DNA of 33,667 nucleotides from a virus, in the IMG/VR virus record IMGVR_UViG_3300027861_000108, positions 1 through 33,667 of that record; one strand, written 5' to 3'. Positions 1 to 33,667 of the stretch are shown piece by piece; the stretch's first letter is position 1, and every line of letters starts with the position of its first letter. A model generated the notes under the pieces. The model searched no databases. It was not told where the DNA came from and saw nothing but the letters and a program-made list of their open reading frames with translations. Position numbers and translations under genes: made by a program.

Positions 1-862
1 CTGCGGCCTCGGTAGTCTCGTCGGCCACCGGAGTGGTCGTGTTCGTGGAAGTGGTTGGAGCTTCGGCTTCAGCCACCTCTGAGACCGTGGCGACTGCGTC
101 GTTCGCTGGCTCCGCTACCGCTGCGGCTTCGGTAGTCTCGTCGGCCACCGGCACGATAGGTGCGGTGACCTACACCCGGACCGCATCCGGCGCAGCGACC
201 ATCGGCTCCTCGTCCACCGTCGCTGCCGTGTTCGTGGAAGTGGTTGGAGCTTCGGCTTCAGCCACCTCTGAGACCGTGGCGACTGCGTCGTTCGCTGGCT
301 CCGCTACCGCTGCGGCTTCGGTAGTCTCGTCGGCCACCGGCACGATAGGTGCGGTGACCTACACCCGGACCGCATCCGGCGCAGCGACCATCGGCTCCTC
401 GTCCACCGTCGCTGCCGTGTTCGTGGAAGTGGTTGGAGCTTCGGCTTCAGCCACCTCTGAGACCGTGGCGACTGCGTCGTTCGCTGGCCCCGCTACCGCT
501 GCGGCCTCGGTAGTCTCGTCGGCCACCGGAGTGGTCGTGTTCGTGGAAGTGGTTGGAGCTTCGGCTTCAGCCACCTCTGAGACCGTGGCGACTGCGTCGT
601 TCGCTGGCTCCGCTACCGCTGCGGCCTCGGTAGTCTCGTCGGCCACCGGCACGATAGGCGCGGTGACCTACACCCGGACCGCATCCGGCGCAGCGACCAT
701 CGGCTCGGCGACCATCGCCCTTGCGTCGTTCGCTGGCTCCGCTACCGCTGCGGCCTCGGTAGTCTCGTCGGCCACCGGCACGATAGGCGCGGTGACCTAC
801 ACCCGGACCGCATCCGGCGCAGCAACCATCGGTTCCTCGACCATCGCCGCCCTTGCCTATCA
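1..862 (+). repeat. In-frame tandem repeats (189-bp unit and shortened variants)
   Basis: The same string beginning gttcgtggaagtggttgg recurs at 41, 230, 419 and 539, giving spacings of 189, 189 and 120 bp. The 120-bp unit lacks the block coding TIGAVTYTRTASGAATIG. A further partial copy lies 129 bp on, with the FAGS codons at 600 and 729. Copies differ by only a few bases, such as FAGP for FAGS and gcttcg for gcctcg, so they were duplicated or homogenised recently. All spacings are multiples of three and keep the frame open. Copies continue off the left edge. Confidence 0.95.
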
Positions 863-2372
863 GGGAACCGCCACTTCTGACGCTAGCTTTACCTTGCCGA
901 CATCCACGGTATCGGTGATCTACGAGTTGCCGGCGACCTCCGCTGCTACGCTCGTCTCGACCGCTGTAGGGACAGTAGCTGGTGTCGAGACACCTACTGC
1001 ATCTATGACATTCGACCGACCAACAGTGTCCTTTTCCATGGTCTTCTCGACGCAATCAACAGCCTTTGCTAGTGTGATTTCAACCGTAACAGGAGAGTTA
1101 GGTCAGTTTGGTACGGGGGCTGCAAGTCTTTCCTCGACCGGCTCAGTTGCCGTTACTGTAGATTATTCAAGGCCGGCATCATCGGCAGCGACCATAAGCG
1201 CATCGTCTTCCACGAGCGTTAACGACCTGGCTCCTAGTGTCCTGGAAGCGGTTATTGCTCATGTAACAGCAACGGCTACGAGGATCCTGCCGTCTCAGTC
1301 AGTGTCAATCTCCGCAGCGATGGTGGTTTCTTCTGGTCGGCAACCAGTAGGACCGTCAGATCCGTTACAGAAATCAGTATCTGTTCATGGAATCTCGGCT
1401 ACCACGAGTGAGTCGCAGATCCCGATTTCTATTTCATGTATAGTGGTTGACACGGTATCAGTGACATTTGGCGCAACTGTTCCGGTATCAGGAACTGTGT
1501 CAACTACTGCATCGTCCACGGGTGGTGCGATAGATTTCGATGGAGACCTTGAAGCATCTTTTTCAAGTTCTGCCTCAGTGGCTCAAGGCAATGGAAGCCG
1601 TTTTTTCGCACAAGTAGTTATCGACGGGGTTGGTTCTTTGGGCACTGGCTTGACCGGCACCTTGCCCGCCGGAGCGACCATCGACGGAATAGGGAGTATT
1701 TCGGCTCCGCTTTTAACTGAAGGAGAAGCTGTGACAGTAGTACAAATCTGGAATGTTGCGTTAGTTGAACTAGGAGTTGGCACCATTGGGACTACCAGTG
1801 ATGGTTCTTCCCAGGCGATTTTGTTGAACACTGTATGGGAAGGTGGTTTCCGCGCCCAGTTCCTAGCAGACCACGCATGGAATGGGGCAAAGAGAACGAT
1901 TGACCTGGAAACTTTCAACGACTCTGCCGGCGATGCTATAGCCCCTTCTGGCCCGCGCTGGGCAAAGGCATATAACCTACCTGATGACTATTTGAGAGCC
2001 TTAACGATTAACGGTCTTCCGATGCAACCGAACGGTGGGATGGGCCAGAATCAGTGGGAGATCGAAGTCGTAAGTGACGGAGCAACCCCACCGACATTAA
2101 AGCGTTGCCTACTGTCGAACTCGGGCACGATTTCCTTAGAGTATGTGATGGACATTGGAGCTGACATTTATTTGTTATCTCCATTAGTTGCTCATGCAAT
2201 GGGGCTAGCCCTTGCTGCTCATGTTGCGACAAACTTTGGTAAGCCTCCTACTGAGCAAGCATACATCGCTCAACGGGCAGCTGACGCATTGTTAGCGGCT
2301 AAAGGAGTGGACGGTCAAGAGAGTAGTCCTCGGATGTTCTCGTCCACTTCATTGCTTGATGTGAGGAGATAG
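3..2372 (+). CDS. Repeat-rich virion protein fused to tail tubular protein A (5' partial)
   Basis: The frame is open to the left edge, so the N-terminus lies outside the window. Counting from base 3, roughly residues 1-290 are near-identical Ala/Ser/Thr/Val-rich repeats. Residues 290-570 carry older, diverged versions of the same beta-strand-like pattern. Residues 577-789 look like a complete tail tubular protein A (T7 gp11-like): a start at VVQIWNVALVELG, the segment NLPDDYLRAL, and a helical C-terminus with VAHAMGLALAAHVATNF. T7 gp11 is 196 aa, so this domain alone is family-sized. In T7 the protein forms the ring between portal and nozzle where tail fibres dock. Tail tubular protein B follows 3 nt after the stop, as expected. 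The repeat half may be a fibre or appendage; that is inference. GTG at 33 is only a codon inside the repeats, not a start. See the internal start at 1731. Confidence 0.85.
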   Translation, partial: AASVVSSATGVVVFVEVVGASASATSETVATASFAGSATAAASVVSSATGTIGAVTYTRTASGAATIGSSSTVAAVFVEVVGASASATSETVATASFAGSATAAASVVSSATGTIGAVTYTRTASGAATIGSSSTVAAVFVEVVGASASATSETVATASFAGPATAAASVVSSATGVVVFVEVVGASASATSETVATASFAGSATAAASVVSSATGTIGAVTYTRTASGAATIGSATIALASFAGSATAAASVVSSATGTIGAVTYTRTASGAATIGSSTIAALAYQGTATSDASFTLPTSTVSVIYELPATSAATLVSTAVGTVAGVETPTASMTFDRPTVSFSMVFSTQSTAFASVISTVTGELGQFGTGAASLSSTGSVAVTVDYSRPASSAATISASSSTSVNDLAPSVLEAVIAHVTATATRILPSQSVSISAAMVVSSGRQPVGPSDPLQKSVSVHGISATTSESQIPISISCIVVDTVSVTFGATVPVSGTVSTTASSTGGAIDFDGDLEASFSSSASVAQGNGSRFFAQVVIDGVGSLGTGLTGTLPAGATIDGIGSISAPLLTEGEAVTVVQIWNVALVELGVGTIGTTSDGSSQAILLNTVWEGGFRAQFLADHAWNGAKRTIDLETFNDSAGDAIAPSGPRWAKAYNLPDDYLRALTINGLPMQPNGGMGQNQWEIEVVSDGATPPTLKRCLLSNSGTISLEYVMDIGADIYLLSPLVAHAMGLALAAHVATNFGKPPTEQAYIAQRAADALLAAKGVDGQESSPRMFSSTSLLDVRR
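1719..1733 (+). promoter_or_regulatory. Internal ribosome-binding site and GTG start inside the fused ORF
   Basis: GAAGGAG at 1719-1725 is a near-perfect Shine-Dalgarno. Five nucleotides later GTG at 1731 is in frame and would start a 213-aa protein beginning MTVVQIWNVALVELG, exactly at the left edge of the tail tubular A homology. Out-of-frame TAA and TGA triplets lie just upstream, as at a normal gene boundary. The placement suggests that a stand-alone tail tubular protein is made in addition to, or instead of, the fusion. Confidence 0.6.
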
Positions 2373-2375
2373 ACA

Positions 2376-5036
2376 ATGGTTTGGATTCCACAAGAACGCT
2401 TTTCCTTCGGGGAACTCAGCCCTAGAATTTTAGGGATGGGCACCTCGGATCAAGTTCGTCAGGGTTGCAAGACCTTAAAGAACGGAGTTCTTACAAGGAC
2501 TGGCGGTGTTCGTCGTCGTCCTGGGATCAAACACATTGATGCTGTCGAAGGTAATGTAAATGCGCACCTCGTTCCGTACTCTGCGGCAGATGGTGACTAC
2601 CTGTTAGTCTTTGCGTATTCAGTCGGTCAGCAGTACGGGAAGCTTTATGTCTATAAGGACGGCGTGAAAATTGATTGGGGTGGGGGTGGAACACATGGTC
2701 CCTACCCTGCGAGCGGAGATGACACAGGTGCTTACCATCCTCTAGGTGTCCCGCCGTCCGGCGATACTGTCACCCATTTCCAGCACAATAATCGTGTCTA
2801 CATTTATTCCAGTTGGAGGCCGCCCCTTTATTTTGAGAAGAAGTATGGCACTCCCGCTACCTACGAATTTGGCATTGCGCCGATAGTTGGCGGATCTCCG
2901 CAATTGAAGTCCTATAAACCCAAGGTGGGGATTTCGATGCCAGAGCAGCCAATCCCGAACCAGAATCCCAACCCTCCAGGGTTAAGACTTCTATGCAAGG
3001 TGGAATCTACAGAGGACTTGTTCAGACCAGAAGATGTTGGTTCTATTTGGCGGCTCGGCGGTGCTTCCAAGTTCCGAGACGAGGACGGAATCATCGAAGG
3101 TGAAACGCAGTTCAATGGTATTTCATGTTGGGTCCGAATGGAGACCTTCAATAGCCCGACTACATTTACTTGCACAAGAATCACTAACGGGATGGGGGAA
3201 GATTCTAACGACTGGACTGGACCGTACATTCCTGACACCACATGGGCTGGCTGTTCATGGTCAGGTGCAAGCCGTGGTGATTTTGGTACTTTAACGAACA
3301 TCCCAATCACTCTGGACAACTCGTATGTTGGGAAAGTCTTAACAGTTCGCAGGGGAGTCTACGGAGATGCCACTACAGACACCGCAGTTTTATGGATTCA
3401 CTCGATTGATACTGTAGCGAACTCCGCTGTTTGCTACCTTGCAGGGTGGTCATTCGGCGACACTGTTTTCACTACTGGTACATACGATTTTGTTGTAACG
3501 AAGATTGCGACTCGTGAGAAGATCCCTGAAGTGGCTGTATTTCCCCGAGGGGACACACCCGGTGCGAACATTGTTTCCGGAAACTTTGACATCTTTTCTT
3601 CCACCCCGGATTTCCTCCCTGATGGTCATGAAGCACTGTTTGATGGCACCGGCGGAACGCTAACATTAGGTGGGGCTGTCTTCGCTTCTGACGCGAGGGC
3701 GAGGTGTAATGCTCGTACAGATGCTTATGATTACGAATGCATTGAAGGTACTTCAAGATCTTACTATGGGCCAACCTTCAACTGGGGTTACGGATTCAGC
3801 GAAGCGACAGGGTTCCCCGCCGTTGGGGCTAGTCACCAGGGCCGCGTGTTCATGGCTGGTTTCAGTAATGATAATCAAAACATTATTGCGAGTAGCCGGA
3901 GTGGTGAACCAGACGACTGGCAGCAAGGCCCGAACGACGACCAAGGATTATTGTTTAAGGTCTCCAACAATGTTGGTAACAGAATCCGATGGATGGTTTC
4001 CCAGCAGGACTTGCTGATAGGTTCAGACTTCTCTGAATATAAGTTGTCAGGCCAGCCTTTAACATCTACAAACCTCTCGGTAGATCTCCAAAGCCACTAC
4101 GGAAGTAACAATTCCCAGGCCATCCACATGGGTTCCTCAATCGGGTTTGTACCACGAGGCGGCCAAGGAATCCGAGAGATGGCTTACACTGAATCTTCTG
4201 ATAGATACCAGAGTGCTGACCTGACTGATTTAGCGGACCATCTCTGGTCGCCCACAAAACGAGCGCAGAAGTTGGTATTCACCCATAGCCCTGATCCATT
4301 TCTCTTCTGCATGGGCAACTCCGGTCAACTCGACATCATGACCTATAACCGGCAAAACAGTGTATTAGGGTGGAGTCCTACGAACTACGACGCATCGGCG
4401 GGGGAGAGAGTTTGGGACATGGCTGTCTTGACATCTCTTTCAGGGACTCGTGACGACTCTGTATACATGGTGATGTCTAGAACTATTGATGGTTCTACAC
4501 AGTATTCCCTGGAGGCTTTTACAGAAACAGCGCTGCTGGATTCCGAAGTGACCGTAGTAGGGTCGCCAACGACAAGTATCATCACAGGCTTGACTCACTT
4601 GGTCGGAGAGACCGTACAGGTACTAGCAGAGACCCAGTTCTACCTCGGCGAGTTTGTTGTTTCCTCAGAAGGTACTGTTGATATTAGTTCAGTAGCGAAT
4701 TCGTTCAATATCGCCACCGTTGGATTGCCATTCACATTCACGATGGCACCAGCTGTCGTAGATATTGATGGTCGATCCGGATCGACTCATGGTCATAAGA
4801 GAAGTTATGATCGAGCGATGCTTTACTTGAACAACACTCGTGGGGTTGTAGTCGATAAGTATTCCTTGCAGTCAATGCCTTGGATTAGCGGCCCAGCTCC
4901 TTCTGCAATAAATGGTTGGCAAGATGTGCCAGTGCTTGGGCTATACGGAACGAATCCAACACTTAGCATTACCCACAACAACCCGTACACGATTGAGATG
5001 CAAAGTATCACAATCGAAGTTAGTTACTCGGACTAG
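2376..5036 (+). CDS. Tail tubular protein B (T7 gp12-like nozzle)
   Basis: The 886-aa product begins with the family's hallmark N-terminus: a short FSFGELSPRI segment, then CKTLKNGVLTRTGGVRRRPG, the RRPG loop seen in podovirus nozzle proteins. Alternating beta-rich sequence follows to the end (for example LLVFAYSVGQQYGKLYVYKDG and QDLLIGSDFSEYKLSGQPL). T7 gp12 is 794 aa, so the length fits with modest insertions. In T7 the hexameric nozzle forms the distal tail channel below the gp11 ring. The start follows GAGGAGATAGACA, 3 nt after the stop of the tail tubular A ORF, so the two are translated as a pair. No anomaly was seen inside the gene. Confidence 0.94.
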   Translation: MVWIPQERFSFGELSPRILGMGTSDQVRQGCKTLKNGVLTRTGGVRRRPGIKHIDAVEGNVNAHLVPYSAADGDYLLVFAYSVGQQYGKLYVYKDGVKIDWGGGGTHGPYPASGDDTGAYHPLGVPPSGDTVTHFQHNNRVYIYSSWRPPLYFEKKYGTPATYEFGIAPIVGGSPQLKSYKPKVGISMPEQPIPNQNPNPPGLRLLCKVESTEDLFRPEDVGSIWRLGGASKFRDEDGIIEGETQFNGISCWVRMETFNSPTTFTCTRITNGMGEDSNDWTGPYIPDTTWAGCSWSGASRGDFGTLTNIPITLDNSYVGKVLTVRRGVYGDATTDTAVLWIHSIDTVANSAVCYLAGWSFGDTVFTTGTYDFVVTKIATREKIPEVAVFPRGDTPGANIVSGNFDIFSSTPDFLPDGHEALFDGTGGTLTLGGAVFASDARARCNARTDAYDYECIEGTSRSYYGPTFNWGYGFSEATGFPAVGASHQGRVFMAGFSNDNQNIIASSRSGEPDDWQQGPNDDQGLLFKVSNNVGNRIRWMVSQQDLLIGSDFSEYKLSGQPLTSTNLSVDLQSHYGSNNSQAIHMGSSIGFVPRGGQGIREMAYTESSDRYQSADLTDLADHLWSPTKRAQKLVFTHSPDPFLFCMGNSGQLDIMTYNRQNSVLGWSPTNYDASAGERVWDMAVLTSLSGTRDDSVYMVMSRTIDGSTQYSLEAFTETALLDSEVTVVGSPTTSIITGLTHLVGETVQVLAETQFYLGEFVVSSEGTVDISSVANSFNIATVGLPFTFTMAPAVVDIDGRSGSTHGHKRSYDRAMLYLNNTRGVVVDKYSLQSMPWISGPAPSAINGWQDVPVLGLYGTNPTLSITHNNPYTIEMQSITIEVSYSD

Positions 5037-5045
5037 GAGACAGAC

Positions 5046-5432
5046 ATGAACCCATTCACGATGATGTTTCTCAGCACTATGGTTAGTGGTGGGTCAAAAC
5101 TGATGGCCGGCCAAGCGGAATCAGATGCGTTCAATGAACAGGCACGAGAGACGCGGCGAGTCGGGGCAGAGAAGTCTCGTGTTGCTGGACTTGAAGGTCG
5201 AAGAGTTGTCGGGTCTCAAAAAGCCGGTTTCGGAGCAGCGGGAGTGGAACTGGAAGGTTCTCCGATGCTGGTAATGATGGAATCAATTGGGGAAACGATG
5301 CGAGAACAAGAATCAATAATAGCCGGTGCAAAATCGGAAGAAAAGACTCTTCGCAAGAAGGCGAAGCAGTCCCGAATGGCTGGTTACATGGGCGCAGCGG
5401 AATCGTTGTTCACGCTAGGCGCGAATTCGTAA
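5046..5432 (+). CDS. Internal virion protein B-like (T7 gp14 position)
   Basis: This 128-aa protein has a hydrophobic N-terminus (MNPFTMMFLSTMVSGGSKLM) and then a long Ala/Glu/Arg-rich helix containing QARETRRVGAEKSRVAG and a central GFGAAGVELEGSPMLVM motif. The motif is typical of the small ejected virion protein that sits between the nozzle and the two large ejection proteins in T7-like phages. T7 gp14 is 196 aa, so this one is short. In T7 gp14 enters the outer membrane and starts the ejection conduit. The same role here is inferred from position and the N-terminal hydrophobic segment. The leader GGACTAGGAGACAGA (5030-5044) supplies the ribosome site and contains the stop of the preceding gene. 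Confidence 0.75.
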   Translation: MNPFTMMFLSTMVSGGSKLMAGQAESDAFNEQARETRRVGAEKSRVAGLEGRRVVGSQKAGFGAAGVELEGSPMLVMMESIGETMREQESIIAGAKSEEKTLRKKAKQSRMAGYMGAAESLFTLGANS

Positions 5433-5459
5433 TAGATATGCTCAAGGACTAGGAGACAG

Positions 5460-8400
5460 ATGGCGATCAAGATACCTCGTTCCAGGATCAGTACCGCAGG
5501 TACGGCTCGAAGAACCCTTATGCCTGGATCAGAGGCTGGACTGGTCTACAAGAGTTTCGGCCAGTTAGCGGACTCGGTGACTCGTATCTCCGCTGGCCTT
5601 CTTGGCGAGCAGATGAAGGAAGACCAAGGAGTTTGGGAAACCAAAGCCAAGGCGAACTTCGAGAACGCTGAGATGCTCAGGGATCAGGCATTGCTGGAAC
5701 TGAGGAATGAAGAGAACCTGAACCCGATGGATCAACCCGTTGCTTTATTTGAGATAATGCACGACTTCGCTGACGATATTGAGGCTGGCGAGAAAGCGGC
5801 CCTAGAGGGTCTCCACCCCCGCTCCCAGAGGATCCTGTCTAAGTCTTCGGCCACCCGCCTGGAATCCCTTAGAGCCACTCCTGGCCCCCTTCTCAAGGCA
5901 ATGGCTGATAGCGTGGACAAGTCCCGGCTGGATCTCATTAATAGCCGTGCCCTGAATAACTATGGTGATTCCACAGACCCTGGTTCTCAAGCTGCTACCG
6001 ACCTGTCCTATGCTGCCGGTCTTCTCGACCGAGGGCTTATCAATGCTGGCGAGTTATCGGCAGTCCAGACCACTGCGCTAAATGGAATGCGGACCTCGTA
6101 TTTCTCTCGTGGTGCCGAGGGCCGTATGGATTATTTCCTTGGAGCCTTCGCCGAGGCTGGTTCAGGTGGTGTCGCGAATCTTCCAAGGAACATCGTCGAT
6201 AGGATTCGTGGAGATGTTTTACAAAACCGTGAAGGATATATCGGGTCTACTGCCACACAGATGTCTCAGTCGGAAGATGGATCTTTCACCGCCTCCCCAA
6301 CGGGCGGGATCCAGTATAATTCTCCTGATAGGGGTGACCTTGAAAGAGGAATAGCAGTAATCGACGCACTGGCTAGAGCAGGATTCGGAGAAGATGCGGC
6401 GACTCTCTTTGCTTCGGTAGAGATGGGTGGGCGCGCCCAAGATCGGATCAACAAAGCTGGCCGTGATTCGGTTAGAATAGCAAATGCGAATGGTCCTAGC
6501 GGGAATCTTGATGCTGTTCTGGGTGAGACCAGTTCCAGGCCGGTAGACCTCGACAAGTCTTTATCCGCTCTGCCTCAAGAACTCCTCAATTTTAACTCCG
6601 AAGCCCTCATAAAGATTTCAAATAAATACAGTGCTTTGCTGCCTTCACTTGCTGAGGCACTTAACAACAGAATGGACGAGGGCGACCCAGATGCTTGGCA
6701 AACTGCGTCAGATCTTATGGGGGAGCTTGGATTCATTCCGGTGAAAGCACTCCCTGATGGGTTTAAGTTTTCTCCAAAGCGAATCAGTGAGATCGTCAAC
6801 TACGGCAATGCCAGAGGAAACCAACCTCCTGCCCAAGCGGTGGTCAACGCTGTCGCCCAACCGAGCCGTGGCACTGGTCAAGGGGCAGGAGGCGGGAGAA
6901 CCGCAGCCCCTGACCGAGCCGATCTCATAGAGTTAATTTCAGAGGCCGTGAATCGCAATCCAGCAATAGGACCAATGTCTCAAGCTGGCAAGGACTCGAT
7001 CACGAATCTTATAGTGAACAACTACTACGAGAATAACTTGCAAACGATCCAAGCCGCCCCTGCTAACAGCACTCGCAGTGACGCTGAGAAGATTGGGTTA
7101 GCAATCGACGAATCAGTGGGTCAAGTCCTGAACGATTATCCACCTATCAAGAGGAACGGTCAGTCGTTCTTCCATCAGATCAGTCTTCCAGAAGAACAAA
7201 GAACGGACAACTCTGGAAATCCTGCTGACTCGGAAGCCTGGATCTATGATGAGTTGTTCAAAGTCCTGTCGGGGGGTTCCACGACCTTTCTTGATGACAT
7301 AACCGAGGAGGAGTTCTTCAGCGATATCGCACCGTACTTGCATATCCAGCCATTATCTACAGTAACGATGGGTGGTAAATCTTCCACATACACCGTCTCG
7401 TTTTTTCCGAAGGATGGCGAGTATGTTGATTCTCGGTCGGGACTAATCAAGAACAAGCAGAACACTCAGTTCATTTTCGAGCCACAGTACAAAGACTCTT
7501 TCCGAGCGACGGTGGGGCCGACCCCGGCAGGCCAGGATCCGCTCACCTTCGATACTCGGGAAGAGATCTCAGACGCGTATATCGAATCCTTGGTTCCTCT
7601 TGGCGACGGTTACTTCAAGCAGGGAACCCTTGGTGGATGGTTTGAAAGACAAGGTAGTGCGGCTACTAAGAATGTTGAAATGATTTCTTCAGAGATGTGG
7701 CATGGAACGACAGCTGTGTTCAGCCACCTCTCTGGAATGGTGCAGCGGTCGTTGATCGGTAACGAGCCGTTTGATGAGGCTAATGCGAAAGAACTAAAAA
7801 CACTTGAGAAAGACTTTGCCCGGTGGAGAAATCGCGGTTTAGAGAAGACAAGAAACAGTAACGAACTAGCAGGGCAAGTTCTGCTGATTTCAGGGAAAGT
7901 GCCACCAGCCTTGCTTAGAAATCCAGAGCTGGTTCCAGAGTTCAAAGATATCCTCGACCATAATGCTCGGGTATTAGACCCGTCATCGGGCGCGTCCGAC
8001 ACGATAACAGTGGACGGTGAAGAGATTAAGTTGCAGCCTTGGGCACTAAAAGCCAGGTCGAAGTTTGCCGCATTTTGGCGGTTCCAAGGATCTGGCGATA
8101 TTGCCCTCCACTCTCCTGAATACCAACAATATGTTTATGAGATGTCTCTCCACCAGCTCCACGATAGATTGGCCCAGAGATTTGCCGACGATCCAGAAGA
8201 GTTTATGAAGCAGTACCCTACCGAGATTCCTGCCGGCGCAGCCTCTAGGCTCACCCCTGACGCAATGAGGGCGTTAGTGGCTTCGACCCCCACCATACAG
8301 GTTTCTCAGTTTCGTGCGGACCATCCAACCAAACCCGGTAGTTGGATTCAGGTGCCAGGAGACCCACAACATGGTCCAAGCGAGTTCCCCCTCAAGCCAT

Positions 8401-9308
8401 TAGATTACAATCCCATCGACACTATTCTCGAGCTTGGTCCTGGTGCCCGTGCGTTTGATGTTCCAATCGGCGACCCTCGTGTTGTAGAGAAGAATGTTGA
8501 GATATGGCTCAAGCAGAATAACGCTACTGGGTCACTGATGCCCCCCCCAGGGGGTTATGTTCCACCAGGGTGGCATACTGATGTCGGGCTTATACAGGAA
8601 GTGGTTTCTGAGAATCCAAAGGAGTACACGAACAGGGTGGCCTCTGCCTTGTATGGAAACATCGGCGGCGAGGCAGGTGCAGAGGCGATCTTCGGGCAGT
8701 TCGGCTTCATTCCTGGTGCAGCGGATATGACCAACAAGAAACCTGGATGGATCTGGAAATACTACACCGAAGCGAGCCGGAAGTATGACATTGAATGGGG
8801 CACTCATCCAAATGAGGAACTAGCAAAGATGAAGATCACTATTGCCAGCCTCGTTCCAGGCGATGGTGCTTCTATTATGGCTTTAACGAACAGGCAGTTC
8901 TTCGATGTCTTGGAGGCTGGGTACAAGATCCACATCGTTGACGAAGAGCGCAGGATACTAATGGCTGTTGGTCAAACTCTCGTGGAAGAGTTGCCGGCTA
9001 TTATGCTAGAGGAGTTTGATGATAGGTCTGAGTGGTCGTATTACCGCTTCAGAGAATCAGCAGAAAGAGGCGACATGGGTGGTGCGCGAGTGGCTTTGTC
9101 TAAAAAGATAAAGAGTCACCGAGCAACCGTACTCGAACTGGTAGCGGCTAATGAGAAGATTCGCAAGTCTGGAAAAGGCGGGGATCCGGATATATATACT
9201 GATGATATCAAGGATCTTACCGATGGAATCAAGAGACTAGAAGCTGCGGCGGCTATGCTTAAGGACTACAAGGGCAAGTCTACGAGACCTTGGCGAAGCG
9301 GGGGAAGA
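5460..9308 (+). CDS. Large internal virion (ejection) protein, gp15-like position
   Basis: This soluble 1283-aa protein starts MAIKIPRSRISTAGT. An Ala/Glu-rich helical section follows (QMKEDQGVWETKAKANFENA, residues about 58-90), typical of gp15-type internal virion proteins. A long, mostly helical body comes next, with no recognised enzyme motif. T7 gp15 is 747 aa, so this is much longer. The C-terminus ends in a Lys/Asp-rich helix. Its place between the gp14-like and gp16-like genes, and its TAATG overlap with the latter, are the main evidence. In T7 gp15 spans the periplasm with gp16 during genome ejection. A C8 tract (8541-8548) lies inside the coding region without disrupting it. The stop is TAA at 9309-9311. 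I could not find a lytic transglycosylase signature, so a peptidoglycan-cutting role is not supported. Confidence 0.7.
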
Positions 9309-9310
9309 TA

Positions 9311-12300
9311 ATGAAGTCCCAACTACAACTACTCCAAGAAGCAATGGCAGATAAGACCATCCAGCAGCAGAGGTTGATGTTTGCTCAGGGATTCCATTCC
9401 CCGAAGACTGCCCTTGCCAAGAATACTGGTTTCACAGATCAGGTTGGTGCTTTCTTTCGCCAGACAAACACCGTCTACAACCTTGCGATTGCAATGAACG
9501 AGCCGATCTTCCCGCCGGAGCGTGGTTACAACCCAGCTGAAGATCCTGATGTCATGGCTAATCCGTGGATCAGAGAGAAATACCCAGAAGCCTTTACCAG
9601 TTTAATGAAAGCGGAGAGTCGAGTAGAGGCGAACTATCTCGTCAATAAGATCAGAGAAGAGAACCGAGACCGGGAAGTCATCCAGGAAGGCGGGTTGGTT
9701 TCCAATATCTTCGCTGGCTTAGGAGCTGGCGTGGTGGACCCAGTAAACTGGATCGCCTTCAGCGGTGCGACCAGGGCAGCCAAAGCCCTGAATGTCGCGG
9801 CTAGGCCAATGACGATTGCTGGGATAGGTGCCGCAGAGAATGTCCTTGGCCTGACGGTGGCCGAGCCGTTCTTGAGGATAGCCCAAGAAACTAGAACCGA
9901 TGAAGAGTTCCAGAGAGACTTGGTTGGCGGCGCGATCTTCGGAGCGATCATTGGAGGTATGAGCGGAGGCATCAGTTCGACTCGAACTGCTGCGAGCCGA
10001 GCCTTGCTAGGTGCGGACACCGTGGAGGATGCTCTCGACCCTGCATCGTATTCAGCATGGCTCCAGAGGAATCCAGTTGAGCAACAAAGACTAGACGAAC
10101 TGATCGAGGGTGACGAAGGTTTTGCTATCTTTGGTCAGGACCGAGAGGAAGTTGCAGGGATCCTCCTTAAGGCTACCTCGGAGATCAACCCAGGTCTTGC
10201 CAAGGTGCTTGGTATATCTCAAGGGATCTTGGGCAAACTGTTGGCGAAGTTGCTCTTTCTGAATCCGGAGATGAACCTTGCTCGTTCGGAGTCTCAGTTT
10301 GCAAGGGGTGCCCTAGACATAATGTTGAAGCCAGCCATCGTTCGTACCGACACTTTGAATCGTCAGAGTGTAGAAGCGGTAATGGGTATTGCTGAGATTG
10401 CCGGCTTGCGGATTCGCCATGACATGAATCTGGTATTTGCAGAGTACAGATCCGCTGGTGGCCGCCTGAGTAATGCAGAAGTAATGGTGCTTGGTGCTAA
10501 GGCAGCGGTGCGCGGTGATATCGTTGACCCGGCAAACGCTTCTCACGAACTTTCGGTATCGCCAACCACTGGTGAACTGGAATTGGTAAACCCCTTCGAG
10601 TCTATTATCGGAGACAGTCAGACCATTAAGGCTGTAGAGGAAGTTGCAAAGATAAACCGCAAGTTCTTTGACACACTCAGGAAGACAGGCGAATCGGCAG
10701 GGGCGTTTACCGGCGAGGATTTCATAAACTCTATTGAGTTAGAGAACTACCTGACACGGGTGTACAAAAAAGAAAAGATCATGGTGTACCTCCCGCAGTT
10801 CAAGAAGAGCATCTTCCTTGCCCTTGAAGACAAGAAGGCTAGAGAGCTGCCGGAGATGGAGGTTGAGCGTCAGAAGTTGGTGGACGAGCATGAAGCTCTT
10901 TCTGCCCCTGACCCAGTGGAGGGCGTGGTGCCGGAGGGTCCACCCGTTGCTCCACTTGCCCCCGGAGAGTTTGAACTGCCTTCAAGTGACCACCTCCGGT
11001 TCTATCACTATACCCGTGGAGATGTCGAAGTTCTCCAACGAGAAGGGATACGCTTCGACGAGGCTCAGGGCAGTACATATAACGAGCCTAACCAAATCTG
11101 GGCCAGTACGGAACCGCCGCCCAATACCAAGAATTTTGTCGAATTTGTGATACATAAGGATGATCCCCGGATTGGGGGCACGATCCCTCGTGGGGCAGGG
11201 GACTCTCAGGCAACCTTTGTCGGTGACATCTTGCCCAGCGAAATTGTTGCCACACATACGCCGGAAAGTAATGCAGTTCGCCATCTGTTGTCTAACGAAA
11301 GATTGTTACAGGAGGTCCGGGACTGGTCGCCAAATATGCAACGACTAGACCCCGATTCTGCACAGGGCCGAGCAGCGGCTAAAGTGCGTCAGATGATAGT
11401 GGAGGGCGAGGCCCCTCCAACCAGAACACCGTTACCCCTGGAGGAACCCCCTTCTCTCGCCACTCCAGATCCATCTTCAATCAATGAAACCACATGGTAT
11501 CACGGGAGTGCTGTCGAGATCGAAAGACCAACCCAAGATCTTTCAAGAACCGATAGTTTGTTCGGCATAGGCTTTTATATGACTGACGCGCCCTCGGTCG
11601 CTCGTGGGTATGGCCCGGTAAGTCATCGGGTGAAGGTAGATGTTAGAAAGACATTGGATTTCGATGAGGATTTACCTGATGACGCTTTTGACCTCATAGT
11701 TAGCAACGCTAGAGTTCTGCTCGGTGATGACAATTGGGTGCCGTCCAGCCGAAAGGGTTCAGAAGTTTGGGATGACATGGTGACGGAGTTATATCAGATG
11801 ACGATCTCCGTCGATGAAGCAGCAGAAACATTCCAGATTATTGCCGACGAACTGCGTCATGTACTGGGCTACGATGCTATCACCCACATCGGGGGTGGTC
11901 GGGCCGGTAGAGGGCGAAGGATGCACCGTGTCGTGATCTTGTTAGACCCAGAGGGGGATCGGTGGGGTGCCGTTCCTCCCGATTCAATTAGCCACAGGTC
12001 AGTTCTATCTATAGACACCGAACCACCCCCTCCAACCACCACCCCTGATCCAGCCCCTGCCCCCACTCCCCGCTCCCCCGAGGATCTTGCAGAGATAGTG
12101 TGGGATCGTGCCCGACTAGAACGAGAGATCGCCGTGTACGACGAGTGGATTGCAAAACTTGGCGACGAGGAGCGGTGGGAAGAGATCGCCAACCAAGTGT
12201 ATGAGAACATCACCAACGACACTGGCACCGGACCTCTTGGAGGAGGAGCCGGCAATAGCCTGAAGCAACGAGTCCTGACGGTAGAGGATCGGTTCATTGC

Positions 12301-14680
12301 TCCTTGGCTTGAAGACGATGTTATGAATATCCAGGCGAATCAAATCCGAAACCTGCTCCCTAAGTTGATCCTTTCTGGTGAAATGGATTCAGCAATGGAC
12401 GGGTTCCAGGTCTCGGCGAATCTTAAAAATCGACTGACTACCGTAACAGCCAAGCTCGACACCTTATCAGAGGATCCAACAAGCCTTACCCCGGCTGCTT
12501 TGGAATCTATCCACCTTGAACTAGAGCAAGTCCTCGACGACGCAGCTCACCTGAATCTGTCATCGCACATGAGGCTACATATTGATGTGAAGCAACTTGG
12601 GTTCTCCTCGATGGAGAAGGCGCAGACTCACCTGAACTCCTTGGTAGTTAATCTGAAGAACTTCAGAGCGGATCTCCATGCCAAGAGAAAGGTTGTTCGA
12701 GGTATTGATTCACAGATCGCACTGTTGAGGTCAGAGATTGAGGGGCTAGATGCTAATGGAAGGCCAGTGTCTACCGCGATGCAGAAGTCTCTTGACGACC
12801 TAGTTGTGGAAAGAACCAAAAAGAACAAGGAACTTTTAGAGGTGACTGCGGAGTTTGACCAGACTCGATCTGGAATAAACACAATGGCTGGCAAGTTAAT
12901 CTTCACTGAAAAAAGTTATGGCTGGAAGTTAGGGAGCAGCGCAGCTGAACGCTCAGATGCTCTCAAGTTCGGCAGGAACTTTATCGACGATCTCGGAGCG
13001 GTCACTGATCTCCAGAAACTTCAACGACTGATGGAGATGCGGGCAATGGTAATCCAAAGGTCGTCGAGTTCTCGAAGGTCTGCATTTGACATCAACTCAG
13101 ACGCAGAACAGGTCAAGGCCAGGATCGAGGAAGACTATCGTGGTCTTCATATTGGTGTACAGCAGAATGCAAGAATGACTATGAAGAAGAAGAAGCGGGA
13201 GGAAGAGAAACTACTAAAGAGAAAAAGTAGAGACCTTCGAGATATGGGATTGATCTTCGATAGATTCCACCGCACTGACGGTACAGGAAACGAGAGCTTG
13301 GGTAGAGTTGGAGCTGCGATTCGTGAAGCCAACTATGTTCGCCTTGGTGGTGGGTTCCTGCTGTCAAGTACCCCAGACCTCGCAATGGGGATCGGACAAG
13401 TAGGTCTGCCATCGTACTTCCGTGCCCTCGCTCGGTACATGAATCCATTCTTCAGAAACAAAAGACTATCAGAAGATATGGCCGACTGGGTTTACGCGAG
13501 TGAGGCCACCCTCGGTGGTGACCGAAACAGGAGGATAGCCGGCCTCGATGAGGAAGATCCCAAAAGGAATCACTTCATTGAAAGAGGGTTACACGCTACG
13601 AGCAAAGGTTTCAATAACCTGTTAATGCTAAACAAGTGGAACGGAATGATGAAGAGCGTCAATAGCGTGGCGATCCAGAACAAGATTATCAAGATAGGAA
13701 ACAAACTTCGATCAGGGAAGCGACTGAGCCGGTCAGACAAAGCCTTCATGGGTGGTCTCGGCTTAACCGAAGATCGACTTCAGAGGATTGCAATCCTCCA
13801 GGAAAAGTTTGGTGACACTGAATCCACGATACTTGGCGGGAAGTTTTATTTATCTCGGACCAGGAAGTGGGGTGCCGCTGGAGATATCGACGCGAGAACT
13901 GCCCTTGAGGATCGGTTGGCGTTTGAAAGAGCCACCTTCCAGCGTGTTCAGCAAACGATCATCACTCCAGGTGCTGGAAGTCTTCCGAACTGGATGACCT
14001 CAACGGAATTTGGAAGGATTATCGGGCAGTTCGGATCGTTCACAATGGCTGCTACATCTCAGCTGCTCATTCCCATGCTCCAGAAAGGGGCGATGATGGG
14101 GGACATGAATCAAGCATTGATGTTTGTTGGTGCCTCCACCCTTGGAGCTGTTGGATACTGGGCGCGCCGGAGTCTCGATGGTAAAGATCCATTTGAAGAC
14201 GAGGTGAAGAAAGACAAACGAGGTCGGGTTACTGCCAGAGTACCTTGGTGGAAGAAGAGCATACTAGAGGGGATTGACCGAGGGGGTACGCTCGGTTGGT
14301 TGTCACAGGGAAATGCTTACATGGAGCGCATGACCGGGGTGGGCGCGTCCACCCTACTCGGAGCAGGGCAACTGTCGAGGATGAAGTCAAGATCGAAAGT
14401 GGATATGCTGGCCGGCCCGACTGCTGGTCTCCTCAATGACTTTGGAACGGTGCTTGGCGCACTCGCTGAAAAAGGATTTGAAGGTAAGGAATTAACTGAA
14501 GGGGCTTACAACGCTGGCCGGCGGATGGTTGGTTGGCAGAACCTCATCCAGACTCGACTAGCGTTGGATGTTGCTCCTAGTATTTATGACGCACAGCGAG
14601 GTGGGTATGGGTCTCCGACCTATTTCGACAAGTTCATCCCAATCCAGCAACGGTTAAGAAATACCCTGCAAGAGGAATAG
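9311..14680 (+). CDS. Giant internal virion (ejection) protein, gp16-like, with ADP-ribosyltransferase-like insertions
   Basis: ATG at 9311 overlaps the upstream stop (TAATG) and follows GGGGGAA, so I prefer it to the in-frame TTG at 9290; it gives 1789 aa. The N-terminal ~240 residues hold Gly/Ala-rich hydrophobic stretches (VSNIFAGLGAGVVDPVNWIA, GGAIFGAIIGGMSGGISS) typical of membrane-entering ejection proteins. Residues ~560-655 begin LRFYHYTRGDVEVL and may be an ADP-ribosyltransferase (ART)-like fold. Residues ~727-890 are a better match: YHG at 730-732, GIGFYMTD at 752-759, GYDAITHIGGG and a closing RVVILLDPEG strand, as in ART domains of phage polyvalent proteins. Pro-rich linkers flank both. 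Coiled-coil helices follow, and the C-terminal ~500 residues (from about NYVRLGGGFLLSSTPDLAMG) resemble the C-terminus of gp16-type proteins. T7 gp16 is 1318 aa. Ejection of these domains into the host is inference. Confidence 0.82.
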   Translation: MKSQLQLLQEAMADKTIQQQRLMFAQGFHSPKTALAKNTGFTDQVGAFFRQTNTVYNLAIAMNEPIFPPERGYNPAEDPDVMANPWIREKYPEAFTSLMKAESRVEANYLVNKIREENRDREVIQEGGLVSNIFAGLGAGVVDPVNWIAFSGATRAAKALNVAARPMTIAGIGAAENVLGLTVAEPFLRIAQETRTDEEFQRDLVGGAIFGAIIGGMSGGISSTRTAASRALLGADTVEDALDPASYSAWLQRNPVEQQRLDELIEGDEGFAIFGQDREEVAGILLKATSEINPGLAKVLGISQGILGKLLAKLLFLNPEMNLARSESQFARGALDIMLKPAIVRTDTLNRQSVEAVMGIAEIAGLRIRHDMNLVFAEYRSAGGRLSNAEVMVLGAKAAVRGDIVDPANASHELSVSPTTGELELVNPFESIIGDSQTIKAVEEVAKINRKFFDTLRKTGESAGAFTGEDFINSIELENYLTRVYKKEKIMVYLPQFKKSIFLALEDKKARELPEMEVERQKLVDEHEALSAPDPVEGVVPEGPPVAPLAPGEFELPSSDHLRFYHYTRGDVEVLQREGIRFDEAQGSTYNEPNQIWASTEPPPNTKNFVEFVIHKDDPRIGGTIPRGAGDSQATFVGDILPSEIVATHTPESNAVRHLLSNERLLQEVRDWSPNMQRLDPDSAQGRAAAKVRQMIVEGEAPPTRTPLPLEEPPSLATPDPSSINETTWYHGSAVEIERPTQDLSRTDSLFGIGFYMTDAPSVARGYGPVSHRVKVDVRKTLDFDEDLPDDAFDLIVSNARVLLGDDNWVPSSRKGSEVWDDMVTELYQMTISVDEAAETFQIIADELRHVLGYDAITHIGGGRAGRGRRMHRVVILLDPEGDRWGAVPPDSISHRSVLSIDTEPPPPTTTPDPAPAPTPRSPEDLAEIVWDRARLEREIAVYDEWIAKLGDEERWEEIANQVYENITNDTGTGPLGGGAGNSLKQRVLTVEDRFIAPWLEDDVMNIQANQIRNLLPKLILSGEMDSAMDGFQVSANLKNRLTTVTAKLDTLSEDPTSLTPAALESIHLELEQVLDDAAHLNLSSHMRLHIDVKQLGFSSMEKAQTHLNSLVVNLKNFRADLHAKRKVVRGIDSQIALLRSEIEGLDANGRPVSTAMQKSLDDLVVERTKKNKELLEVTAEFDQTRSGINTMAGKLIFTEKSYGWKLGSSAAERSDALKFGRNFIDDLGAVTDLQKLQRLMEMRAMVIQRSSSSRRSAFDINSDAEQVKARIEEDYRGLHIGVQQNARMTMKKKKREEEKLLKRKSRDLRDMGLIFDRFHRTDGTGNESLGRVGAAIREANYVRLGGGFLLSSTPDLAMGIGQVGLPSYFRALARYMNPFFRNKRLSEDMADWVYASEATLGGDRNRRIAGLDEEDPKRNHFIERGLHATSKGFNNLLMLNKWNGMMKSVNSVAIQNKIIKIGNKLRSGKRLSRSDKAFMGGLGLTEDRLQRIAILQEKFGDTESTILGGKFYLSRTRKWGAAGDIDARTALEDRLAFERATFQRVQQTIITPGAGSLPNWMTSTEFGRIIGQFGSFTMAATSQLLIPMLQKGAMMGDMNQALMFVGASTLGAVGYWARRSLDGKDPFEDEVKKDKRGRVTARVPWWKKSILEGIDRGGTLGWLSQGNAYMERMTGVGASTLLGAGQLSRMKSRSKVDMLAGPTAGLLNDFGTVLGALAEKGFEGKELTEGAYNAGRRMVGWQNLIQTRLALDVAPSIYDAQRGGYGSPTYFDKFIPIQQRLRNTLQEE

Positions 14681-14683
14681 CAC

Positions 14684-14974
14684 ATGGAAAACCTTGATTT
14701 TGGAACTGGCCTCGGAGGTATAGCCCTCACAATATTGATTCTTCGTGAGGTTTTTTCTTTCATTAAATCAACCAAAGGCCCGAACGGAGCGGTCGCGTAT
14801 GAGACAAACAAAACTATTGGTATGCTGGAGACAGAGATCCGCAAGATGTCTCACGCTATCACTAACTTGAATCAGTTGTTGACCATGCAGACGCATTTGT
14901 TGAAAGAATCTAGAGCTGAAAACCAGGCACTCCTGGCCGAAGTTCGTAAACTAAGAGAGGAGACTCGGCGATGA
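14684..14974 (+). CDS. Small membrane/coiled-coil protein, possible inner-membrane spanin or holin
   Basis: The 96-aa product has one hydrophobic segment near the N-terminus (GLGGIALTILILREVFSFI, about residues 9-28). A long amphipathic coiled coil follows (residues ~45-96) ending LLAEVRKLREETRR. An N-terminal anchor plus a periplasmic-type coiled coil is the layout of Rz-type inner-membrane spanins, but short structural membrane proteins and some holins look similar. The start follows AGAGGAATAGCAC, 4 nt after the ejection-protein stop. The stop overlaps the next start by ATGA, and that next gene encodes a candidate lipoprotein, which favours a spanin pair. No sequence-family match was recognised. 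Confidence 0.6.
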   Translation: MENLDFGTGLGGIALTILILREVFSFIKSTKGPNGAVAYETNKTIGMLETEIRKMSHAITNLNQLLTMQTHLLKESRAENQALLAEVRKLREETRR

Positions 14975-15216
14975 AGTGGAGTCTATTAGTTCTGATAATG
15001 TTGTTGCTGTTTGTTGGGTGCGGAGTCGTCGAGGATTTGTCCAACACCTTGTTCTATCGTGATCCACCAGGGACCACCAGTAACGCTGAGACAGCCGTGG
15101 AGATTGCCCGACCGCTGATACCCTCGCCGTGGCGGGAGGCAGCAGTGGCTGTCACAGCGGCCCTGGCGACATGGTGGACAGCGAAAAAGAAACTCTCTAT
15201 CGACAAGGCCAAGTAA
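14971..15216 (+). CDS. Candidate lipoprotein (possible outer-membrane spanin subunit)
   Basis: The 81-aa protein opens MKWSLLVLIMLLLFVGCG: a Lys, a hydrophobic run and a lipobox-like VGC, predicting signal peptidase II cleavage before Cys17. The mature chain is about 65 aa, with a Pro-containing middle (YRDPPGTT, ARPLIPSPW) and a second hydrophobic stretch (REAAVAVTAALATWW) before a basic tail. It overlaps the preceding membrane/coiled-coil gene by ATGA. The lipoprotein-plus-anchored-coil pairing fits an Rz/Rz1-like spanin set acting at the outer membrane in lysis. The second hydrophobic stretch is atypical for Rz1, so the assignment is tentative. Confidence 0.6.
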   Translation: MKWSLLVLIMLLLFVGCGVVEDLSNTLFYRDPPGTTSNAETAVEIARPLIPSPWREAAVAVTAALATWWTAKKKLSIDKAK

Positions 15217-15229
15217 TAAGGTATAACCT

Positions 15230-15559
15230 ATGACGACCAAGCCGACTCCTCTACCTCGTCGAATCGTGGCAGTGACATGGAAAGACATCACTTCACAAGC
15301 TGACTGGGTAGGGGAGTTGGAACAGGTGCTTGAGGAATGCAATCCGATTCTCTGCGTAACAGTGGGTTGGATCTTGAAGGAAGACGAAGAGGTCATGGTG
15401 CTAGCCGACTCGGCAACCAAGGACCGCACCTTTGGAGGGGTGACTGCGATTCCTAAATCAGTGGTAGTGGAAATCATAGATCTCAGGAGGGAGAGTGCCC
15501 ACGATTTCCTGAAGAAATCTACCCTGAAGGAATGTGTTAGGAAGAGAAAGAAGAAATGA
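15230..15559 (+). CDS. Conserved-looking hypothetical phage protein (109 aa)
   Basis: A small soluble protein with a beta-rich core (RIVAVTWKDITSQADWV, ILCVTVGWILKEDEEVMVLA) and a basic C-terminus (KECVRKRKKK). I recognise the general look of short phage proteins that begin with a VTW-type strand, but no named family. It lies 13 nt after the candidate lipoprotein, with AAGG upstream of ATG, and overlaps the next tiny membrane ORF by ATGA. No function is proposed. Confidence 0.7.
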   Translation: MTTKPTPLPRRIVAVTWKDITSQADWVGELEQVLEECNPILCVTVGWILKEDEEVMVLADSATKDRTFGGVTAIPKSVVVEIIDLRRESAHDFLKKSTLKECVRKRKKK

Positions 15560-15660
15560 AGAACTTCTTTGGATCGTTCCTGGATCGAACGATAGAACTT
15601 CTAAGCCTCTCTATTATCTGCGGTTTGCTTTGGTTGATAGTTGACTGGCTGTTCTTTTAG
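15556..15660 (+). CDS. Tiny single-span membrane peptide (34 aa)
   Basis: ATG at 15556 overlaps the preceding stop (ATGA), which supports coupled translation. The peptide reads MKNFFGSFLDRTIELLSL followed by SIICGLLWLIVDWLFF: a short amphipathic N-terminus and one transmembrane helix running to the C-terminus. Among the small proteins behind the ejection genes it is the one most like a pinholin or other tiny lysis effector. That is inference from topology and position only. Confidence 0.55.
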   Translation: MKNFFGSFLDRTIELLSLSIICGLLWLIVDWLFF

Positions 15661-15689
15661 GAAGGAACCTAGCCATAAAACTTACAGAC

Positions 15690-15995
15690 ATGGACTACAA
15701 GCAGTTGATTCTAATGCGGGAAACTGGGCGGATGTTGTTTCATCTGTGCGAGAAAAACCTTGCGTACCACTCGAAAGAGAAGCGTTTCTATATTCGCCTC
15801 TGTTCAGATGACGGCACCAGAGAGAGGTGGGTAGTCGCGCCGGCAAGAGGTCGTGCCCAAGCAATCAATAGCCTGTTAGGTGAGAAGCGAAGTTGGATCA
15901 TCGCCAACCACTCGCAAAAGATTTACAACCTAGCGATTGTGTACAAGAAGAAGTTCCTTTGGTCGATAGCGGCAGCCGCTGCGATTGTTAGATAG
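15690..15995 (+). CDS. Hypothetical basic protein (101 aa)
   Basis: An Arg/Lys-rich product with no recognised family. It contains YIRLCSDDGTRERWVVAPARG and ends with a hydrophobic Ala-rich segment, KKFLWSIAAAAAIVR, that could be a C-terminal membrane contact. The nearest ATG (15690) is about 25 nt from the only good Shine-Dalgarno (AGGAAGG, 15659-15665). An in-frame ATA at 15675 sits at normal spacing and would add MKLTD. The stop TAG is followed by a G7 tract that serves as ribosome site for the next gene. Confidence 0.65.
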   Translation: MDYKQLILMRETGRMLFHLCEKNLAYHSKEKRFYIRLCSDDGTRERWVVAPARGRAQAINSLLGEKRSWIIANHSQKIYNLAIVYKKKFLWSIAAAAAIVR

Positions 15996-16004
15996 GGGGG
16001 GAAG

Positions 16005-16454
16005 ATGGCGAAGAAGTACTCGGCTCTTCAAAACCAAAGAACTGCAAAGAAGAAGCCGCCACCCACAAAATACACAATCACCGAACTGATTAAGCGTAGC
16101 TGGGAAGGAACTTTATTCAGAAAAGGCTATAACGAAAAATGGCCGTTTGAGCCAGGAGTGTATCCCGGTAGATGCCCAGGCTGGGAGTCTCCCGAGGAAT
16201 ATTCGTATCGCTGGCGTGCTTGGCGTTGGCTACAGGCAGAGGCTCGTCTACACCAAAGAACCGAGGATGATAAATTGAGGATAGGAATCTGGCCTGAGTT
16301 TACTAAGGAAGAGCAGAGGATTATCAGGAAGGAACTCAAGGGATTGGACGCTACTGGTCTCGCCACTCCTCGCGAACTGATGGACTGGGCCAACAAGGCT
16401 ATCGCTGACCATCTCGAAGATGCAAAAGAGAGGCAACGGGGATTGTTTGAATGA
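16005..16454 (+). CDS. Hypothetical protein (149 aa)
   Basis: A highly charged soluble protein with a Lys-rich N-terminus (MAKKYSALQNQRTAKKK) and an aromatic/Arg-rich middle (EEYSYRWRAWRWLQAEARLH). The C-terminal half is helical, with TKEEQRIIRKELKGL and a final DHLEDAKERQRGLFE. The G7-AAG sequence directly before ATG is an unusually G-rich ribosome site. The gene lies in the tail of the plus-strand late block. No family was recognised. The basic, Trp-rich middle could bind nucleic acid, but that is a guess. Confidence 0.7.
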   Translation: MAKKYSALQNQRTAKKKPPPTKYTITELIKRSWEGTLFRKGYNEKWPFEPGVYPGRCPGWESPEEYSYRWRAWRWLQAEARLHQRTEDDKLRIGIWPEFTKEEQRIIRKELKGLDATGLATPRELMDWANKAIADHLEDAKERQRGLFE

Positions 16455-16467
16455 GGAAGAAGGAAGA

Positions 16468-17091
16468 ATGGATAAGTTAATCGAAGAGGTGGAGTTCACG
16501 AACATTGGCCGGCACAAGATAACCTCAAGGGTGGGGATTCGATTCGGAATACCTGTCGTTCACAATATCACAGGCTTCAATGACCTACTCTGGTATGTCG
16601 AAGTTGACGGTGGATATCCCATGTCTAAGCATCCTCTTGGGCCTGTCAGTGAACACAGATTCAAGACTTGGTTGGATTCTCACCAGACCAGAATGTTCGT
16701 GACAAAAACCGGGTTGGATTTCTCACCAAACAAACTGATAAACCTGAGCCTCGACGGTATGGCTAAGCACATACTAGGACTTGGTGACCGTTCGGATTCA
16801 AAAACAACTGGTGAAGAGTACCGAGAAGCCGCGATTGAGGGTCCGATTCGTAAGTGGATCAGCGCACTCAACAAGGCAGTGATCGAAGCGCAGCAGTGGT
16901 ATGAGGACGGAGCTGCCCTATCAAATGAACAGATAGAACAGCTGATACCTTGGGAGAAACGCATGGCAAACAGCACTGACATGGACGGAAAGGAATACTT
17001 CCTCGGACTGTGGAGAAACCTGTGTGCAGGTAGGAAAGTCAGGACGAAGGAAGAACCGCTTTCAGCCAGTCAATCATCCGACCAGCCTTAA
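16468..17091 (+). CDS. Hypothetical protein (207 aa), last gene of the plus-strand late block
   Basis: I chose ATG at 16468 because GAAGAAGGAAG precedes it at normal spacing; the frame is also open from 16420, inside the upstream gene. The product is MDKLIEEVEFTNIGRHKITS..., mixed alpha/beta, with no signal peptide or membrane span and no enzyme motif I can name. A helical segment, KWISALNKAVIEAQQWY, and a Ser-rich C-terminus are visible. Its last ~50 nt overlap in antisense the 3' end of the minus-strand endonuclease gene, so the two transcription blocks converge without a spacer and without an obvious terminator. Confidence 0.7.
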   Translation: MDKLIEEVEFTNIGRHKITSRVGIRFGIPVVHNITGFNDLLWYVEVDGGYPMSKHPLGPVSEHRFKTWLDSHQTRMFVTKTGLDFSPNKLINLSLDGMAKHILGLGDRSDSKTTGEEYREAAIEGPIRKWISALNKAVIEAQQWYEDGAALSNEQIEQLIPWEKRMANSTDMDGKEYFLGLWRNLCAGRKVRTKEEPLSASQSSDQP

Positions 17092-17525
17092 TGTCTGGTT
17101 GGGTGACCCGAAGCACCCTCCAGCCCATAACTAGCGCGCTGTTGTATTTCTCACAGTCAGAGATAAACCCTTTCGGGTTGGTGTGCCGGCCACGATTCCA
17201 GATACCACCCTCTACCTCCAAAGCGACATACAGCTCTGGCCAAGCGAAGTCGAACCTCCACCTTCTGACTGGATGAAACCTATGTTCTCGGATGAACTCA
17301 GGAAGATGGTGGCTTTTTATGAGGAGGGCCGCTTGTTTCTCCAGGTGGCTCTCGCCCCGTGGGCGGGGGGGTGTACTCGATGACCGCTTGCGGCGTGATG
17401 AGGACGACCGCTTTCTTTTTGCTATCCCAAAAGACTTCGTGTTCGAGGTCTTCGATTTGATCGTGAAACTTTTGCGGCCAGGAAAGTTTGAGTTTGAGTC
17501 TTCTGCCGATATTTTCAGGGCGCAT
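17039..17525 (-). CDS. Vsr/DUF559-like PD-(D/E)XK endonuclease, apparently frameshifted
   Basis: The C-terminal ~85 residues match small phage endonucleases of the Vsr/DUF559 type: LPEFIREHRFHPVRRWRFDF, the metal-site pattern FDFAW...ALEVEGG, then DCEKYNSALVMGWRVLRVTQ. The only start with a good ribosome site (TAGGAAG, then ATG at 17525) lies in another frame that encodes MRPENIGRRLKLKLSWPQKF and continues to VIEYTPP. The frames meet at a C7 run on the coding strand (17365-17371): skipping one base gives a continuous ~160-aa protein reading IEYTPRPRGESHLEKQ. Without the shift, the first frame stops at 17298 after 75 aa and a Pro-rich tail, and the endonuclease frame has no good start (open to 17605, inside the upstream gene). 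A sequencing indel, a programmed +1 slip or a pseudogene are all possible. Confidence 0.7.
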
Positions 17526-17538
17526 CCACTTCTACTTC

Positions 17539-18099
17539 CTACTGTCGTTTCTCTGCTTCCTTCGACGCTGCCCTGGTCGCGAGTATTTCTTTGGCATACA
17601 CCCACTGGTCTCGCTGTTTGTGCGACCTGATGTACTCAGTAGGTTGGGCAGCGGCCTCTTTATAACACTGAAGGGTTTCGGCGGCCATAGGGCAGCCCCA
17701 ACCCCACCATAGTTGACAAGCACAGATAGATTTCTCAATCATACAGACCAGATCCCTGGCAGTTTCAGACCGGCATATGATACCGAGAAAAGATAACAAG
17801 CTATTGTTTGTAGACGGCAGCTCGTGCAGGAAGCGGAGGAGTTCTTCAAGATCTATCTCGGTAGACCTCCCCTCTTTATCATAGTATCTGAAGTTCGCCT
17901 CTTCACCCTCATTGGTTACGGGATAGGAGTAGAGGGTCTGGATGTCGTGAGTCCCGTCTTGCAGATTATGAATGACAATCTGCAATCTCACTCGACCATG
18001 AAAGTGGTATACCTGGACGGAGAACCTTGCTCCGAACTCCACCAAACCGAAGTCTTCAGTTGGCGTAACTTCCAAATCTCCAGACCCTCTCTTAATCAT
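17539..18099 (-). CDS. Hypothetical protein (186 aa)
   Basis: Start and stop are well supported by gene packing: ATG at 18099 overlaps the RecT stop by ATGA, and the downstream ribosome site begins at its stop. The N-terminal ~100 residues are beta-rich (GLVEFGARFSVQVYHFHG, VRLQIVIHNLQDGTHDIQTL). The C-terminal half is helical with several Cys and Trp (CMIEKSICACQLWWGWGCPM). No family was recognised. Its place in the recombination operon between RecT and an endonuclease suggests a DNA-metabolism or regulatory role; this is association only. Confidence 0.7.
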   Translation of the reverse strand: MIKRGSGDLEVTPTEDFGLVEFGARFSVQVYHFHGRVRLQIVIHNLQDGTHDIQTLYSYPVTNEGEEANFRYYDKEGRSTEIDLEELLRFLHELPSTNNSLLSFLGIICRSETARDLVCMIEKSICACQLWWGWGCPMAAETLQCYKEAAAQPTEYIRSHKQRDQWVYAKEILATRAASKEAEKRQ

Positions 18100-19313
18100 T
18101 CGACTTCTGTGATATCAGCAACGGAGAATGCAGGGGACTCAGGCTTAGAGTCGGAATCCCTGTAAGCACCCTCTCTAGCAGCAGTGAAGTGGTCCTTGCC
18201 ACCCCTCTTCGGGATCCGCAACAGCACATCCAGGTCGCAGTTTTCCTTCCAGTCCTCCACCTTTGAGGAATCGAAGGGTACGAAAACTTTCTCTACTAAA
18301 CCCCAGAACTCCTCGGCGTTACCAGGATTAACCCCTTCTGCCTTTGCCCGTTCCTTAATCATCCGCTCCCGCATGACAGTGATTTTATACCACTTCCGAA
18401 CAGGTGACCCAATCATTGCAGCAACCCTCTTGGCGTGTTTGAGGTGGTCCTCATGATCGAACCTGGGAGAGGGGGAAGAGGGTTCCTCTACGGGTGCCTC
18501 AGGGGCTTCAGGTTCGACAACCACCACCACTGGCTCCGCTACCACTGCGTCCACGATACGGGGCTTATCGACGACGACAGCGGGCGTGTCGAGACGCTCC
18601 ACCAGACCCGCGGACCCACGCTTCTTTGCCGGCCTCACCTCTGCTGGCAAATACTCAGCGTCGTCACTGCTCTGGATCGCTTCCTGTACCTCCGGACTCA
18701 GCTTGATACGCTTCAACGCCCTGCGAATCACACTCTTCTTGGCCATCTCCTCGAAGTATTGTACCCAAGGTCCGTTGTTTCCACTGCGGGAACCACTACG
18801 CACCTGTTCGATATCCTCAAGGTTCATCGTCTCGATCTGACGGCTACCATTCTTGAGGTCAACAAGACAGTAGCATCCTACCACTGGACCCCTCGACTCA
18901 GCAGTTCCGAAAGCATCGTAGTCGTGAGAGAAGTTATCTTCAGTGCGCTTGTAGATATCATTCTTCCGCACCACGCCAGAGTGAATCGCATTCACCGTTC
19001 CACTTCGGTTCGCAAGGTCAATCAACCCAGCATAACCAATCACAAGGTTAGCTTGGTCACCATATGGCACGATCCACGCACTACCCAGCACTCCAATGTC
19101 AAGGCCCAGGTGGGTGGCTCGAATGATGGAGTTGATAATCGTATCAGGCCGGCAGTTCTGGATAGCCGGATTCATCTTCACCTGACTGCTGACATTCCTG
19201 AGGAATCTGTCCTGCTCGATATTCCCAGGCAACAACTCCAAAAGTTTGGGGCCAGATTTCTCCAGCCAATTGTCCACTCTCTGTATACTGTTCACTTCTT
19301 GCGTCCCTTCCAT
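18096..19313 (-). CDS. recT: RecT-family single-strand annealing protein with C-terminal extension
   Basis: The first ~230 residues carry the RecT core: NPAIQNCRPDTIINSIIRAT, then HLGLDIGVLGSAWIVPYGDQ, VIGYAGLIDLANRSG, and the end pattern GPWVQYFEEMAKKSVIRRAL. RecT anneals complementary strands behind a 5'-3' exonuclease; here a YqaJ-type exonuclease is encoded immediately upstream with overlapping ends. Typical RecT proteins are about 270 aa. This one is 405 aa, because a Val/Pro/Glu-rich linker (~residues 250-300) joins a second, unrecognised Lys/Glu-rich domain. ATG at 19313 is used. An in-frame GTG at 19295, which overlaps the exonuclease stop as GTGA and has GGAAGGGA upstream, is an equally good start. 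Confidence 0.95.
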   Translation of the reverse strand: MEGTQEVNSIQRVDNWLEKSGPKLLELLPGNIEQDRFLRNVSSQVKMNPAIQNCRPDTIINSIIRATHLGLDIGVLGSAWIVPYGDQANLVIGYAGLIDLANRSGTVNAIHSGVVRKNDIYKRTEDNFSHDYDAFGTAESRGPVVGCYCLVDLKNGSRQIETMNLEDIEQVRSGSRSGNNGPWVQYFEEMAKKSVIRRALKRIKLSPEVQEAIQSSDDAEYLPAEVRPAKKRGSAGLVERLDTPAVVVDKPRIVDAVVAEPVVVVVEPEAPEAPVEEPSSPSPRFDHEDHLKHAKRVAAMIGSPVRKWYKITVMRERMIKERAKAEGVNPGNAEEFWGLVEKVFVPFDSSKVEDWKENCDLDVLLRIPKRGGKDHFTAAREGAYRDSDSKPESPAFSVADITEVE

Positions 19314-20185
19314 CGGAGTACTCTGAACTCCGTGTCGTTGGTTGTGTAACTAGCCCTCTTCTGTTTCAAATAACTCAACTCACCCAAACTACAAGTACCA
19401 CCCTCTGCGTCAGACAACGCAGCCATCAAAGCAGCTTTCGCATCCCGTTCGTCTTTGGTTGCTTGAGCCTTCAGCTCCCTGGTAACTAGCCAAGAACGCA
19501 CCAGATCTTCCGATACTTCTACCGTAGAGTCAGGTTGCCGGCGTAGATTTGTCATGGTTTCCAGGCTCGGTAGCACCTCAGTCGGTGGAACTTTCGGGAT
19601 AACATGATCGTTCCAGAAGGATAGAACTTTGGCCTTAGCACCCTCAAAGATCTCCTCATTCTTGTGTACTATGTAGAATGAGCGACGGAGATTCCCGTCA
19701 CCATGCAGTACCGGAATCACTACGCGCTGAAGATCTGCCACAAATATTTGCCACTGTGCTTGCACCAGTATGTGGTCAGGCACCTCGTCGGTTCCTTGCT
19801 CACCAAACACCCCATACATCGAGGTAGTCTTCGCCTCAATGCCCACCCTCTGGTCTCCGTATATCGAGAAGCCATCGAGGTTGGCGTGGGCCGGTAACAC
19901 CCTACCGTCTGGCTCCTCCACCAGCTTCGTGAACTTCTTGTCTACCTCCACGAGACTGTCCGGATTCCTGTTACCCAACTGCTCGTCTGCCCAGATCACA
20001 AGCATAGGCTCGCAATCATTACCCAGATTCTGCGCCTCAGTCCCTCCTCCATGGTCAGTACCCACAACTTTTTGCAGGTAAATGTCGTGAGCATTTGCAA
20101 ATGGACTCAAGCCCATGATCGCTGCAACATCCGAAGCCCCGACAGATACCCGCCTAGCCTCCAGTTCTTCCACTGATATAGGCAA
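19292..20185 (-). CDS. YqaJ-type viral exonuclease (lambda Exo fold)
   Basis: Family hallmarks are clear: RRVSVGASDVAAIMGLSPFA near the N-terminus, the nuclease core HANLDGFSIYGDQRVGIEAK (Asp in LDGF and the Glu-x-Lys of IEAKT), and the ILVQAQWQIFVADLQ helix. It is expected to degrade one strand of dsDNA ends to load RecT. I prefer TTG at 20185 because AAGGAAGGGAG sits at ideal spacing upstream; a GTG at 20218 gives 11 more residues but has a poor ribosome site. The stop lies 22 nt inside the recT start region, so the two proteins are translationally coupled. The C-terminal ~100 residues are a helical extension with a basic end (VLRWKGRKK). Confidence 0.9.
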   Translation of the reverse strand: MPISVEELEARRVSVGASDVAAIMGLSPFANAHDIYLQKVVGTDHGGGTEAQNLGNDCEPMLVIWADEQLGNRNPDSLVEVDKKFTKLVEEPDGRVLPAHANLDGFSIYGDQRVGIEAKTTSMYGVFGEQGTDEVPDHILVQAQWQIFVADLQRVVIPVLHGDGNLRRSFYIVHKNEEIFEGAKAKVLSFWNDHVIPKVPPTEVLPSLETMTNLRRQPDSTVEVSEDLVRSWLVTRELKAQATKDERDAKAALMAALSDAEGGTCSLGELSYLKQKRASYTTNDTEFRVLRWKGRKK

Positions 20186-20258
20186 TACAAACTCCCTTCC
20201 TTTAAAGTAATCTCCCACCGATTGGTCGGATAAGGTACACCATTATCGTGGTATGGTC

Positions 20259-21140
20259 TTACATTCTTTTCTTCTTTTTCTTCTTAGCCAATAGTTTCTC
20301 CTCATGCTCGACAAAGACCTGCATGGCAGTGGCAGCAAACAGCACAGGATCAGCCTCCCAGTCTGTTGCCTTCCATATGTGGAAGTCCTGGCGCAACTGA
20401 CAGAGGTCAGTCTCAGGCCAGAGTTCCTTCATCTTTGCTAGATTCCAGGGCTTCATGATCGAATCAGTGAAGAAACTTTTCGGAAGCTTGGCCCTTGCTA
20501 TCTCCATTTTGTCCGCGAACCCCATAAGATTCAGCCCTTTGCTCCTCATTAACATTCGCACCGGGTGCAACTCAGCAAATAAAAACCTGCTGATATATTC
20601 TCTACCTCCCTCATCTTTGTACGGGACCAGATTGAATACCGACCTGCCCACTGCGTCTTTACCATGTTTGTCCATTGATAATCCCCTCACCCTGTGCAGT
20701 TGAGTGCTGTTCTTGTCCCTGCACAAATCAAACAACATGAACAAGTTGTCCCGCTCATACTCGTGAGCAGAGATACCACCGATTTCTGTGCAACCACTAT
20801 CCCTTTGCTCTGAGATAGGGTCACCGTCTCGTAGTTCTTTCAAGTCTTCTCGGTACTCCTCATATTCCAGTAAGAGAAAGTATCGGGGTAACTTTTGATC
20901 GTAGTGACGCGCTCGCCCAAGGAATCCCTGCTCTCCGAGAGTGTTGTCTGGTCTTGAAGTATTGTATTTGTTCTGTGATCTAAATCTAAGTACCGCAGAC
21001 TTCGCCCAAACTGCTAGATTCCACAGAGCTGTACGCGTGAGTAGTCCTCCAGCTGATATATCCGGTGGAATCCTAGCCATTAGTTTGTGCAGGGGTTGTG
21101 GTCTGATCTTACTCGGTTGTTCCAGGAATCCTACCGGCAC
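20259..21140 (-). CDS. Hypothetical protein (293 aa)
   Basis: The GTG start at 21140 follows GGGAGGAG at close spacing. The ribosome site and start codon lie in the loop of an 11-bp hairpin (21126-21170). The protein is mixed helical with a basic first third (VWAKSAVLRFRSQNKYN), a charged middle (YEEYREDLKELRDGDPISEQ) and a Lys-rich end (LLAKKKKKKRM). No catalytic motif or named family was recognised. It sits directly upstream of the exonuclease and RecT genes, so a role with them is plausible but unproven. An internal ATG at 21080 lacks a ribosome site. Confidence 0.7.
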   Translation of the reverse strand: MPVGFLEQPSKIRPQPLHKLMARIPPDISAGGLLTRTALWNLAVWAKSAVLRFRSQNKYNTSRPDNTLGEQGFLGRARHYDQKLPRYFLLLEYEEYREDLKELRDGDPISEQRDSGCTEIGGISAHEYERDNLFMLFDLCRDKNSTQLHRVRGLSMDKHGKDAVGRSVFNLVPYKDEGGREYISRFLFAELHPVRMLMRSKGLNLMGFADKMEIARAKLPKSFFTDSIMKPWNLAKMKELWPETDLCQLRQDFHIWKATDWEADPVLFAATAMQVFVEHEEKLLAKKKKKKRM

Positions 21141-21170
21141 AGCTCCTCCCTTCTCTGCGCGGTAGGATTC
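21126..21170 (-). promoter_or_regulatory. 11-bp hairpin presenting a ribosome-binding site in its loop
   Basis: GAATCCTACCG (21126-21136) and CGGTAGGATTC (21160-21170) are perfect inverted repeats. On the minus-strand mRNA the 23-nt loop contains AGGGAGGAG and the GTG start of the 293-aa gene. The shape resembles translational operators bound by a protein, but no binder is known here. Confidence 0.65.
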
Positions 21171-21232
21171 TTGGGTGCCACGGGTCGGGTTGGGTCAATA
21201 AAGTCCGGGAGAACCGATCCTGCGCGCCCCAT
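21131..21232 (-). CDS. Possible 33-aa leader peptide
   Basis: ATG at 21232 begins just after the stop of the 134-aa gene. The ORF reads MGRAGSVLPDFIDPTRPVAP and ends at TAG (21131-21133), a few bases beyond the GTG of the next gene. Translation would pass through the hairpin holding that gene's ribosome site and could open it. There is no strong Shine-Dalgarno and no family, so it could be a coupling leader or an accidental ORF. Confidence 0.35.
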   Translation of the reverse strand: MGRAGSVLPDFIDPTRPVAPKNPTAQRREELCR

Positions 21233-21233
21233 C

Positions 21234-21638
21234 TTACAAGCTTTCCAGGTATTGGACGGTCAAACCATGGAATCTGGCATGTCTCCGGATACCAGACCAG
21301 AAATTAGAATCATCGGAGTAGGATTCCCATGTGACATCACCCTCGGTATATATCAGGATCTGTAGTCCAGGTACCGAGTACCAGATGCCGAAGTGGGGAG
21401 AATCATCCGGTGTCGTCAACGGATAGAAGCCTAGATCCTCACGATCTGTGGCATTCTGTATCTTATCAACTTCTGCGCCGTCACTCAGGATGATGGTCCC
21501 TCGCTCCTCCCGGTAACTATGGGAATCATCTTTGTGACCTATGCCATCGGATGTCTGTGTCCGGATCGTGCCACCCCACTTCCCGGAGCTAACACAATCC
21601 ATCCGCGATATCATCCTGTGTAGTAATTGTAGTCTCAT
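21234..21638 (-). CDS. Hypothetical protein (134 aa)
   Basis: The N-terminal part is polar and Arg-rich (MRLQLLHRMISRMD). The C-terminal part reads as a compact beta domain: GFYPLTTPDDSPHFGIWYSV, LQILIYTEGDVTWESY, then NFWSGIRRHARFHGLTVQYL. No family was recognised. The gene sits in tight series between a tiny membrane peptide and a possible leader peptide in the minus-strand block. The ribosome site is AGGAAG at somewhat long spacing (11 nt), so the start is less certain than the frame. Confidence 0.6.
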   Translation of the reverse strand: MRLQLLHRMISRMDCVSSGKWGGTIRTQTSDGIGHKDDSHSYREERGTIILSDGAEVDKIQNATDREDLGFYPLTTPDDSPHFGIWYSVPGLQILIYTEGDVTWESYSDDSNFWSGIRRHARFHGLTVQYLESL

Positions 21639-21653
21639 TTTGTACCCATCTTC

Positions 21654-21731
21654 CTATTGTCCATTCTTCCTACGATCTAACTCTGGAACCACGATCATGA
21701 TAATCACTAACCCGATGATGGTTATTAACAT
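21654..21731 (-). CDS. Tiny membrane peptide (25 aa)
   Basis: ATG at 21731 overlaps the end of the GP88-family gene (gga tgt taa / atg tta). The peptide is MLITIIGLVIIMIVVPELDR plus a short KNGQ tail: one membrane helix and a charged C-terminus. The overlap with the upstream stop favours real coupled translation. The function is unknown; such peptides can act as membrane-targeting, superinfection-exclusion or toxic early proteins. Confidence 0.5.
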   Translation of the reverse strand: MLITIIGLVIIMIVVPELDRRKNGQ

Positions 21732-22621
21732 CCGGTCACCGATACACAGAAACCACTTGCGATTGCGTGTTTCCTACTAGCTTGTCCTTTCCATTCTAGG
21801 AATTGCCATGTTCCGGGAGTGTCTCGGTATCTCACATCGTGACGGTCACCATCTTCTACTGGCAAACCACACCATGTTGACGGAAATTCATGTCTCTTTA
21901 GATTCACCGGAACCGCAACCGATCCTCCGCGATTGACGATATCAACTGACTGTCGATGGTTCTTTTCGCTTCTTGAGTAAGTAAGATGCCGATTGTCTGA
22001 AAACTTACCCGATAGGAATCTTCCTAGTCGCGATGTAGATTTACTGTAATCGTAGAAATTGCAATCGGAGAATCGGTCGAACCCAGACAACACATCACCT
22101 ATCCCTGTATCGGTACTACCATCAATTCGTGCTGCCGGTTCGATTGAATTTCTACGACAGCTTAAGATGTGACTGTCTAATTCCAGCATTAATAGTCTGA
22201 TGAATAGGTCTGGATTCCCTACTAGTAGCATCGTTTTCCATAGTTTGGAATTCTTACCAGATCTGATTTTCAGATGCCAACAACCACGACCTAGACATCC
22301 GGCAGTACACGCCGGACTCCTATTGTCGCATAACTCAACTCCGGATTCACGACCGGGAGAACCGTACCAGATCAGGGTCTTTACTGGTTCCGGGATCGAC
22401 TCCCCCTTTTCGGTTTTGGTACCGCTGCCAAATATATTAATGCTGGCATCCGATACCGGGAGAATTGGTATCACCCTCCTGAATCCTAAACCGAGCGCGC
22501 GGATCTGTATTCTATGCCATGTATCACGAATTTCCGCGCGGATACTAGATCTAGATCCACAATCCACATCGGAGTACTTCCACAACTGACTAGGCGATAT
22601 GATGGGGTAGGATTTTCTCAT
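21725..22621 (-). CDS. GP88-family phage protein (Cys-rich, unknown biochemical role)
   Basis: I recognise the pattern of the GP88 family first named in mycobacteriophages: a Cys cluster with ACTAGCLGRGCW (Cys at 98, 105, 109 and 114), then KTMLLVGNPDLFIRLLMLEL, a helix-rich middle with NFYDYSKSTSRLGRFL, a HLTYSRSEKN motif, and the late motif EDGDRHDVRYRDTPGTWQFL followed by KG. The Cys cluster could bind a metal or iron-sulphur centre. The biochemical activity is not established to my knowledge. The start at 22621 has AAGGGG at 8 nt and overlaps the upstream 48-aa gene by ATGA. Length (298 aa) looks complete. Confidence 0.75.
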   Translation of the reverse strand: MRKSYPIISPSQLWKYSDVDCGSRSSIRAEIRDTWHRIQIRALGLGFRRVIPILPVSDASINIFGSGTKTEKGESIPEPVKTLIWYGSPGRESGVELCDNRSPACTAGCLGRGCWHLKIRSGKNSKLWKTMLLVGNPDLFIRLLMLELDSHILSCRRNSIEPAARIDGSTDTGIGDVLSGFDRFSDCNFYDYSKSTSRLGRFLSGKFSDNRHLTYSRSEKNHRQSVDIVNRGGSVAVPVNLKRHEFPSTWCGLPVEDGDRHDVRYRDTPGTWQFLEWKGQASRKHAIASGFCVSVTGC

Positions 22622-22764
22622 TGTGGATCCCCTTCATCATCATCATCATCGTCGGGTAGATCCTCAATTTCCATCGTACTGGCCACCCACCGGAACCACC
22701 TAGCGCGATGGGTTTCAAATTTGATACACTCATCGCGCATTTTCTTTAGTGTCTCATCGTCCAT
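22618..22764 (-). CDS. Small acidic-tailed protein (48 aa)
   Basis: ATG at 22764 shares its A with the RadC stop (TAATG), and its stop overlaps the GP88-family start (ATGA), so it is locked into the operon. The sequence begins MDDETLKKMRDECIKFETHR, has a Trp-rich RARWFRWVASTM helix, and ends in six Asp residues encoded by a GAT repeat before EGDPQ. GGGGGAGAG precedes the start. No family is known. The basic/aromatic helix plus poly-Asp tail suggests a protein-binding adaptor or DNA mimic; that is inference. Confidence 0.7.
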   Translation of the reverse strand: MDDETLKKMRDECIKFETHRARWFRWVASTMEIEDLPDDDDDDEGDPQ

Positions 22765-23198
22765 TATTCTCTCCCCCTAACATTCTGACCCCCAACATAC
22801 CCATCCGGACTCACGATCATGAAATCCAGCATCTGGATTCCTAACAACTTGCCGGCCGATTCTAGTCGTGTCCTCACTGCCATATCTTCCCTACTGGCTA
22901 CCAGAACCCCCGATGGATGATTGTGACCGGCAATGAAACCGGCAGCATTATTGAGAATCAACCCCTTGAAAACTTCTCTAGGATGTACCAGCGATGCACA
23001 TAAACTCCCGACAGAGACAATTTCCGATGCGATGATCTGGTTCTGCACATCTAGATGCAATACCGCGAATTTCTCCCTATCAGAAGAACCGATTAGATCC
23101 TGTAGAATTCGGCCGGCATCCTCTGGTCCAGAGACCCTATCCAATTCATCTGGTCTGGATTCACTCACTAATTCAGTCGCGACAAGTTTTACTGACAT
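22764..23198 (-). CDS. radC: RadC-family JAB/MPN domain protein
   Basis: The 144-aa product is essentially a single RadC-type JAB domain: FAVLHLDVQNQIIASEIVSV, then the metal site GHNHPSGVLVASREDMAVRT with His92, His94 and Asp105, and the LDFMIVSPDGYVG end. It lacks the N-terminal helix-hairpin-helix of long bacterial RadC proteins, as is usual in phage and plasmid versions. The biochemical role of RadC is unsettled; phage copies often sit with recombination genes, as here. GGGAGGGTAGGAA directly before the ATG is a strong ribosome site. Confidence 0.9.
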   Translation of the reverse strand: MSVKLVATELVSESRPDELDRVSGPEDAGRILQDLIGSSDREKFAVLHLDVQNQIIASEIVSVGSLCASLVHPREVFKGLILNNAAGFIAGHNHPSGVLVASREDMAVRTRLESAGKLLGIQMLDFMIVSPDGYVGGQNVRGRE

Positions 23199-23201
23199 TT
23201 C

Positions 23202-23306
23202 CTACCCTCCCCAATTGCACGATAAGATGTACAACATTGGCCAGATGGCCAAGAATGCTAGTCCCATTATGAATTCGAACATATCCGCTACTTTATCGTC
23301 TTCCAT
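23202..23306 (-). CDS. Tiny membrane peptide (34 aa), first gene after the non-coding region
   Basis: ATG at 23306 follows GAGGAAAG. The peptide is MEDDKVADMFEFIMGLAFLA and continues IWPMLYILSCNWGG: an acidic N-terminus, one membrane helix and a short Cys-containing end. Its stop lies just before the radC ribosome site, so spacing is operon-like. It heads the genes to the left of the 850-nt structured region. The function is unknown. Confidence 0.5.
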   Translation of the reverse strand: MEDDKVADMFEFIMGLAFLAIWPMLYILSCNWGG

Positions 23307-23329
23307 CTTTCCTCACTTTCCATAGGAAT

Positions 23330-23342
23330 AAGGTAATACCTT
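23330..23342 (-). promoter_or_regulatory. Operator-like palindrome inside a weak promoter-like sequence
   Basis: AAGGTAATACCTT is an inverted repeat with 5-bp arms. On the minus strand it lies between TTGAAA (a fair -35) and TATGGA (a weak -10) with a 17-nt spacer, 24-36 nt upstream of the 34-aa gene. The -10 matches poorly, so the promoter is tentative. Confidence 0.3.
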
Positions 23343-23460
23343 TTCAAAGTTACCGCAACAATTGAATTGGGTTAGTGGATTTTCTTTTCGATGGATGGTT
23401 AGTGTTCTAATTATAGTGGAAGCTTAGGTGCCGATTCTGCTATCGGAGCTGCCGGCGGAT

Positions 23461-23498
23461 GGTTTGCCAGCTGCAGCTCGACAATCCAGCTGGAAACC
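23461..23498. other. 12-bp hairpin with one bulged G
   Basis: GGTTT-G-CCAGCTG (23461-23473) pairs with CAGCTGGAAACC (23487-23498) around a 13-nt loop; only G66 of the left arm is unpaired. No T-run follows on either strand, so it is not a standard terminator. Confidence 0.7.
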
Positions 23499-23501
23499 GA
23501 T

Positions 23502-23550
23502 CATGGCACCATGCCGACCGTATCACCTATCCTAGCAAGATGGCACCATG
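23502..23550. repeat. Pair of palindromic sites, possible operator
   Basis: CATGGCACCATG (23502-23513) is a near-perfect palindrome. ATGGCACCATG recurs at 23540-23550, 37 bp (about 3.5 helical turns) further on. ACCATGCC also recurs at 23509 and 23604. A dimeric binding protein could use such sites; no evidence identifies one. Confidence 0.5.
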
Positions 23551-23623
23551 TAACAACTTACCCTAGAATCGAGTCATTCTATCCCATAATGCATCTTATC
23601 AGACCATGCCAGAATCCGACGAT

Positions 23624-23657
23624 GGGGGGTGGGGGTGGTGGGTGGTGGCCCCCCCCC
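23624..23657. other. G-run cluster followed by nine C
   Basis: On the plus strand there are runs of 6, 5, 2, 3, 2 and 2 G separated by single T or TG-type loops, immediately followed by C9. The DNA could form a G-quadruplex or a slipped G/C hairpin. It is the most extreme base tract in the window. Confidence 0.6.
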
Positions 23658-23730
23658 GGAGCCAGGGCTGCTCATGGTATATAAGCCCTTTCCACGATGC
23701 TTTCCGCGTGAGGGCTGGATTGCGCTAAGA

Positions 23731-23791
23731 GGCTAATAATGGACCGACTAATCCCCAGTCTTAATATTTAAGACCTAAAAAGAGATTAGCC
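23731..23791 (+). ncRNA. Mutually exclusive stem-loops (candidate structured RNA)
   Basis: ATTAGCC (23785-23791) can pair with GGCTAAT (23731-23737). Its overlapping GATTAG (23784-23789) can pair instead with CTAATC (23748-23753). Inside sits a perfect 7-bp hairpin, GTCTTAA-TAT-TTAAGAC (23758-23774). Alternative pairings of this kind are seen in attenuators and riboswitches. The transcribed strand is unknown, so the RNA call is speculative. Confidence 0.35.
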
Positions 23792-23823
23792 GATCCGCCG
23801 CAGAGTTAGTGCTTATTATAAGT

Positions 23824-23867
23824 GGGGACCAGCTTTGGAGGAAGTAGGAAGACTTGAGCTGGTCCCC
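23824..23867. other. Perfect 11-bp hairpin with SD-like loop
   Basis: GGGGACCAGCT (23824-23834) and AGCTGGTCCCC (23857-23867) are perfect inverted repeats with a 22-nt loop reading TTGGAGGAAGTAGGAAGACT on the plus strand. Stem and loop sizes are close to those of the hairpin at 21126-21170, and both loops are rich in GGAGGA-type sequence. No ORF starts just downstream and no T-run follows. Confidence 0.7.
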
Positions 23868-23910
23868 GTAGGAAGGAATGTAAACTAGGTCAAAAGTCAA
23901 AAAGAACGGT

Positions 23911-23929
23911 TACCAGCGTTTAACTGGTA
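23911..23929. other. Short hairpin TACCAG/CTGGTA
   Basis: TACCAG (23911-23916) and CTGGTA (23924-23929) form six pairs around CGTTTAA. It is the third stem in a row after 23731-23791 and 23824-23867. A six-pair stem alone could be chance; the clustering makes it notable. Confidence 0.4.
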
Positions 23930-24157
23930 TAGGGGAATCATTTTCACTTTAGATCCCCGTAGATTTTAGAGCAGGTCAAAACCCCCCCTACCCCCCCTTT
24001 AGATCCAGGGAGAATAGGAAGAGTCTTTACCTGCTGAACTTCACTTTGAGTCCCTCGTGAGTTCCGTCGCAGGGTACTGTAGACCCCCCAAACTAAGTAC
24101 CGACTGAGTGTCGTCCCTGGGGTTCTACCATGGTCCCTGGTTAGTTTCAAGGTTTAA

Positions 24158-24625
24158 CTAGAAAGGAAGTTCTACCTTAGGTCCGTCGTCATTGGTTTCT
24201 TTTTTATAGGAACTTTTGGGAGAGTAGTCTCCGGCTTTTTCACAATGTGGGAAGTGTGCAGAAAACTTAGAGGGAAAGTTTGGGTGCATGGAGATGGGGA
24301 CTTTCTTCCCTTTTTTCGATAGTATCCAAAAGATGGGTTTCTGGCATTGTCGGCATTTTCCTCCGGGCGCGTCGTTAGGTTTTTCGCAGAGCCAGATTTC
24401 TCCTTCTTGGAACCATGAGGGAGTGGGTAGAGTTTTCCTTCCGTCGGAGGAGGAGGATTGTTGTTTATTTTGTCCAACGGCTGTGGAGAGTCGGTGAAGT
24501 TCTTCGTTCAGTTTTTCTAGTTGGGTGTTGTCTTCGGCGAGATTTCGGATATCGAGTAGCAGTTTGTTTTGTTCCTTGAGTAGTTCAATGACTACTTCAA
24601 CGGCTTCTTCTCCGGGGTTGTCCAT
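24158..24625 (-). CDS. Coiled-coil plus zinc-site protein with SSB-like C-terminal end
   Basis: The 155-aa protein starts with a coiled coil (residues ~5-50, ELLKEQNKLLLDIRNL), then a Ser/Gln linker, then a compact zinc-site domain. The domain shows WLCEKP (Cys80), KCRQCQKPIFWI (Cys91, Cys94) and FSAHFPHCEK (His124, Cys128), a CxxC...HxxxC pattern. The final residues DDGPKVELPF are acidic and end in Pro-Phe, like the host-docking tails of single-stranded-DNA-binding proteins. It is the first gene of the minus block, divergent from terS. AAAGGTGAT precedes the ATG. A role in replication or recruitment of host factors is inference. Confidence 0.7.
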   Translation of the reverse strand: MDNPGEEAVEVVIELLKEQNKLLLDIRNLAEDNTQLEKLNEELHRLSTAVGQNKQQSSSSDGRKTLPTPSWFQEGEIWLCEKPNDAPGGKCRQCQKPIFWILSKKGKKVPISMHPNFPSKFSAHFPHCEKAGDYSPKSSYKKETNDDGPKVELPF

Positions 24626-24670
24626 GGGATCACCTTTCTGTTATGCTGCCGGTTGCAGCAAGGGGTTACA
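24626..24670. promoter_or_regulatory. Divergent intergenic region with TGCTGC/GCAGCA inverted repeat
   Basis: Only 45 bp separate the divergent starts of the zinc-site protein and terS. TGCTGC (24644-24649) and GCAGCA (24655-24660) are perfect 6-bp arms with a 5-bp spacer, a possible operator between early and late blocks. On the plus strand TTGTCC and TATGCT, 18 nt apart, are a weak promoter candidate. No strong promoter is visible. Confidence 0.35.
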
Positions 24671-25306
24671 ATGTCCTACCAACACAAGATGCCAAATGTG
24701 AAGGCTTCACGCCAGAAGAAAGTTGGAGTGTATTTAATCCGGGAGCGTCGTCGAGAGGTGATGGGTCAGAAGATGGCATCGGGGATGCATTTTGTGGATG
24801 CAGCAGAGGCGGCTGGTATTCCGTATGAGGTTGCGATGGGTTCGGTGGCAGTGGATGAGGAGATGAGGGGTTGGTGGAGATTGAGTGAGGATCGTCCTCA
24901 GATTGGTAAGGGGAAGTCGAAGGAGATGGTGGACCGGCGTTCTCCCTTGCAGATAAAGCGTGATTTTGTGAACAAGTTGGCTGAGGCTGGTTTGTTTGAC
25001 AAGATCCCTCAAATGGTAGAGGAGGCAGACCCTTCTACTGCTGAGGGCAAGGAGATGTTGGGATTCATGGTAAAGTTCTTGATAAAGGACATATTGCCAA
25101 AGGAAGTTGCATCGAAGATTGAGCATACCCAGAAGTCTGAGTTAACGGACATGAGTGACGAGGAATTGGTTCGATTGCTGCATGAGCGTCGTCATGCCCG
25201 ATTGGGAGCAGTGGCGGAGCGCGAGAATGCAGACAAGTCCCGTATAGCTTATATCGAGGGTAAGGAAGAGGAAGCTCCTGGCGACGAGTCAGAGGACATG
25301 GACTAA
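24671..25306 (+). CDS. terS: Terminase small subunit (probable)
   Basis: I chose ATG at 24671 because AAGGGG precedes it at 5 nt; an upstream in-frame TTG at 24653 is less likely. The 211-aa product has a basic N-terminus, a helical region (SGMHFVDAAEAAGIPYEVAM) that resembles the DNA-binding part of small terminases, a central helical assembly region, and an acidic C-terminus (EAPGDESEDMD). Its stop overlaps the large-subunit start as TAATG, the usual arrangement. In T7-like phages this subunit recognises the concatemer and regulates the motor. Assignment rests on position, size and composition more than on a signature motif. Confidence 0.8.
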   Translation: MSYQHKMPNVKASRQKKVGVYLIRERRREVMGQKMASGMHFVDAAEAAGIPYEVAMGSVAVDEEMRGWWRLSEDRPQIGKGKSKEMVDRRSPLQIKRDFVNKLAEAGLFDKIPQMVEEADPSTAEGKEMLGFMVKFLIKDILPKEVASKIEHTQKSELTDMSDEELVRLLHERRHARLGAVAERENADKSRIAYIEGKEEEAPGDESEDMD

Positions 25307-26763
25307 TGGGTCGTAATGAACAAGACCGAGAAGGTTTAATAGCCGAGTTTGAGTTAGAGCGTGAGTTGGCTCGTCGTGCTGAGTACGACAAGATCGGTCG
25401 ATTGGCTCCGAATCTTCGTCAGTGGGAATTCTTAAACTCTCATTCTTATGAGACATTGTTTGCTGGGTTGAATCAGGCTGGCAAGTCAACGGCGTTGTGT
25501 ATGAAAGCGTCGTATCATTTAACGGGTATCTACCCGGACGGCTATGACGGTCCCAAGTTTAAGGGACCGATCCAGGCGGCCATTGGTGGTGAGACTGCTC
25601 AGAGTACTCGTGACTTGTTGTGTGACCGCTTGCTTGGGGGTCTCCAGGATCGTGGGAGTGGATTTATCCCGGAGTCCTGCTACGACCCTCAGAAGGACAT
25701 TGTGAGGTTGAGTGGTGGCATTGCGAATCAGATAGATTATTTCCTGGTTCGTCATCATAATGAGCATGGTCATTTTGACGGTATGAGTAAGTGCATGGTG
25801 TTCTCGTATTCGACGGGTTGGCAGCGTCTCCAGGGTTATACCTTGAACTGGATTGGTATTGACGAGGAGCCGCCCTTCCCTGTGTATGACGAGTTCTCGG
25901 CTCGTTTGAATGCTACGAAGGGGAGAATGGATATATCCATGACTCCCTTGCGTGGTGAGACGGAGCTGTACCTGCTGTTTGAGAATGACAACAGTGGTAT
26001 CCGTGCATTGGTGAACTACGACATTGACGATGCGACCCACATGGACGAGGACCATCGTCGTTCGTTGATGTTGAAGTACAAGAATCACCCGTTAGCAGAG
26101 GCTCGATTGCATGGCCGGCCAGTGCGTGGTGTGGGTCTAATCTACACGATGCCGGATGAATTATTAGTCATGGACGACTTCCAGGTTCCGCCCCACTGGC
26201 CTCAGATAATTGGGTTGGACTTTCCTCACGGCGTGGGTTTTTTCGCTTTGGTAAAAATGGCATACGACCGCGACAACGACATGGTGTATGTGACTGGCGA
26301 ATACAAGGATCACGGCAAGGACACTTTTGCGTATGCTCATAGAGCGTTGGCTATGGGTGCTTCGGAAGTGGTTTGTGCTTGGCCGCACGACGCTGGCCGA
26401 GGGTTCATTAACGGCGGAACGATCAAGCAGAAATATGACGAGTTGGGTTTGCGAATGTTATCTACCAGTGCCCATTTCATTGGACCTGACGGTAAGAGGA
26501 CTTTCGCTATCATGACGGCGATTGAAGATGTGATTGACCGGATGCAAGCTGGTGGCTTCAAGATCTTCAAGAGTTGTCAGGAGATCCTCATGGAGAAGCG
26601 ACGGTATAGGCATGACGCAGGTCGTGTTAAAACCAAGCAGGACGACCATTTGATTGACGCGATGCATAAGGGAATAATGATGTTGCGAGAGGCCCGTACT
26701 CCAGGGAAAACGGGTAGTGCGATCCCGTACAGGTTACCGGACATGGACTTTTTTGGGATGTAG
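25306..26763 (+). CDS. terL: Terminase large subunit (packaging ATPase and nuclease)
   Basis: The 485-aa motor protein has all core motifs: an adenine-binding-like RQWEF at 39-43, Walker A AGLNQAGKST (Lys60), Walker B NWIGIDEEPP (Asp187, Glu188), a coupling-type SMTPLRGETE (~211-220), and an RNase-H-fold nuclease with Asp305 in IIGLDFPHG, Asp362 in AWPHDAGR, and acidic residues in KQDDHLIDAM (446-451). It pumps DNA into the prohead and cuts concatemers. Length and motif spacing are normal for podovirus terminases. Start overlap with terS (TAATG) implies coupled translation. T7-like phages usually carry terL near the late-region end; here it opens the block. Confidence 0.97.
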   Translation: MGRNEQDREGLIAEFELERELARRAEYDKIGRLAPNLRQWEFLNSHSYETLFAGLNQAGKSTALCMKASYHLTGIYPDGYDGPKFKGPIQAAIGGETAQSTRDLLCDRLLGGLQDRGSGFIPESCYDPQKDIVRLSGGIANQIDYFLVRHHNEHGHFDGMSKCMVFSYSTGWQRLQGYTLNWIGIDEEPPFPVYDEFSARLNATKGRMDISMTPLRGETELYLLFENDNSGIRALVNYDIDDATHMDEDHRRSLMLKYKNHPLAEARLHGRPVRGVGLIYTMPDELLVMDDFQVPPHWPQIIGLDFPHGVGFFALVKMAYDRDNDMVYVTGEYKDHGKDTFAYAHRALAMGASEVVCAWPHDAGRGFINGGTIKQKYDELGLRMLSTSAHFIGPDGKRTFAIMTAIEDVIDRMQAGGFKIFKSCQEILMEKRRYRHDAGRVKTKQDDHLIDAMHKGIMMLREARTPGKTGSAIPYRLPDMDFFGM

Positions 26764-26787
26764 ATAGATAAGTTAGAATGGGGATTC

Positions 26788-28461
26788 ATGTCGTTAGCAA
26801 ATGAACTATCTCTCAGGTTGGGATACCTGAAGGGTAGAAGGAACAATCACGAGCAGACTTGGCAGGAGATCAACGATCTCATGCAGCCCTTCCGTGGTGA
26901 TATCACCACAAAGAAGTCTCCTGGCAGTAAGCGCATTGGCTCGGTGTTTGATACGACAGCGATGCAAGCTGCCGATTCATTCGTGAACTTCTTGAAGAGT
27001 GCAGTGTTGCCCAGTTCGACGGACTGGTTGCGGCTCAAGGCTCGTAAGGCTGGCTCGGACATCGAGGTTCGTGCGTTGCTAGACCGCGCTGCGATGAAGA
27101 TTCTCGAAGCTTTAGGCGACTCCAACTTTTATATCCAGGCGACCCAGGCGTTACGAGACTTTGCGATCCTCGGCAACTCAACTCTTTATGTTGAAGAGAA
27201 TACTCCTCGCCTGAACGATGACGGCACCACCTTTGCGGGGTTGCTATTTGAAGCGGTTCCGGTGGGGAATATGTGGTGGCTGTTAGGCAAAGACGGTTCG
27301 CCGATCATGGCTGTCAAGGAACTCGACTTACCAGCAACAGATGCCTACAGTTATTTCGCTGGTCAGGCTGGCGAAGCTGCGAGTAAAGCGATGAGTGGCG
27401 GCAACCCAATGGAGTTGATTCGTTACTATCACTTTGTTTTCCCAACTGCCGGCAGTAGTCCTGTTCGCAGTGCGGTCAACACGGACAAGAAGTGGGCTTC
27501 GGTCTATTACTGTGAGGCTTCAGCGAGTGTTATTAAAGAGGGTGGTTACGACTTCCTTCCCTATACTATCTCTCGTTTCATGGTGGTGGACGGCGAGGAG
27601 TATGGTCGGGGGAAAGGGCATCTTGCTCGCCCAGACGCAGCTGGAATCAACGAACTTCGCCGGCAGGTTTTGATTGCTGCTGGCCGGGACTTGAATCCAC
27701 CTCTCATGGTTGAGCATGACACAATGGTTGAACTTGACATTGCGCCTAACGGTATCGTGGTGACTCGCCCGCCGCAGAAAATGAATCCTCAGTTCCTCAA
27801 GAGCGGAACGGATTACGGGGTAGCCGATCTGATTGCTCGCCAAGATCGAGATCAGATATTAAAAGTGTTTTTGGGTGATGTGTTGCAGGAGCCGGACTCT
27901 CAGCCGAGAAGTGCAGAAGAGAGTAGGCAAAGACAGGTAAGAGCAATTCAGAGACTGGCAGCTCCAGCAGAAGCGGTGAACCATGAGTTCCTTCAGCCGA
28001 TGATAGACACTGTGATTCAGATCATGGTAAGGGGCGGCGCGCTACCGGAGTTGGAGGAAGTTGGGGATATGTTGGGTGGGACCACCATTGATGTGGAGTT
28101 TGCCAGTCCATTCTTTACTGCTGCAAAAGCATCGAGTGCATTGCGAGTCCAGGCATTCCTTGAGCGAAGCTTGGCTATCTATCAGGCGACCCAGGACGAT
28201 GCTTACATGGAGTACTTGGATCCTGACAAGATTGCCGCTTACAACGCCGAGATGAGTGATGTTCCGGCGGTGATCTTCAGGACGGACGAAGAGGTTAACG
28301 CTCGTCGTCAAGCGAAGGCGGACAAGGCAGCCCAGCAGAGGATGATGGAATTGATGGCAGCGACCCAAGGAGGCACCCCACAGTCAAGCCCATCCCCTCT
28401 CCCGGCTTCCGCAGGTAACTTACCAGGAACTTCGGTGCCCTCAGAGGTTGGAGGACAATGA
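26788..28461 (+). CDS. Portal (head-to-tail connector) protein
   Basis: The 557-aa protein matches the podovirus head-to-tail connector family (T7 gp8, 536 aa). The N-terminal motif is RRNNHEQTWQEINDLMQPFR, followed by GSVFDTTAMQAADSFVNFLK and the typical SSTDWLRLKAR. The middle contains YGRGKGHLARPDAAGINELR, and QPRSAEESRQRQ precedes the helical crown region. The C-terminus is Gln/Pro/Ser-rich. Twelve copies are expected at the packaging vertex, where the terminase docks and the gp11-type ring later binds. The ATG at 26788 follows GGGG with short spacing. The stop overlaps the next gene by ATGA. Confidence 0.96.
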   Translation: MSLANELSLRLGYLKGRRNNHEQTWQEINDLMQPFRGDITTKKSPGSKRIGSVFDTTAMQAADSFVNFLKSAVLPSSTDWLRLKARKAGSDIEVRALLDRAAMKILEALGDSNFYIQATQALRDFAILGNSTLYVEENTPRLNDDGTTFAGLLFEAVPVGNMWWLLGKDGSPIMAVKELDLPATDAYSYFAGQAGEAASKAMSGGNPMELIRYYHFVFPTAGSSPVRSAVNTDKKWASVYYCEASASVIKEGGYDFLPYTISRFMVVDGEEYGRGKGHLARPDAAGINELRRQVLIAAGRDLNPPLMVEHDTMVELDIAPNGIVVTRPPQKMNPQFLKSGTDYGVADLIARQDRDQILKVFLGDVLQEPDSQPRSAEESRQRQVRAIQRLAAPAEAVNHEFLQPMIDTVIQIMVRGGALPELEEVGDMLGGTTIDVEFASPFFTAAKASSALRVQAFLERSLAIYQATQDDAYMEYLDPDKIAAYNAEMSDVPAVIFRTDEEVNARRQAKADKAAQQRMMELMAATQGGTPQSSPSPLPASAGNLPGTSVPSEVGGQ

Positions 28462-28763
28462 CCAAGGGGAATGCATACTCAGACAAGGACCGGCAACTGA
28501 TCTCAGATTTTGCCACAGCCTTTAATACGCCGGCAGGTCAAAGAGTTTTGGAATGGATGGAACGGGCTTTTCAGGTCAAGGTCACCCTTGAACCAGAGGA
28601 GTTGCTGAATAAACAACTGGAGATTGCTGGGGAGTCTCACCGAGTGGTGATCGACCCGACAGCCCTAGCGAAGAGACAAGGGCTAAGAGCTGCGTACTAT
28701 AAGGTGTTGGCGATGGTCGAAGAGGCTGCCGTGATTAAAGATAGGGAGACCCTGAAAAAATGA
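28458..28763 (+). CDS. Bbp19-like small phage protein (101 aa)
   Basis: The N-terminal part, FATAFNTPAGQRVLEWMERA, and the later SHRVVIDPTALAKRQGLRAA resemble the Bbp19 family, a small protein commonly encoded between portal and scaffold in podoviruses. The function of the family is not established; a role in head assembly is assumed from position. It overlaps both neighbours (ATGA at each end), so it is made in step with portal and scaffold. The product is soluble and mostly helical, with no metal or catalytic motif seen. Confidence 0.75.
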   Translation: MTKGNAYSDKDRQLISDFATAFNTPAGQRVLEWMERAFQVKVTLEPEELLNKQLEIAGESHRVVIDPTALAKRQGLRAAYYKVLAMVEEAAVIKDRETLKK

Positions 28764-29581
28764 GTCAAGAACAAAGTGGAGAAGAGAACACTACTATCGA
28801 AGGTGACACATTGGGCGACCTCCTGGGGGAAGGGTATGAGGGTCTAGCAAAGAAGTACAAGACTCCTCAGGATCTCGCCAAGGCGTACCAGTCGTTGAGT
28901 CAGAAGTTGAGTTCCACGGCTCGGGTTCCTGACGCAAATGCTCCGGTGGAAGAGTGGGGGGAGTTTTATTCCAAGCTTGGCCGGCCCGAAACCCCGCACG
29001 GTTACGACCTTCCAGAAGGGGAGAAGGCCAGAGCTGCCCTGGACCCCCTCACAAAGGCAGCCCACGCTGCCGGTCTGACCAAAAAACAATGGGACAAACT
29101 GCACCCAGTAGCCCAAGAACAACTGGTCAGAGACGAATCGGCGGAAAAAGAGCAGTTAGACAAGGCCAGAGAAGAGTGGCAAGAGGGCGCGCGAAGAAGA
29201 TATGGTGAGGGGCTTGAGGAGAAACTAGCCCTTGCAAAGAGAAGTCTTGATGTCTTGACTTCAGAAAACCCAGATATCCAGCAGGTCTTGTCGAAAACTG
29301 GCCTAGTGGATCATCCAGCAATCTTGGACATGATGATAGAAAGAGGAAACTCGATGTCAGATGACTCGACCCCAACCAATGCAGTATCGGATACAGGTGG
29401 CGAAACTGACCCGATGAAGATCGCTCAGAAGATTCGTTCGATGATGAAGGATTCTGCCCATACAGATCCCCGTCACAAGGACGCAGAGGTTCATCGAGAG
29501 GAATACTACCGATTACTGGGTGAGTTAGCGACTCTTGGCTACGAAGGCGTTTATGACGACCGTCTAAAGCCAAGGTTCTAA
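28760..29581 (+). CDS. Capsid scaffolding protein
   Basis: This 273-aa, acidic, Gln/Glu/Lys-rich helical protein has the typical scaffold N-terminus: YKTPQDLAKAYQSLSQKL, then EWGEFYSKLGRPETPHGYDL. A long central helix and a C-terminal segment with a helix-loop-helix feel follow (KDAEVHREEYYRLLGELATL). T7 gp9 is 307 aa. It directs coat assembly inside the prohead and leaves before packaging is complete. The position directly after the portal region and before the major capsid gene is standard. A ribbon-helix-helix gene is unusually inserted between this gene and the capsid gene. Confidence 0.9.
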   Translation: MSQEQSGEENTTIEGDTLGDLLGEGYEGLAKKYKTPQDLAKAYQSLSQKLSSTARVPDANAPVEEWGEFYSKLGRPETPHGYDLPEGEKARAALDPLTKAAHAAGLTKKQWDKLHPVAQEQLVRDESAEKEQLDKAREEWQEGARRRYGEGLEEKLALAKRSLDVLTSENPDIQQVLSKTGLVDHPAILDMMIERGNSMSDDSTPTNAVSDTGGETDPMKIAQKIRSMMKDSAHTDPRHKDAEVHREEYYRLLGELATLGYEGVYDDRLKPRF

Positions 29582-29582
29582 T

Positions 29583-29831
29583 ATGGCAAGGAAAGTACGC
29601 AGAACCTTCATAGTGGACCCAGAAGCCGTGGAACGGGCCAGGAACGCTGTTTACTGGACTCCAGGCATGACCCTGGCGAAACTGGTCACATCTGCCCTCC
29701 ACGAGAAGGTGGACCGTCTAGAGAATGCCCAAGGTAGTACCTTTGAACACCGAGAGGCTGAACTCCAAGGTGGGCGGCCTTTACAGAACATGAAAAAATA
29801 TATGTTGCGAAAACCTCCAGACTCTGGATGA
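29583..29831 (+). CDS. Ribbon-helix-helix-type DNA-binding protein
   Basis: The 82-aa protein opens with a basic beta strand (KVRRTFIVD, residues ~4-12). A first helix (PEAVERARNAVYW) follows, then a turn and second helix starting TPGMTLAKLVTSALHEKVDR, the order of a ribbon-helix-helix fold. The conserved tail FEHREAELQGGRPL occurs in a small RHH-like family I have seen in bacteria and phages. It starts 2 nt after the scaffold stop and ends 148 nt before the major capsid start, an odd place for a transcription factor. Regulation of the capsid leader or of its own operon is a natural idea but is inference. Confidence 0.75.
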   Translation: MARKVRRTFIVDPEAVERARNAVYWTPGMTLAKLVTSALHEKVDRLENAQGSTFEHREAELQGGRPLQNMKKYMLRKPPDSG

Positions 29832-29835
29832 TCTA

Positions 29836-29967
29836 CCACCGGAGTCGATACCCTTCCTGGACCGGCCCCTGACGCTGTGAAAGAACAGCGACAAGGAATC
29901 GTTAACCTTACGGAGACCCTCCTTCGGTGGACACTCTCACGGCATTGTGCAAACCAATAGCTGAGAG
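29836..29967 (+). promoter_or_regulatory. Structured leader of the major capsid gene
   Basis: Three perfect 6-bp inverted repeats lie in the 148-nt gap: CCACCG (29836-29841)/CGGTGG (29925-29930) as an outer stem, CGCTGT (29873-29878)/ACAGCG (29885-29890) as an inner hairpin, and CTCTCA (29934-29939)/TGAGAG (29962-29967). The last right arm overlaps the only SD-like GAGAG before the ATG at 29980. The leader could therefore control capsid translation or be an RHH-protein target. Confidence 0.5.
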
Positions 29968-29979
29968 AGAAATACTACT

Positions 29980-31110
29980 ATGGGATACCCAACCACCGGG
30001 AAAAACACCTCCTGGCCCGGTTCACTCGGTGACAACACCAACTATGTTGCCCTTTTCAAACAAGCCTATGCCGACACGATTCGGCTCAAGGCTCAGGAAA
30101 TGGAAAGTCGCCTTTCCGATACTTGTTTGTTTGAGACGCTACACGGCGATCCACTGAACCTCGATTCCTTCAAGCAAGTCGCCACCACCACTCGTGATCG
30201 CGGCCAATTGTTCGGCGCAGCGGGGACCGACAAGAAATACAGTGAGACGGTCACTGAGCGTCGCGCCCTGACTCCTGGTTTCCACGAGTTTGCGGAACTG
30301 TTCGATCCTCGCGACGAGCCGGCCTTGCTGCGTTCGATTCGCCCGGATTCCAACTACCTCATGAATGTGACTGCCGCATTCAGCCGCTTGAAGGACTCGA
30401 CCATCGTCGCTGCCTTCGACGGTGATGCGACTGTTGACGCTACTACCCGGACGATTGGCGCGGACGGTGCCTTGGCTTTTGACTTTCCCGCAACTGGAGT
30501 CCCGTCCGGAACCGCCGCCGAGAAGCTGGCCTTGGTTAACACGCTTCCTGCCGGTTCGATTGGATCTAAGGCAACTGGCACCATTACTGGTGCCCCCGGC
30601 CTCCACGGAATGACTGCCGATGTCGGTGCTGGAACTTCCACCCTCGGTGTAGCGGACTTGGTGACTGCTCGCGAGATGCTTGAGCAGACTGGTGCGATCA
30701 CTCCTGGTGATCCGGTCTACATCGCGATTCACCCGGCAGTTGCCCGCCACTTGCTGGCCGATCAAACCTTGACCAGTTACGACTTCAACGCTCTTCGTCC
30801 ATTGATGAGTGGCGAGGTCACCCAGTTCATGGGATGTGAGTTCCGTCTGACGAACCAGATTGCGAACAACCAAACGGTCAACATGACAGGCGATGATGCC
30901 GGAGTCGTTACCTCATCCACTGCCAACAAGGGTGCCTACACCTATATGTACACCAGAAGTGCAATGGTGTTTGGCATGGCGCAGGACATGACGGTTCGTT
31001 TCGACGAGTTGCCGGAGCGCGGTTACTCGCTCCAGTGCTTCCACAGTCTCGGTCTTGGTGCTGTTCGCATGGATCCCAAGAAGATCGTGCGGATTGGTTC
31101 GATTAACTAG
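29980..31110 (+). CDS. Major capsid protein
   Basis: The 376-aa protein begins MGYPTTGKNTSWPGSLGDNT and contains TRDRGQLFGAAGTDKKYSET, then FHEFAELFDPRDEPALLRSI and MNVTAAFSRLKDSTIVAAFD, a pattern shared by podovirus coat proteins. The C-terminal part has AMVFGMAQDMTVRFDELPER and ends KKIVRIGSIN. Codon choice is uniform and C-ending in this gene compared with its neighbours, as expected for the most highly expressed phage protein. T7 gp10A is 345 aa. The start is certain from the N-terminal pattern, although the Shine-Dalgarno is weak and lies in a predicted stem. Confidence 0.93.
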   Translation: MGYPTTGKNTSWPGSLGDNTNYVALFKQAYADTIRLKAQEMESRLSDTCLFETLHGDPLNLDSFKQVATTTRDRGQLFGAAGTDKKYSETVTERRALTPGFHEFAELFDPRDEPALLRSIRPDSNYLMNVTAAFSRLKDSTIVAAFDGDATVDATTRTIGADGALAFDFPATGVPSGTAAEKLALVNTLPAGSIGSKATGTITGAPGLHGMTADVGAGTSTLGVADLVTAREMLEQTGAITPGDPVYIAIHPAVARHLLADQTLTSYDFNALRPLMSGEVTQFMGCEFRLTNQIANNQTVNMTGDDAGVVTSSTANKGAYTYMYTRSAMVFGMAQDMTVRFDELPERGYSLQCFHSLGLGAVRMDPKKIVRIGSIN

Positions 31111-31124
31111 CAATGGAGTGACCC

Positions 31125-31571
31125 ATGACTGGTAAGACAAATCCTGTTTCAGGTACAGTCTTAGAGCGTTTCCGTGGTTCCGCCGCGGCAGCGTTCAGCC
31201 AGACATGGGTCACACTATTCTCCACCAACCCGATCACTGACGGCGATGCTACAACATACGGAACTGGATATGTTGAGTGGGCAGCCACGAACGGGAGAAT
31301 CCGCGTATTCACCGACATGGTGACTGACCCGTACTGGACAGCTCCGTCAGTGGATGAAAACCGGATGAAGATAGAGAACAGTACAACAGTGGGCTGGTCC
31401 TTATTGATCGGTCTTCCAGCCGCCGGCGAGACTGTCGTGGGTGTAGGTGTCTTTGATTCTCAGACGGGTGGAAACCTATTGTACTGGGACGAACTTGATA
31501 ACTCTCGCCTCGTAATGCTTGGTGACACATTCCAGTTTTCAGCGTTATCGCTGATAGTACGGGAAGACTAA
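31125..31571 (+). CDS. Small virion/tail-fibre-like protein
   Basis: The 148-aa beta-rich protein resembles a common phage structural family: WVTLFSTNPITDGDATTYGT at the N-terminus, NSTTVGWSLLIGLPAAGETV in the middle, then GVGVFDSQTGGNLLYWDELD and a final GDTFQFSALSLIVRED. Such proteins are often labelled tail fibre protein and are encoded just after the coat gene. The exact place in the virion is not known. It lies 14 nt after the capsid stop, with TGGAGTGACCC as ribosome site. It may contribute to decoration or to host contact. Confidence 0.7.
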   Translation: MTGKTNPVSGTVLERFRGSAAAAFSQTWVTLFSTNPITDGDATTYGTGYVEWAATNGRIRVFTDMVTDPYWTAPSVDENRMKIENSTTVGWSLLIGLPAAGETVVGVGVFDSQTGGNLLYWDELDNSRLVMLGDTFQFSALSLIVRED

Positions 31572-32129
31572 ATGAAGATCGGTATCCAGGAGATTGGTAC
31601 ATTTACTTTCAGAGTATATGACGCTGATGGAAATCTCAAACAAGAGAAGATCACCAGCAACACTTTAACGAGTGAGGGTGCTGCCCGTATTTTGCAACTA
31701 GGATTTGATGCTGCGTTGTCCACCCCTGTAAGGGATACTGGATATGTTGGATTGATTGACAATGCAGGTTTCGCTTCAATAGATTCGTCGGATCAAGCGA
31801 CTGATATCCGTCAAACAGGAGTGACCTTGGTCAACGGTTGGGGAGAGATCGCTGATAGCGGATACGATAATGGACTCCGCAAGTCAGGCACTTGGTCCCA
31901 GACAGATAACGGAGGTACGGTAACCCCCTCTAAGGTTACTTGGACGGATGCCACATTTACCTCCTTTACTGGAACGCAGACTATCCAGGGAGCGTTCCTG
32001 GCTAACACGAGTGCGGTGGGTCAAAACACAACGGGAGTATTGTTTGCTGCCTCAAGTTTTGCGGCTGGAGATGTGAATGTGGGTACAACAGATACCCTGA
32101 AAGTAACTTTTGAAATGTCATTATCATAA
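31572..32129 (+). CDS. Virion beta-sandwich-like protein, paralogue 1
   Basis: The 185-aa product is beta-rich, starting MKIGIQEIGTFTFRVYDADG and containing TSEGAARILQLGF and VTLVNGWGEIADSG. Its C-terminus, TIQGAFLANTSAVG through DTLKVTFEMSLS, aligns by eye with the next gene, so the two are paralogues. The start directly follows the upstream stop. I recognise the type as a recurring podovirus structural protein of unknown role. It is adjacent to capsid genes and is probably a head or appendage protein. Confidence 0.65.
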   Translation: MKIGIQEIGTFTFRVYDADGNLKQEKITSNTLTSEGAARILQLGFDAALSTPVRDTGYVGLIDNAGFASIDSSDQATDIRQTGVTLVNGWGEIADSGYDNGLRKSGTWSQTDNGGTVTPSKVTWTDATFTSFTGTQTIQGAFLANTSAVGQNTTGVLFAASSFAAGDVNVGTTDTLKVTFEMSLS

Positions 32130-32138
32130 GGAGATAAG

Positions 32139-32789
32139 ATGACCGAGGCCGAGGGAAACATGAGTTGTTCTGCAACTCCCGAAGTGGTTCGCAACCAGCG
32201 AGTGGAAGCGATACTTAGTGAAAATCAAGGTGGGTTTGAGGCCGGTGTTTTCCATAGCGTCCTGACCGACAAGGACGGGAATGTCCTGTGGGAAGATTTT
32301 TCTCACAACGGAACGACTACAGAGTTTGCAAAGCAGATTTGGCTATCAGCCTTACCTGCCGCCACCCATCAGACCGTTGTTTTGGGGCAATCGGGTCGTT
32401 TGCTGAAGATGGGATGCTTTTCCCGCTCTTCCGCTGGGGCAGCCCCTACTCTTTCAATCGCTGACACCTACGCCAACACTGTTGGTGGCTCCACAGGGTC
32501 GTTCACTACCAGTCCCCATTCGATTACTACTGGCACTGGTTGGGCAGCGATCAGTTATGATCCTGGAGCCGGTAGCGGCACCTCAGCAGTGGCGATCCAA
32601 AACAGCACTGCTGTAGCATTCATAGGTAGTGCCCAGACCAATGTCGAAGGTGCCTTCATTTATACTTGTAACGCAGCGGACAGCGGTGGCACCTTGGTCG
32701 CTTCTGCGCTCTTTGGTTCTCCGATTGCTTCCGTAGCTTCTGGTGACACTTTGAATGTGACCTTCACTGCGACCCTCAATGTGAGTTAA
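32139..32789 (+). CDS. Virion beta-sandwich-like protein, paralogue 2
   Basis: The 216-aa product shares with the previous gene a DKDGNVLWEDFSHNGTTTEF N-terminal strand/turn and a C-terminus with VEGAFIYTCNAADSGGTL and SGDTLNVTFTATLNVS. It has a longer Ser/Thr/Gly-rich middle than paralogue 1. AGGAGATAAG is a strong ribosome site at 9 nt from the upstream stop. A nearby in-frame ATG at 32160 is less likely. Function is unknown beyond a probable virion role. Confidence 0.65.
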   Translation: MTEAEGNMSCSATPEVVRNQRVEAILSENQGGFEAGVFHSVLTDKDGNVLWEDFSHNGTTTEFAKQIWLSALPAATHQTVVLGQSGRLLKMGCFSRSSAGAAPTLSIADTYANTVGGSTGSFTTSPHSITTGTGWAAISYDPGAGSGTSAVAIQNSTAVAFIGSAQTNVEGAFIYTCNAADSGGTLVASALFGSPIASVASGDTLNVTFTATLNVS

Positions 32790-32798
32790 GGAGCTGTA

Positions 32799-32834
32799 AT
32801 GCCTCCGAAGAAGACCAAGAAAAAGGGGAAATAA
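32799..32834 (+). CDS. Micro-ORF encoding an 11-aa Lys-rich peptide
   Basis: AAGGAG precedes ATG at ideal spacing. The peptide is MPPKKTKKKGK, and its stop overlaps the next start as TAATG. The strong ribosome site and overlap suggest that it is translated, either as a real micro-peptide or as a coupling leader for the basic protein that follows. Confidence 0.5.
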   Translation: MPPKKTKKKGK

Positions 32835-33250
32835 TGGCGAAGAAGACAGGTAAGACTGGTCGTAGAACCTCGACGGCTGCACAAAAAACGGCACTAAAGA
32901 GAGAGGCCGCCAGAAGGAAAGACATCCGCAATGCGAAGGCTCTATCAGCCTCTAAGGGCAGTGTCCGACATGCGGCAAGTCATAGCCCCATGTCGAAAAA
33001 GTTTGCAAGTAGTCAAGTAGATGCCAGTAGGGGGCACGACTCCCGCACTATACGCACGGGGGAAGAGAACACTTTCAAAGAAAAACAGGACACGAAGAAG
33101 CGGGATGCGGCCCGGAAAAAAGCCCGCACAACAGAGAAGACAGCCAAACAGAAGAAGGCAGGATCAACAGAGAGGACAGCCGCACAGAAGAAGGCCAAGA
33201 AGAAGGCCAAGAAGCGGCCAACGAATAGACGCAAGTACGGGAGTGTATAG
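32834..33250 (+). CDS. Lys/Arg-rich histone-like basic protein (138 aa)
   Basis: The sequence is extremely basic and low in complexity. It starts MAKKTGKTGRRTSTAAQKTA and has a Ser/His-rich centre (SVRHAASHSPMSKKFASSQV). It ends in repeated AQKKAKKKAKK-type blocks, like the C-terminal tails of histone H1 or AlgP-type proteins. It is expected to be disordered and to bind DNA or RNA. Its place in the head gene cluster, between two other Lys-rich small ORFs, suggests a packaged DNA-condensing protein; this is inference. Both ends overlap neighbours (TAATG, TAGTG). Confidence 0.7.
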   Translation: MAKKTGKTGRRTSTAAQKTALKREAARRKDIRNAKALSASKGSVRHAASHSPMSKKFASSQVDASRGHDSRTIRTGEENTFKEKQDTKKRDAARKKARTTEKTAKQKKAGSTERTAAQKKAKKKAKKRPTNRRKYGSV

Positions 33251-33345
33251 TGGCGAAGAAGAAGGGCACTGCTAAGAAGAATCCGTCGCGCCCCAAATCA
33301 AAAGCACCGACTAGGAAAGTCGGTCGGCGAAGAACAGGCTACTAA
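33250..33345 (+). CDS. Short basic protein (31 aa)
   Basis: GTG at 33250 overlaps the previous stop (TAGTG). The product begins MAKKKGTAKKNPSRPKSKAP and ends with RKVGRRRTGY. It is the third consecutive Lys/Arg-rich ORF with overlapping junctions and shares the MAKK start with the 138-aa protein, so it may be a duplicated fragment. It is too short for a family call. Confidence 0.5.
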   Translation: MAKKKGTAKKNPSRPKSKAPTRKVGRRRTGY

Positions 33346-33365
33346 AAAAGACACACCTCCTCAGC

Positions 33366-33398
33366 GGGGGGGCGGGGGCACCTAGATCACCGTCCCCC
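33366..33398 (+). other. G-rich hairpin between the basic genes and the next ORF
   Basis: G7 (33366-33372), C, G5 (33374-33378), then a 15-nt loop and C5 (33394-33398). No T-run follows, so it is not a clear terminator; it could slow polymerase or structure the leader of the gene at 33417. Confidence 0.35.
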
Positions 33399-33416
33399 TG
33401 CTATTAGGAGAATGAC

Positions 33417-33667
33417 ATGGCCGTTTATGAGTTCACTGTGGATAACTGCCACCCGTCATTGGTGAACCATGGGGCTGTTCGTAGTTTCGCTTTTTCCCCC
33501 GGTCCAGGAATGACGATTACAAAGGTAAGGGCTAAAGTATCATCAGGCACTCTCGCCTTTAATATGCGTCTCGGAGCTGCGAACAAAGATCTTTTTGACG
33601 ACTCGGATTTTGACGAGAACGGTGAGATGCTGTGGCACTTCCGAGCCGAAGATCTAGGTGCCCCTGC
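33417..33667 (+). CDS. Virion protein N-terminus, cut by the right edge
   Basis: ATTAGGAGAATGAC gives a good ribosome site for ATG at 33417. The 83 visible residues (MAVYEFTVDNCHPSLVNHGA, then VRSFAFSPGPGMTITKVRAK, ending ...HFRAEDLGAP) look like a beta-rich domain and stay open to the end of the window. If the genome is circular, this ORF could be the missing N-terminus of the repeat/tail-tubular-A protein at the left edge. It could also be a separate small protein. Confidence 0.7.
   Translation, partial: MAVYEFTVDNCHPSLVNHGAVRSFAFSPGPGMTITKVRAKVSSGTLAFNMRLGAANKDLFDDSDFDENGEMLWHFRAEDLGAP

Follow-up and report, generated by a model that had tools for sequence, protein, structure and literature searches.

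A putative two-product gene joins a T7 gp11-type tail adaptor to an adhesin-like arm in a clade of uncultured phages

In the DNA analyzed here, the first gene of a viral contig joins a repetitive stalk, in one uninterrupted frame, to a complete tail adaptor of the T7 gp11 (TtpA) type. The fusion recurs in diverged relatives, a ribosome-binding motif and a start codon are preserved at the head of the adaptor, and the domain that precedes the stalk is exchanged between related phages. It is likely that this gene is nested and gives two products, namely a long adhesin that is anchored in the tail ring by its C-terminal part and a short, plain ring subunit. We also lean, more cautiously, toward a clade-wide reading: the ring would be a mosaic in which some subunits are fused, through their N-terminus, to a long, swappable adhesin. 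The polarity of such arms would be reversed, with the tip at the N-terminal end and the anchor at the C-terminal end, and their number would be set by translation initiation. Throughout, “the window” denotes the entire 33,667-nt stretch that was analyzed (IMG/VR record IMGVR_UViG_3300027861_000108).

Results

The fused reading frame and its adaptor domain

The frame at positions 3–2372 (+ strand) contains 789 codons without a stop. It runs off the 5′ edge of the contig, and the true N-terminus is missing from the window; full-length homologs occur among the relatives (L001–L059). The initial annotation had described 570 residues of repeats joined in one frame to a ring protein. The single frame stands, but the 570 residues are only the in-window part of a frame that is open at its 5′ end. 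The first part (3–1670, +) is a stalk of A/S/T/V-rich repeats: near-identical direct DNA repeats of 120–189 bp occupy ca. 1–861, and diverged repeats lie beyond. Over residues 1–576, A, S, and T together make up 53% of the sequence, and this region was without a match to any Pfam or PHROG family; the exact sequence of the repeat DNA was absent from the viral contigs searched. A conserved junction (1671–1730, +; GATIDGIGSISAPLLTEGEA, of the pattern I-D-G-x-G ... L-L), apparent from an alignment of the relatives' junctions, directly precedes the internal start. The latter comprises a GAAGGAG Shine-Dalgarno motif (1719–1725, +) and a GTG codon (1731–1733, +).

The remainder of the frame (1731–2372, +; residues 577–789, 213 aa) matched phrog_394, annotated as a tail protein, with an E-value of 4.3e-25. 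Because this match covers profile positions 2–188 of 190, the adaptor homology starts at the internal GTG, which bears out the earlier placement of the homology boundary at that codon and its GAAGGAG motif. A profile of 14 relatives identified one convincing protein of known structure, the connector of the Carin-1 assembly (8ck1 chain E; E = 2e-8). In an AlphaFold2 model of the junction and adaptor, the pLDDT of the adaptor was ca. 67–88 by block, with one loop at ca. 52 and a poorly predicted C-terminal tail. The model features a four-helix bundle with a β insertion (helices 147–164, 177–197, 301–319, and 323–343, with strands between). When it was compared to known structures using VIA-align, Z-scores of 13.3 (8ck1_E), 12.1 (LME-1), and 11.7 (T7 gp11, 7ey7_M) were obtained, and Foldseek returned the same families. 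The next gene (2376–5036, +) encodes the gp12-type nozzle, TtpB (phrog_376, E = 5e-89); the adaptor thus directly precedes the nozzle, as in the gp11/TtpA gene order. Judged from the profile matches and the predicted fold, the last 213 aa of the frame are a T7 gp11-type adaptor.

In T7, the fibers (gp17 trimers) are encoded by a separate gene and dock between gp11 and gp12; the dock on gp11 is the region between its helices 2 and 3 (PMC6702177). Since a β region is retained at the equivalent position in our model, between helices 2 and 3, a separate fiber could still dock on this adaptor, a point that weighs against a fused arm taking the place of the fiber. As the initial annotation had remarked, no gp17-like fiber gene was recognized in the window.

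The terminase, portal, capsid, and internal virion proteins of the window are arranged in podophage order. The gene at 9290–14680 encodes a protein of 1796 aa with an N-terminal match to phrog_342 (internal virion/endolysin) and a C-terminal match to a different family, phrog_16310; its start codon is TTG, and it shares 22 nt with the gene before it. On the − strand, the stretches 18096–20218 and 21725–23198 hold a RecT-like annealing protein and an adjoining RecE-like exonuclease; a RadC-like JAB protein and a protein resembling GP88 are encoded in the vicinity.

Relatives and spread of the fusion

Viral contigs were searched with the adaptor profile, yielding 54 loci. A lineage was defined as a cluster of adaptors at 90% identity (n = 21); the lineages share ancestry and are not independent samples. 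Several loci were cut by contig ends, and L018 and L058 show only 31–33 residues upstream of the adaptor. All adaptors that were at least 42% identical to that of the window were either fused or open to the contig edge. The initial annotation had allowed that relatives might carry a stop codon between the stalk and the adaptor; none of the 21 lineages does. In the complete relatives, 610–986 aa (counted from the first start codon) precede the adaptor. The protein of L001, a close relative with an adaptor 97% identical to the window's, is 1017 aa long and begins with a non-repeat domain of ca. 190 aa.

The window begins within near-identical repeats at a contig edge, a setting in which a sequencing or assembly artifact might have joined two genes. 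The fusion, however, was seen again in assemblies made independently of one another (over 40 loci in all, drawn from numerous samples and 21 diverged lineages), and such an artifact, the chance of which we put at next to nothing, was rejected as its source. Only the repeat count of the window, being taken at a contig edge, is unreliable.

In more distant relatives (L024–L033, 26–28% identity), the adaptor is plain and is translated from a start of its own, with a short extension in L031–L033. As the adaptor gene stands alone both in these relatives and in the pelagiphages, the fusion is the mark of a single clade. No adaptor relative was found in bacterial genome contigs, and no prophage form or host was found there. 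A search of the open-license literature returned no description of a TtpA fused to a fiber. In one public record (MW202742.1, L062), the gp11-like adaptor at 4983–5549 is annotated as “major capsid protein”, probably in error; upstream of it, at a distance of a few genes, is a gene for a pectate lyase.

The internal start

At the boundary, all 21 lineages have a codon that can serve as a start (GTG in 11, TTG in 7, and ATG in 3), although the encoded residue varies (V, L, or M). In these genes, GTG accounts for 22% of Val codons and TTG for 18% of Leu codons. The chance that 18 of 18 Val or Leu codons at the boundary would be GTG or TTG is ca. 3e-13 if the lineages are treated as independent, and the real probability is higher owing to their shared ancestry. 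The Shine-Dalgarno energy at the internal start averaged −8.35 kcal/mol, compared to −2.1 kcal/mol at 687 other in-frame NTG codons. When codons were redrawn with the amino acids held constant, the energy was −5.09 ± 0.55 kcal/mol, and the minimum in 300 draws was −6.5 kcal/mol. Around the internal start, RNA structure was less stable than in other parts of the gene (mean rank 0.73, P = 4e-4). The AGGAG motif occurs in different codon phases (AGG AGC in L016 and L019, GGA GAA in the window), which points to selection on the RNA. A start codon and a ribosome-binding motif are therefore conserved inside the long frame, as in nested genes, and the earlier proposal that this site releases a plain adaptor has been strengthened.

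These data also bear on the possibility that all adaptor subunits are long, such that the ring has twelve arms and the internal start either sees little use or survives as a relic from an ancestor in which the adaptor gene stood alone. A twelve-armed ring is possible, and the fusion is universal in the group. We nonetheless deem this alternative quite improbable: a relic would not keep its start codon and a strong Shine-Dalgarno motif while the proteins have diverged to 41–89% identity between lineages, and the Val and Leu codons at the boundary are always GTG and TTG. Rather, we favor use of both starts. The long form itself often starts from a site with a weak motif, overlapping the stop codon of the gene before it. 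With the internal site being strong, the plain adaptor would be expected in excess, and the long form would be the scarcer product.

A stop codon (TAA or TGA) in the +1 frame was observed exactly 17 nt before the internal start in 17 of the 21 lineages, including the window (1714–1716); in 20 of the 21, there is one somewhere between −20 and +1. These stops could be taken to mean that the long form is a fiber released from the adaptor, by a +1 frameshift at the Leu-Leu of the junction or by a protease, and that the 0-frame fusion is a minor product. Given the amino acids, however, 11.7 of 21 lineages would be expected to have the stop at −17, and the P-value for 17 or more is only ca. 0.004 with the lineages treated as independent. 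The slippery sequence is not conserved (CTT-TTR-A occurs in about half), and an in-frame stop would achieve separation more simply. Because the amino-acid null explains most of the −17 stops, frameshift or proteolytic release is only a minor rival, and we hold it to be very improbable; the excess at −17 is weak and unexplained. The reading with two initiation sites is thus retained below.

The stalk and the exchangeable N-terminal domain

Full-length relatives consist of three parts: an N-terminal domain, the stalk, and the adaptor. The stalk sequences are unrelated to one another, and in most of them A, S, and T make up one third to half or more of the residues. The period of the repeats was 23 residues in at least nine of the stalks tested and 20–24 in most others; L004 (25), L020 (18), and L059 (none clear) are exceptions. 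In the group closest to the window, periods of ca. 20–22 and their multiples were detected weakly. Because one period persists under diverged sequence, the stalk suggests a rod-like fold in common rather than a disordered linker. Near the junction, the pLDDT of the modeled stalk was mostly below 40.

The N-terminal domain spans ca. 180–390 aa (limits judged by eye). By BLAST, these domains sort into nine groups, seven of which (starting MAI, MAL, or MAV) align weakly with each other and may constitute one superfamily. Domain and adaptor do not travel together. The adaptors of L001 and L002 are identical, and their N-terminal domains are unrelated; L050, L052, and L056 have adaptors that are 95–97% identical and N-terminal domains from three groups. 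Conversely, similar N-termini are found over dissimilar adaptors in L001/L010 (79% vs. 53% identity), L003/L036 (87% vs. 54%), and L020/L051 (73% vs. 43%). Modular exchange between related phages, by which podophage tail fibers are recognized, is therefore seen in this domain, and because it is swapped between near-identical phages, the domain is probably receptor-binding. The initial annotation had suggested that the repeats could be the fiber. The data support that idea only with a modification: the repeats make up the stalk, and binding is likely the task of the swappable N-terminal domain, which lies outside the window.

Neither the stalks nor the N-terminal domains matched any Pfam or PHROG family, and tblastn of phage records returned no match to them. 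A model of the type 1 N-terminal domain was β-rich (pLDDT 56); its best Foldseek E-value was 0.015, with none below 1e-3, and no known fold was recognized in it. The most divergent fused gene, that of L059 (5376–6450), has an N-terminal domain unlike all the others (MATVVTKTVKPGGGGDYTSLQSW...), which was without a sequence match in the PDB, Pfam, or PHROG; by eye, it is perhaps a β-helix.

The upstream gene and the ends of the contig

Immediately before the fused gene lies a gene that occurs in two main types, unrelated to each other; which of them is present varies together with the type of N-terminal domain. A gene of ca. 121–169 aa accompanies the first N-terminal group (e.g. L001, 5224–5589), and one of ca. 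370 aa accompanies most MAI-type domains (e.g. L003, 2315–3436). The upstream gene usually overlaps or touches the start of the fused gene. The 370-aa and 121-aa genes had no Pfam match; it is possible that the upstream gene encodes a partner or chaperone of the adhesin. An alternative assignment starts from this gene: the long form might be an appendage of the head or neck, or a factor needed in assembly or entry, and host binding might be performed by the genes upstream. The upstream gene is indeed exchanged along with the N-terminal domain, and the binding activity could lie there. Against this, the N-terminal domain is itself swapped between near-identical phages, which is typical of receptor-binding parts, and we consider the alternative unlikely. 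An adhesin role for the long form remains the preferred assignment.

At the other end of the window, 33417–33665 (+) is the beginning of an upstream gene of the 370-aa type, inside which the contig ends. It is 42% identical over 84 aa to a 381-aa gene of L017 that ends at the start of the L017 fused gene. The window's missing N-terminal domain is therefore probably MAI-type. The two ends of the window (33417–33667 and 1–3) belong to adjacent genes, both of them part of the exchange cassette. It is therefore probable that the record is a circular map opened within this cassette, with roughly 1.5–2 kb or more missing.

Discussion

The proposed mechanism is as follows. Initiation at the N-terminal start would yield a long protein comprising the exchangeable N-terminal domain, a stalk of ca. 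20–24-residue units, and a complete adaptor; initiation at the internal NTG would yield the plain adaptor. As each form contains a full ring subunit, the two could mix in the adaptor ring, whose 12 subunits would sit between portal and nozzle. Some of these subunits would then bear an arm, anchored by its C-terminal part and projecting from the ring at the place to which the separate fibers of T7 dock. How many arms there are would depend on how often each of the two starts is used.

The adaptor resembles T7 gp11 and other TtpA proteins (PDB 7ey7, 7box, and 6r21; KP32 TtpA, 5mu4) in predicted fold (Z of 11–12), in size, and in its position before the nozzle, but gp11 is a stand-alone protein, unlike the fused adaptor described here. 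The nearest relative of known structure, both by sequence and by predicted fold, is the connector of the marine podovirus Carin-1; that protein has 222 aa without a long N-terminal part, and the fibers are separate components according to the PDB title. Pelagibacter phages HTVC010P and the Skadi group resemble the phage described here in gene order (terminase, portal, capsid, TtpA, TtpB, internal proteins) and have a portal that is ca. 25% identical. Skadi-4, however, has a separate adaptor gene of 193 codons, and HTVC010P has a TtpA-sized gene (ca. 193 aa; assigned by size and position) before the nozzle, with a separate annotated tail fiber gene downstream.

Phage genes with internal in-frame starts include λ C/Nu3 and T7 gene 4A/4B. 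The phi2638A endolysin isoforms arise in the same way (PMC12203907). In all three, as is proposed here, there are one frame, two starts, a C-terminal short form, and cooperating forms; in none of them is a tail adaptor combined with a stalk of adhesin-like character. A gp17-like fiber has an N-terminal virion anchor and a C-terminal tip. The virion-binding part of the long form would be C-terminal, and we have therefore not classed it as gp17-like. Tail tubular proteins of a Vibrio phage are reported to contact a host receptor (PMC7241545); on the strength of that report, host contact near the adaptor ring is not unheard of.

If the proposal is correct, these phages, which from their sequences form a large uncultured short-tailed group, have solved in another way a basic problem of virion design, namely how a symmetric ring can be given host-binding arms in controlled numbers: the fusion of two genes, together with a second site of translation initiation, would do what a docking interface does in T7. 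A dual-product adaptor/adhesin gene would be an unusual way of attaching such arms to a virus. For annotation, the practical consequence would be that, in these phages, genes automatically named as tail tubular proteins probably contain the host-range determinant, overlooked, at their extreme N-terminal end.
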